Shown in pieces: positions 1 to 64,000 of a stretch of DNA of 64,000 bases (its first letter is position 1; each line of letters opens with the position of its first letter). Location of the stretch: NCBI GenBank assembly GCA_015143295.1, contig CM026553.1, positions 2,689,912-2,753,911 of the forward strand. The letters are read 5' to 3'. The position numbers were made by a program, and so were the translations under genes. Origin of the DNA: Tetracentron sinense (lineage: Eukaryota; Streptophyta; Magnoliopsida; Trochodendrales; Trochodendraceae). The notes under the pieces were generated by a model. The model was not told where the DNA came from. It was given only the letters and a program-made list of their open reading frames with translations, and searched no databases.

Positions 1-2
1 AT

Positions 3-464
3 CAGTATACATGGCCAACACCACCGATGAGGCCAACTTATGCGCCTCCAGCTCCCCGGCAGTATGTGCCACAGGCACCGCGACCTCAGGCTCTTCCGGC
101 CCCACGGCCTGTTGCACCTCAGACGATGAGGTATACTCCACCTCCGGCCCCTCCGACCTATACACACGAGGTTTGCACTTCGTGCGGCCGAAGGCACCCG
201 GCAGGAGATTGCCGAAGGGCATCGGGTGGATGCTTTCATTGTGGTCGCCAGGGCCATACTATCAGGGATTGCCCCAGTCGGCATTTACCAGGCCAGTCTC
301 AGGGGATTAGGCCACCAGCACGCCCAGCAGGATCATATCAAGCGTCATCTCAGACTACCCGGTCTACACCTCAGTCTCGCCAGGCAAACCAGGGGCTAGT
401 TTTTGCCTTAATAGAGGGTGATGCACTTGCATCTGACGATGTAGTGCAAGGTACGCAGTTGTAG
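3..464 (+). CDS. gag: T1 Gag C-terminus with two zinc knuckles (5' truncated)
   Basis: The frame is open from the window edge. It encodes a Pro/Ala/Gln-rich linker and then two CCHC-type knuckles: one spaced C-x2-C-x3-H-x4-C (about 171-209) and a canonical C-x2-C-x4-H-x4-C (about 228-269). These belong to the nucleocapsid part of Gag and bind RNA during particle assembly. Read without splicing, the frame ends at TAG 462-464, five codons past a consensus donor at 450/451. With splicing at that donor it continues into Pol in frame. The capsid part and the start codon lie outside the window. Confidence 0.9.
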   Translation, partial: QYTWPTPPMRPTYAPPAPRQYVPQAPRPQALPAPRPVAPQTMRYTPPPAPPTYTHEVCTSCGRRHPAGDCRRASGGCFHCGRQGHTIRDCPSRHLPGQSQGIRPPARPAGSYQASSQTTRSTPQSRQANQGLVFALIEGDALASDDVVQGTQL

Positions 465-598
465 CTTATTTAATTATCCGTAAATTAAACTGTTAAGTAT
501 TAATTGATTGTGTACGTACTTGGCATGTTATATATGTATATATACCTACATGTATACACTGTTGATGCATGGATTAACTCCGCTAGTCAAAATTTCAG
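451..598 (+). other. T1 predicted spliceosomal intron between gag and protease (148 bp)
   Basis: GT at 451 follows CAAG and AG ends at 598. It is AT-rich, with a possible branch point (TTAAC) upstream of TTTCAG. Removing it joins the gag and Pol frames inside one glycine codon (phase 1). The same intron position recurs in T2, T4 and T5. There is no transcript evidence here. Confidence 0.75.
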
Positions 599-3500
599 GA
601 ACCCTACTAGTCAATGAGTATTTGGCTCGAGTGTTGATTGATACCGGGTCTACTCATTCATTTGTCTCGCCGAGTTTTTCAGAAGGCTTTTCTTTAGAGC
701 CAAGTCAGCTAGAACCGGAGTTAGCCATTTCGACTCCTCTCGGCAAAACAGTATTGGCAAATAAAGTGTATAGAAATAGTGTGGTCCAAGTTGGAAGCCA
801 CGAGTTGGCGGTTGATCTCATCGTCCTGGGATTCCAAGACTTTGATGTTATATTGGGAATGGATTGGTTAGCAGCACATCATGGGCATGTAGCTTGCTTT
901 GAGAAGATGGTACTCTTCAAGCCGGTAGAAGGAAAACCATTTCACTTTCGGGGGTTAAAAAGTAGAGATATCGCTCGTTTTGCGGCATTGAGCTTAGCGA
1001 ACCTCGAGGCAAAGGACTCTTCGACTATTCCGGTCGTGAGTAAATTCCTGGATGTATTTCCAGAGGAGTTGCCAGGATTACCTCCAGACAGGGAGATTGA
1101 GTTTGTGATTGAGCTTACACCAGGCATAGCTCCCATCTCTCGGGCTCCGTATAGAATGGCCCCGGTAGAACTCAAGGAGTTGAAGACTCAGTTGGAGGAA
1201 TTACAAGGCCTTGGTTTCATTCGAACAAGTGTCTCACCGTGGGGTGCCCCAGTGTTGTTTGTTAAGAAGAAAGATGGTTCGATGCGGATGTGCGTCGATT
1301 ACCGGCAATTGAACAAGGTCACTATAAAGAATAGGTATCCATTGCCTAGAATTGATGATTTGTTCGATCAGTTGAAGGGAGCGAGATTTTTCTCAAAGAT
1401 AGACCTTCGATCGGGTTATCACCAGTTGAAGATTAAGGTGGAAGATGTTCCCAAAACTGCTTTCAGGACTCGGTATGGACACTACGAGTTCTTGGTGATG
1501 CCTTTTGGACTCACGAACGCGCCGGCAGCCTTTATGGATTTGATGAACCGGGTGTTCCGGCTATATCTTGATAGGTACGTGATTGTATTTGTTGATGACA
1601 TTTTGGTCTATTCCCAGACACGGGAAAATCACACATGCGACCTACGCCTTGCTTTGGAAATGCTAAGAGAGCACAAGCTATACACCAAACTTAGCAAGTG
1701 TGAGTTTTGGTTGGAAGAGGTGGCATTCCTAGGCCACGTTGTTTCTGCAGAAGGTATCTCGGTAGATCCAAAGAAGATCGAAGCAGTTATGAGTTGGGCG
1801 AGGCCCAAGAGTGTTACCGAGATACGCAGCTTTCTTGGGTTGGCAGGCTCCTACAGGAGATTCGTAGAGGGTTTCTCTAGCCTTGCAGCACCGCTCACTT
1901 ACCTGACAAGGAAGAACGCCAAGTTTGTATGGAGTGATAAGTGCGAGATCAGTTTCACGGAACTGAAGAAGAGGCTTACTACAGCCCCTGTCCTTACTGT
2001 GCCATCTGGACCTAATGGGTATGAGGTGTATAGTGATGCCTCACATGTTGGACTTGGGTGTGTACTCATGCAGCACAAGAAAGTCATTGCCTATGCATCA
2101 AGGCAATTGAAGGAGCATGAGAAGAATTATCCCACGCACGACTTGGAGCTTGCGGCGGTCGTGTTTGCACTTAAGATTTGGCGTCATTACCTTTATGGGG
2201 TGGAGTTTTATGTGTTTACCGATCACAAGAGTCTCATGTATCTCTTTTCCCAAAAGGAGCTGAATCTAAGGCAACGGCGTTGGATGGAATTTTTGAAAGA
2301 CTATGATTGTACCATTCAATACCACCCGGGTAAAGCAAATGTAGTGGCTTATGCTTTGAGTAGAAGACCTCCGGGGTTATTAGCATGCATGTTAGTGCAG
2401 GAATGGAAGCTACTTGAAGACTTGGAAAATCTGGACATTAGTGTGAATGACTCTGTCCGTAGTCCTATCTTGGCAAATGTCATGGTTCGGCCATACATTA
2501 TAGATTTGATCCAAGAATACCAAGCCACGGATGCTGAATTGTTGGCTTATCAGGACAAGGAAGTTGCTAAGGGTAGTGAGGACTTCTCTCTCACTAGCCA
2601 AGGTGCTATAACATTCAAGGGAAGGCTGTGTGTCCCAGCCAATGCAGATCTTCGGAGGGAGATTATGGATGAAGCCCACCGGGCAAAGTACACTGTGCAT
2701 CCAGGGGGTACGAAGATGTACCGAAACCTCAAGAGTCACTTTTGGTGGCGGAATATGAAGAGGGATGTTGCAGAATATGTGGAACGGTGCTTAGTGTGCC
2801 AACAGGTGAAAGCAGAACACATGCGACCCGCCGGTCTATTGCATTCTCTTCCTATTCCCGAGTGGAAATGGGAGAACATATCCATGGATTTCATAGTTGG
2901 CTTGCCAAAAACGGCAAGGGGCTCAGATGCGATTTGGGTTGTAGTGGATCGTCTGACAAAGTCCGCACATTTCTTACCCTATCGAACTACTTTCAACTCT
3001 AGTCAGTTAGCCGCTTTGTACATCAAGGAAGTGGTGAGGTTGCACGGAGTGCCCGTCAGTATTGTGTCGGATCGGGATCCAAGATTCACGTCAAGATTTT
3101 GGAAAAGTTTCCAAGAGGCTATGGGTTCCCGACTTGATTTCAGCACCGCTTTTCATCCACAGACGGATGGACAAACCGAGAGAGTGAACCAAGTCATTGA
3201 AGACATGCTTCGGGCTTGGATGTTGGATTTCAGAGGCAGTTGGGAAGAGCACTTGCCTTTGGTTGAATTCGCCTATAATAACAGCTATCAGGCAAGTATC
3301 CAAATAGCACCATTTGAGGCCTTGTATGGGCGAAGTTGTAGGTCTCCTCTCTATTGGGATGAGGTAGGAGAAAGGAAAGTACTTGGTCCGGAGTTGATTG
3401 AGCAAACTGCGAACACAGTTAAGATCATTCAGGATCGATTGAAAGCCGCTCAAGATCGCCAGAAAAGTTATGCGGACACGCGCCGTAGGGACTTGGAATT

Positions 3501-3924
3501 TCAAGTAGGGGATCAAGTTTTTGTGAAAGTATCTCCTAGCAAAGGGATCATGAGATTTGGCAAGCGAGGCAAGCTCAGTCCTCGGTATGTTGGGCCTTTT
3601 GAGATTATCACGTGAGTTGGTGAGGTTGCTTACAGGGTAGCTCTCCCACCTCACATGGCCGCAGTTCACAACGCCTTCCATGTGTCTATGCTTCGGAAGT
3701 ACATTACGGATCCTTCGCATGTCATAGACTTGGAACCGTTGGAGATTCGAGAGGACCTCACCTTGATTGAAAAGCCGGTTCAGATTTTGGATCGAAGAGA
3801 TCAAGTGCTTCGCAACAAGACAATCCCTTTGGTTCTTATGCAATGGCAACACCATGCTCGGGAAGAAGCTACATGGGAGCGTGAAGCCGAAGTCAAAGCG
3901 AAGTACCCAGAATTATTTGAATGA
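599..3924 (+). pseudogene. pol: T1 Pol polyprotein: protease, RT, RNase H, integrase, chromodomain; one stop
   Basis: Order: aspartic protease (D-T-G at 640-648, then an ILGMDWL motif); reverse transcriptase with FVDD at 1588-1599; RNase H with a YSDAS motif near 2030; integrase with an HHCC zinc domain (about 2670-2800) and the DDE core, including MDFIVG and SDRDPRF; a GPY/F module; and a C-terminal chromodomain-like region ending EATWE...YPELFE (about 3775-3921). Such proteins copy element RNA to DNA and insert it, and the chromodomain can steer integration to chromatin. The single visible break is TGA at 3613-3615, where T3 has CGG, so it looks like decay of a CpG arginine codon. It cuts off GPY/F and the chromodomain; the frame is open again to 3924. 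This is the least damaged full Pol in the window. Confidence 0.93.
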
Positions 3925-3988
3925 GTTTTTGTATAAGTTTGTATATGACTTGTAATTTTCTTTTTGGTTTGTAATGCAAGTAGCGTCT

Positions 3989-4025
3989 AAATTTCGAGGA
4001 CGAAATTTTTGTAAGGGGGGGAGGA
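3989..4025 (+). promoter_or_regulatory. T1 pre-PPT inverted repeat and polypurine tract
   Basis: A perfect 8-bp stem (AAATTTCG/CGAAATTT, loop AGGA, 3989-4008) precedes the purine run 4013-4025 that abuts the LTR. The purine tract primes plus-strand DNA synthesis. The same stem recurs at 24790-24809 and 46221-46240, and in decayed form at 52315-52334. Confidence 0.9.
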
Positions 4026-4237
4026 TGTAGAGCCCCGGACCTTTTCACATTTAATGCATGACACTTTTATAGCCATTTTGCCTTTAAAGTAGTACAATTA
4101 ATAAATAAGGAAGAAATTGAAAATTCCGAAAGGTCAGAAATGTTCATTTTCGAAGTACGAACCCAACGCAAGTTGAATCATCAAAATCGGACGAACGAGT
4201 CAAAAGTTATGGCCAAAACAGTTTGGACCTGCAGACC

Positions 4238-4421
4238 ACCGATCGCTCGGTCCATGGAGCGATCGATCGGTCCAAAACCGATCGCTCGGAGGCTATCGAC
4301 TGGTCAAGATTTTTGTATGGGGAAATTTTCCAGAGAGTGAAATTTTAACCAATATCTCGATTATGAAACCGATCGATCGTTAGGCAACCGATCGATCGGT
4401 CATTAACACCGATCGCTCGGT
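4238..4421 (+). repeat. T1 U3 palindrome cassette (ACCGATCGMTCGGT)
   Basis: About six copies of ACCGATCGCTCGGT / ACCGATCGATCGGT-like palindromes, spaced irregularly between the conserved block ending TTATGGCC and the TTTTTGCAGAAATTCAGTAAGG-like block. Equivalent cassettes occur in every LTR here that keeps its U3. Confidence 0.9.
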
Positions 4422-4737
4422 ACTCGCATTTTTGCAGAAATTTCAGTAAGGGTATTATGGTCTTTTGGTCGGTTCACTCTTACCTTAAGAGTTTAACCCG
4501 AGCCTTTAGGGCTCATTCTCAACACTTAGAAGATTTGGGGGATTAGAAGAGAGGAGAAAGGGTTTCCTAAGCTAGGGTTTTGCTTTTGGAGAAGAATCAA
4601 AGGGGTTTTGAGACCCTAGATCACTTCAAGTCCGGCTTTTCTCCAAGATCACGGCTCAAGCACCCGTGGAGAGTGTTCCCCAAGCTAGGGCAGCACCTCA
4701 CGGTCGTTTTTGGAAGGGGTTTCTTCCTCATTTCTTC

Positions 4738-4748
4738 AAGGTCGGTAC
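4738..4748 (+). other. T1 LTR leader splice donor (AAG|GTCGGTAC)
   Basis: AAG|GTCGGTAC matches the plant 5' splice consensus. It is conserved at the same LTR position in T2 (18111/18112 and 25612/25613), T3 (43024/43025), T4 (first intron base 51602, minus), T5 (58383/58384), S2 (11012/11013, GTAAGTAC) and S3 (first intron base 32328, minus). The roughly 250 bp upstream in this copy contain no ATG. Confidence 0.6.
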
Positions 4749-5763
4749 TTCTTGCTACCCTCCTAGTTATAGTTCCTTCTTTTACTTTATTTATCTTTGT
4801 TTGCTTTCATTTACACATGTGCTATGAGATGGATGGGTGTGAATGGTGAATGGAGACGGAATTGGCGATTGGATGCCGTGTGAAATGATGTGATGAATGA
4901 AATGGGGAGGGCATTGTATCCATAATGAACAAACACGTATGATGTGAGCATAACCCACCTAGAAAAGCATGTTGTAGGGTTAATAAATAATGAATGCACC
5001 ATGTTTGATGAAATGCCAAGGTGAATGAAATGAATAATAAATTAAGAAATTGCATGTTTAAGATTTATGGAAATTGCTAGGGTCATGATAGTGTGATTAT
5101 TCGCTTTCCCTAAATGATACGAATACTAAATTGCTCAAATCATTGATGTTATGTGTTATGAATTACTCAAATGCCATATTTAATTCCAAATGCAAGTATG
5201 CACACGACCTCACTAGCACGCATATATGACATGATTTACCGAGGTTTTCAAGAATGGGATTTAGAGGTGGGGCATATCCTACGATATGTTTTACCTCGCT
5301 TTTGGCAAGGACAAGACAATCATGCATTTTCATAAGAAGGGTCTCCCTTCCCTCGCAAGTGCATCTCACAAGGACATCTCACAAGTGAATCTCACAAGTG
5401 GAAGGACAAGCATGAGCATTCTAGGAAGAAGGGTCTCCCTTCCCTCACAAGTAGATTACTTTTCAGAACAAGCAAGCATGATACACGCATGATACAAGCA
5501 TGACACGCATGACACGGTAGACAAGGTTTCAAGCATAAAAAGGGTAATTTCAGTCAAGTCAAGTGCACAAGATTTCAAGGGTTTTACTGGCTTTTATGAT
5601 TGCAAACATGATGAATTATATTGCTTTACTTTATTGTCATGATATGAATCATTCCTGCTTTATATGCATGAATTTTTCCTGCTTTATGTATGCTATACGT
5701 ATGCTATGACGGTTGGTTAGTGCTTGGTACCCGCTGAGTATTCCATGCTCAGCCGTACTTCTT

Positions 5764-5883
5764 ATGTCGGCAGGTTCTGAGGGAGCTACTGCTCCATTTG
5801 ATGTTTGTGCTCCTGGTCCATGGGTGGAGGAGGAGTACGTCGAGGAGCCTTTGGAGGAACCTCCCGTAGAGGGTTATCAGTAG
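5764..5883 (+). CDS. LTR small ORF (T1), 39 aa, MSAG/PWVEEEY family
   Basis: Starts ATG-TCG-GCA-GGT and ends TAG. The product is acidic, with the MSAG start, PFDVC, PWVEEEY and a Glu/Pro-rich tail. Homologous ORFs with the same start and core occur in all other LTRs here that retain this region, and synonymous third-position changes dominate (Val as GTG/GTC/GTT, Tyr as TAC/TAT, Glu as GAG/GAA). Hairpin 5734-5752 precedes it. It lies in the LTR upstream of gag, so in a full transcript it would act as an upstream ORF. No known domain is recognised and no function is assigned. AG|GT inside its fourth codon could alternatively be a splice acceptor. Confidence 0.65.
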   Translation: MSAGSEGATAPFDVCAPGPWVEEEYVEEPLEEPPVEGYQ

Positions 5884-5947
5884 GTGGTGTTAGATTCTGA
5901 GTGGATTAGTTGTGGGTGAGCATGAGTGATTATATCCATGTATTTTG

Positions 5948-5961
5948 GCGGGCATGTCCGC
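5948..5961 (+). promoter_or_regulatory. T1 LTR downstream hairpin (GCGGGCATGTCCGC)
   Basis: Stem GCGG/CCGC. The T2, T4 and T5 LTRs have GTGG/CCAC at the same place, so one base pair changes on both sides. It follows the small ORF in every LTR that keeps this part. Confidence 0.6.
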
Positions 5962-6763
5962 ACTTTCCTTGTTTTGATTTCTTTGTATTAAACTTGGACC
6001 ATGTGTATATACTTAGAGGTTGTTAGACTTCCGCTGTGTTTTATAGTTATGTTTCCGCTGTCATCCTCTATTGTATATGCTCTATGGGTTTTTGCAGGTT
6101 GGTTTGTCAAGCATGTCATGTAAGCCATGATTAGTCGTCCAAAGTTCACTCTAACTCATAGGGTGGGTTTTGGGTCGCGACAAACACAATATTCATTTAA
6201 CTTAATTTCTTGATAATCAAAAGCACCATACTAATATTTATCATTCTTAGACATTTCAACAAACATCTAGAGTGCGTTAATTATGGATACTTTGCCATTT
6301 CCCATTCTTAACATTTCATCACACCATCATCCATCCACACAACCCAAACATACTCCATATCCATACATTCATCCCAATCCTCCATAGTATTTCCCTTCCT
6401 CCGTTCAATCCATCCATAGTATAAATCAATTTTCATCTCTAGTAAGCTTAATCCATATATAATTAGGGAAAACAAATCAAATTATCATTTCTATCATTCA
6501 TATTAAACTAATATTCATCAAACTTCATTGATAGAGTTGAGTTAGGGAGTTTATTGACCTTAGGAATCCTTCCCTTGGATTGAAAACGCTCCCGAGGTGA
6601 TTTGAGGAAGCTTTGAGGACGATCACCAAGCTTTCCTCTCAATCTTCTAGCAATCTCCTTCTTCTTCAAGCAACCCCTCTCTCAAAACCCTAGGTTTTTT
6701 CCTCCTTTTTTCCAAATTAGGTTAGAAATAGGTAGAGTATTTTAATATCTCGAGTAGGACCCC

Positions 6764-6773
6764 CTATTTATAG
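6764..6773 (-). promoter_or_regulatory. S1 LTR TATA box
   Basis: CTATAAATAG on the minus strand, downstream of the U3 palindrome cassette. It sits at the same LTR position as the S2 box (10780-10789) and the T5 box (58216-58223). Confidence 0.7.
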
Positions 6774-6837
6774 CCCCAAGGGTTGGGAACAAAAAGACCT
6801 AAAAGTCCTTACTAAAATTCTATCAAAAACTCGAAAG

Positions 6838-7023
6838 ACCGATCGATCGGTGGTTATGACCGAGCGATCGGTCACCTACCGATCGATCAGTGTTTATGAC
6901 CGTGCGATCAGTCAAAAAAACTCTCTCTGGAAAATTTCTCCATACAAAATTTTGGACCAGTCGATAGCTACCGATCGATCGGTTTTGGACCGATCGATCG
7001 CTACTTCTGACCGAGCGATCGGT
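6838..7023 (-). repeat. S1 U3 palindrome cassette
   Basis: ACCGATCGATCGGT and ACCGAGCGATCGGT-type palindromes at the cassette position of the LTR. Several copies carry single-base changes. Confidence 0.85.
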
Positions 7024-7531
7024 GTTCTGCAGATTTTTGACCCGTTTTACTATTTCGGCCATAACTTTTGACTCGATCGTCAGATTTCGACGATTCAACT
7101 TGCGTTTGATTTATCTTTCAAAAAGGAACATTTTTGTTATTTTAAAATTTCCAAATTCCACTTTCATTATGGACTAAAAACTCCCCAAAGTTGACTGATC
7201 TGCAATTCCATCAGACAAAACCTCAGAAAACCCATTTTTGACTTAGCTTAGACTAAAAATAAGGAAAAACGTTAAACATGAACCTCGAAGAGGGTTCCAA
7301 TAGCTTTCTAATGGTTCAAGACTCACTCAATTCCAATAAACGGTGTCAAAACTAGAACTTCCTAAAGTTTAGAGTGTGATATGACATTCCTGAACTAGAA
7401 GTTTGATTAAACCTTAATCACACTACACCCATTAGATATACAATACAATAAACATTAAAACATCACAAGGACTATAATACCCCTAATGCAATGCAATAAA
7501 AACATGAAAAAAAGATTCGGGTCTCTACACT

Positions 7532-9500
7532 CTTATCTTCTGTAATAGCAGTGCTTGCAGCATACAGAATATTTGTGATTTTCTCTTAAAATATGAAGAT
7601 TCCTCAAGGCAGAAAATAAATAAGGATAAAAGCTCTCTCTATGGCTCAGATAGTCTCTCTTCTGCAAGAAAAAGGTCCATATCTTCCAGAACTGGTTTCA
7701 AATTTAAGCAATTTCCTTTCAATTACTTGGGAATCCCTTTGCTTAAAGGTTGTCAGAAATTAATTTATTATCTCCCCATCATTGAGAAGATTCAAAGTTG
7801 TGTAGTAGGGTGGTCTGGAAAATTATTATTGATTGGAGGCCGATTAATTCTTATTAAGCACTTTCTATCATCTATCCGGCTCATATTCTTTCTACTATCT
7901 TGATTCCTACTGGTATAGCAAATAAAATTGAGAAAATTATGGCTAACTTTTTTTGGAATAATTCGGAGATGAATAAACATTGTCATTGGGTTAAGTGGAA
8001 GAAAGTTTCTTTACCATATATGGAAGGAGGTTTGGGTCTTATGAAAATTTCAGAAACTACCAAGGCTTTTCGGTTTAAACAAGCTTGGATGATTTATACT
8101 TCCTTCTAATCTTTGGGTGAGGTTTTTTAATGCTAAATATAAATTAGATCATGTGTGCAATGCTTTACCTACCCGCGGTTCTTCTAAACTCTAGATTGAC
8201 ATTTTTGAAGTCTTTCATATGATGCTACCCAAAACTTCGGTTCTCCTTAGGAATGGGACCAAAATTAATTTCTGGTTTGATAGATGGATCAAGGATGAGC
8301 CTCTTATATCTATTGTTCTCGGGATCCCTCAATCTAATCCAACTATTTCTCAGCTTCTTAATGTGAATAGTGATTGGAATCTTTCTCAGGTGAGTCATCT
8401 TATCCCTCTTCATGTCATTAATACAATTAAAGACGGTAATTTTTCTATCTCGAATACAAAGGAAAAATTTGTTTGGACTCCCTCATCTACGGGGATTTTT
8501 TCTGTGAAGACTGCATGGGAATATTTAAGGGACAAAGGTATTGAGATTGATTGGTATAAACATGTTTGGCATCAGATTGTTCCTACTAAAATCAGAATTT
8601 TCTATTGGAAAATTATGAATTGTGTTATTCCTACAGATTTGACAGTCCAAAATATAGGCATTCCTCTGGTTAGTAAATGCCACTATTGCAATTCCTCTTG
8701 GTTGGAATCTTCTAATTATCTGTTGAATTCTAGTGAGCTTGCTTCCTCAGTGTGGTTCTATTTTTCATCATGGAGCGCCATTTATTTTAGCAAGTTTGAT
8801 TCTATCCAAAGTACCTTGAAAAGGTGGTATAGAGTGGCTTCAGCTGGGAAGAATGACCTATTCACTCTTTTGCCGGCTCTGATTGTTTGGGAAATTTGGA
8901 TAGAGAGATGTAGGAGGAAGTATGATTCTAAAAAGCGATATGCCAGTTCTCTTATTCATGCTATTACTAAAACAGTTAGTGAGATACATTACTTGAATGA
9001 TAATTTGCATTTTGATCTATCTCCTTTATTCCCTTCGTCTAACCCTACTATCAGCAAATTCAGAATGATGCTGGTGAAATGGACTTTTCCTCCTCATGCT
9101 AAATTTAAGTTAAACATTTATGGTGCTTCCAAAGGCAATCCAGGTAATGCTAGGGGGGCGGGGTATCATTAGAGACCATAAAGGTAATTTTGTTCCTGGT
9201 TTTTTTGCTACTTGTGGTTGTTGCTCCAATTTTATTGCAGAAACTAGAGCCCTTCTGGATGGTTTAAGTCTATGTAAGAGACTTCACCTTTGCAATGTGA
9301 TCATCGAATCTGATTCCAAGTGCTTAGTTGAAGAATGGAATGGTAGAGCTTTGAAGACCTAGAAATCTTGGGATTGGAATAAGAAAATCAAGATATTATT
9401 ATCTGATGGTCACTCTCTAAATCACATCTTTTGAGAAGCTAATTCTGTGGCTGATGCTCTTACTAATATTGAATGTTCCTCTCTTGCTTGGGGTTCTTGA
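7532..9500 (+). pseudogene. LINE ORF2 remnant: end of RT, zf-RVT, RNase H
   Basis: It opens with LIFCNSS, just after where the catalytic Asp-Asp of a LINE RT would be, then NYLGIPLLKG and GWSGKLL...GGRLILIK, all typical of plant LINE RT C-termini. A frame change near 7880 is followed by WKKVSLP...GGLGLM. The frame at 8219-9172 carries FWFDRWI, FVWTPSSTGIFSVKTAW and a C/H zinc-binding stretch, then an RNase H-like domain (KFKLNIYGASKGNPG) continuing in another frame at 9120-9362. The usual catalytic D of DGA is Y here. Stops occur near 9361 and 9433. This would be the enzyme of target-primed reverse transcription, now inactive. Confidence 0.85.
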
Positions 9501-9660
9501 CCTTGCATGATGTTTTTCCAAGCAAAATTAAAGTACTTATTTAGTTGGATAAAGAATGTTTAGGTAGTCTCAGAAAAGTTCGAATTTAAGATTGTTTATT
9601 TTTAGTTGCTTATTTTTGCCAGTTGAGGCTTTTTCTCCCCACCTTGTGTCTATAGGGGTA

Positions 9661-9880
9661 AGGTTTTATGTCCCCCATATAGTGTTTGTAGGGGTATGAT
9701 GTGTGTCCCCTTTTTGTGTTGGTCGGGGTAAGGTTTTATGTCCCCCCTATAGTGTTTGTAGGGGTATGATGTGTGTCCCCTTTTTGTGTTGGTCGGGGTA
9801 AGGTTTTATGTCTCCCCCTTGTTTTGTGTCTGTAGGGGTAAGGTTTTATGTCCCCCCCTTTTATATTTTTATTTAATAAA
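9661..9880 (+). repeat. LINE 3' UTR tandem repeat (about 70 bp)
   Basis: AGGTTTTATGT recurs at 9661, 9731, 9801 and 9841, with GTAGGGGTATGATGTG between the first units. Two units of 70 bp are near identical, followed by a shorter derivative. Confidence 0.85.
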
Positions 9881-10577
9881 ACCGGTAGGAGTCTGCCAAA
9901 ACCCCCCTCTCCTTCTGAGAGGCTTTATTTTAAACAAAAAATTAAAAAAAAAAACATTGAGTATAAGAATACTTCAAAGTCAAGGGTATAAAATACCCTA
10001 TGTGTTTATGGACTAGGGTCATGTGAATCTTGTAATGTTCATGAGAGTCCATATTTTTTATGGAAGCATTAGCAATCATGTTAGAGTGTCCTAATAACCT
10101 TTATGATTAGCTTTAGAGTGTTAAAACAAGAGTGTGAAACACTAAGTGATCAAAGTATGATCAAGTTGGAAACAAGATGGATGTCTTGACATATCCTCCA
10201 CTTTAAGAAGCTCTAGTTTTGTCACTGTTGATCAGAATTGAATGATTCTTGAACCATTATAAAGGTATGGAAACCTTCTTCTAGGTTCATGTTTATCATC
10301 TTTCCATATTTTTAGTCGAAGATAGGTTAATCGTTGGATTTCTGAAATCGGGTCTGCTGAAAAATCTGGGCTGCTGAAATCCATTCCAGAACAGTCAGCT
10401 TTAGAGCCCATTTAGGTAATTAAAAACTCAGAATTAGGATTTTTTTTATTAGACACAAAATTATTTCCCTTTGAATGATGAGTCCAACACAAGTTGAATT
10501 TTCAAAATCTAATAAGCGAGTCAAAAGTTATGACCAAAATACTGAAGTGGGAAAATTTTGGAAAGTTTCTGTTAAAA

Positions 10578-10727
10578 GTACGATTGTTTGTAAACAACAT
10601 ACGAATGATCGTAGAAACGTTACGAACGATCGTAGGAAGTCTACGAACATTTGTAAAGTCCTAGAAACTAGGTAAACTCACTGGAAAACCTACAATCGAT
10701 CGTAGGAAGCCTACGAACAATCGTAGG
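10578..10727 (+). repeat. S2 U3 palindrome cassette (ACGAACGATCGTAGG type)
   Basis: Repeats of the form TACGAACGATCGTAGG replace the ACCGATCGATCGGT unit seen in other LTRs, at the same position. Confidence 0.8.
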
Positions 10728-10779
10728 TGCGCGGATTAGTTTTTTTGTGCGAGATTTTTTAGGGTTTTAACCCCTTGGC

Positions 10780-10789
10780 CTATAAATAG
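10780..10789 (+). promoter_or_regulatory. S2 LTR TATA box
   Basis: CTATAAATAG, downstream of the cassette and upstream of the leader, is the best-preserved TATA box of this LTR group. Confidence 0.75.
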
Positions 10790-12109
10790 GAGATCATTTG
10801 GGGGTTTTTGGGTTAACCTAAACCTAAAGGAGTTATTGGAAGAGAAGGGAGAAGATTTGGAGATTTTCAAAGAGGAGTTTTGTTGGAGATCAAGGGGAGA
10901 TCAAATTCAAGCTTCCACAAGCTTGGATCTTCATCCCTGAGCGTGGACATCCATTTTCAAGCTCAAGCTCGTGTTCGATCATCCTTCCAAGCTAAGATTT
11001 AATCTTTGCAAAGTAAGTACTTCTACTATCTAGCTTTACTATAATACAAAGGTTGAAATGAGAATGAATGTATGAGTTGAATGAAAATAGTAAGAACATT
11101 CTATTATCTAACTATGTTATGATGCAAATAGTAAATGTAGGATTTTGGGTAAATTACATTATGATCAAATGAGTAAATAGGGGTTAAGATTTGAGGGTTT
11201 TTCAATAAAATGGTGAATATAGTTATACTTGTATGTGAGTGTTATTATCTTCCAATAAACTATGATTCTAAGTATGATGTGATGAAATAGGCTTAAAAGC
11301 CAAGATCTTAGTGATGTGATGTAATGAATGAAAGTGTTCTACGTTTCTAGAGTATACTAGGATGCTAATGTGTCTTTGTATGAACCACGTGAAATGTAAT
11401 GTTTAAAGCTTTCCATATACACATGCTGAATAATTTTGCATGTTTAGGGATTTCTGAAATATACTGCAATGTTATATGTCTTGATGGAAGCATGCCTTGA
11501 AGGTTTATGTTTTTCTAAGTACCATATGATGTTCACAAGTACTTGTTGCATGCACCATTCTTGCTTGCTCGTTTTCTCGTAACCATGGTATTTCTAGCTA
11601 ATAAGAAAGAGAAAAAAGTTTTAAAGAAGCTCGTAAGAAAGATGAATATGCTCGTAAGACTTGACAAGCAAACTTTGGGTGGGTGTTTAGTGGGATGGCC
11701 CGAGGAGCGCCACTAACCATCTGATATTGCCAAGCTACTTTGGGTGGATGTTTAGTGGGATGGTACAAAGGGCGCCACTAACTACCTGATATTCCCAAGC
11801 CAACAAGTAATGATAAGGACTCGTAAGCACTCATGAAGAACTTGTAAGAACATGAAGAACTTGTAAGAAATTGAAGAACTTATAAGAACTCGTAAGCAAA
11901 GACATGACTCATTTTCTACAAAGGTTTTAAGGCAAGATTTTAAAAGCTATGCACACTTGATTTATCAGCTTGAAGTATGATCTTGATGATGTATTTAGTA
12001 TGAATCCTGAACTATTATGTTTTGTACTCGCATGCAATATTAAGTTATTATAGCATTGTTAGTTAGTAGTTTGTACAAGCTGAGTATTCCATGCTTAGCT
12101 GTACATTTT

Positions 12110-12193
12110 ATGTCGGCAGGTCAGTTCGACATCTGTGATCTCAGCCAATGGGTTGAGGAAGACTATAACAAAGAGGAGCCGATAGATGCTTAG
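12110..12193 (+). CDS. LTR small ORF (S2), 27 aa, MSAG/WVEEDY
   Basis: ATG-TCG-GCA-GGT start, then QFDIC and WVEEDY, stop TAG. This is the shortest and most diverged member, yet start, FDIC and WVEE-D-Y are kept with different codons from T1 (TTC/TTT, GAC/GAT, GTT/GTG, GAA/GAG). Hairpin 12080-12098 precedes it; one stem pair is a G-T wobble. Confidence 0.6.
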   Translation: MSAGQFDICDLSQWVEEDYNKEEPIDA

Positions 12194-12507
12194 CCAGAGG
12201 AGGATAGTAACCTGATAGGTGGCTTTATCATGGATATTATTGAGAGTAAGTGAGAGAGAGATTACATTGTATTTTGATGAGTGGGCTTGTCCACTCTTGT
12301 TTTGGTTTTTATTATTGTACAAACTTGGAATACAGTCATATGTATAGAAAGAAAAATTGAGTTCACGCTTCCGCATTTGTTTCGTTTCCGCATCGATTTC
12401 GTTTCCACTATAGTATGCCTTGTATAATTTGTAGGATGATTTGCTAGGTTATGACAGTAACATCTAAAGTCTCACCTAACTCCTAGGGAGGATTTTGGGG
12501 CGTTACA

Positions 12508-12826
12508 GAAGTCACAGACTCTCTACCTCTTTTCTGAGGTGTCACACTTGTGGACTTTTTATCCTCAATTTTATTAACAGAATTGCTTATAGGATCAAGA
12601 TAATAAAGACCATTAGAAAATGTGCCGGAAACAATAAAACTATTATTGTATTTGATAACTACACTAGTATCAAAATGTACTGAATAACCATTAGAGATTA
12701 AACTAGAAACAGAAAGCAAATGTCTACGCATGTTTGGCACATATAAATAGTCTTTTAAAACTAAAATCCTATCTAAAGCAAATTCTAAAACATAAGTTCT
12801 AATGGCAAACGCAATAACACTTGCTT
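12508..12826 (-). pseudogene. C1 copia Pol fragment between protease and integrase
   Basis: On the minus strand it encodes a YVPNMRRHLLSVSSL motif, which in Ty1-copia Pol lies between protease and integrase. It is the downstream half of copia element C1: the upstream half ends at 37565, and both frame and homology resume here if C2 and one CCGTT copy are removed. The integrase, RT and 3' LTR of C1 are missing; S2 adjoins instead. Confidence 0.8.
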
Positions 12827-13304
12827 CCGTTTGAAGGGAATCCACATAAAATTTTAAGCGGAAAACTGGATCCCGAGGATCTTTACACCATAGAAAGCAA
12901 CTAATACTATCTACGAGTTTTAGTAAAATTACATCAGTGAATGATGTTCACCGGTGAAGTAAAAACCAACTCGAACCGTCAGAACTCTTTATAGAGATTT
13001 CTTGAAGAAATACTCGAAGCTCGGTCCTTGTTCTTCGCTACCCCCATGAAGCCTTTGAATCTTTTCTTGGTCTTGAAGAAACAAAGATAAGAAGAAGAGA
13101 TGTTGGTGTAGACTTTCTATCACCCAAAACTTAAGGGTTTAATACCCTAAGCTTCAAAAACAACCTTGGAGTAGCCCTAGGGTCTCACGAAAATTGGAGA
13201 GAACAATTCTCTCTTGAATAGCTCACGAAATTGGAAGGAGATGAGAAAATTGGAATGAGAGCAATGCCCCACACGTTTTGGGGTATGGGTTTCTTTATAG
13301 GATT

Positions 13305-13800
13305 CACTACAAGAAAACTACTGAACAACAACGGAATTTTTCCGTATCTGATAATAAATTTCTGTGTCTAATACTATTAGACACGGAAATAATAGCCGTG
13401 CCTAAACTGTGACAGTTACTCTCGTGCATGATGCTCTTAGACACAAAATTATTTTTCTGTCACTAATAATATTATTAGACACGGAAATAATTCCGTGTCT
13501 AATGATAATTATCATAAATATAAAATTAGATATGACATCACATTGTTTCGTGTCTAAAGAAAGTATTAGACACGGAAATATGTCCGTGTCAAATAATTAC
13601 AGCAACAGAAAATTTTCCGTGTTTAATATGTTTTGACACGGAATTATTTGCATCTCTAATACTCTGATGTACATCATCTTGAATATTAGAGACGGAAATA
13701 TTTCCGTGTCTAATAATGAATATTTGTGTCTAATATGTTTCTGACACGAAAGTATTTCCGTCTCTAATACTCTGAAACATTAGAGACGGAAAAATTTTTG
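13305..13800. repeat. CACTA left terminal and subterminal inverted repeats
   Basis: The terminal repeat is followed by many copies, in both orientations, of TTAGACACGGAAA and its complement TTTCCGTGTCTAA (13376-13770). These are the usual transposase-binding subterminal region of CACTA elements. The matching right-hand set is 35540-35809. Confidence 0.88.
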
Positions 13801-14441
13801 TGCCTGATATTAATTTTTTTTTAAACAACAAGTACCTTGAATGAAGTGTGATAACCTGTCACCTGTTTGAATACATTTAAATAATGTACCTGTTATCTTA
13901 CATTTGAATAATGTAACCTATTTTTCAATTGATTTCATTTGCACACATTTTCATCCCACCACTTGTAAAATGCACTCATAGGCCATAACAACAAATAAAC
14001 AAAATACTTATAATCCCTATAATATACACAAGATCACAGCTTCAATTACTTTCTTTTCCACCAAATTCCTTTCTACCTATCTATGAATCCATATTCGTAC
14101 AGACTCCACCACGTGGCAACCATGGACTGGAATGACACCAGTAGAAAGAGGATTCATCCATCTCAATCTGCAACTCTTTCTAGTTATCTTCAAGCCCAAA
14201 CAGAGAGAAATTAAATTACAAGTGGTGATCAAATCATCTATTTATGTGAATTATCCAATTATATAATGAGTTATGAGAAATATTGGATCTTTACCTGAGC
14301 ATTTAGCTGATCAATATCTTCGTTAGTAGAACTACACAGTTCTAATCTTCTAACTATCATAACAGGAGGAAATAACCATGTCAAATAAACAATAAAATAA
14401 GAAATATGAAAAATGCAATCATTTAATAAGGAGGTATATGG
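13801..14441. other. CACTA internal sequence without a recognised gene
   Basis: AT-rich with no usable frame. The ACCTGTTATCTTACATTTGAATAATG area has weak internal repetition. Nothing else is recognised. Confidence 0.5.
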
Positions 14442-15686
14442 GCACCGAGATGGTAGAAATCCATGTTTCTCAACTATACGTTGGCCTAAACCTACAACCT
14501 TCCACCATTTCCAAACCGGAGGTCGGATTTCAATCTTGTTTCTTCTAACGCATGTATTTCAATACATCCTAAATGTTGGAGTTGGTTTCGAGCGAATCCG
14601 AAGTCGTATGCCCGATTTGGGCACCGAGATGACCGGAATCCATACTTACATAGTATACTTTGGCCTAAACTCAAAACCTTCCCTCATTTTCAAACCGGGG
14701 CTCAGATTTTGATCCCGTTTCTTCTAATGTGAGTATTTCAATACATCCTAACTGTTGGAGTTGGTTTCGAGCGAATCCGAGATCCGTTGTCCCGATTTGG
14801 GCACCGAGATGACCGAAATTCATACTTAGATAATATACTTTGGCCTAAACCCACAACCTTCCACCATTTCCAAACCGAGGCTCGGATTTTGATCTTGTTT
14901 CTTCTAATATATGTATTTCAATACATCCTAGGTGTTGGAGTTGGTTTAGAGTGAATCCGAGGTCATATGCCCGATTCGGGCACTGAGATTACCGGAATCC
15001 ATACTTAGATAGTATGCTTTGGCCTAAACCCATAACCTTCCACTATTTTCAAAATTTTGCTCGGATTTCTATCCCATTTCTTCTAACACATGTATTTCAA
15101 TACATCATAGCTGTTGGAGTTGGTTTAGAGCGAATCTGAGGTCGTATGCCCGATATGGGCACCGAGATGACCGGGATCCATACTTAGATAGTATACTTTG
15201 GCCTAAACCCACAACCTTCCACCATTTCCAAACCGGGGCTTGGATTTCGATCCCGTTTCTTCTAACACGTATATTGCAATAAATCCTAGGTGTTAGAGTT
15301 AGTTTAGAGCGAATCTGAGGTCGTATGCCCGATTTGGGCACCGAGATGACTAGAATCCATACTTAGATAGTATACTTTGGCCTAAACCCACAACCTTCCA
15401 CCATTTCCAAGCCGGGGCTCGGATTTCAATCTCGTGTCTTCTAACACATGTATTTCAATACATCCTAGGTGTTAGAGTTGGTTTCAAGTGAATCCGAGGT
15501 CGTATGCCTGATTTGGGCACCGAGATGACCGGAATCCATACTTAGATAGTATACTTTGGCCTAAACCCACAACCTTCCACCATTTCCAAACCGGGGCTCA
15601 GATTTCAATCCCGTTTCTTCTAACACATGTATTTCAATACATCCTAGGTGTTGGAGTTGGTTTAGAGTGAATCCGAGGTTGTATGG
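14442..15686 (+). repeat. Tandem array, about 179-bp unit, seven copies
   Basis: GCACCGAGAT recurs at 14442, 14621, 14801, 14980, 15159, 15338 and 15517, a period of 179-180 bp. The unit includes CTTTGGCCTAAACCCACAAC and TTCTTCTAACACATGTATTT. The array ends inside a unit at about 15686. Short frames in it are repeat artefacts. Confidence 0.95.
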
Positions 15687-17319
15687 AAATAGGTCAAGAT
15701 CTAACCTAAGTTTAACATACAACTACCCTAAGATTAACTAAGGACTAACTTGAGGACTACCCTAGACTAACCCTAGACTTACCACTCATGCTATGACCGG
15801 ATTTTAGATGTCTTCGACTAACTAATAACCTGATTTAGGTGACAACTAACTAAAAACATAGATTTAGATTAAGTTCATACTAATCAAACAAACTAACTAG
15901 AGTATAAATAAAAACTAAAAATTCACTCTTAGTCTAAGTTAACAGTAATCTAACAAAGAAGGTATTTTACCATATAGTTTATAATTATCTTTCAAACACT
16001 AGAACCCTTAGATAGATATATGCACAGGTTTAGAATATATTTACAAAGCAAATGAATCTAAGTTGAAGGTTTACCTGAAGAAAAATGATTCATCACTTTA
16101 GTTAAACCAAGCAATCACCTTGTTTAAGTACTCTGCAACAAAACATAAACTTGAATATTAATAACCTGACACACAACACCAATGTTCAGCTAATAATAAA
16201 CTTTGGTGTACCTGATCGGAACGTGAAAATGTCACCAAATGTAAATCACCTGTCTCAACCAATGATTAAAATCAAAAAAGCATGCCCATGGACCATGCTT
16301 TCTGGGGATAATGCATATCAAAATATATACACATAGTAAAATATAATTACACAATTCATTAGAAGAAAATACTTGCACAACGGTAATGTCTTCCCCTGGT
16401 AGGGGCGGGGGTGGCAGCCTATTAGCACCCCTGCCACGTCTGCGGGGTGCTGTGCAAAAAATGTAATGCCGTAATCATGCATAATAAAGATGAAAATTAA
16501 TACAATTGTGGTAAATAAATTGTAGTTAAATGAAATATATACCTACTACAGGCCCTATTGCATCCTGCTATATGAACTCCCCTACATGCTCCATCTCATG
16601 CTCCCCAGGGTGAATCAGATCCTGTGGGGGGTCGATAGGCTAGGGTTGGGATGTACCAACCCTAGAAGAAGATGAGGTCTCGCCTCCTCTAAGTGAGAGT
16701 CTGAAAAAGGTCCGCATCCTGCAATAACTGTCAGTGCAATATAGAAAGATACAATATTAGTAACAGTTCAGGAAACATTCAACGTGTAAAAATTCATGCA
16801 ATTGAAGTGAAGTTTTAAGTTGTCTTCGGTCACAAGTAAGAAAGTTGCAATATCACGTAGTTTTTATTGTAGTCAGATAATGAACTTATTAAGTCGTAAG
16901 TTATTTCCGTGAAGTTGTGAGAAATTTCTAGACTACTCTATTAAGAGAGAAATAATATCATGCTACATCAAACACGACATATGATAAGGTCACGCATACT
17001 TCTAAGGTTAGTCATCTATATTGTGTGTCAAACATTATTGGTTTCTTATTAATATGTGCATCCCTACAGTGTTTAGCCTCATTAATAAGTCGGCCAATGT
17101 AGCATAGTCAAGTGTAGCTAATAGATACAGGATATAACGAGGAATAATGATGCTTCACTTCTTACAAGCATCATATATGTTACTTCATTCTTTTTGCTTT
17201 GATGGTACTATACCATCAAATGAGGTGAATCTGACCTATCCAGGGGTTGCAGTTCACCGTTATTAGTATAGTCTGAAGAAGGGTTTACAAGCCAAGAACT
17301 ATAGAGCATTTAGTAGTCT
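15687..17319. other. CACTA internal sequence; possible exons near 16373-16715 (-)
   Basis: Mostly AT-rich with no long frame. One GC-rich minus-strand segment, 16373-16449, is bounded by TTTTGCACAG| and |GTATTT and encodes an Arg/Gly/Pro-rich stretch (RRRGRG). Another GC-rich block lies at 16560-16715. They could be exons of a TNPA-type second gene, which CACTA elements usually have, but I see no diagnostic domain. Confidence 0.3.
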
Positions 17320-17536
17320 TATTTTGTAGCACCCCGGACTTTTTCATCTTTAATGAATGGCACTCTCGTAGCTAATTGGCCGTCTTCGTAGTGTAATTAA
17401 TAAATAAGGGAGAAATCAGAAATTATGAAACATCAAAAATGTGCGTTTTCGAGAGACGAATCCAACGCAAGTTGAATTGTCGAAATCGGACGAGCGAGTC
17501 AAAAGATATGGCCAAAACAGTCGGGACCAGCAGAGC

Positions 17537-17721
17537 ACCGATCGCTCGGTCCATGGAGCGATCGATCGGTCCAAAACCGATCGATCGGAGGCTATCGACT
17601 GGTCGAAAAATTTGTATGGGGAAATTTTCCAGAGAGTGAGTTTTTGACCGGTCGATCGGTCAATAACACCGATCGCTCGGTAGGCAACCGATCGATCGGT
17701 CATAACCACCGATCGCTCGGT
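17537..17721 (+). repeat. T2 5' LTR U3 palindrome cassette
   Basis: ACCGATCGCTCGGT / ACCGATCGATCGGT palindromes. The cassette in the 3' LTR (25038-25222) is the same array with few changes. Confidence 0.88.
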
Positions 17722-18700
17722 CTTCGTGTTTTTCAGAATTTTCATTAAGGGCTTTTTCGTCTTTTGGGGTTTAAACCCTTACCTATGAGGGCTTGCCCTA
17801 GCCTTAGGGCTTCATTCACAGCACTTAAGGGATTTTGAGAGATAGAGAGAAAGGAGAAGGGGATTTGCAACTAGGGTTTTCCATTTGAGAAGGAATCAAA
17901 GGGGTTTAAGAACCCTAGCTCACCCAACTCGTTTTGCTTCAAGTTCAAGGCTCAAGCTCGTGTGGGGTTCCCTTCTCAAGCTAGGGTAGCACTCTCTACG
18001 GTATTTTCGAGAGGGTTTCCTACCCAATCAAGTATAGTTTGAGTAAGGGCTTTCTTCTTCCAAGTTGGAGTTTAAATCAAGGTCTACACCAAGATCAAGC
18101 TTCGATTCAAAGTTAGTACACTCTACTAACTTTCTTTAGCAATAATCTAGTTTTTCCCCTTTGACATTATGATGTTGGTCTTGTATCTTCCCTTACTTGA
18201 AATGTGCTATACTTCCTAAACCTAAACAAGATAAATGTGAATGTGGGGTTGTATGTATGAATGGTGGATGTAGAGGCGATTGGATGCCGTTGGACGTGGT
18301 GAAATGTGGGTATGGAAAATGGTGGAAGGGCACTCTATGAATAATGAACATACTTGGATGTTGTGTTGGAAATTTATGCGCTAAAAAGGAGAAATAAAAC
18401 TACTAAAATGTTGCACACCGGATGTTTGATAATATGCCTAAACCAAGAATAAATGAAATTGATAAAGGAAATGGATGTAAGCTTTATGTAATTATTCTTG
18501 TAAATGATGACTTGACCAAATGCCATGTTGATCACCTAAATGCTTACATGTTATACTATGAATTGAAATATGATGCGATATCCCTCTTGTTACACGTGTC
18601 CCCATGATTGTCACTATTGGCACGCATACGAGTACACATGCATGCATGAAACTGGGTTTTCCAAGATTGTATTTATACATGTTGAGTTAACAACAAAACA

Positions 18701-18963
18701 AGAACATGACAAGGAGGTTGGTAGCCCAAGGAAGGGTGCTAGCCTCTGGCTCACAAGAGAAATGGAACAAGAACATGACAAGGAGGTTGGTAGCCTAAGG
18801 AAGGGTGTTAGCCTCTGGCTCACAAGAGAAATGGAACAAGAACATGACAAGGAGGTTGGTAGCCCAAGGAAGGGTGCTAGCCTCTGGCTCACAAGAGAAA
18901 TGGAACAAGAACATGACAAGGAGGTTGGTAGCCTAAGGAAGGGTGCTAGCCTCTGGCTCACAA
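18701..18963 (+). repeat. T2 5' LTR 69-bp tandem repeat, four copies
   Basis: AGAACATGACAAGGAGGTTG recurs at 18701, 18770, 18839 and 18908. Because 69 is a multiple of three, both strands show a long periodic frame through it. The 3' LTR has three copies. Confidence 0.95.
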
Positions 18964-19239
18964 GTATACAAGTCAAGAACAAATCAAGACATGAAATACA
19001 AGACAAGACACGACACACATACATGATTTGACCGAGACACGAAAAAGGTTTTCGAGACATGAGTTTTACCGAGGTTTTTGCATTCATACACGCATGTTAA
19101 GATATGGCTATGTATCTTATGCTTTCACAATTGCTTTAAATTAATATCTTGTATTGCTCACTGTTGTTATGCTTTCGCTATTGTTATGGTTAGCTAGTAG
19201 TTTGTACTCGCTAAGTATTCCATGCTCAGCCGTACTTTT

Positions 19240-19308
19240 ATGTCGGCAGGTACTGTGGATGTCCTCGACCCCGAGCCTTGGGTCGAGGAGGAGTATGTCG
19301 AGGAGTAG
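19240..19308 (+). pseudogene. LTR small ORF (T2 5' LTR), truncated to 22 aa
   Basis: MSAG start and the DPEPWVEEEYVEE core are intact, but TAG at 19306-19308 stops it where the 3' LTR has AGG and T4 has AGA. The rest, matching the 46-aa 3' LTR copy, follows in frame to about 19380. Both LTRs were identical at insertion, so the stop is a later mutation. Confidence 0.65.
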
Positions 19309-19664
19309 GAGCCACCTATCCCATGGCAGTCTCAGGAGGATAGGGACTTGGATGTGTGGCCATACCTTGACTACTGTTGAGAGGAGAGGGTTAGAGAGTT
19401 CCTTTTTGTATTTTGATAGGTGGGCATGTCCACCTTTACTTTGATTGTATTTGGTATATGTTAACTTGGAATACTATTTAGAGTTATAGAAGAAAAGAAA
19501 AAGTTGGCTTATACTTCTGCACTTAAGTTTAGTTTCCGCGCTCTGATTATCATTGTATTATATTATGTGTAGCCTCTTGCATTACAGGATGGTTTGACAG
19601 GTACACGTAGTCACCTCTAAAGTATCCCTTAACTCCTAGGGGGTATTTTGGGGCGTGACAGAGG

Positions 19665-19678
19665 TGGTATCAGAGCTC
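19665..19678 (+). promoter_or_regulatory. T2 primer binding site (initiator tRNA-Met)
   Basis: TGGTATCAGAGCTC lies four bases after the LTR end and is complementary to the 3' end of plant initiator tRNA-Met. It primes minus-strand synthesis. Confidence 0.95.
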
Positions 19679-19998
19679 TAGGCATTAGAGTCCCTAGGCT
19701 CACATAGGAATGATACCATGATTGAACTAGGTATTAGAATTACCTTAAAGAGTTGTATTCCAAGTATGGACTAACAAGTTAGTCCTAGTCAAAGTAGGTT
19801 GAACTTCAACCGAACATGGAGTCCTACGCTAGGAACATGGATTGTATGTGATGTCATTGTTGTGTATACCATGTGCGCGTTAATTGTGTTATGCTTATTA
19901 AATATGCTTGATGAATATGTATTGAGTGAATTGCGAAAATTGTACTAAATGCGTATCTAAGTTAGACTCATGTTGTATTGTCGTTCTCAGGAGAAATC

Positions 19999-21233
19999 AT
20001 GAGACGCAATACCCGGGGTCGCGGGTACAACACGAGGGGCAATGGAGGTGATGCTCCATCGGGTGATGATCAACCCGGCTTTGCCCAAGCATTTGCATCC
20101 ATAGCCGAGACTTTGGCTATGTTGGCGGCAAGGCAACCGGCCACTCCGCCTAATGCGGCACTTATACCGGCTCCTCCTAACCGAGCCCAAGCCGGGATAG
20201 AAGCTTTCCGGAGGATGAGGCCTCCAACTTTTTGTGGAAGCATTGATCCACTTGTCGCCGAGGGTTGGATTCGGCAACTTGAGAAGATATTCTCGGTATT
20301 GGCACCTACGGAAGTAGAGAGGGTCACATGGGCTGCCTTTATGCTTGAAGGCGAGGCCGACCATTGGTGGAAGTCTGCACTTCGGACCCGAGAGTTGACC
20401 TGGCAAGGCCAAGAATGGACATGGGGAGAATTCTTGGACGTTTTCTACAAGAAGTACTTTCCGGTTGGGATGAAAGAAAAGAAAGAAATTGAATTTATTA
20501 CCTTGGAGCAAGGTAATATGTCTGTAACGGCTTACGAAGCCAAGTTCTCAGAGCTATCTCGATTTGCTCGACACATGATAGCTACCGAGGCTATGAAGGC
20601 CTGGAAATTCGAGAGGGGGTTGAAGGCCTACCTCAAGGATCGTGTCTCAATGTTCCGACATGAGACATATTCAGAAGTTGTGGACAAGGCATTGTTGGCC
20701 GAGTCGAACTCCGAAGAGTTCTTTAAGAGAAGAAGAATGGAGAAAGGACAGTCTAGTAGTTCAGGGGAGAAGAGAGCTAGGACTATGTCTTATCAGTCCG
20801 CAGGGCCAGCTCAGTCACAGAGGATGTACTCGGCATCACAGGCTCCCCGCCCTTGTGCTCCACCGGCTTTTCGCCCGGCTACCTCGTATGCTCCTCGCCC
20901 CACAGTGACTCAGGCTACGGGTTATACTCCTCCCACTTATTCACATGATGTCTGCACCCTTTGTGGAAGGAGGCATCCAGCAGGGGAATGTCGGAAGGCT
21001 ACAGGAGGCTGTTTTCATTGTGACGACCAGGGCCACATGATTCGGGATTGTCCCCGACGTCGATTGCCAGCTCAGTCTTTGGGGAGCAGGCCCGATTAGG
21101 CAGACATCTCAGCCTAGCTCTTCTCAAGCTTCAAGGGCCTCACAGTCTACCCGGCCTCCTCGCCCAGCCACTCAGGGCTAAGTCTTCGCCCTATCGGAGA
21201 GAGACGCACGTGCATCCGACGATGTCGTGCAAG
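19999..21233 (+). pseudogene. gag: T2 Gag (capsid and zinc knuckles), frameshifted near its end
   Basis: The start ATG at 19999 (MRRNTRGRG) is shared with T3, T4 and T5, and follows CTCAG|GAGAAATC, a likely splice acceptor at 19990. The product has the retrotransposon Gag core (AEGWIRQLEKIF...ADHWW...FLDVFYKKYFP) and two zinc knuckles (CTLCGRRHPAGEC; CFHCDDQGHMIRDC). A frame change near 21090 ends the main frame at 21099. The remaining codons up to the donor at 21233/21234 read in another frame with a TAA where T1 has Leu and T5 has Trp. Gag would form the particle shell; this copy would miss its C-terminus and could not fuse to Pol. Confidence 0.92.
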
Positions 21234-21385
21234 GTACGCAAAAAAAAAAAAAAAAAAAAAAATTCTAGAGTCTAAGTTGTGTAAATTTCTATGATTTATT
21301 ATGTGATTATTTATACTAAGGGTTACCTATGTATGATGCTTGTTGTTGTTTGAAATCTACTAATAGTAGCTACTTAATCGCATAG
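21234..21385 (+). other. T2 predicted gag/protease intron (152 bp)
   Basis: CAAG|GTACGC at the 5' side and CATAG|GC at the 3' side, at the same glycine codon as in T1, T4 and T5. A run of 23 A (21240-21262) lies right after the donor. Read unspliced, the local frame ends at TAG 21266-21268. Confidence 0.75.
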
Positions 21386-24300
21386 GCGCTTTATTAGTGA
21401 ACGAGTGTCTCGCCCGAGTGTTGATCGACACAGGATCCACTCACTCCTTTGTGTCACCTAGTTTCGCGAAGAGATTTTTGACTGAGGCTATTCCGTTAGA
21501 GCGGGAGTTGACCATTGCAACTCCACTCAGTAAGTCAGTTGACACGAACAAGATATTCAGAGATTGTGTGGTTCAAGTAGGGGAGAATGAACTAGTGGCC
21601 GATCTTATCATTTTGGATTTCCAAGATTTAGACTTTAACGTCATTCTTGGTATGGATTGGTTGGCAAACCATCACGGGCATGTTGCGTGTTTTGAAAAGA
21701 TGGTGAATTTAAAGCCGGAAGGGGGTAAGCCTTTTCACTTCCGAGGATTAAGAGAGAGGGACATTGCTCGCCTCGCAGCCTTGAGTATAGCACACCCAGA
21801 AGCACAAAACTCATCGGCTATTCCAGTTGTGAGTGAGTTCTTAGATGTGTTCCCGGAAGAACTTCCCAGATTACCTCCTGATAGAGAGATCGAATTCGCT
21901 ATAGAGCTTGCTCCGGGTACCGCTCCGATTTCAAGGGCACCATATAGAATGGCCCCTATAGAGCTTGAAGAATTAAAGAAACAGATTGAGGAGTTGCAAC
22001 AACTTGGTTTCATCCAACCAAGTGTCTCGTCGTGGGGAGCTCCGGTTCTCTTTGTGAAGAAGAAGGACGGGTCTATGAGGATGTGTATAGACTACCGTCA
22101 GTTGAACAAGGTAACTATCAAGAATCGTTATCCCTTGCCAAGGATAGACGACTTGTTTGACCAACTGAAGGGAGCGAGATTCTTCTCCAAAATTGATCTT
22201 AGATCGGGGTATCACCAATTAAGGATCAAGGCGGAAGATGTTCAGAAGACGGCTTTCAGGACTCGGTATGGGCATTAGGAGTTCCTTGTCATGCCTTTTG
22301 GGCTGACGAATGCACCGGCGGCATTCATGGATTTGATGAACCGGGTGTTCCGATCTTACTTGGATCGATGCGTGATTGCATTCATTGATGACATTTTGGT
22401 GTATTCCCAGACACGGGAAGATCACGCACGAGACCTCCGCCTTGCTCTGGAGATGTTGAGAGAGCATAGGCTATATGCCAAATTGAGTAAGTGCGAGTTC
22501 TGGCTAAAGAAGGTCGCATTTCTTGGACACGTGGTGTCGGCCGAGGGCATTTCTGTAGATCCAGCCAAGGTTGAGGCAGTCATGAGTTGGGAGAGGCCCA
22601 AGAGCGTCACGAAGATACGTAGTTTCCTCGGATTGGCAGGCTACTACCGGAGATTTGTGGAGGGATTCTCCAGTTTGGCTGCACCTCTCACCTACTTGAC
22701 AAGAAAAAGTGCAAAGTTCAGTTGGAGTGACCGATGTGAAGTAAGTTTCCAAGAGTTGAAGAAACGCCTCACCACAGCCCCTGTCCTTACTGTGCCATCT
22801 GGACCTTTTGGGTATGAGGTGTATAGTGATGCCTCGCACGTCGGACTCGGGTGTGTCCTAATGCAACACAAGAAAGTCATTGCCTATGCATCAAGGCAGT
22901 TGAAAGAGCATGAAAAGAACTACCCCACTCACGACTTGGAGCTTGCAGCGGTCGTGTTTGCACTCAAAATTTGGCGACATTATCTGTACGGGGTGGAGTT
23001 CTATGTGTACACGGACCACAAGAGCCTCAAATATCTCTTTTCCCAAAAAGAGCTCAATTTACGACAACGCCGTTGGATTGAGTTCTTAAAAGACTATGAG
23101 TGCACGATCCAATATCACCCGGGAAAAGCAAATGTGGTGGCAGACGCTTTGAGTAGGAAACCATCGGGGTTGTTGGCTCACATGTTGGTGCGGGAATGGA
23201 GACTATTAGACGATTTGGCAAATCTGGACATCAGTGTGAATGATTCTGTCCGCAGTCCTATTTTGGCAAATGTTACGGTTCGACCGTACCTTATAGATTT
23301 GATCCAGGAGTACCAGGCCACAGATGCTGACTTGTTGGCTTTTCGGGACAAGGAAATTGCCAAGGGTAGTACGGACTTCTCTCTCAATAGCCGGGGTGCT
23401 ATTACATTCAAGGGAAGACTTTGTGTCCCAGCCAATGCAGACCTTCGAAGAGAGATCATGGATGAAGCTCACCATTCAAAGTACACAGTGCATCCTGGGG
23501 TTACGAAGATGTACCGGAACCTCAAGAGTCACTTTTGGTGGCGAAACATGAAGAGGGAGGTTGCGGAGTATGTGGCACGGTGTTTGGTGTGCCAACAGGT
23601 GAAAGCGGAGCATTTGAGACCGGCGGGTCTTTTGCAGTCTCTCCCTATTCCCGAGTGGAAATGGAAACATATCTCTATGGACTTCATCGTGGGGTTGCCG
23701 AAGACGGTTAGGAAGACCGATGCTATATGGGTAGTTATTGATAGACTCACGAAGTCCGCTCATTTCTTACCGTACCGGACTACATTCAATTCCAATCAGC
23801 TAGCGGCGCTATACATCGAGGAAATAGTCCGATTGCATGGGGTGCCAGTGAGTATTGTGTCGGATAGAGACCCAAGATTCACATCCAGGTTTTGGAAAAG
23901 CTTTCAGGATGCTATGGGTTCCCGACTAGACTTTAGCACGGCTTTCCACCCACAGACCGACGGGCAAACAGAGAGGATGAATCAAGTGATAGAAGACATG
24001 CTCCGAGCTTGTATGTTGGATTTTAAAGGAAGTTGGGAGGATCACCTACCTTTGGTGGAATTCGCCTACAATAACAGTTATCAAGCAAGCATACAAATGG
24101 CACCTTTTGAAGCCTTATATGGAAGAAGTTGTAGATCCCCCTTGTATTGGGATGAGGTTGAAGAAAGAAAGATTTTGGGCCCCGAGTTGATTGAACGAAC
24201 CGCGGATAGGGTCAAGCTTATACAGGAGAGGTTGAAGACCGCACAGGACAGACAGAAAAGCATGCCGACAACCGAAGGAGGGATCTTGAATTTCGAGTCG

Positions 24301-24716
24301 GTGACTTTGTGTTTATCAAGATTTCAGTGACCAAGGGTGTTATGCGATTCGGGAAAAGAGGCAAGCTTAGCCCGAGATATGTGGGTCCGTTCGAGATCAT
24401 TACTCGAGTCGGTGAAGTTGCTTACCATGTTGCTTTGCCCGCTCACATGGCGGCGGTCCACAACGTGTTTCATATCTCCCAGCTTCGGAAGTACATCCCG
24501 GATCCTTCTCACGTCATCGAGCTTGATCCGGTTGAGATTTGAGAGGATCTCACTTTGGTTGAGAAGCCGGTTCATATTTTGGATCGAAGAGACCAAGTAC
24601 TTCGCAACAAGACTATTCTGCTAGTTCTCGTGCAATGGCAACATCACGCTCGAGAAGAGGCTACATGGGAACGTGAGGCCGAAGTCAAGGCGAAGTACCC
24701 CGAGTTGTTTGAATGA
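21386..24716 (+). pseudogene. pol: T2 Pol polyprotein with two stops and one frameshift
   Basis: Same domain order as T1: protease [10 protein letters not shown] with FIDD, RNase H, HHCC and DDE integrase, GPY/F, chromodomain. Breaks: TAG at 22276-22278, in RT where T1 has Tyr (GHYEF); a one-base loss near 24262, after the integrase core; and TGA at 24540-24542 where T1 has CGA. Each part is otherwise well conserved with T1, so damage is recent. It could move only with enzymes supplied by another copy. Confidence 0.93.
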
Positions 24717-24789
24717 TTTTGTGTATGACTTGTAAATTTGTTTCGAATTGTTATGCTAAGTTGTTTAAATTGTAAAGCAAGCATTGTCC

Positions 24790-24825
24790 AAATTTCGAGG
24801 ACGAAATTTTTGTAAGGGGGGAGAA
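24790..24825 (+). promoter_or_regulatory. T2 pre-PPT inverted repeat and polypurine tract
   Basis: AAATTTCG-AGGA-CGAAATTT (24790-24809), then AAGGGGGGAGAA (24814-24825) directly before the 3' LTR. Confidence 0.92.
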
Positions 24826-26201
24826 TGTAGCACCCCGGACTTTTTCATCTTTAATGAATGGCACTCTCATAGCTAATTGGCCGTTTTCATAGTGTAATTA
24901 ATAAATAAGGGAGAAATCAAAAATTCTGAAATGTTAGAAATGTGCGTTTTTGAGAGACGAATCCAACGCAAGTTGAATCGTCGAAATCGGACGAGCGAGT
25001 CAAAAGATATGGCCAAAACAGTCGGGACCAGCAGAGCACCGATCGCTCAGTCCATGGAGCGATCGATCGGTCCAAAACCGATCGATCGGAGGCTATCGAC
25101 TGGTCGAAAAATTTGTATGGGGAAATTTTCCAGAGAGTGAGTTTTTGACCGGTCGATCGGTCAATAACACCGATCGCTCGGTAGGCAACCGATCGATCGG
25201 TCATAACCACCGATCGCTCGGTCTTCGTGTTTTTCAGAATTTTCATTAAGGGCTTTTTCGTCTTTCGGGGTTTAAACCCTTACCCATAAGGGCTTGCCCG
25301 AGCCTTAGGGCTTCATTCACAGCACTTAAGGGATTTTGAGAGATAGAGAGAAAGGAGAAGGGGATTTGCAACTAGGGTTTTCCATTTGAGAAGGAATCAA
25401 AGGGGTTTAAGAACCCTAGCTCACCCAACTCGTTTTGCTTCAAGTTCAAGGCTCAAGCTCGTGTGGGGTTCCCTTCTCAAGCTAGGGCAGCACTCTCTAC
25501 GGTATTTTCAAGAGGGTTTCCTACCCAATCAAGTATAGTTTGAGTAAGGGCTTTCTTCTTCCAAGTTGGAGTTTAAATCAAGGTCTACACCAAGATCAAG
25601 CTTCGATTCAAAGTTAGTACACTCTACTAACTTTCGTTATCAATAATCTAGTTTTTCCCCTTTGACATTATGATGTTGGTCTTGTATCTTCCCTTACTTG
25701 AAATGTGCTATACTTCCTAAACCTAAACAAGATAAATGTGAATGTGGGGTTGTATGTATGAATGGTGGATGTAGAGGCGATTGGATGCCGTTGGACGTGG
25801 TGAAATGTGGGTATGGAAAATGGTGGAAGGGCACTCTATGAATAATGAACATACTTGGATGTTGTGTTGGAAATTTATGCGCTAAAAAGGGGAAATAAAA
25901 CTACTAAAATGTTGCACACCGGATGTTTGATAATATGCCTAAACCAAGAATAAATGAAATTGATAAAGGAAATGGATGTAAGCTTTATGTAATTATTCTT
26001 GTAAATGATGACTTGACCAAATGCCATGTTGATCACCTAAATGCTTACATGTTATACTATGAATTGAAATATGATGCGATATCCCTCTTGTTACACGTGT
26101 CCCCATGATTGTCACTATTGGCACGCACACGAGTACACATGCATGCATGAAACCGGGTTTTCCAAGATTGTATTTATACATGTTGAGTCAACAACAAAAC
26201 A

Positions 26202-26400
26202 AGAACATGACAAGGAGGTTGGTAGCCCAAGGAAGGGTGCTAGCCTCTAGCTCACAAGAGAAATGGAACAAGAACATGACAAGGAGGTTGAGGTTGGTAG
26301 CCCAAGGAAGGGTGCTAGCCTCTGGCTCACAAGAGAAATGGAACAAGAACATGACAAGGAGGTTGGTAGCCTAAGGAAGGGTGCTAGCCTCTGGCTCACA
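26202..26400 (+). repeat. T2 3' LTR 69-bp tandem repeat, three copies
   Basis: Units begin at 26202, 26271 and 26346. One unit fewer than in the 5' LTR shows turnover since insertion. Confidence 0.95.
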
Positions 26401-26663
26401 AGTATACAAGTCAAGAACAAATCAAGACAAGACACGACACACATACATGATTTGACCTAGACACGAAAAAGGTTTCCGAGACATGAGTTTTACCGAGGTT
26501 TTTGCATTAATACACGCATGTCAAGATATGGCTATGTATCTTATGCTTTCACTATTGCTTTAAATTAATATCTTGTTTTGCTCACTGTTGTTATGCTTTC
26601 GCTATTGTTATGGTTAGCTAGTAGTTTGTACTCGCTGAGTATTCCATGCTCAGCCGTACTTTT

Positions 26664-26804
26664 ATGTCGGCAGGTACTGTGGATGTCCTCGACCCCGAGC
26701 CTTGGGTCGAGGAGGAGTATGTAGAGGAGAGGGAGCCACCTATCCCATGGCAGTCTCAGGAGGATAGGGACTTGGATGTGTGGCCATACCTCGACTACTG
26801 TTGA
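26664..26804 (+). CDS. LTR small ORF (T2 3' LTR), 46 aa
   Basis: MSAG start, DPEPWVEEEY core, then an RDLDVWPYLDYC tail and TGA. The T4 LTR has the same tail (RDLDVWPYLDYC) with many base differences, and S4 has RDLDSWPY...DY, so the tail is conserved as well as the core. Hairpins lie on both sides. No recognised domain, signal peptide or membrane segment. Function unknown. Confidence 0.65.
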   Translation: MSAGTVDVLDPEPWVEEEYVEEREPPIPWQSQEDRDLDVWPYLDYC

Positions 26805-27229
26805 GAGGAGAAGGTTAGAGAGTTCCTTTTTGTATTTTGATAGGTGGGCATGTCCACCTTTACTTTGATTGTATTTGGTATATGTTAACTTGGAATACTA
26901 TTTGGAGTTATAGAAGAAAAGAAAAAGTTGGCTTATGCTTCTGCACTTATGTTTAGTTTCCGCGCTCTGATTATCATTGTATTATATTATGTGTAGCCTC
27001 TTGCATTACAGGATGGTTTGACAGGTACACGTAGTCACCTCTAAAGTATCCCTTAACTCCTAGGGGGTATTTTGGGGCGTGACATATTTAGTCATCCATT
27101 AAGTCTTGTTGTAACAATAACGAAAAGGATTCACGAACATTATCAGGTATAAATAGGTGATAAACATACGTCGTGTTATAACAAAAATAAACAATGAGTT
27201 CCAATACAGAAAACGAACATTATATTTCT

Positions 27230-30200
27230 CTACAAAAAAATTATTACATCAAGTGTCTTTACAGAGAGATCATCATCATTATCTTCAGAATCACTTGAGC
27301 TGTCATGTAAAGACTCTGCCTCGGTGATGGTTAGGGGTACATCAATTGTTATTCCAGGGATATCTGCCCTGATATCACCAATATTTTCAACATCCAGTCC
27401 AGTATCGTCCATTCGTACAACATTTGGTTACATGATATCAGGCAATGTCTCGACCAAATTGCATGAACTCCCGTTCGCATGTCGAAGTATTTCCTTGGCT
27501 TGAACTGAATAGCGATGTGCCAGTCTTTTTCCAGCAGGTCTTCGACATAAAAGACTTGCATTGCTTGTGAGGCAAGTACAAAAGGTTCATCGGTTTTGAG
27601 CATCCGTGTCAGATTTACAAGTGTCAATTGGAAATCATCTTCCTTGATGCCCCTACGTTGAGAAATAACATCTACCCAATCACAGTTAAATAACACAACC
27701 TTTCTTCCTTCGTAATAGTCCACTTGAACTATTTCTTGCAAAACGCCATAGTATGTTACATCACCTGTTTGCGGTGTCTCTACGGTGAGGACCACGCCGC
27801 TATTTTGCGTCTTCTTGGTACTATCAACAGATTTTGTTCGAAACCAAAAGCCATTGATGACAAACCGTTGAAAGTAGCATGCAATCATCGATGGGCCATG
27901 AGCCAACCATTTCAGGTCATTACGTAGATGCTCTGGACTTCCACCAATCAATGTATTCACCTATTAGTGTTTGGTAATTCATGTTAGTAAACAGTCAAAA
28001 TAATAAACTTTATTTCCAGTTGAAACATAGTTCCGATATATTACTAACATTTGGCACAAACCAATTTGGAAATTCTCTATTGTGGATGCGGCCAATGTCA
28101 ATTGGCCGCCTATGATGATTTTCAGCCGTTACTTTTTCCAAGTGTACCCTGCATTTCAATCATCGTGGTTAATTGGTGAATACCACATGTAGATGCTTTT
28201 GATGAATATAAATACAAAGTGGAATCACCTTACCCAATAAATGGTGCCACTTCAAGAAAATTAGACAGGATATAATGGTGTATCTGTGTTGATACATCAA
28301 CAGATAAATATATCATCACCGCCTTTCCTATAGGACAACCAAGTACAGAAAAAATTGACAATCTGTGGTATGTCCCAACCCCATCTACATCATAGCTGCG
28401 AGCTACATGGTTGGACTTTGTTTTAGCATCGTGCACATACCTTGCGCAGAAAGTGACACATTCTTCAGCAAGATATCCCTCTGTTCTAGAACCTTCTGGT
28501 TTACTTCTGTTACGTACATATGATTTCAATGTATGAAGGTATCTGTTATACAAAAAAAATAAAATGTGAATGTCGTACAACAGAATAGTCTTGTTGTAAT
28601 AACATATTGCAGTTTTAATACGAAATCAATGCGTAACACTTACCGCTCGATCAGATACATCCATCAGTACTGTACTAGACCTGCAACCCTGGCCTCGCTT
28701 GCCAAATGGATGGCTAGATGTACCATGATGTTAAAGAATACATGTGGAAAAATCCTCTCAAGGGTGTAAAGTGTAACTGCACATCCAGCCTCAAGTTCTG
28801 TGAATTCTTCAACGATGCCAACCTTAGAGCATAACCCTTTGAAGAATCTACTCAACTCAATCAACGGTTCACTTACATTCCTTGGCAGTGATTTCCGCAA
28901 GGCCAATGGGAGTAGCTGTTGCATTAAGATGTGGCAGTCATGGCTTTTCTACCCTGATATTTTGGCTTTTTCAGATTCACACATCTTGAAATATTGGATG
29001 CATATCCATCTGGAGTTTTCACCGTTGTTAGTACGTCACAGAAAATACTTCTCTCATCGACTGACATGGTGAAGCATGTCGCAGGCAAATATATTCTCTC
29101 CTAATGCATGTGAATGAAGTGCAGTTCAAATACCCATTTCCTTAAGGTCAAGACGTGATTTCCAAGTGTCTTTTGTTTTTCCATCAATATTCAATAACGT
29201 CCCTGTGATACTATCACAATATGTTTTTCAATATGCATCACATCCAAATTTTGTCTTATTAGTAGATGCTCCCAATAAGATAATTTGAAGAAAATACTTA
29301 CCCTCTTCCGTCCAATATTCTCAACATTACTGTACGCGGTCTTTTTCCTCTCGAGGTGTTTGCCCTATGCTTCCCAAATTGGATGTTTAGACCACGCATT
29401 GGCCCCAACAATTCGATCCTTGTGTGTGCAATACGAGCAGGTCTTGTTTCGACCTATCTATTAAATGATGCTTTGTTCTTGCGGAATCTATGACCAAACC
29501 CCAAGAATCATCTATGACCCATATAACAAAACTTATGCCCATGTTTCAAGTACTGGGACCATATGCCTTGGTTGCAATGAGGACAAGCGTATCGCCCCTT
29601 TGTACTCCATCCAGACAAGTTCGCATATGCAGGGAAGTCATTGATTGTCCACAATAACGTTACTCTCATCTGAAAATTTTGACCACTTGACACATCGTAC
29701 GTGTTTAGTCCATCAATCAATAGATCTAATAACTCATCCATAAGTGGTTGTAAGTATACATCAATGTCATTACCAGGAGCACGAGGATCAGGAATAAGTA
29801 ATAACATCATCAGAAAATGTTACTTCTTACACATCCAAGGCGGCAAATTATATGGAGTCAAAACAACAGGCCAAGTACTGTGTGCGATGCTAAGGGTACC
29901 GAATAAGATTGAAACCATCGCTTGCTAACCCAAGTCTGACATTGTGAGGTTCAGCAGAAAATTCACGGTATCGTTCATCAAGATGTCGCCAGGATTCAGA
30001 GTTAGTTGGATGCCTTAGAACACCATCTCGGGTGCGACCCTCTGTATGCCAAATCATGGAACCAACTGTCTTGTCTGACATGTAAAGTCTTTGAAGTCTA
30101 AGCTTTAAAGGAAAATGACGCAAAACTTTTGTTGGAATTCTGCCTTCCTTCCTGGATGACGGTGTTGTACAGGAGTCCGTAATCTTCCACTGTGGAATTC

Positions 30201-30668
30201 CACAAACAGAACATGCAATATCATTGACATTTTCCTTCCAGTATAACATGCAATCGTTTAGGCATGCATCAATCTTATTGTAACCAAGACCTAATTCTCC
30301 GATTATCTTTTTAGTTTGGTAAAAGGATGAAGGCAAAGTCTCACCCTCGGGAAGTGCCTCTTTCAGTAATTCAAGTAACATTGTGAATGATTTGTTGCTC
30401 CATCCATTCAGACACTTAATGTTATATAACCGGACGATAAAAGATAGTTTACTGAATTTTTTACATCCGAGATACAAATCTTGCTCCATATCTTCTACTA
30501 ACTTATAGAATTTTGCAGCTTCTGCGTTCGGACTCTCTCTTGTTTCACTCGGTCCCTCATCGACTGTCCCTTGGTTTGCACGATTGGGTCCGAACGCTGC
30601 GTGCCACATCTCTTCTATATCATCTATTGCAGGGTTATCCACGTCCCTCACAACTTGGGCAGGTTGAG
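27230..30668 (-). pseudogene. CACTA TNP2-type transposase, main part
   Basis: Minus strand, in transcription order: an acidic linker after the N-terminal domain; the catalytic Transposase_21-type region (about 30440-29500), with CMLYWKE, CSVCGIPQW, HFPLKLRLQRLY, HTEGRTRDGVLRHP and LLIPDPRAPGNDIDVYLQPL; a DUF4218-like region (about 28920-28440: HVFFNIMVHLAIHLASE, KSYVRNRSKPEG); and a DUF4216-like C-terminus (27960-27480: YYGVLQEIVQVDYYEGRKVVL). Gaps between frames partly fit introns, but a frame change and a TAA near 29850-29900 show decay. The product would cut CACTA ends. S3 splits it from its N-terminus. Confidence 0.9.
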
Positions 30669-30966
30669 TGTCGCGTCCCAAAACCCACCCTAGGAGTTAG
30701 AGTGATCTTGGACGACTCAATCATGACTTACATGACTTGCTTGACAAACCAACCTGCAAAAACCCACAGAGCATATACAATAGAGGACATTATAGCGGAA
30801 ACATAACTATAAAACACAGCGGAAGTCTAACAAACCTCTAAGTATATACATACGGTCCAAGTTTATACAAAAAGTAACCAGAAGAAAGTGCGGACAGACC
30901 CGCCAAAATACATGGATATAATCTCTCATCTCACCCACAGCTAATCCACTCAGAATATACAACCAC

Positions 30967-31086
30967 CTAATGGTAACCCTCTACTGGAGGTTCCTCAAAA
31001 GGCTCCTCGACGTACTCCTCCTCCACCCATGGACTCGGAGCACAGATATCAAATGGAGCAGCTGCTCCGCCGCCACCTGCCGACAT
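30967..31086 (-). CDS. LTR small ORF (S3), 39 aa
   Basis: MSAG start, Gly/Ala run, PFDIC, PWVEEEY, Glu/Pro tail ending GYH, stop TAG. It has the same length and tail as T1 and T3, with several synonymous differences, and stays open although this is a solo LTR. Confidence 0.65.
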   Translation of the reverse strand: MSAGGGGAAAPFDICAPSPWVEEEYVEEPFEEPPVEGYH

Positions 31087-31429
31087 AAGAAGTACGGCTG
31101 AGCATGGAATACTCAGCGGGTACTAAGCACTAACCAATAGTCATAGCATACGGATAGCATACATAAAGGAGGAAGCAAGTTGCATATATAGAACATGAAC
31201 AATTTATATCATACAAGGAAGCAAAACAATTTATAATCATGCTTGTATTTCGTAGAAAGCCGATGAAACCTCTTGAAAACATCGTGCACTTGACTTGACT
31301 TGAAAATACCATTTCCGTGCTTGAAACTTATTATGTTGTCTTATCTTGTCATATCATGCGTGTCATGTCATGTCATGCGTGTCATGCGGTTATCATGCTT
31401 GCTTGTTCATAATTTAAACATGTTCACAT

Positions 31430-31640
31430 GCCTAGTTGCCGTTCATAGTCCGTCACAACTAGTACCCTATATGCAGATGGGTATGCCTAGTTGCCGTTCA
31501 TAGCCCGTCACAACTAGCATCCATGCAGAATGTGAATGCCTAGTTGCCGTTCATAGCCCGTCGCAACTAGCATCCATGCGGAATGTGAATGCCTAGTTGC
31601 CGATCATAGCCCGTCGCAACTAGCATCCATGCGTGATGTG
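31430..31640 (-). repeat. S3 LTR tandem repeat (53-55 bp, four copies)
   Basis: GCCTAGTTGCC recurs at 31430, 31485, 31538 and 31591 (plus-strand coordinates). It lies in the variable spacer between leader donor and small ORF, followed by a short ATGCTATGC/GTCATGC-rich tract to about 31710. Confidence 0.92.
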
Positions 31641-32584
31641 TGATGCTATGCTATGCGTGTCATGCCATGCTATGCTATGCGTGTCATGCGATGCTATGCA
31701 TGTCATGCGAGGGGATGGGAGACCTTTCCCTATGAAATGCATGATTGTCTTGCCCTTGTCAAAAGCGAAGTGAAACATATCTTAGGATATGCCCCACCTC
31801 TACGTCCCGTACTTAAAACATCGGTAAATCACGTCATTTCATGCGTGCTCGTGAGATCGTGTGCATACTTGCATTTGGAATTAAATATGGCAATTTGGGG
31901 TAATTCACAAAGCATAGCATATAACAATTTAAGTGAGTAATAATCTACGCATTTTAAGAAATGTAAGAAACACACTATCATGAACCCTAACAAATTTCAA
32001 GAGCAATTAAGCATGAGTTCCCTTAATTTATCATTTATTTTGTTCACCTTGGCATTTCATCAAACATGAGGTGTGTTCATTATTCACTTAAACTTAGATC
32101 ATGCTTTCCTAAGTGGGTTATGCTCACATCACACTTGTATGTTCATTATTAATACAATGCCCTTTCCCATTCATTCATCACATCATCCACACGGCATCCA
32201 TTCGCCAACATCCATCTTCATTCACCATTCATACCACCAATCTCATAACACATATATAAATGAAGGAAAACAAGATGAAATAAAAGAAAAGGGAAGCTAT
32301 AACTAGGAGGGTAGTAAGAAGTACCGACCTTGACAAATGGGGGAAGAAATCCTCCACCAAACGCACGTGAGTTGCTGCCCTAGCTTGAGGAGAGTGCCCC
32401 ACACGAGCTCCACGAAAGCTTGAACCGAAATCTTGAAGAAATCGAGCTTGAGGTTGATCTAGGGTTTCAAAACCCTTTGATTTCTCTCCAAAATGGAAAC
32501 CTAGGTTTTGGAAAACCTTCTCCTTTCTCTCTAATCTCCCAAATCTTCTAAGGGTTGAGAATGAGCCCTAAAGGCTCGGGTAAT

Positions 32585-32594
32585 CCTATATAAG
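32585..32594 (-). promoter_or_regulatory. S3 LTR TATA-like box
   Basis: CTTATATAGG on the minus strand, between the U3 cassette and the leader. Confidence 0.55.
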
Positions 32595-32654
32595 AAAGGG
32601 TATAACACCCGAATGCCGAAAATGCCCTTAGTGAAAATTCTGTAAGACGCGAGG

Positions 32655-32838
32655 ACCGAGCGATCGGTGTTAATGACCGATCGATCGGTTGCCTACCGAT
32701 CGATCGGTTTCATAACCGAGCGATCGGTTGAAATTTCACTCTCTGGAAAATTTCCCCATAGTAAAATCTCGACCAGTCGATAGCCTCCGAGCGATCGGTT
32801 TTGGACCGATCGATCGCTCCATGGACCGAGCGATCGGT
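32655..32838 (-). repeat. S3 U3 palindrome cassette
   Basis: ACCGAGCGATCGGT and ACCGATCGATCGGT palindromes at the usual U3 place, very like the T1 cassette. Confidence 0.88.
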
Positions 32839-33056
32839 GGTCTGCAGGTCCAAACTGTTTTGGCCATAACTTTTGACTCGTTCGTCCGATTTTGACGATT
32901 CAACTTGCGTTGGGTTCGTCTTTCGAAAACGCACATTTCTGACGTTTCGGAATTTTCGATTTCTCCCTTATTTATTAATTAGACTACAAAAATGGCCAAT
33001 TAGCTACGAAGGTGCTATTCATTAAGGATGAAAAAAGTCCGGGGTGCTACATTGAG

Positions 33057-33306
33057 ATCTAGGATGCGGTCTTTCCCCATGGAAAATCCAAGTAGCCGTG
33101 GCACAATGCTTATCGAATCCATCGCAAATCAAGTGTTCGTACACAATGTGTCGTATACAATAATATCGATTACTATATTTTTTACATGGACACTTGATAG
33201 TACTACCAGGCTGTGGTGACTGACTAAATGCAAAATCCAAGATATTGTTCACACCCGTTTTATATATGTCACTCAATCTGTGTACAGAAATCCAACTTTT
33301 ATCCAT
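33057..33306 (-). pseudogene. CACTA TNP2-type transposase, N-terminal part
   Basis: The ATG at 33306 gives MDKSWI, the typical start of plant TNP2 proteins. A transposase-associated domain follows, with cysteines in IKCPCKKY and an ATWIFHGE motif (usually W..HGE) just before S3 interrupts. The coding sequence resumes at 30668 on the other side of S3. Confidence 0.88.
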
Positions 33307-34180
33307 GGTCACTTTATCAACTCTCACAATCACTAACAACAGAAGACAATATATACCTGTCATTGATGAATGATACAGAAATGATAGCGGAATAATTAGG
33401 ATAATGCATGCATTCACCATGGTTGTTCCTTTCTCTCATTGGGTGCGGTGTTCCTATCCCATTCAGGAATACATAATCCCCAAGAATCAGTACCGCATGT
33501 CCGCTGTCAATTTTTTAGGAATTTTCGGCAGCATCTCCCTATGGCTCTCCAAGTACACAATTCAGAAAAGCAGCAAATGCATTACTTGTCCAAATATGTA
33601 CCCAGAGAACAATAGGGATGATTGAGGAAAAGATTCGAAAAATTGAGTGTGCTTCGGGCGACTGACACATGCTTCGGGATTATGCATTCTCAAATTGTCC
33701 ACACGGACAATTCAAGAATCATTTGCAGACAAATACTCCTCTTGACATACAGGATGGATCAGTTGTTAGCGGTAATGTAGTCCACATATGAACTACACAT
33801 CGTAATCAACAACGAATCCATCCATAGTGATGGTAAGAGAGGCACTTAACCGACAATCATTCTTGAACGGGAGATCTAAGATTCAATGATTGTACGTTCA
33901 CAATGACCTTGAGGGATGCAGACATCATTATGGAACTTACAGTTCCATGACCATAATTATAAAATTATAATGAATAGAAATCCGGATTATTTCAATAATC
34001 TAAAACAACCCACATTCATCAACAGAAATACACCAAAGGCAATAGACATAATAGTTAGCAAAAATAAAAATAAACATAGCGAGTTCAATACACCAAAGGT
34101 AGACAAGAACACAACCCTACTATTATAGAAAGATTTCTGTGTCAATAATTTCGTTGCTATATGGTAGATTTCTTGTAGTG
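33307..34180 (-). repeat. CACTA 5' subterminal region with a second terminus-like end
   Basis: On the minus strand CACTACAAGAAATCTACC begins at 34180, about 870 bp upstream of the transposase ATG, followed by CACTA-like subterminal sequence (a GACACAGAAAT motif) and, near 33640-33950, short inverted motifs. The next bases are TTA, which do not match the ATT at 13302-13304. It could be the real 5' end of the transposase-bearing element or part of a second nested element. Confidence 0.6.
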
Positions 34181-35529
34181 TTATCAGATTTGCTATTATA
34201 ATATATTGTTGAAAAACAAATGATCAGACCTAAAATCATTCAACTGATTAAATCCACTGGACATCGGAGTCATTGAAGAAAAAGGCTATATATAGTTCGA
34301 TTTGGGTTTTGAGAGTTTGGTTGGGTTAAGAAACTCTTAATTAAGAGTTACATAAGTTCTTTAATTAGTTTTTATTTTTTTTAAACCTTACTATTTAGGA
34401 TAAATTCACTCTTAGAAGAAATCAAGACAAATTAGGAGTTTGGGTCCTTATATAAGCTATGGTCATAATGCCTCATACATTTTTTTTAATTAATTAAATC
34501 TTATTTTTTGTTTTTAGAGATTTTGTAAAAATTATCATATAAATTTAGGGTTTTGTACAAAGAGAGTGATTTCTCATTTCTACAAAGATACTTTTTGGCC
34601 AAGTATGGTAATTTTTTTTTTTTAGAAGGTAAATAGTTAACGTACCCATGAATTCCATTTCAAAACCTATTTCTCCACCCCGGGATACAATAACTACATC
34701 CTAATGACTAGATCAAACCAGGAATGTGTGCCTAATCATGTCATATCTATTTTTAGATGTACCCATTTGAAATTAAGGCATGTTCTCTCTCTTTTCAAGT
34801 TCAAACCCATTATTTAACTTAGTATACTTTGTCCTGTAACATGATTTTCCATTTTCATGTTGGGATGCTTGTTTCAGAGCAAAACAGTCGAGATTCTAAG
34901 CTTGACTTTTCAGAAGATCAGGAAACACTTATTACTAGGATGTATAATCTGGTTAGAGAGAGGTTGGTTTACTATCTTTTTCACTTCCTATAAATATTGC
35001 TCAGACAAACCCACAAATTCATCAAGGAAAAACTTAAAGAAAGAGAACATAAAATGTCATTAGTAGGTACCTAGCAAAGGGGAAATTTGAGTGGCGTGGA
35101 GCTGGTGGCACTGATGAACCTGCACAGAGTCCAACTCATGAGTTAGATAACATAGAGAGAGGAACTAGAGCAGAGAGAAATATATATAGAGAGAGAGAGG
35201 TCAATAGAGAGGGAAAGCGTGAGAGATAGAGACATTCAATAGAGGGATAGAGAGAGTAGGAGAGCTTGGTAGAGAGAGAGAGTGAGAAAGAAAAAGACAG
35301 AGAGAGGAACAAATAGATAGGGAGAGAGATATAGAGAGAGAAATAATGACTTACAGTGGGGGTCAGAGCTTTTATCCAGTGGTGGTTGGAGATGGTCGCC
35401 TACGGTGATCAGCACTAGTAGGCGACCGTGGTCGGAGGTGGAGGAGAAGGAGAGAGAGAGAGAGAGAGAGAGAGGCGCGATAGAGAACAGAAAAGGGGGG
35501 AAATGGTATGAGTTTCGCGGGTTAGGGAA
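34181..35529. other. No gene; GA-rich microsatellite at 35150-35480
   Basis: AT-rich sequence with no usable frame, then long impure GAGA tracts (35153-35345, 35440-35475). Frames through the GA tract are low-complexity. It lies between the two CACTA-like right ends. Confidence 0.7.
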
Positions 35530-35539
35530 ATGTGAATAC

Positions 35540-35809
35540 AATATTATTAGACATGGAAATAATTCTGTGTCTAATGCTCTTTTAATTTTGAGATGGAAAA
35601 TTTATGTCACTAACACCAGATAATATTAGACACGGAGACTTTTCCGTGTCTAATAAATGTTTTATTCATAAAATTAATATAAATCTTGGAATAAACATTA
35701 GATACGAAATTGTAGAGATGGTAACATTTCGTGTCTATAAATAGGTGTTAGACACGGAAATATTTCCGTGTCTATAATTCCATTGTTGTCCGGTAGTTTT
35801 CTTGTAGTG
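35540..35809. repeat. CACTA right subterminal and terminal inverted repeat
   Basis: Copies of TTAGACACGGAAA and TTTCCGTGTCTAA mirror the left end, finishing in TAGTTTTCTTGTAGTG at 35809. Confidence 0.88.
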
Positions 35810-37559
35810 ATCAAATCCAAATCCTAATCCAATTAGAAGTTTATCCCTTTTAGGAATTATTAAATAATGATAACTCTTACCATTAATTAATAAAACTTCT
35901 AGTTTATCTATAACTTAATTAGTTATAACAAACCTTCTAATTTAGGAGTCCTTTTCACAAAAGGATTCCTTAATTAATGGGATTAACTAACTTCCTCAAA
36001 ACAAGGTAACCTAATCCAATTAGGAAAACCTACAAGGGAGGGGCGTAAGCTACATGGGGTGTGAACCATAGGGGAGTCTTGCACTCCAAGGTTTGACTAA
36101 AGTCAAACCCTATCTCTTAGTTTCTTGTTTTCCAAGTAAGGAATCAAATCCCTTAATTTAAGGATTAATTTAATTAATAATTATTTAACTAACAAACTTC
36201 CTAACCAATTGGGATTCACCAAATGGGGGCCCACCCTAGGGATTAAATCCTATGGGCTTGGGCCCACTTCTAAGGTCCATACTTTATGGATTTTATGGAT
36301 ATGGGTCAAACCCATATCCCCTTATTTTATGTTAATTAAATAACCATTATTAATATCCTTTATTTTAAATTAACAATTAATTTAAACCATAGATTAACAT
36401 TTAATCTATTTTATTAATGATTAACATTCAATCATTTAATTTATTGATTAACATTTAATCAATTATATGAGCTTGTATTTCTCATATGAGCATCTCCACA
36501 GATTACTCTGGGACATTCTAACCCTAGCTTACCCAATGTTATCCCATTGACCCTAAATAGGAATTACATTGGAATTGCAAGTGACGTGAGATATCCATGT
36601 TGCAATTGAATCCCAGTGTAACAACATTAACCATTAAGGATCCCGCCACATGAGCTTTTTAATTCAATTGATCCTTCCAATTACATTATCCCTAATGGGC
36701 CTTTGAGATTATTTATACTATCTAACTCATAGCCCATTGCACATCATCCGGGTTTCCAAGATTTTTCATTAAGTCATGAGAAACATTTTCTCATGTAAAA
36801 CATTTTGAGAAAAACATTTTTATAAGTATAGTATCTTTTAATAAAAATATTTTTTAAACTTATTTTATTTCAAAATCACCTGCGCAGGATTTAAGCTTAA
36901 TCGACTGTCTTACCTGGAACTTGGATAATCTCTCAATTTAATGAGCATGGATTTCATATTTGAAATTCATCATGACTCGAACAGCTTTCTGACTATCCAA
37001 CTGTCACTGTATCGTATTCCCTATGGTAGAGAGTACTTTGGTGGAATCAAAATAGTCAGATTACTGCTTAGTTATAAATGAACTCATCAGATCTAAGGAT
37101 TATTGAAACTATTCAATGTGAATGAGAGACCAACTATCTGATAGTATGTTTATACAAGAGGTCTCTCATTGCTTGCAATTAGTTAGTGTATATTTAAGCA
37201 CCCATATGCTGATGTGTAGTCTCTACTACAATAGTTTGAGATAAAACTACATCACAACTATTGAGAATATCTTAGCATACTGGCAACCATATAAGTGAAG
37301 TGCCCAGCTTCACCCATAGCTGTGACTATATAAGGTATAAAGAACTGGAAAGCTATATCTTCCTGTGATAGTCCCATCACATAGCTTTCCTACAATATAT
37401 CCTATGGACCTTTATCGATATCTCATATCGTATAAATCATCTCATGATCATGGTCAATTACCCATAATGAATACACAATAGATAAAGAAGATGTCTCTAT
37501 TAATCTAATTAATAAGAATCTTACAATCGAAATGACTTTTCTGGGCATCATGTCTAACA
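35810..37559 (-). repeat. C2 copia LTR, 5' portion
   Basis: LTR sequence from TGTTAGACATGATGCCC (37559, minus) down to the CACTA insertion point; the LTR continues at 13304. AT-rich, no gene. Confidence 0.85.
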
Positions 37560-37564
37560 CCGTT

Positions 37565-38470
37565 CTCATCCTTATCTTGACTTCCCCATCACTGAGCTTT
37601 CTGCTCTCTTGAAACCCCTGTAACATAATACAAATATGTGAGGTACATCCACTATCTACACACCAAGAGTTACAAGAACCAACAATGAAGTTGGATTCAA
37701 TGATGAAAGATTCGAGCATACCTTCCAAAGGCTTGTCCTTGAGGGATGTTAAGTAAACTTTGCAATTCCTCTTCTAGTGACCTAGTTTCTTGCAATAGAA
37801 GCAGACATTCTGATTCTTTTCCTTGTCCTTCTTTTCGGAAGTTGCTTTCGTGTTCTTTCCTTTCTTGCCTTTGAAAAATTTAGAGAAATTGGACTTCTTC
37901 TTTTTCTTGCCTTTGCCCTTAGGCCTAGGCCTTGAAGGTCCAACTCCCTCTGCCACATTTGCATAGAGCTTAGTACGCTTCATAAGGTCCTCAGCTCCTT
38001 GTAACATGTTTAGGAGCTCTGATAGAGCAGTCTCCAATTTGTTCATGTTATAATTCAACACAAACGTAGAAAGGATTCTAGAGAGAGTTTAGGATCGCAT
38101 CCATTTGACTCTGTTGATCAAGATCTGCACCAAGAGTCAAGAGTTCATTAATGAGCCCCATCATCTTGACGACATGCTCCCGGACTAGGCTACCATCAGA
38201 CATCTTGATACCCATCAGTCCTTTCATTGCTAACTACCTAGCAGTCTTGTTCTGTTCCCCAAACATCTCCCTGAGATTTGTCAATATGTCCTTAGCAGTA
38301 GCAAAACCCTCGAGTATAAATCACCTCATCAAATTCTGGATAATCGGAAGTGAGAACATAAACTATCTTCTGAGAGATTAGCACAATGTCAAGGTTTCTT
38401 TTCCAGTCCAAAAAATTAGGACCAGCCAAATGATTCTCTTCTAGAATATTGGAAAGGGATTCATGGCTAT
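37565..38470 (-). pseudogene. C1 Ty1-copia Gag and start of protease
   Basis: Minus strand: a UBN2-type Gag core (LAGPNFLDWKRNLDIVL near 38430, with stops and frame changes to 38060), then LNYNMNKLETALSELLNML, a Lys-rich linker, a zinc knuckle CFYCKKLGH (C-x2-C-x4-H), and the protease start with WCVDSGCTSHIC (active-site D-S-G). It is cut at 37564 by C2; the following part of Pol is at 12826-12508. Coding begins after TTTTATTTTGTAG (38471), which looks like a splice acceptor. Confidence 0.85.
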
Positions 38471-40218
38471 CTACAAAATAAAATAAGCATAAATTATTAC
38501 ATTATTCTTCATACATATATTCATCAAATTTTTGAGATTTTCAAATATGCGATGATCCTCTTATCTTTCTTCAAATTTCATAATTCCCTTCATTATATGA
38601 AATTAGGAAATAAACTTTTTATTTCAGATGAGTATTAGGATCCTCATAATACACATGTAATCTTCCATTTTAGGATAGTACTACACGTGCACTACAAGGT
38701 GGATAGTAACCAACCATCACTGAGCATCTCACGCATAACTCCTTATGTAAATCAGTGATTCCTAATTTTCTTGAGACCTCCAAGAACAACATGACTGTCA
38801 CTATTGCAGTCGCCATGTTTCCTAGTTTAAGTGAAACTCATTATTCTAGTTCGTCATATGATTAAGTAAAGCTGTGCTCCCATTTCAGTTGACACTCCTT
38901 ATCAGGCCATACACAAACTTATCTACAATAGAAATAAGGTTCTAGGAGTTTAATTCAGACTAAATTATGTCAATACCTTTTGGTAAGACAAGACTCAGGC
39001 TAATTAATTCCTAGTCTTATTGATAATGGAAGGCCTTAGAATTAATAATCTCATTTATTATCACTTAAAATTTTTCTTGAAGAGAACAATATAAACAGGC
39101 ATGATCATATCATACAAATATTCATCATATGAATATGCAAATTTTCGATAATAGGATTATCACGGAGTGATAAACTCCCACTAGCCCTCATAGGCGGTTT
39201 TGATCATTAGGGTTTTCACTTTATGGTCAAAACCTACTCAATCCTATAACCTTAGGGTATTTGGATGTCAGTTTAGTGATCAATCTACCTTTCATAACGA
39301 TTAATGTCTTTTCAGACATGATTATCCAATAATCTTGTAAGCAAAGGTTTTACGTAAAAATCTATGCATGGGTCACAAACTCCACATCCAAAAGAGTATT
39401 AGTAATGTGTTGTGTCTAAATACAAACAATTTATAATTAAACACAACTCATTAATCAGTGTATAATCCAATTATCCTAAATTATCATAAAAGCATTAATC
39501 ACAATTATCACAGCTTCTGGGCTTAAAAGAAATACTATTAATCATCACATGAATAATAATATTATAATTATAACAATATTATAATCTCAAAATGGGTTCA
39601 ACAAATCATACGCCCTTATTTAATTACAATAAGAGAATTAAATAAAGTCCCACAACTATTGAAGATCTTCTATCTCGCAATGGTTCTCTGGGCATCTCCT
39701 TCGGTTGATTTAGTCCACTATAAATCAGCAACCCTATTCTAAAAATAGAAAAATGACGAGGGGAGGGGAAAGAGAATGGGGGAGGGGAAAGAGAATGAGG
39801 TATGATTTGTGCAACCCATCCAGCACATACAATAATAATTAGTTATCATGATAAATATTATACATATTATTTTATGCTAGCTCGGAACTCTCAAGAATAA
39901 ATTAAACAATTTAATTTAACATGGTAAAAAGGATCTCTAAATCCTTAAAGGCTTTAACCAAATTTATATATCTATATACCTATCCCTATTGTAATTTCAA
40001 GAGGTTTTGAAATCATTCATAACAGAAATTAGTATCACACTAATTTATAAGGGCTTGATTACTCCCTCAATAACTAGAGGGGGATCCCTTAACCCTAGTA
40101 ATGATTATCCAATAATCAAGAATCTAAAAGATTGATTTATTAGGGTGTCCAAAATTCATAGGGGAGGCAATCTTTATATAAATCTTCATTAAACTCACTA
40201 AAATAAAAGAGAAGCATA
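38471..40218 (-). other. C1 untranslated leader between primer site and gag
   Basis: About 1.75 kb of AT-rich sequence without usable frames. It may contain an intron ending at 38471, or an unrecognised insertion. I see no gene. Confidence 0.5.
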
Positions 40219-40236
40219 GTCAAGGCTCTAATACCA
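40219..40236 (-). promoter_or_regulatory. C1 primer binding site (initiator tRNA-Met, one mismatch)
   Basis: TGGTATTAGAGCCTTGAC on the minus strand, one base after the LTR end. T instead of C in the sixth position of the usual TGGTATCAGAGC. Confidence 0.85.
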
Positions 40237-40237
40237 C

Positions 40238-41831
40238 TGAAAGAATACCTCTTTTTAATTTTAGAAAAATAGTTCTTGGGGGTCATACATCAAAACCCAA
40301 GATCTGACTAAGATTCTAATTGATTTTATTCAATGAATGATTAAAACAACATTCACCTTTGCGACTTTAAAATTGTTAAATCAAATCCACGTTAGAACAA
40401 TGCTTGTAAAACTTCACAAGTGTAAAGTCTCATTTGCGATCCACACGAACCTTCTTTTTCCTTTAAAGCTTTCTCTAATGGAAGCTAATGACCCTTCTAA
40501 TTCAAGCTCTATGATCTTTGTTCTTTTCTTGAATCTCAAGATCCTTTCTTGATTTAACAAGATTGGTTCTATTTTTGCTCAAGAGAAAAAGTAGAACCAA
40601 GAAAAGAAGGGATGACCGTACACTTCAACAAGAGAAGAGGGGGGGTGTGAACTTTATGAGAGGGAGAGAGAAAATGTGGAGTCTTGGAGTGAATTCCAAC
40701 GGGTGGGCATCCACCCTTTATATAGATTTAGCTTGGATTGCTTTGCTTCCAATCCAAGACTCTCTCATCCTTATCCTAATCCAATTAGGATTCCTCAAAA
40801 GATTCTTTTCATGATTACTCCTATTTAATTAGGATTAATCTTTAAAAGAAAATAATCTTATCCGTTAGTAACAAACTAATCTTATCCTTATCTAATAAGG
40901 AATCTCAATTAGTAACAAACTAATGGAATCTCTTTCAAATAGGGAATCTTTAATTAGTAACTAATTAACTAACTAACCTTATCTAATAAGGAGTCATTTA
41001 ATTAGTAACTAATTTAAACAAGGCTTCCATCTTGAAGTGGCGTCCCACCCTAAGTGGACCCCACTTCCACACGCCCCTTTAAAGGTTCAAAACCCTTAGG
41101 TCATCAATTGATCTTTTATCAAAATTCCTAATGGGTCCTTCCCATTTGGTTAATCACATCCAATGTGATTTAACCTTTAAGAGCTTCACTATACCATATA
41201 GTGATAACTTAGAGAAATTAATTAATTTAATTAATAGTTAAATTAAAAGCTTTAAGAAGGACCTAGTGTGTGGGATCTAAAGGGATCTCCTATTTCCGGT
41301 TGTGAGACCAAGTGCTTAACCCTTCTTGGTTAAAGCATTGTTACTAGGAAACCATTTCCTATAACTCCATTCGGACCATAAAATTTTATCAATGTCCTTG
41401 GACTTCCACTAATCACAATAATGTCCATTAACACAATGTGACTAATCCTCGGAAATTAGAGAATTACTTCCAAGTATTTCTATCACAAGATTTATTTACA
41501 GATGCGTCCCTCTACTTCCAATATTGTTATAAGCTTACAAGACAATATCTTATACTGTCTTTAATCCCTAGCTTATATTGAGAACCATTCTCTTTGATAT
41601 TTTTAATCAAACTTGGACTTTCAAAAACATTTTAGAAATTTTTTAAATGAAACAATAATATTAATTACATTTCTTTTATATAGAAAATAAACTTCTCGAT
41701 AAATACCATCGCTAGGGTTTTCAAGTCCAGTTTTGACAAGTATCAAATCAATATAAATTACTCTAGAAGAGTAGTGGAATCCTTGTTGAGCGTACACACA
41801 CTTCTTCTAATATAGCATACATAACCTAACA
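40238..41831 (-). repeat. C1 copia 5' LTR (1594 bp)
   Basis: Minus strand TGTTAGGTTATG (41831) to GAGGTATTCTTTCA (40238), directly before the primer site. AT-rich. The 3' LTR of C1 is not in the window. Confidence 0.85.
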
Positions 41832-41985
41832 AGCCTGTATTTAGTCCAGTGTGTTGGACATTGACGATTGGCTACATCAAAGCTATATAGGCAAATACTA
41901 GAGAAGATATCGACCTCTCAGGTTAAGGACAATCTATCAAATAGACTACCCTAAATATATAGATAGTATATTTCTAAGGGTATCC
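41832..41985. other. Flank between C1 and T3, probably copia LTR (C3)
   Basis: Contains GTCCAGTGTGTTGGACATTG, which resembles copia LTR sequence. It is likely the same unit as 46995-47277 on the other side of T3, but overlap is too short to prove it. Confidence 0.35.
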
Positions 41986-42190
41986 TGTAGAGCCCCTGAC
42001 CTTTTCACAGTTAAGGCATGACATTCTTGTTGTCATTTTGCCTTTAAAGAGGTGTAATTAATAAATAAGGAAGAAATTGGAAATTTCGAAATGTCAGAAA
42101 TGTTCCTTTTCGAAGTACGAGCCCAACGCAAGTTGAATCGTCAAAATCGGACAAACGAGTCAAAAGATATGGCCAAAACAGTCTGGACCT

Positions 42191-42710
42191 GTAGGCAATC
42201 GTAGCTCGGTTATGCACTAAGGATGTAGCTCGGTTATGCACTAAGGACGTAGCGCGGAAGGCACTAAGGTCGTGCTCTGACGTCGTACTCTGATAACGTA
42301 GCACAGACAACGTACTCTGATAACGTATACGTTGTGCATCCGTTGTACAGCTCACAACGGGTACGTTGTACAGCTCACAACGGGTACGTTATACAGCACA
42401 ACGGGCACGTTGTACATAAGACAACGGACTACGAGCTCAGAACTATGCACGACATAACGTGACAACGGGTTCGGCACCCTTCACAACGGACAACGTGTTT
42501 GGTACTATTCACAATGGACAACGAGTTGGCACTATTCACAGCACAACGAGTTGGCACTATTCACAGCACAACGAGTTTGCACTGTTCACAGCACAACGTG
42601 TTCGGCACTGTTCACAGCACAACGTGTGTGGCACTGTTCACAGCATAACGAGTTGGCACTGTTCACAGCACAACGAGTTGGCACTGTTCACAGCACAACG
42701 AGTTCGGCAC
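42191..42710 (+). repeat. T3 U3 array with 25-bp repeats (ACAACGAGTTGGCACT...)
   Basis: It replaces the ACCGATCGATCGGT cassette. It begins with GTAGCTCGGTTATGCACTAAG units, passes through ACGTTGTACAGC / ACAACGGGTACG inverted units, and ends in about seven 25-26 bp units ACAACGAGTTGGCACT-GTTCACAGC (from 42518). The 3' LTR copy (46463-46909) has about five. Confidence 0.9.
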
Positions 42711-44053
42711 TCGTGTTTTTACAAAAATTCAGTAAGGGTATTTTGGTCTTTTGGTCGGTTCACTCTTACCTTAAGAGTTTAACCCGAACCTTTATGGCAT
42801 CATTCGACACTTAGAGAGATTGGGAGATAAGAAGAGAGGAGAAGGCGATTCCTAAACCTAGGGTTTCCAGTTTGGAGAGAAATCAAAGGGTTTTGAGACC
42901 CTAGATCACTCCCAGTCCGATTTTCTTCAAGATCTCGGCCCAAGCTCGTGCGAAGCTCGTGTTCCAAGCTAGGACAGCAACTTACAGTCGTTTGGAAGAG
43001 GGATTTCTTCCTCATCTCTTCAAGGTCGGTACTTCTTGCTACCCTCCTAGTTATAGTTCTTCTTTCTCCTTCATTTCTCTTTATTTTCTTTATTTACACA
43101 TGTATTATGAGATGGATGGTTGTGAATGGTGAATGGAGATGGAATGGGTGATTGGATGCCAATGGTTATGTGTGATGAACAAATGGGGAAGGGCATTGTT
43201 CCAATAATGAACATACATGTATGATTTGAGTAAAACCCATCTAGAAAAGCATGTTGTAGGGTAAGTCCATAATGAACACACCATGTTTGATGAAATGCCA
43301 AGGTGAATACAGTGAGCTGTAAATTAGTAAATGCATGCCTAATAAATTCTGAATATTGCTAGGGCCTATGATAGTGTGTTTCCTTCTTTCCCTAAATGAT
43401 ATGAATATTACATTGCTCAATCATTGATGCTATATGTGTTGTGAAATTACCCAAATGTCATCTTTAAATTTAAATGCAAGTATGTACACGGTTCCCACGA
43501 GCACGGCACGCATGACATGATTTATTGGGGTTTTTTAAGAACATGGTTAGAGGTGGGACATATCCTACGATATGTTTTACCTCATTTTTCACAAGAAGAC
43601 AAGAACCAATATTCCACGAGGGGTCTCCCCTCACTCACAAGTACATATCATGAAGAAGGGCCTCCCTTCCCTCGCAAGTACATACATATCATGAAGAAGG
43701 GTCTCCCTTCCCTCTCAAGGCATCTCACAAGTGTATCTCACAAGTTACATGATCACAAGCAAGCATGCATGACATGACACGACATACAAGAATCAAGCAA
43801 GATAGACAAGACAAGCTTTCAAGTACGAAAAGATATTTCAAGTCAAGTCAAGTGCACGATGTTTTCAAGAGGTTTCATCGGCTTTCTATGAAATACAAGC
43901 ATGATTATAAATTGCTTTGCTTCCCTATATGATATGAATTGTTTCCTTCTAACATATATGAATTGTTCCTGTTTTATGTATGTTATTTGTATGCTATGAC
44001 TGTTGGTTAGTGCTTAGTACCCGCTGAGTATTCCATGCTCAGCCGTACTTCTT

Positions 44054-44173
44054 ATGTCGGCAGGTGATGGTGGAGCAGCTACTCCATTTGATATCTGTGC
44101 TCTGAGCCCTTGGGTGGAGGAGGAGTACGTCGAGGAGCCTTTGGAGGATCCTCCGGTAGAGGGTTACCATTAG
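44054..44173 (+). CDS. LTR small ORF (T3), 39 aa
   Basis: MSAG start, PFDIC, PWVEEEY, Glu/Pro tail ending GYH, stop TAG. Same class as T1 and S3. The hairpin at 44024-44042 ends 11 bases before the ATG. Confidence 0.65.
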   Translation: MSAGDGGAATPFDICALSPWVEEEYVEEPLEDPPVEGYH

Positions 44174-44478
44174 GTGGTTGTAGATTCTGAGTGAATTAGC
44201 TGTGGGTGAGATGAGAGTTAGATTGGTGTATTTTGGCGGGCATGTCCGCACTTTCTTTTGATTGTTTTTTTTGTATAACTTGGATTTGCGTATGCATATA
44301 CATAGAGGTTTGGTAGACTTCCGCTGTGCTTTATGGTTATGTTTCCGCTATGATGTCCCCTATTGTATATGCTCTGTGGGTTTTTGCAGGTTGGTTTGTC
44401 AAGCAAGTCATGTAAGCCATGACTAGTCGTCCAAAGTTCACTCTAACTCCTAGGGTGGGTTCTGGGTCGCGACAGAAG

Positions 44479-44493
44479 TGGTATCAGAGCTTA
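44479..44493 (+). promoter_or_regulatory. T3 primer binding site (initiator tRNA-Met)
   Basis: TGGTATCAGAGCTTA, four bases after the LTR. Confidence 0.93.
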
Positions 44494-44836
44494 GGCTTTA
44501 GGTCTCTAGGGTCACTTAGAATCTTATACCACGGCTTGACAAGAGCATATGTCAGGAAACAAGTTAGGAAGAAAGTAAGTCAGAAGAGAGTCTTGATCCA
44601 AGTGTAAGACTAAAACCTTAGTCTTAGTCTAAAATGGTTGCTTTAACCAAGTACGGGTCCTAGGTACGCTAGAACACTAAAGTATAAGTATAATGTGATG
44701 AATATTCTGATGACTTGATGTGATGTATATTAGTATTATACAACTAATACAAATTGAATTATTGTGAAATGACATTGAAATAAGTTGTGGTTTCAAGTGA
44801 GACTCATGTGGTGCTATTGTTCTCAGGACTTTAGTC

Positions 44837-44905
44837 ATGAGACGGGGCACACGGGGTCGTGGACCACACACCAGAGCTTCATCTTCTTCCAGAGATTTTG
44901 GATGA
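44837..44905 (+). pseudogene. gag: T3 gag remnant (22 codons)
   Basis: MRRGTRGRG start as in other elements, after CTCAG|GACTTTAGTC. It crosses the deletion junction near 44893 and stops at TGA 44903-44905. Its frame is not that of the integrase that follows. Confidence 0.8.
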
Positions 44906-46157
44906 AGCACACCGTTCGAAGTACACAGTGCATCCAGGGGGTACAAAGATGTACCGGAACCTCAAGAGTCACTTTTGGTGGTGGAATATGAAGAGGGAGA
45001 TTGCGGAATATGTAGCACGGTGCTTGGTGTGTCAACAGGTAAAAGCAGAACACATGCGACCCGCCGGTCTATTGCATTCTCTTCCTATTCCCGAATGGAA
45101 ATGGGAGAACATATCCATGGATTTCATAGTTGGCTTGCCAAAGACGGCAAGGGGCTCAGATGCGATATGGGTAGTAGTGGATCGTTTGACGAAGTCCGCT
45201 CATTTCTTACCTTACCGAACTACTTTCAACTCTAGCCAGTTAGCCGCTTTGTACATCAAGGAAGTGGTGAGGTTACACGGAGTGCCCGTCAGTATTGTGT
45301 CAGATCGGGATCCAAGATTCACATCACGATTCTGGAAAAGCTTTCAGGAAGCTATGGGTTCCCGACTTGATTTCAGCACTGCTTTTCATCCACAGACGGA
45401 TGGACAAACCGAGAGAGTGAACCAAGTCATTGAAGACATGCTTCGGGCTTGTATGTTGGATTTCAGAGGCAGTTGGGAAGAGCACTTGCCTTTGGTTGAA
45501 TTTGCCTATAATAACAGCTATCAGGCAAGTATCCAAATGGCACCATTTGAGGCCTTGTATGGGCAAAGTTGTAGGTCTCCTCTCTATTGGGATGAGGTAG
45601 GAGAAAGGAAAGTACTTGGTCCGGAGTTGATTGAGCAAACTGCAAACACAGTTAAGATCATTCGGGATAGATTGAAAGCTGCTCAAGATCGCCAGAAAAG
45701 CTATGCGGACACACGCCGTAGGGACTTGGAATTTCAAGTAGGGGATCAAGTTTTTGTGAAAGTATCTCCTAGCAAAGGGATCATGAGATTTGGCAAGCGA
45801 GGCAAGCTCAGTCCTCAGTATGTTGGGCCTTTTGAGATTATCACACGGGTTGGTGAAGTTGCTTATCATGTAGCTCTCCCATCTCACATGGCCGTAGTTC
45901 ACAACGTCTTCCATGTGTCTATGCTTCGGAAGTACATTGCGGATCCTTCGCATGTCATGGACTTGGAACCGTTGGAGATTCGAGAGGACCTCACCTTGAT
46001 TGAAAGGCCAGTTCAGATTTTGGATCGAAGGGATCAGGTGCTTCGCAACAAGACAATCCCTTTGGTTCTTGTGCAATGGCAGCACCATGCTCGGGAAGAA
46101 GCTACATGGGAGCGTGAAGCCGAAGTCAGAGCAAAGTACCCAGAATTAACTGAATGA
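44894..46157 (+). CDS. T3 integrase and chromodomain, open but without its own start
   Basis: An uninterrupted frame of about 420 codons: HHCC zinc domain ([14 protein letters not shown]...CLVCQQ), DDE core ([34 protein letters not shown]), GPY/F module, chromodomain-like end, stop TGA 46155-46157. Integrases of this type insert the cDNA, and the chromodomain can recognise heterochromatin marks. There is no ATG at the junction and the gag ATG is in another frame, so expression would need re-initiation, or an internal ATG near 44949 that would lose part of the zinc domain. Every other integrase in this window is interrupted or lies in a broken Pol. Confidence 0.85.
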
Positions 46158-46220
46158 GTTTTTGGTATAACTTTGTATATGACTGGTAATTTTCTTTGGT
46201 CTGTAATGCAAGTAATGTCT

Positions 46221-46257
46221 AAATTTCGAGGACGAAATTTTTGTAAGGAGGGGAGAA
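46221..46257 (+). promoter_or_regulatory. T3 pre-PPT inverted repeat and polypurine tract
   Basis: AAATTTCG-AGGA-CGAAATTT (46221-46240), then the purine run AAGGAGGGGAGAA to the LTR start at 46258. Confidence 0.92.
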
Positions 46258-46936
46258 TGTAGAGCCCCTGACCTTTTCACAGTTAAGGCATGACATTCTC
46301 GTTGTCATTTTGCCTTTAAAGAGGTGTAATTAATAAATAAGGAAGAAATTGGAAATTTCAAAATGTTAGAAATGTTCCTTTTTGAAGTACGAGCCCAACG
46401 CAAGTTGAATCGCCAAAATCGGACGAACGAGTCAAAAGATATGGCCAAAACAGTCTGGACCTGTAGGCAATCGTAGCTCGGTTATGCACTAAGGACGTAG
46501 CTCAGTTATGCACTAAGGACGTAGCGCGGAAGGCACTAAGGTCGTGCTCTGACGTCGTACTCTGATAACGTAGCACAGACAACGTACTCTGATAACGTAT
46601 ACGTTGTGTATCCGTTGTACAGCTCACAACGGGTACGTTGTACAGCACAACGGGCACGTTGTACATAAGACAACGGACTACGAGCTCAGCACTATGCACG
46701 ACATAACGTGACAACGGGTTCGGCACCCTTCACAACGGACAACGTGTTTGGTACTATTCACAACGGACAACGAGTTGGCACTATTCACAGCACAACGAGT
46801 TGGCACTATTCACAGCACAACAAGTTGGCACTGTTCACAGCACAACGTGTGTGGCACTGTTCACAGCACAACGAGTTGGCACTGTTCACAGCACAACGAG
46901 TTCGGCACTCGTGTTTTTACAGAAATTCAGTAAGGG
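46258..46936 (+). repeat. T3 3' LTR, truncated
   Basis: TGTAGAGCCCC through the U3 array (46463-46909) to TTCAGTAAGGG, where it stops and copia-like sequence follows. About 1.8 kb of LTR is missing. Confidence 0.93.
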
Positions 46937-46994
46937 ATTAGATGTATGCCCCCCAAGAACTGTTTTTCTAACATTAAAAAGCGGCATACTTTCA
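46937..46994 (+). repeat. Copia LTR end fragment (C1 family, plus orientation)
   Basis: GATGTATGCCCCCCAAGAAC...TACTTTCA matches the complement of the C1 LTR end at 40238-40296, so a C1-type LTR lay here in the opposite orientation. It joins the cut T3 LTR directly. Confidence 0.7.
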
Positions 46995-47277
46995 CTAACA
47001 ATGTGTAAGTTAGTAGTAATACATTGTCCAAATGTATCTTGAATAACTTAGAACAATTCTAGATCTACAAACCATATCTCCTTAACAATTAGTTAGTAAC
47101 TAATTGGATGATTTTTCTACAATGTTACCTAAGGGATAAAGTAGTCTCATCTAATGAGATACTTTTAATACATTACCCAATGTAGAAGACAATGTATGAA
47201 TGTAAAATATGCTTTTATTGATTAAGTAGACTAATACAATTCCAGAATGGCTTTTGTGGGCATATATGTCTAACAAT
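46995..47277 (-). repeat. C3: copia LTR 5' fragment
   Basis: Minus strand TGTTAGACATATATGCCCAC at 47277, the same kind of start as C2 but a different family downstream. Confidence 0.55.
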
Positions 47278-47631
47278 TTTGTCCTTGGACAGTTGCCTTA
47301 GGCATGGCCTGGACTTAGGGTTTTTTCCAAGAAATCCTAATCATTTGAATTTCATAGAGTTAGGATTCAATCCTAAGTGTTTAACTATTTTCAAATTAGA
47401 AAGACAGGTGTATGTTCCCATCTAAAGGCTAAATTTTAGCCACTTCTTTTCTGAAATTAAGTGATGATTTGACTTTATCTTCTTGAGCTAACTCGTTTCG
47501 TATGTTCTCCCCCTTTCTTTTACAAAATGACAGGACAACCGAGATAATTCTTTGGATCCAAAAACCTTTGTCAAATTGATACTGATGAAAATGATACAAA
47601 TGGGGCGAGCCTGAATCGCTAGCTTGAAATC
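47278..47631. other. Unassigned sequence
   Basis: AT-rich, with no frame or repeat recognised. Confidence 0.5.
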
Positions 47632-47817
47632 ATGGGACCGTTTGGGGTCAAAGATGTAAAGTTGCTTCCATTTGATGATCCCAGGGAATGGGTTCTTCAT
47701 GATGATCACTTGGCGATTACTTTAGAGGAGGCTTGTAGAGCACATGAGTTAAAGGAGCAGCTACGTTTTGACGCTGAAATGATTGAAGCTGCTTTAATTT
47801 CTCTGCGCACCCAGTGA
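47632..47817 (+). CDS. Possible coding fragment, 61 codons, unknown
   Basis: An open frame with ordinary composition (REWVLHDDHLAITLEEACRAHELKEQL) and a TGA stop at its end; frame-like sequence seems to continue beyond it. Could be a piece of a transposon ORF or a host gene fragment. No family recognised. Confidence 0.25.
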   Translation: MGPFGVKDVKLLPFDDPREWVLHDDHLAITLEEACRAHELKEQLRFDAEMIEAALISLRTQ

Positions 47818-48030
47818 TCTATCAGGAAATCTAAGAGACTCGCTCGTAATATTGGATAGACATCTAGGTCGATGACCGTTGAAGAGTCCATTGAGCCTAC
47901 AAGAGTTATTTCCAGGGTAACACTGATCAACACTGGTTCTAAATTTGCAAGAACCAAGGCATTGGTAATAGTGAATATAGCAAGTGTTAACCCTACTTGT
48001 GAAGTTCTTCAGACAGAGCAAGAAGCACTA

Positions 48031-49150
48031 TGTCGTGCCCCAAAATCTCACCTAGGAGTTAGGTGTGACTTTGTGCATGACTAACCTACCATATCAAACC
48101 ATCCTGCAAAATATACAAGATATAGACATAGCGGAAGCAAAATTAAAGTACGGAAGTGAAACAATGCGGAAGTGTGAACTAAAAATATCTTTTCAATACA
48201 GGAACAATATTCTAAGTTTAATACAATGACATGAGTCAATGTAAGAGTGGACATGCCCACCCATCAAAATACAAAATATAAAACTCTTTATCTCTCAGTA
48301 GTCACCCTGATAGGGCCAACTATCTAAGTCTCTAGCCTCCGCCTGAGGCACTAATACAGGCTCCATATGAGGCTCCTCCTCACCATATTCTTCCTTGATC
48401 CATGGACTAGAAGCACAGATATCGAATGGTGTACCTATCGATATCAAAATGTACGGTTGAGTATTGAAACAACAATGATATAATACAATTCATAGTATAC
48501 AGAAAATTAAACAATACATTAATGTGCATGCAATAAACCCAAGTTCAAACTCCTCATTTAAGTCACATGTGCATATTACATAGATCATACTTGAAATTAG
48601 CTTTTCGTGTTTTCAAAACTTGTTTGTCGTGCTTAAAACATTATTCTTGCCTTGTTCTTGTTCTTGTCATGTGAAAATCATGCTTGTCTTGTTCTTGTTT
48701 GAATCATAATTGTCTTGTCTTGCTTGTCTTATTCATGTTGGAATCATACTTGAAATTAGTTTTTTGTGTTTTCAAAACTTGTTTGTCGTGCTTAAAACAT
48801 TATTCTTGCCTTGTTCTTGTTCTTGTCATGTGAAAATCATGCTTGTCTTGTTCTTGTTTGAATCATACTTGTCTTGTCCTTGTTGGAATCATACTTTTCT
48901 TCTCTTGTTCTAGAAGCCAGATATTAGTGCCCTTGAAACGGCTTGAAAGCCGGGTATATAAATACCCCTCATCAAAAAACTTGAAGTCCGGTGTGTAAAC
49001 ACCCTTCATTTAAATGGAAAGAGGCACACTAGTATCCTTGACCAACCCAAAGTTTGGCATTATTATTCGTTCGTGAAATCACTTGTCTTGTGGTTTAGTT
49101 TACTGTCAATTACTTGTATTTAGAAAATCTCGATTATGCAATACATGCTT
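48031..49150 (-). repeat. S4: reversed chromovirus LTR, 3' part (left edge clear, right edge approximate)
   Basis: Plus-strand start TGTCGTGCCCC is the complement of an LTR end. It contains hairpin 48245-48262, a decayed small ORF 48295-48444, and a spacer with a duplicated CTTGTTCTTGTCATGTGAAAATCATG block (48650 and 48830). U3 and leader were not recognised, so it is truncated. Confidence 0.75.
48295..48444 (-). pseudogene. LTR small ORF remnant (S4), start codon lost
   Basis: Frame of 49 codons with PFDIC, PWIKEEY and the RDLDSWPY...DY tail, stop TGA. The start reads ATA-TCG-ATA-GGT in place of ATG-TCG-GCA-GGT, so initiation is lost while the rest stays open. The upstream hairpin is decayed too. 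Confidence 0.6.
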
Positions 49151-49788
49151 GTGCATAAAGACTTTTGTGAACATCATCTTCTTCTTCTTCTTCTTCAATA
49201 CGAAGGTAGCTAAACTTACAATGGAGATCTTCTTCTTCTACTTCTTCCTTGAACACACCATTGAGGGGTTTCAGATTTAGGAAGGGTTTCATATAAGGGG
49301 AAGAAGCAACAATGAGGGAATTTTGGATAGAAAAACAAAAGTTTAAACACGTGTTCTAGTCTCGCATGCATGGGTGCCTACATAAATAAGTTCCTATAAG
49401 TAAGGCCCATTTCCAGGTTTTTTCGAAAACCGGGGCCCATTTCTATACGTTTCCCTACAATCTTTAATGAAAAAAAGAGGAAAGGAAGATGGAGGTTTTC
49501 ACGTTTGAGGAATGACTATCTATTCAGATTTCTAGCAGGCAAGGTGATTGGCTTGTACTTGACTACAAGAACAATATACTTGGAGATGGAGATCCCTTGC
49601 TGGTGGCCCTGGCGTATGATAGAGCCTGCCAACACCTAAATCCTAACTAAACCCAAATCAAAGACCAAGGAAATCAAATTCAAGTCAAAGACCCTAAGTC
49701 AAAAATCAAAGGTGGGTAAAATTAAATACAAAACAAACACTAAATCAAGGGTTATGCTAATATCACTCATGGTTTGCATCACTATACT
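49151..49788. other. Unassigned sequence between S4 and T4
   Basis: Includes TTC-repeat stretches (49180-49245) and a short open stretch near 49500-49640. It may contain remains of the S4 leader and U3, but I cannot align it. Confidence 0.4.
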
Positions 49789-50067
49789 TGTCGTGCCCCA
49801 AAATACCGCTGGGAGTTAAGGGATACTTTAGGTGTGACTATATATGCCTTCCAAACCCTCCTGTAATGAACAAGGTGAAACATAATGCAATAGAGATGTA
49901 AAACAGAATGCGGAAGCTTAAATACAATGCGGAAGCGTAAACCAACATTTTCTTTTCTTTCTTCTATGAACCATGTCAGTATTCCAAGTTAGATACACAA
50001 CATCAACAGTAAAGGTGGACATGCCCACCGATCAAAATACAAAAAGAAACTCTCATAGTCACTCAGC

Positions 50068-50208
50068 TTAACAGTAATCTAGATACGGCCACACATCTAG
50101 ATCTCTATCCACCTGCCTCTGCATCAAGATAGACGGCTCTCTCTCCTCCACATATTCCTCTTTAACCCAAGGCTCGGGGTCGAAGGTACCCTCTGGACCT
50201 GCCGACAT
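50068..50208 (-). CDS. LTR small ORF (T4), 46 aa
   Basis: MSAG start, DPEPWVKEEYVEERE, RDLDVWPYLDYC tail, stop TAA. Same length class as the T2 copy but with many base changes, mostly synonymous or conservative, and no indel breaking the frame, although the Pol of this element is badly decayed. Confidence 0.65.
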   Translation of the reverse strand: MSAGPEGTFDPEPWVKEEYVEEREPSILMQRQVDRDLDVWPYLDYC

Positions 50209-50670
50209 GAAAGTACGCCTGAGTATGGAATACTCAATGAGTACAAGCTACTAGCTAACAATAGTAATAACAACACAATAGAAACAATGTGATATAATTC
50301 ATCACATCAATTTAAAACAATTATAATAATATATGACATTCATAGCATCAAAATTAAAGCAATGTAGTAATCATGACATGCATGAGTGAATGCGAAAACT
50401 CATATAAAACTCATACTTTAAAGGTCATGTCTTGTTCTTGAAAATAGTCTTTCGTATTTTCTTCAAAACTTGTTTGTCATGTTAAAACTTGTTCTAGTTT
50501 CGTGGGAATCACATGTATCTTGTCTTGCTTAGAATCACTTGTCTAGCTTGCCATGACTTGACTTGCTTACTTGTGAGCCAGATGTTAGTGCCCTTGTAGC
50601 GACTTGTGAGTCGGGAATGTAAATTCCCTTCAGCGAATATATATATAGAAAACGAGTAAACCAACATCCT

Positions 50671-51015
50671 TGACCGGCCCTTTGTCTGGCTTGATCAACT
50701 TGTTTTCTTGTGAGCCAGGTATGACATATTTTGCGATATGCCCTACCCTTGACCGGCCCGATGTCTGGCTTTATCAACTTGTTTTCTTGTTAGCCAGGTA
50801 TGACATATCTTGAGATATGCCCTACCCTTGACCGGCCCGATGTCCGGCTTTATCAACTTATTTTCTTATGAGCCAGGTATGACATATCCAGAGGATATGC
50901 CCTACCCTTGATCGGCCCGATGTCCAACTTTATCAACTTGTTTTCTTGTGAGCCAGGTATGACATATCCGGGGGATATGCCCGACCCTTGACCGGCCCGA
51001 TGTTCGGCTTTATCA
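50671..51015 (-). repeat. T4 LTR tandem repeat (79-80 bp, four-plus copies)
   Basis: TGACCGGCCC-type starts at 50671, 50750, 50829, 50909 and 50989 (plus coordinates), with AGCCAGGTATGACATAT in each unit. Lies in the variable spacer. Confidence 0.95.
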
Positions 51016-51871
51016 TTCGTATCGTAAATCACATTTCATATACTTATACTTTAGAAAAACCCGGTTGATTCATGCATGTGTGTGTGTGTAGCATTTGTGG
51101 AAATGGTGATGACATGAGTGATCAAAAGGGAAAACACAAAACATTTCAATCCTTCTTATAATCATGTGACAATGCGAGTAAGATGGAAGCTTTAAATCAT
51201 TTTTACCATTTAGGAAGAATCACTCGACTTATGCTTTCATAATTTTCATTAAATTCATTTAAATTTCCATTCATGCATTTCATCGAACACATACTGTGCA
51301 ACACATTCAAAGTCATTCTATTCAAGTTCTTAGTGAATACATTTCATCAAACACATGGGGTGTAATCATTATGCATGAAATGCCCTTCCACCATTTTTCA
51401 TCACACACAACGCATCACATCCATAGGGCATCCAATCGCCTCACCCTTCATCCATTCACACATCCCATACCATTTATTATCTTATTCATTTTTGGAGAAG
51501 TTAAGGCATTACAACAAGAAAAGGGAAAATAGGGGAGATCAATACACTCTATTCATAAGGAAATCTAGGTTATTATCAAGGGAGTTAGTAGGGTGTACTA
51601 ACCTTAGTATCAAAGCTTGATCTTGGAGGAAACCCTTGATTTGGAAAACCCTCAACTTGATGGAGAAGCAACCCTTGAGGAGGAAGATCTTGCTTGATAG
51701 GGCATGATCCAAGCTTGAAAATCTTCAAGCTTGAGCTCCCTTTATCCCAGATCCAACACCCCTCTTGGATTTCTCTTTCTCCTTTCTCTCCTCTAGGTCT
51801 AAAAAACCCCAAATGTGTTTCACTTAGAAGCCAAAGGTTTAAAACCCTTAATTTCAGACTCAGCACACACG

Positions 51872-52093
51872 TGCGATCGATCGTACACTAACTGCGATCG
51901 ATCGATCGCACATAGGGGCGATCTGTCGCACTGAATTCTGAAAGTTTTGGTTTGATTTTTCCCTGCATGCAATCGATCATGAACTTTTGTGATCGATTGC
52001 AGATCCCGGTGATCTATCGCACCTGAAAACCCATCTATCGCACTTGGTCCAGAATGTTTTTATTCAATTTCCCCTGCATGTGATCGATCGCAC
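51872..52093 (-). repeat. T4 U3 repeat cassette (TGCGATCGATCGCA type)
   Basis: Palindromes TGCGATCGATCG and relatives, spaced irregularly. A different word from T1/T2, at the same U3 position. Confidence 0.85.
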
Positions 52094-52300
52094 TTCCCAG
52101 ATTTTGGTTTCTTCCACCTGCAGACCCCTAGGGGTGTTTCCAACCTCATTTTCACTATCTTTAGGGCTCTAAACTTCCTTCTTCATGCTGCACATGGGTC
52201 GTTATCACTCATTTCTCATAAACACCCATTCCAAGCATGTGGAAAGCCATTTGTCTTTAAATACACTATTTATTAGTCACAGAAAGTTCCCGGAGCTACA

Positions 52301-52334
52301 TCCCCCCCTTACAAAAATTTCATCCTCAAAATTT
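52301..52334 (-). promoter_or_regulatory. T4 polypurine tract and decayed pre-PPT inverted repeat
   Basis: AAGGGGGGGA (52310-52301, minus) preceded by AAATTTTGAGGATGAAATTT, the T1 stem with two transitions. Confidence 0.9.
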
Positions 52335-52389
52335 GGACAATACATACATGTACAAAACAACAACAAATACAAAAGAGAACGCCAAAGTT

Positions 52390-55300
52390 CTAAAAAAATA
52401 ATTGAGGATAGTTTTCTCTCACTTCGGCCTCTCGCTCCTATATAGCCTCTTCCATTGAATGGTGTTGCCATCTTAGAAGGATTAAGGAAATGGTATTGTT
52501 GCGTAGGACTTGCTCTCGCCTGTCCAAGATCTGGATTAGTTGTTCTATTAGCGTGAGATCCTCCTGAATGTCTACCGGTTCAAGCTCGATTACATGTGAA
52601 GTGTCTGGGATATATTTCCAAAGCATAGAGACGTGAAATACATTGTGGACCGCCGCCATATGAGGGGGTAGAGCAATCTGGTATGCAACTTCACCCACTC
52701 TGGTGATGATTTGAATGGACCCACATATCTCGGGCTGAGCTTGCCTCTCATTCCAAACCACATAACGCCCTTTGTCGGCGAGACTTTAACAAAGACCATA
52801 TCACCCACTCTGAACTCCAAATCTTTTCTTCGGTTGTCTGCATAGCTCTTTTAGCGATCTTGTGCACCCTTCAACCTTTCTCTGATTACCTTGACCCTGT
52901 CTGCAGTCTGCTCAATTAACTCGAGGCCCAACACCTTCCTTTCCTCCACTTCATCCCAATACAAAGGAGATCTACAACTTCTCCCATATAAAGCCTCAAA
53001 AGACGTCATCTAGATGCTCGCCTGATAACTGTTATTATAGGCGAACTCCACTAAAGGCAAGTTGTCTTCCCAGCTACCCTTGAAGTCTAGCATACTGGCT
53101 AGGAGCATATCTTCTATCACCTGATTCACCCTCTTAGTTTGCCCATCCGTCTGTGGATGAAAAGCAGTGCTAAAGTCTTGTCAGGAACCCATGGCACTCT
53201 AGAAACCTTTTCAGAACCTGGAGGTGAATCTTGGATTCCTGTCTGAAACAATGCTCATTGGCACTCCATGCAGTCGGACTATTTCCTTGATGTACAATGC
53301 GGCTAGTTGGTTTGAATTGAAAGTAGTCTGATAAGGTAAGAAATTGGTGGACTTCGTTAGTCTGTCAACCACTATCCAACTGGCGTCCAAGTTCTTTGCT
53401 GTCTGTGACAAGCCAACAATGAAGTCCATGGATATGTGCTCTCATTTCCACTTGGGAATAGGGAGAGACTGTAATAGACTCACCGGTCTCATGTGCTCTG
53501 ACTTCACTTGCTGACACACTAAGCACCGGGATACATACTCTGTAACATCTTTCTTCATATATGGATATGTGCTCTCATTTCCACTCGGGAATAGGGAGAG
53601 ACTGTAATAGACCCACCAGTCTCATGTGCTCTGACTTCACTTACTGACACACTAAGTACCGGGATACATACTGTGTAACATCTTTCTTCATGTTTTGCCA
53701 CCAAAAGTGCCCCTTAAGGTTTCGGTACATCTTCGTGCCCCCAGGGTGTATGATGTACTTAGAATGGTGGGCTTCATCCAAAATCTCTCTCCGAAGATCT
53801 ACATCGGCCGAAACACAAAGTCTACCCTTGAACGTGATTTCCCCATCACCATTCGTGGTGAACTCATCGCTTCCTTTGCTAACCGCCTTTTCACAGAAAG
53901 CAATTAACTCAGCATCCGCTATTTGCAACTCCCCGAATCCGATCTATGATGCACGACTTCACCATGATATTTGCCATCAATGGCCCATGAGTAGGAGGGC
54001 TAAAACTAAGGTCGAGGTTGGAAATATCTTCCAACAACTTATGCTCTCGAACCATCATATATGCAACAAGCCCATGTGACTTTCTACTCAATGCATCCGC
54101 CACCACGTTTGCTTTGCCCAGATAGTATTGAATAGAGCATTTATAATCTTTTAAGAATTTCATCCATCTCCGTTGTCTCAAGTTCAACTCCTTCTGGGAG
54201 AACAGGTACCTTATGCTTTTGTGATCTGTGAACACCTCAAATTGGTCCCCGTAGAGATAATGTTGTCATATTTTCAATGCAAATACTACTGCGGCGAGTT
54301 CCAAATCATGAGTGGGATAATTCTTCTCATGCTCCTTCAATTTCCTTGAGGCTAGGCAATGACTTTACCATGCTACATGAGCACACATCTCAACCCCACG
54401 TGAGAGGCATCACGATAAACGACAAAACCACCACTCCCAGATGAGACTGTAAGGATGGGAGCCATAGTAAGCCGCTTCTTCAAGTCCTGGAAGCTGATCT
54501 CGCATCTGTCGCTTCATGCAAATCTAGCATTCTTCTGAGTCAAGTATGTGAGCGGTGCAGCTAAACTAGAGAACCCCTCTACAAATCTCTGATAGTATCC
54601 TACCAAGCTAAGGAAACTAAGTATCTCTGTGACACTCTTGGGTCTCTCCCAGTTCATAACTGCCTCTATCTTCGTCGGATCAACTGAGATGCCTTCGGCT
54701 GACACCACGTTGCCTAAGAACACCACCTTCTCCAACCAGAATTCACACTTGCTTAACTTGGTGTATAGCCTATGCTCTCTCAACATCTCCAAAGCAAGGC
54801 AGAGGTCTCGTGCGTGATCTTCCCATGTCTGGGAATACACCAAGATGTCGTCAACGAACATAATCACGCATCGATCCAAGTACGGTCGAAACACCCGGTT
54901 CATCAGATCCATAAAGGCTGCCGACACGTTTGTTAAACCAAAAGATATCACTAAGAACTCGTAGTTCGTAGTGCCCATATCGAGTCCTAAATGCAGTTTT
55001 AGGAACATCTTCTGCCTTGATCCTCAACTGGTGGTAGCCGGATCAAAGGTCGATCTTAGAGAAATACCTTGCTCCCCTTAATTGGTCGAACAAGTCATCG
55101 ATTCTGGGTAACGGATAACGGTTCTTCATAGTTACCTTGTTCAACTACCTATAATCAATGCACATACGCATTGAGCCATCTTTCTTCTTCACAAATTGTA
55201 CCAGGCATTCCATGGTGAGACACTCGGTCTAATGAATCCCAAGCTTTGCAATTTTTCCAACTGTACTTTTAACTCCTTGAGTTTAATCAGGGTAATCCTA

Positions 55301-55859
55301 TAAGGAGCCCTAGAGATCGGAGCAATGTTGGGCACAAGCTCAATCGCAAACTCAATCTCTCTATCTGGAGGCAATCCAGGCAATTCCTCTGGAAAAACAT
55401 CCAGGAACTCACTCACAATCGGAATGGTTGAGGAGTTTGGTTCCTCTGGGTTCGCTAAGCTTAAAGCTGCGAAACAGGCAATGTCTCTTCTTTGTAGCCC
55501 TCGAAAGTGGAATGGCGTAACTCTTTCTGGTCTAAAGTTGACCATTTTCTCAAAGCATGCCACATGTCTATGGTGAGTCGATAGCCAATCCATCCTTAGG
55601 ATGACATCGAAGTCCAGGTGTTGAAAATCCAGGATGATCATGTCGACCAACAACTCATTCTGCCCCACTTGAACCACACAGTCCTTGTATATCCGGTCTG
55701 AGTTAACTTTCTTGCCAAACCGAGTCGAAATGGTTAACTCCCGCTCCAACGGACTAGATTCATCCGGAAAGCCCTTCGCAAAACTAGGCGAAACGAAGGA
55801 ATGAGTGGATCCTGTGTCGATCAACACTTGGGCTAGACATTCGTTCACTAGCAACGCTC
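52390..55859 (-). pseudogene. pol: T4 Pol polyprotein, many breaks
   Basis: Minus-strand order: protease ([10 protein letters not shown] near 55825), RT (FVDD near 54860), RNase H (FTDHKS near 54230), HHCC and DDE integrase (53860-53100), GPY/F and chromodomain (52760-52390). Frames are interrupted by several stops and shifts, among them near 55190, 54510, 53910 and 53210. A 133-bp direct duplication at the junction of the integrase zinc domain and core (units from 53430 and 53563) adds a further defect. Inactive. Confidence 0.92.
53430..53695 (-). repeat. 133-bp tandem duplication inside T4 integrase
   Basis: Sequence starting GGATATGTGCTCTCATTTCC at 53430 repeats at 53563 with a few differences. 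The unit covers the end of the zinc domain and the start of the catalytic core. Other elements here have a single copy. Confidence 0.9.
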
Positions 55860-55995
55860 CTGTGTAATTAAATAACTAACCTCAATAGATTTCAAACAAG
55901 GACATACATAACATATAAGTAGCATATAGTACACAAGCAAACACATCATACTATCGCACGCGTTAATGACTTAAAATTTCAATATTCTTACGTAC
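55860..55995 (-). other. T4 predicted gag/protease intron (136 bp)
   Basis: Minus strand CAAG|GTACGTAA ... ATTACACAG|GA. Same glycine codon as in T1, T2 and T5. Read unspliced, a stop comes two codons after the glycine (GGT-ACG-TAA). Confidence 0.75.
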
Positions 55996-57235
55996 CTTGC
56001 ACGACATCATTTGATGAATGTGCATCCCTCTCTGACAAGGCCAATACTTGGCCTTGATTTGCTTGACGAGACGGTCGTGTAGACTGTGAGGACCTTGATG
56101 CCTATGAAGAGCTCTACTGAGAAGACTGTCTAACAAGGGGCCTACTCTCCTAAGACGGAGCTGGTAAATATCAGCAGGGACAATCTCTAATCATGTGGCC
56201 TTGGTCACCACAATGAAAACAACTTCCAGTAACTTTTCTACACTTGCCGGCCAAATGCCTCCGACCACAAAGAGTACAAGGCTCATATGAGTATGTGGAG
56301 GGCGCATATCCCGTAGCATAAGGTAGTACAGGGCGAGGAGCATATGTAGTAGCTGGGCATGGAGTCGGTGGAGCAAAAGGGCGGGGAGCCTACTGTGCAG
56401 AATATAGCCTCTACAATTGAGCCGGCCCTGAAGGCTGGTATAAAGTAGTCCTAGCTCTCTTCTCTACTGAGCCACTAGACTGGCCTTTCTCTATTCCCCT
56501 TATCTTGAAAAATTCTTCAGAATTCGACTCTGCCAAGAGTGCTTTATCTACAACTTCTAAATACGTCTCATGCCTGAACATTGAGACTCAGTCCTTGAGG
56601 TAGACCTTCAATCCCCTTTCGAGCTTTTGGGCCTTCATAGCCTCCATCGCTATCATATGCGGGGCAAACCTGGATAGCTCCGAAAACTTGGCTTCATATG
56701 TGACCACAGACCTATTACCTTGCTCCAAGGTAATGAATTCAACTTCTTTTTTCTCCTACATCCCGATCGGGAAATACTTCTTGTAGAAGACGTCCAAGAA
56801 CTCTCCCTATGTCCAATCTTGACCCAACCGGGTCAAGTCCTGGGTCCTAAGTGCTGACCTCCACCAATGGTCGGCCTCACCTTTAAGAATAAAGGTGACC
56901 CAAGTGACCCTCTCTGCCTCAGTAAGCGATAAGACTAAAAGGATCTTTTCTAATTATCTAACCCATCTTTTGGCCACTAGTGGATCAATACTTACACAAA
57001 ACACCAAAGGCCTCATCCTCCGAAAAGCTTCTATCCTGGCTTCTGCTTGATTTGGAGGAGCAGCTATAAGAGTGGCAGTAGGAGTAGGCGAAGCAGGTTG
57101 CCTCACTGCTAACATAGCCAAAGTCTCGGCTATTGATGCGAAGGCTTGAGCAAAGTTGGGTTGTTCATCACCCGATGGAGCATCACCTCCATTTCCCCTT
57201 GTATTATATCTGCGACCCCGAGTACCACATCTCAT
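55996..57235 (-). pseudogene. gag: T4 Gag, broken
   Basis: ATG at 57235 (MRCGTRGR) after CTCAG|GAGTAATC. The first 90 codons are open (AQAFASIAETLAML); the rest is recognisable through the capsid core (a FLDVFYKKYFP equivalent near 56780) and the zinc knuckles (near 56280 and 56200) but carries stops and shifts. Confidence 0.88.
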
Positions 57236-57530
57236 GATTACTCCTGAGAACGACAGTATAACATGAGTCTAACTTGGATACCCATTTTACAGTCAATTTA
57301 ACAATTTATTAATAATTACTAATCAATAACCCATTCATCCAAATATACATAGCAATGGCATAACATACAATTGTGTTCCTGGCGTAGGACACTAAGTTTG
57401 GTCGGGTTACGACCGGTTATGGACTAAGACAAAGAATTAGTCTATACTTGGAATACAATGCTTCAATTGATCCTATTTCCTTGTCCATTCATGGTATCAG
57501 TTCTAAGTGACCCTAAGGACTCTAATGCCT

Positions 57531-57545
57531 AGAGCTCTGATACCA
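57531..57545 (-). promoter_or_regulatory. T4 primer binding site (initiator tRNA-Met)
   Basis: TGGTATCAGAGCTCT on the minus strand, four bases from the LTR end at 57550. Confidence 0.93.
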
Positions 57546-57549
57546 CTTA

Positions 57550-57756
57550 TGTCGCACCCCAAAATACCTCCTAGGAATTAAGGGATACATTAGGTGTGAT
57601 TATACATACTTGCCAAACCCTCCTGCAGTCAACAAGGTGAAACATAATGCAATAGAGATGTAAAATAGAGTGCGGAAGCTTAAATAAATTGTGAAAGCGT
57701 AACCCAACTTTTTCTTTTCTTTCTTCTACGAACCATGTCAATATCCCAAGTTAGAT
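57550..57756 (-). repeat. T4 5' LTR, 3' fragment
   Basis: Plus strand TGTCGCACCCC... matches 49789-50000 and ends where T5 starts. Confidence 0.92.
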
Positions 57757-57961
57757 TGTAGCGCCCTGGAACTGTTTGTACCTAATGAATAGTGTTCTTG
57801 TAATCCATTGGTCTTTCACGTAGTCCAATTAATAAATAAAGAAGAATTTGAAAATTCTAAAATGCCAGAAATGTCCCCCTTCGAATGAGTTGAATCATCA
57901 AAATCTGACGAACGAGTCAAAAGTTATGGCCGAAATAGTAAAATAGGAAAATTTGCAGAAC

Positions 57962-58157
57962 ACTGATCGCTATCGATCACTCGGTCTAAAACTGATCGCT
58001 CGGTCCAAATTAGCGATCGATCGGTCCAAAACCGATTGATCGGTATTTGTCAACCGGTCCAAAATTTTGTTTGGGGAAAAATTCCAGAGAGGGTATTTTT
58101 AACCGATCGCTTTGTTAAAAACACCGATCGCTCGGTTATAAGCACCGATCGCTCGGT
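57962..58157 (+). repeat. T5 U3 palindrome cassette
   Basis: ACCGATCGCTCGGT and decayed versions of it at the usual position. Confidence 0.85.
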
Positions 58158-58215
58158 CTTTCACGTTTTTACAGAATTCATTCAGGGTAAATGGGTCTTT
58201 GATCACCCTATTTTT

Positions 58216-58223
58216 CTATAAAG
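58216..58223 (+). promoter_or_regulatory. T5 LTR TATA box
   Basis: CTATAAAG about 60 bp after the cassette and about 160 bp before the leader donor. Confidence 0.65.
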
Positions 58224-58905
58224 CCCCAACTTGTGGGTGAGGGTTTCATAAACCTCAAAGCTTATATTTGGGAAATTTAGAGAAGGGAAGAACTAGGGTT
58301 TTCCTCAAGACCCATTACAAGCAAGGATCTTCTCCACAAGGATTGGATCTCATCTCCCCACAAGTTATTCTCCAAATTCCAAGGTTAGTACACCCTCCTA
58401 GTTAAGCTTAGCAATAACCTAGGTTTTCCCGTTAAGCATGCTTGTGTGTTGATTTTGTGTGTTCCCTCTTCTTAATATGCATAAATTGCCCTAAAGGAAC
58501 AAGATAAATTAAATGGTTGTGAATGTATGGGATGTGGATGATGGAGGCGCTTGGATGCCATGCAGATTTGATGATTATTGTGTAGTGAGAAAGGTGGAAG
58601 GGCAATGTATCCATAATGCACATACATGAGGTGTTTGATGAAATGCTTGATTGGAAAATACAAGTTAAAGGTTAAAAGAATTATTGCATTCCATATGGTT
58701 TGTGAAATGCATGAACCAAATAAAGACACAATTTTAAGGATTCTCCTTGAATTATCAATGTATTATCATGCTTATATATGTTCTATTCAAGATCTCTCAT
58801 GCTTAAGGAATTGGTATATGTTATTGTTCCAGCATCCTCATGCCAAGACAATGCTCACAATGCACTAAGTATAAGCACATATGAAATTGAAAAGGAAAAT
58901 GAATT

Positions 58906-59240
58906 GTCAAGGAGGTTGGTAGCCCAGGTTAAGGGTGCTAGCCTCTTGCTCATAAGAAAAAGAATTGTCAAGGAGGTTGGTAGCCCCGATTAAGGGTGCT
59001 AGCCTCTTGCTCATAAGAAAGTGAACCGTCAAGGAGGTTGGTAGCCCAGGTTCGTGCGTGTGCTAACCTCTAGCTCATAAGAGAATGCTCAAAAGTATTG
59101 GAAATGTCAAGGGGATTGGTAGCCCAAGGTGGTGCGGGTGCTAACCCCTGACTCATAAGAAATGACTCAAAAGTATTGTACTGTCAAGGAGGTTGGTAGC
59201 CCAGGGTGGTTCGGGTGCTAACCTCTAGCTCATAAGAAAG
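58906..59240 (+). repeat. T5 LTR tandem repeat (61-78 bp, five copies)
   Basis: GTCAAGGAGGTTGGTAGCCC-type starts at 58906, 58967, 59028, 59106 and 59183. The unit is related to the 69-bp unit of T2 (AAGGAGGTTGGTAGCC). Confidence 0.93.
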
Positions 59241-59453
59241 ATTTAAAGGAAAACTCATAAGGATTCATATGACTCACAGGCATGTCTCGATTTTCATGAG
59301 AATTATGATTTGATAAATGCTTATGTATGATGTTGTTTAAATGATTGTGGACTGTATTCTTTCCAGCACTTGCATATGATGTTTTGTTCGTTAGCACTAT
59401 TGTTTAGCTAGGAGCTTGTACTCGCTGAGTATTCCATGCTCAACCATACTTTT

Positions 59454-59609
59454 ATGTCAGCAGGTACACGGGTCCCTTTTGAAATTTGTGCCCCGGGTCC
59501 TTGGGTTGAGGAGGACTAAGGTAAGGAAGAACCATATGTGGATTCAGAGGTTGAGCCTCAGGCTGAGGCGAGGGACTCAAACCATTGGCCCCATGGGGGT
59601 GACTACTGA
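59454..59609 (+). pseudogene. LTR small ORF (T5), stop in the core
   Basis: MSAG start, PFEIC, PWVEED, then TAA at 59517-59519 where the others have Tyr. The frame after it stays open and carries the EARD...WP...GDY tail to TGA 59607-59609, so the original product was about 51 aa. Confidence 0.6.
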
Positions 59610-59882
59610 GAGAGAGAGAGAGTTACATTTTTGTATTTTGATAGGTGGGCATGTCCACCTTTACATGTGATATTTTGTATAAACTTGGAATACTTGTTAA
59701 GGTTATAGAAGAAAAGAAAAAGTTGGTTGTACTTCTGCATTATTTTAGCTTCCGCACTCTGTATTATATTTCTATTAGAATATGTTATTCCTTGTTCATT
59801 ATAGGATGGTTTGCTAGGTTAAGTATAGTGACACCTAAAGTATCCCTAAACTCCTAAGGGGTATTTTGGGGCGCGATAGAAG

Positions 59883-59896
59883 TGGTATCAGAGCCT
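59883..59896 (+). promoter_or_regulatory. T5 primer binding site (initiator tRNA-Met)
   Basis: TGGTATCAGAGCCT, four bases after the LTR. Confidence 0.93.
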
Positions 59897-60195
59897 AGGC
59901 ATTAGAGTCCCTAGGGTCACTTAGAATGGATACAATGATTGAACAAGATCTTAGGTCATAAAGAGGAGTCGTATTCCAAGTATAGACTAATGACTTAGTC
60001 TTAGTCCATAACTGGTTGGAAACCAACCGAATTGAGGGTCCTACGCTAGAAACGCAAAATTGTATTCTTATCATGTTGTGTGTATACCTTGAATGAATTG
60101 TCATATGTTTACTAAATATTATGCGATTGTAAAATTGTTACTAATTATATATCCAAGTTAAACTCATGTGGTACTGTCATTCTCAGGATCTAATC

Positions 60196-61413
60196 ATGAG
60201 ACGCGGTGCTCGGGGTCGCGGATACAATATGAGGGGAAGTGGAAGTGATGCCCCTTCTAGTGATGAGCAACTCGATTTTGCTCAAGCTTTTACGTCTATA
60301 GCCGAGACTTTGGCTAAGTAGCAGCAAGACGGGTTTCTTTACTCCTTCTACACCTCCACCACCTTCGGCACACCATGCTACAGGATTAGAAGCATTTAGG
60401 ACATTGTGTCCTCCCACCTTCTTCAGTACTACTGACCCCATGGTCACCAAAGCATGGGTGATGCAACTGGAAAAGATTTTTAGAGCACTCCACTGTACGG
60501 ATGAACAGAGAGTGGACTGGGCCACCTTCGTGATGGAAGGTACGACCGAGCACTAGTGGAGAGTCGCACAGAGATAGTGGGAGTCCACCAGGGCAGGAGA
60601 GCCGTGGATATGGCCGGAGTTTTTGGATGTCTTCTACTAGCAGTATTTTCCAGCAGCGGTCAGAGAACAAAAGGAGATTAAATTCATGGCTCTTAAGCAA
60701 GGAGAGTTGAGTGTGACCAATTATGAGGCTACCTTTATAGAGTTGTCGAGATTCGTACCTTACCTGATTGCATCCGAACACATACGGGTCAGAAAGTTTA
60801 AAAAGGGATTGAAGCCCTCCATTAGAGACAGGGTCTCGATGTTCCAAGTGGGCTCATGGGATGAAGTTGTGAGCAAGGCTAAGCTCGCTGAGAAGAATTC
60901 AGAACAATTCTTCAAGAGGAGAGAGACAGTAAGAGGCTAGTCCAGTGATTTGGCAGAGAAGAGGGTTAGGACAGCCCCATATCAGACATCCAGGCCGATA
61001 CAGTCATAGAGGCCTCCCTTAGAATCACAGGTATGTCGTTCTACTACTACACCAGTACCTCATCCCGCTTTCTCACAGGCCACCCGATATGTGACACCTA
61101 CATCCTCGTCGGCATTTGAGGAATGCCCCTATTGTGGCTGGAGACACCGAGTCAGAGAGTGTCGTAAAATTTCGGGTGGGTGTTTTCACTGTGGGGATGT
61201 GAATCACATGGTCCGGGATTGCCTTGTAGGCAGTTGCAGCCTGTCCAGCCACAGGGGAGTAGGCCCCCAGTTCGACAGACTTCCCAGCAAGGATCCTCAC
61301 AGCTTCCGCATCTAGGCCCGCACAGCCCACTCCACCGCCTCGCAAGGCAAACCAAGGCTGGGTCTTTGCCTTGTCGGAATGGGACGCACGTGCATCTGAT
61401 GATGTCATGCAAG
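60196..61413 (+). pseudogene. gag: T5 Gag, broken
   Basis: ATG at 60196 (MRRGARGRG), preceded by CTCAG|GATCTAATC (acceptor at 60186). A stop occurs near 60318 and further breaks up to about 60690. An open middle part at 60686-60940 (KQGELSVTNYEATF...FKKGLKPSIRDRVSMF) is the end of the capsid core. Zinc knuckles CPYCGWRHRVREC and CFHCGDVNHMVRDC follow near 61120-61225. Inactive. Confidence 0.9.
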
Positions 61414-61549
61414 GTACGCTATAATGCTAAAAGTTTCAAGTTGTGAATGGTTGTTATTATGTAATGTGATTGGTTATGGGTATAACATGCTACCTATATA
61501 TATGTATGTTATTGTGAAATCTATTAACGTAAATTAATTAATCACACAG
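61414..61549 (+). other. T5 predicted gag/protease intron (136 bp)
   Basis: CAAG|GTACGC ... AATCACACAG|GC, same glycine codon as T1, T2 and T4. Read unspliced, the frame stops at GGT-ACG-CTA-TAA. Confidence 0.75.
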
Positions 61550-63933
61550 GCACCCTGTTAATTAATGAATGCCTAGCTCGCGTGTTGATCGACACAGGAT
61601 CCACTCATTCATTTATATCACCTAGTTTTGCAAAGGGTTTTGCATCCGAGTCCAGTACGTTGAAGCATAAGTTAACCATTTCCACTCCGCTTGGCAAGTC
61701 ACTGGATACAAACCGGATATACAAGGACTGTGTAGTTCAAGTGCGACAAAATGAGTTGTTGGTTGATCTCATTATCCTGGATTTCCAAGATTTGGATTTC
61801 GATATCATACTCGGGATGGATTGGTTGTCGGCTTACCACGAACACGTGGCATGTTTCGAGAAGATTGTGAACTTCAAGCCGAAAGGAGTTAAGCCATTTC
61901 ATTTTTGAGGGTTGAGGGAAAGAGATATTGCTCGCCTCGCAGCTCTGAGCTTAGCAAACCCTGAGACACCAAACTCCTCAGCCATTTCGGTTGTGAGTGA
62001 GTTTCTGGATGTGTTTCCAGAGGAATTGCCGAGATTACCTCCGGAATGGGAGATCGAGTTCACGATAGAGCTTACTCTGGGCATAGCTCCAGTTTCTAGA
62101 GCGTCGTATAGGATGGCCCCAATTGAACTTAAAGAGTCGAAGGAGCAAATCGAAGAGCTGCAACTACTTGGTTTCATCCAACCAAGTGTTTCACCATGGG
62201 GAGCTCCGGTACTCTTTATGAAGAAGATGGATGGATTGATGAGCATGTGCATCGATTACAGATAGTTGAACAAAGTCACAATCAAAAATCATTATCCTTT
62301 GCCATGGATAGACGACTTGTTTGACCAACTGAAGGGAGCGAGGTTTTTCTCGAAATTTGATCTCAAATCAGGGTATCATGAATTGATGATCAAGGCTGAT
62401 GATATTCCAAAGATAATTTTTAGGACTCGGTACGGTCTCTAAGAGTTCCTTGTAATGCCTTTTGGGTTGAGGAATGCACCGGCGGCGTTCATGGACTTGA
62501 TGAACCGGGTGTTTAGGCCGTGTCTCGACCAATGTGTCATGGTGTTTGTCGATGACATCTTGGTATATTCCCTGACATAGGAGGAGCACCATCGAGACCT
62601 TCGTATTGTTCTTGAGATGCTTCAAGAGCATAAGCTGTATGCTAAGCTAAGTAAATGCGAGTTTTGGATGGACAAAGTGGCGTTCCTTGGCCACATAGTG
62701 TCTGCGGAAGGCATCTCAGTTGATCCGGCAAAGATAGAGGCAGTGATGAATTAGGACAGACTAAAGAGTGTCACAGAGATACTTAGTTTCCTCGGATTAG
62801 CAGGCTAATATCGAAGGTTTGTGGAAGGATTCTCCAGTCTAGTAGCACCGCTTACATACCTTACTCGGGAGGATGCCAAGTTTACCTGGAGCGACAAGTG
62901 TGAAAGTAGCTTCATGGAGTTAAAGAAGAGGCTCACTACGGCTCCAGTCCTTACAGTACCATCTGGGAGTGGCGGCTTTATGGTTTATAGTGATGCATCG
63001 CACGTTGGATTGGGGTGTATTTTGATGCAAAACAAGAAGGTTATTGCCTATGCTTCAAGGCAATTGAAGGATCATGAAAAGAACTACCCTACACATAACC
63101 TAGAGCTTGCCGCCGTTGTGTTTGCATTAAAGATATGGCAACACTATCTCTACGGGAAACAATTCGATGTGTTCACAGATCACAAAAGCCTTAAGTATTT
63201 GTTTTCCCATAAGGAGTTGAACTTGAGGCAACGACGATGGATGGAGTTCTTAAAGGATTATGAATGCTCTATTTAATACCACCCAGGCAAGGTGAATGTG
63301 GTGGCTGATGCACTTAGTAGGAAGTCCCATGGACTCTTGGGTCATATGATGGTGCATGAGTGGAGGTTGCTAGAAGATGCATCCAACCTCAACATCAATT
63401 TTAGTCTCCCTACTTTTGGACCGATAATGGCTAACATCACAGTTAGGCCTTACATCTTGGCCCGAATCCTAGAAATTCAAGAATCAGATACTGAGTTACT
63501 TACTTACCGAGACAAGATGATTGGTAGGGGTAGCAAGGATTTCGCCATAAGAGGAGATGGGACTATCACATTCAAAGGAAGAGTATGTGTTTCTGCAGAT
63601 AAAGAGCTTAGAAGAGAGATATTGGATGAAGCTCACCGGTCCAAGTATACCGTTCACCCTAGGGGTACCAAGATGTATCGGAACCTCGAGGGACACTTTT
63701 GATGGCAGAACATGAAGAGGGAAGTATCGGAGTATGTATCTAAGTGCTTAGTATGCCAGCAAGTCAAGGCCGAGCACAGGAGACCGGCTGAAATTTTACA
63801 CTCCCTCCCTATTCCCGAGTGGAAATGGGAACACATCTCCATGGATTTTATTGTGGGGTTGCTAAAAAAGGTTAGAAACACCAATGCGATTTGGGTGGTG
63901 ATTGACCATTTGACGAAGTCCGCCCATTTCTTG
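61550..63933 (+). pseudogene. pol: T5 Pol, at least eight stops, cut in integrase
   Basis: Protease ([10 protein letters not shown]), RT (FVDD near 62548), RNase H ([10 protein letters not shown]), integrase zinc domain and the start of the core (MDFIVGLLK) are recognisable. Stops replace conserved residues, for example TGA 61906-61908 (Arg in relatives), TAG near 62264 (Gln), TAA near 62440, TAG near 62578 and 62753, TAA near 62807, TAA near 63274 (Gln) and TGA near 63701 (Trp). Most fit C-to-T or G-to-A changes, as expected for methylated repeats. Confidence 0.93.
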
Positions 63934-64000
63934 TGTAACACCCCGAACTTTTCCATCCTTAATGAATAGCACTTTTGTAGCCAATTCGCCTTTCACGTAG
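63934..64000 (+). repeat. S5: start of another chromovirus LTR
   Basis: TGTAACACCCCGAAC...TTAATGAATAGCACTTTTGTAGCCAATT parallels the first 65 bp of the T2 and S3 LTRs and interrupts T5 integrase. It continues past the window. Confidence 0.85.

Follow-up and report, generated by a model that had tools for sequence, protein, structure and literature searches.

The 3′ part of the LTRs of chromovirus elements in the 64-kb window analyzed here (the window being the whole of that stretch of DNA) carries a short frame that is almost certainly coding and under selection, and which in its intact copies would encode an acidic peptide of 39-46 amino acids. The predicted peptide is laid out as an MSAG start, a short variable spacer, a PWVEEEY-EE core and a variable tail, a layout maintained by purifying selection. 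All of the evidence comes from eight insertions in this one window of one genome, in which nine copies of the frame, labeled a to i, are found:

5764..5883, plus strand: copy a, intact, 39 aa, in the 3′ LTR 4026-6182
12110..12193, plus strand: copy b, short, 27 aa, with the homologous tail shifted by 1 nt
19240..19380, plus strand: copy c, premature TAG at 19306-19308, in the 5′ LTR 17325-19660 of element A
26664..26804, plus strand: copy d, intact, 46 aa, in the 3′ LTR 24826-27084 of element A
30967..31086, minus strand: copy e, intact, 39 aa, in the solo LTR 33051-30669 (TSD CTCAA)
44054..44173, plus strand: copy f, intact, 39 aa, in the 5′ LTR 41986-44474 of element C
48295..48444, minus strand: copy g, start codon ATA, rest open, 49 codons
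50068..50208, minus strand: copy h, intact, 46 aa, in the 3′ LTR 52300-49789 of element D
59454..59609, plus strand: copy i, in-frame TAA at codon 22, in the 5′ LTR 57757-59878 of element E

All nine translate as the original prediction had described. They occupy a homologous position within the last ~470 nt of the LTRs, with 397-424 nt separating the frame start from the LTR 3′ end. Five are clean and full-length (5764, 26664, 31086 on the minus strand, 44054, and 50208 on the minus strand), and the other four are broken or short: copy b is short, c and i have gained a stop, and g has lost its start. The premature TAG of copy c is absent from its sister LTR, copy d, while the in-frame TAA of copy i had been missed in the original prediction. 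Broken frames are expected after insertion and work against a signal of selection. Since copies c and d come from the paired LTRs of a single element (98.2% identity over 2259 compared bases, TSD TATTT), the frames represent eight insertions rather than nine. A profile built from the nine frames recovered all of them, as it must by construction, along with one further LTR end (57756-57550, minus strand) that is truncated before reaching the peptide frame.

The MSAG start had been described as kept, which holds after the ATG in eight of the nine copies but not in copy g, which begins with ATA and reads ISIG. Likewise, the proposed PF-D/E-I/V-C core is not kept throughout, being replaced by VDVL in 19240 and 26664 and by EGTF in 50208 (minus strand); the steadiest core across copies is instead W-[VI]-[EK]-E-[ED]-Y, with the Y position occupied by the TAA in 59454. 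The N-terminus and middle of the peptide are kept, and its C-terminus and length vary between subgroups. Codons of the MSAG start are nearly invariant, synonymous sites included, and conservation of part of the start may accordingly act on the nucleotide sequence. The six peptides assessed contain 9-14 acidic residues (D/E) against 0-4 basic ones (K/R), with a pI of 4.05, which is the floor of the pI method.

The elements that host these frames, and the landmarks between LTR and gag, are as follows:

17325-27084, plus strand: element A, TSD TATTT, copies c and d
from 41986, plus strand: element C, copy f
57756-49789, minus strand: element D, copy h
from 57757, plus strand: element E, copy i
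19666..19677, plus strand: PBS TGGTATCAGAGC of element A; the other PBSs are at 44480 (plus), 59884 (plus) and 57544 (minus)
19999..21099, plus strand: gag ORF of element A, downstream of the LTR peptide frame

We take the PBS to be of the tRNA-iMet type. In elements A, C, D and E gag starts 314-362 nt past the LTR, and element A has Pfam matches to gag, protease, RT, RNase H and the integrase zinc-binding domain in the Ty3/gypsy gag-pol order, with the integrase core at 21.8 bits, under the Pfam cut-off of 32.6. A putative chromodomain (PF00385) lies in element C at 45801-46154 (E 2.9e-5, 24.3 bits against a cut-off of 25.1). The LTRs start with TGTAG where the start was located (all but copies b and g) and end in GACA, TACA or, for copy i, GATA. 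Based on the gag-to-integrase order, the chromodomain just below its cut-off and the GGG at the LTR end, the hosts look like Tekay/Del chromoviruses, the clade name Tekay following the original prediction, LTR length, PBS and chromodomain. By eye, the GGG matches the U5 att of type A reported in PMC4029996, whose main text contains neither "ORF" nor "open reading".

The LTRs of copies a and c are mosaic, with the first ~700 nt (4026-4723 and 17325-18019) 79% alike and no match of at least 150 nt over the rest, and 69-bp tandem repeats at 18696-18994, 5′ of the ORF in the element A LTR, are partly common to its other LTR and to element E. The window also contains ORFs with DUF4216 and Transposase_21 (tnp2) at 27352-30681 (minus strand) that adjoin the solo LTR of copy e and presumably derive from a CACTA-type DNA transposon, a satellite-like tandem array at 14475-15685 (179-bp unit, 6.8 copies), and an ORF with a zf-RVT domain at 8219-9172 (plus strand), likely from a LINE.

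Selection on an LTR-encoded peptide, the central claim of the original prediction, is borne out by a dN/dS far below 1, a third-position bias, gaps that keep the frame, and flanks that lack the signal. Codon model M0, fitted on a tree built from the flanks with the stop codons in copies c and i treated as missing, gave an omega of 0.208 over the entire frame (2dlnL 50.4, nine copies) and 0.19 for the tail alone (2dlnL 21.2). In the flank controls, which comprised gap-free columns from two regions in all six reading frames, omega ranged from 0.69 to 1.10 without significant departure from 1 in 12 of 12 fits (maximum 2dlnL 1.87). Read in its five alternative frames, the ORF itself gave 1.30, 2.80, 1.35, 3.12 and 0.51; the last, an antisense reading (2dlnL 9.7), is weaker than the sense frame, and the two largest values differ from 1 (2dlnL 18.2 and 20.5), a result that we infer to mirror the third-position change. 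Analysis of the ungapped 18-codon core from a plain DNA alignment, which removes the bias of a protein-guided alignment, yielded an omega of 0.117 (2dlnL 32.97), and none of 120 neutral simulations matched the observed likelihood gain (simulated maximum 8.45).

The signal persists across subsets of the frames within the window. Omega remained at 0.106-0.223 when subgroups, or every broken and short copy, were left out, and scoring the stops in copies c and i as missing leans slightly toward coding, yet the fit to the five intact copies alone still holds (omega 0.172, 2dlnL 28.9). Within copies c, d, h and i omega is 0.086, and within a, e and f alone the signal is weak (omega 0.349, 2dlnL 4.7). 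By NG86, 8 of the 11 pairs compared (of 36 possible) gave finite dN/dS values of 0.108-0.402, the other three being saturated. Elsewhere in the elements, dN/dS was 0.148 for the gag N-terminus (one pair, 420 nt) and 0.041-0.096 for pol (three pairs), and the constraint on the LTR peptide resembles that on the elements' own gag N-terminus. Substitutions are concentrated at third positions, as had been predicted, and gap lengths are multiples of three in 56 of 56 cases within the frame, compared with 89 of 300 in the downstream flank and 23 of 128 in the upstream flank; these are pairwise, non-independent counts, the 56 frame gaps representing perhaps six independent events. The claim that lengths vary by whole codons is thereby upheld for the frame itself, but past the early stop of copy b the homologous tail has a 1-nt gap. 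Together, the codon fits, simulations and gap pattern led us to reject a chance or non-coding origin of the frame.

The spacer around the frame had been described as unalignable between families. This is largely accurate for copies a/e/f set against the remaining six, where the blastn matches are mainly confined to a region reaching from about -50 across the ORF core and to the final ~30-45 nt of the LTR. Within the ORF these two groups have a mean identity of 0.62, which rises to 0.74 over the 55 nt leading up to the ATG and drops to 0.57 downstream. The description does not hold among b, c/d, g, h and i, whose final ~440-480 nt can for the most part be aligned, at 67-75% identity and with a mean of 69% downstream of the ORF. 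Two candidate hairpins flank the frame:

19204..19235, plus strand: possible hairpin GTAC..GCTGAGTAT-TCC-ATGCTCAGC.GTAC, 13 pairs, just 5′ of the ATG of copy c, with homologous stretches in the others
19419..19434, plus strand: hairpin GGTGGG-CATG-TCCACC, 6 pairs, 3′ of the ORF of copy c, at homologous places in all nine LTRs

For the upstream hairpin, 91% of 114 cells can pair and it is the minimum-energy fold in copies b, d, e, f and h (five of the eight folded, copy c not being among them) but not in a, g and i; its covariation does not exceed that of shuffles, and we do not claim it as a proven structure. The downstream hairpin is paired in 51 of 51 cells with a covariation score matched by 2 of 500 shuffles, and two of its pairs are altered on both sides, a count matched by 122 of 500 shuffles; it is possibly a polyadenylation or packaging element. 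No match to Rfam was found at gathering scores.

The original prediction placed the frame upstream of gag in the genomic RNA, and the LTR contains a stretch 3′ of the ORF that is complementary to sequence beyond the PBS:

19464..19474, plus strand: LTR arm ACTTGGAATAC of element A, complementary to the post-PBS stretch
19755..19765, plus strand: post-PBS arm GTATTCCAAGT of element A, complementary to 19464-19474
59683-59693 with 59971-59981: the corresponding pair of arms in element E

This complementarity is present in all four elements, extending over all 11 positions in A, E and D (with G-U in D) and, with a different sequence, over 10 of 11 in C, and is reminiscent of the stems that U5 and the leader form around the retroviral PBS. 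It suggests that the LTR stretch 3′ of the ORF is part of the leader of the genomic RNA, with the LTR as a possible partner in a long-range stem enclosing the PBS. The pairing forms in the minimum-energy folds of only two of the four elements (A and E; the arm of C pairs elsewhere past the PBS, and that of D does not form it), which lowered our estimate, and we regard a position of the peptide ORF in the 5′ leader as likely. No TATA box is common to the nine copies. The ATG context is weak in all nine, with T or C at -3 and T at +4, and 14-22 further AUGs lie between the peptide ORF and gag in elements A, E and C, which would complicate the expression of either ORF from unspliced RNA and makes a single uORF unlikely as the main switch of gag on such RNA. 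In the single-sequence minimum-energy leader folds of A, E and C, the nearest large stem that they share begins ~49-76 nt past the ORF stop. These folds lean against ribosome shunting, as they show no well-placed stem. The shunt uORF of plant pararetroviruses is shorter than the ORF described here.

Homologues outside the window were sought at several levels. A set of 5.8 billion proteins gave six candidates, none of them with an E up to 10, a Pfam scan of six peptides returned no family at E up to 1, and the best match in the PDB had an E of 0.31. Neither a DNA pattern nor a peptide profile revealed a homologue among viral contigs, where 18 stretches fit a pattern but none was confirmed, nor were any of 62 pattern-matched stretches in a search with pol segments; five prokaryotic contigs with the same 18-mer were read as chance.

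Several other explanations of a constrained frame at this position merit consideration. A frame that was once an additional ORF or part of a host gene, and has since come under relaxed constraint, would fit the four of nine copies that are broken or short, but the five intact copies remain constrained when analyzed alone and the peptides resemble no Pfam or PDB entry at the thresholds above, making this reading improbable. Even less credence is due to the frame being the translated shadow of a conserved RNA or DNA element, a caveat raised with the original prediction that is now largely refuted: while the LTR end does contain conserved, partly structured sequence, the 6 pairs that RNAalifold predicts in the ORF core (eight of the nine copies) show no compensatory change, the signal is specific to one frame, and the dS of 1.30 between d and h is far above the flanks, where the two are separated by 0.33 substitutions per site on the tree. 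The frame might also be the first exon of a spliced product, with a donor inside or beyond the ORF spliced to an acceptor TTCTCAG/G just before gag to yield an MSAG-led Gag or a cleaned leader. A 3′-splice-like TTCTCAGG is indeed found shortly 5′ of the gag ATG in all four elements (19984-19991 in A, with homologous sites in C, D and E), and GCAGGT follows the ATG in eight of nine copies; but the elements have no strong donor in common, the top donors differing between them when scored with approximate splice-site matrices, and by our own reading a GCAG/GT junction would be in the gag frame only in some elements and would lose the selected core. We consider splicing of this type quite improbable.

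The more serious alternative is a conserved peptide uORF (CPuORF) acting in cis, in which the peptide, as it emerges, would slow or arrest its own ribosome, setting gag output or reserving genomic RNA for packaging. The frame is short, lies 5′ of gag, is conserved at the peptide level and has a weak start context, and the conservation of its N-terminus and middle resembles the class IIa pattern of plant CPuORFs, in which the N-terminus and/or middle is conserved upstream of the main ORF (PMC9305500). However, unlike in those plant genes, the frame resides in a mobile-element LTR, its C-terminus is not shared across subgroups in sequence or length (39, 46 and 49 codons), and gag lies behind so many AUGs that one uORF would be masked unless the leader is spliced or shunted. 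An effect in cis is therefore doubtful to us. Because the subgroups agree in the N-terminus and middle but diverge in length and C-terminus, we favor a role for the peptide as such, probably through peptide action rather than ribosome arrest.

MMTV Sag, a large membrane protein coded in U3, is likewise encoded inside a retroviral LTR and hence at both element ends. In the parts of the literature covered here, to which the survey of extra ORFs by Steinbauerova et al. 2011, reportedly the key one, does not belong, we met no LTR-resident peptide of this kind and no ORF so small. Within what appears to be the same clade, Tekay 5′aORFs have been reported in sunflower Tekay group 2, maize Tekay, sorghum Sb7 and rice RIRE3, RIRE8 and Retrosat-2 (PMC11728184), and the frame described here is similarly a conserved extra ORF 5′ of gag-pol under purifying selection. 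The sunflower 5′aORF, present in 500 of 523 elements, encodes a 402-aa product predicted to be largely disordered, with a predicted basic NLS and a proline content of 15.9% (PMC11728184). In contrast, the present peptide, compared with it by description only, is 39-46 aa, acidic, inside the LTR and present twice, and the LTR-gag spacing of elements A, C, D and E leaves too little room for a large internal 5′aORF. A review of plant elements, in the portion consulted, places their additional ORFs in the internal region (PMC7264820), and 47 non-conventional peptides have been assigned to LTR retrotransposon regions in grape (PMC9070638). The frame also resembles the shunt uORF of plant pararetroviruses as a short ORF early in the long AUG-rich leader of a reverse-transcribing element (PMC5902531), but differs in its peptide-level constraint and in the distance from its stop to the large stem.

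The explanation we favor, an acidic microprotein under selection that is read from the gag leader and acts as a peptide, has in its entirety about an even chance of being correct. An RNA initiated in the LTR would most likely be translated from its 5′-proximal short ORF in the gag leader, with inefficient initiation at the weak-context AUG. The product would be a disordered microprotein carrying an acidic/aromatic short motif, most likely with a host or element factor as its partner, bound through PWVEEEY. Whether such a peptide acts in trans we judge to be evenly balanced. Since its frame lies inside the LTR, each element carries it at both ends, and solo LTRs retain it. More tentatively, and with the balance of probability slightly against it, the frames could represent a hitherto unrecognized class of LTR-encoded, trans-acting microproteins of plant chromoviruses, still encoded by solo LTRs, that bind a host factor (for example, in silencing, translation or transcription) for the element's benefit.

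LTRs are treated as non-coding both in annotation and in LTR dating, and the presence of a tiny acidic peptide gene within them seems to point to an unrecognized product of these elements. If so, the element would have a product beyond Gag-Pol, a candidate for translation control or host interaction, and if the trans-acting reading is true, the peptide could be produced from any transcribed LTR in the genome. Should a widespread lineage keep the peptide, its LTRs would not be neutral throughout, and its solo LTRs would be potential peptide genes.
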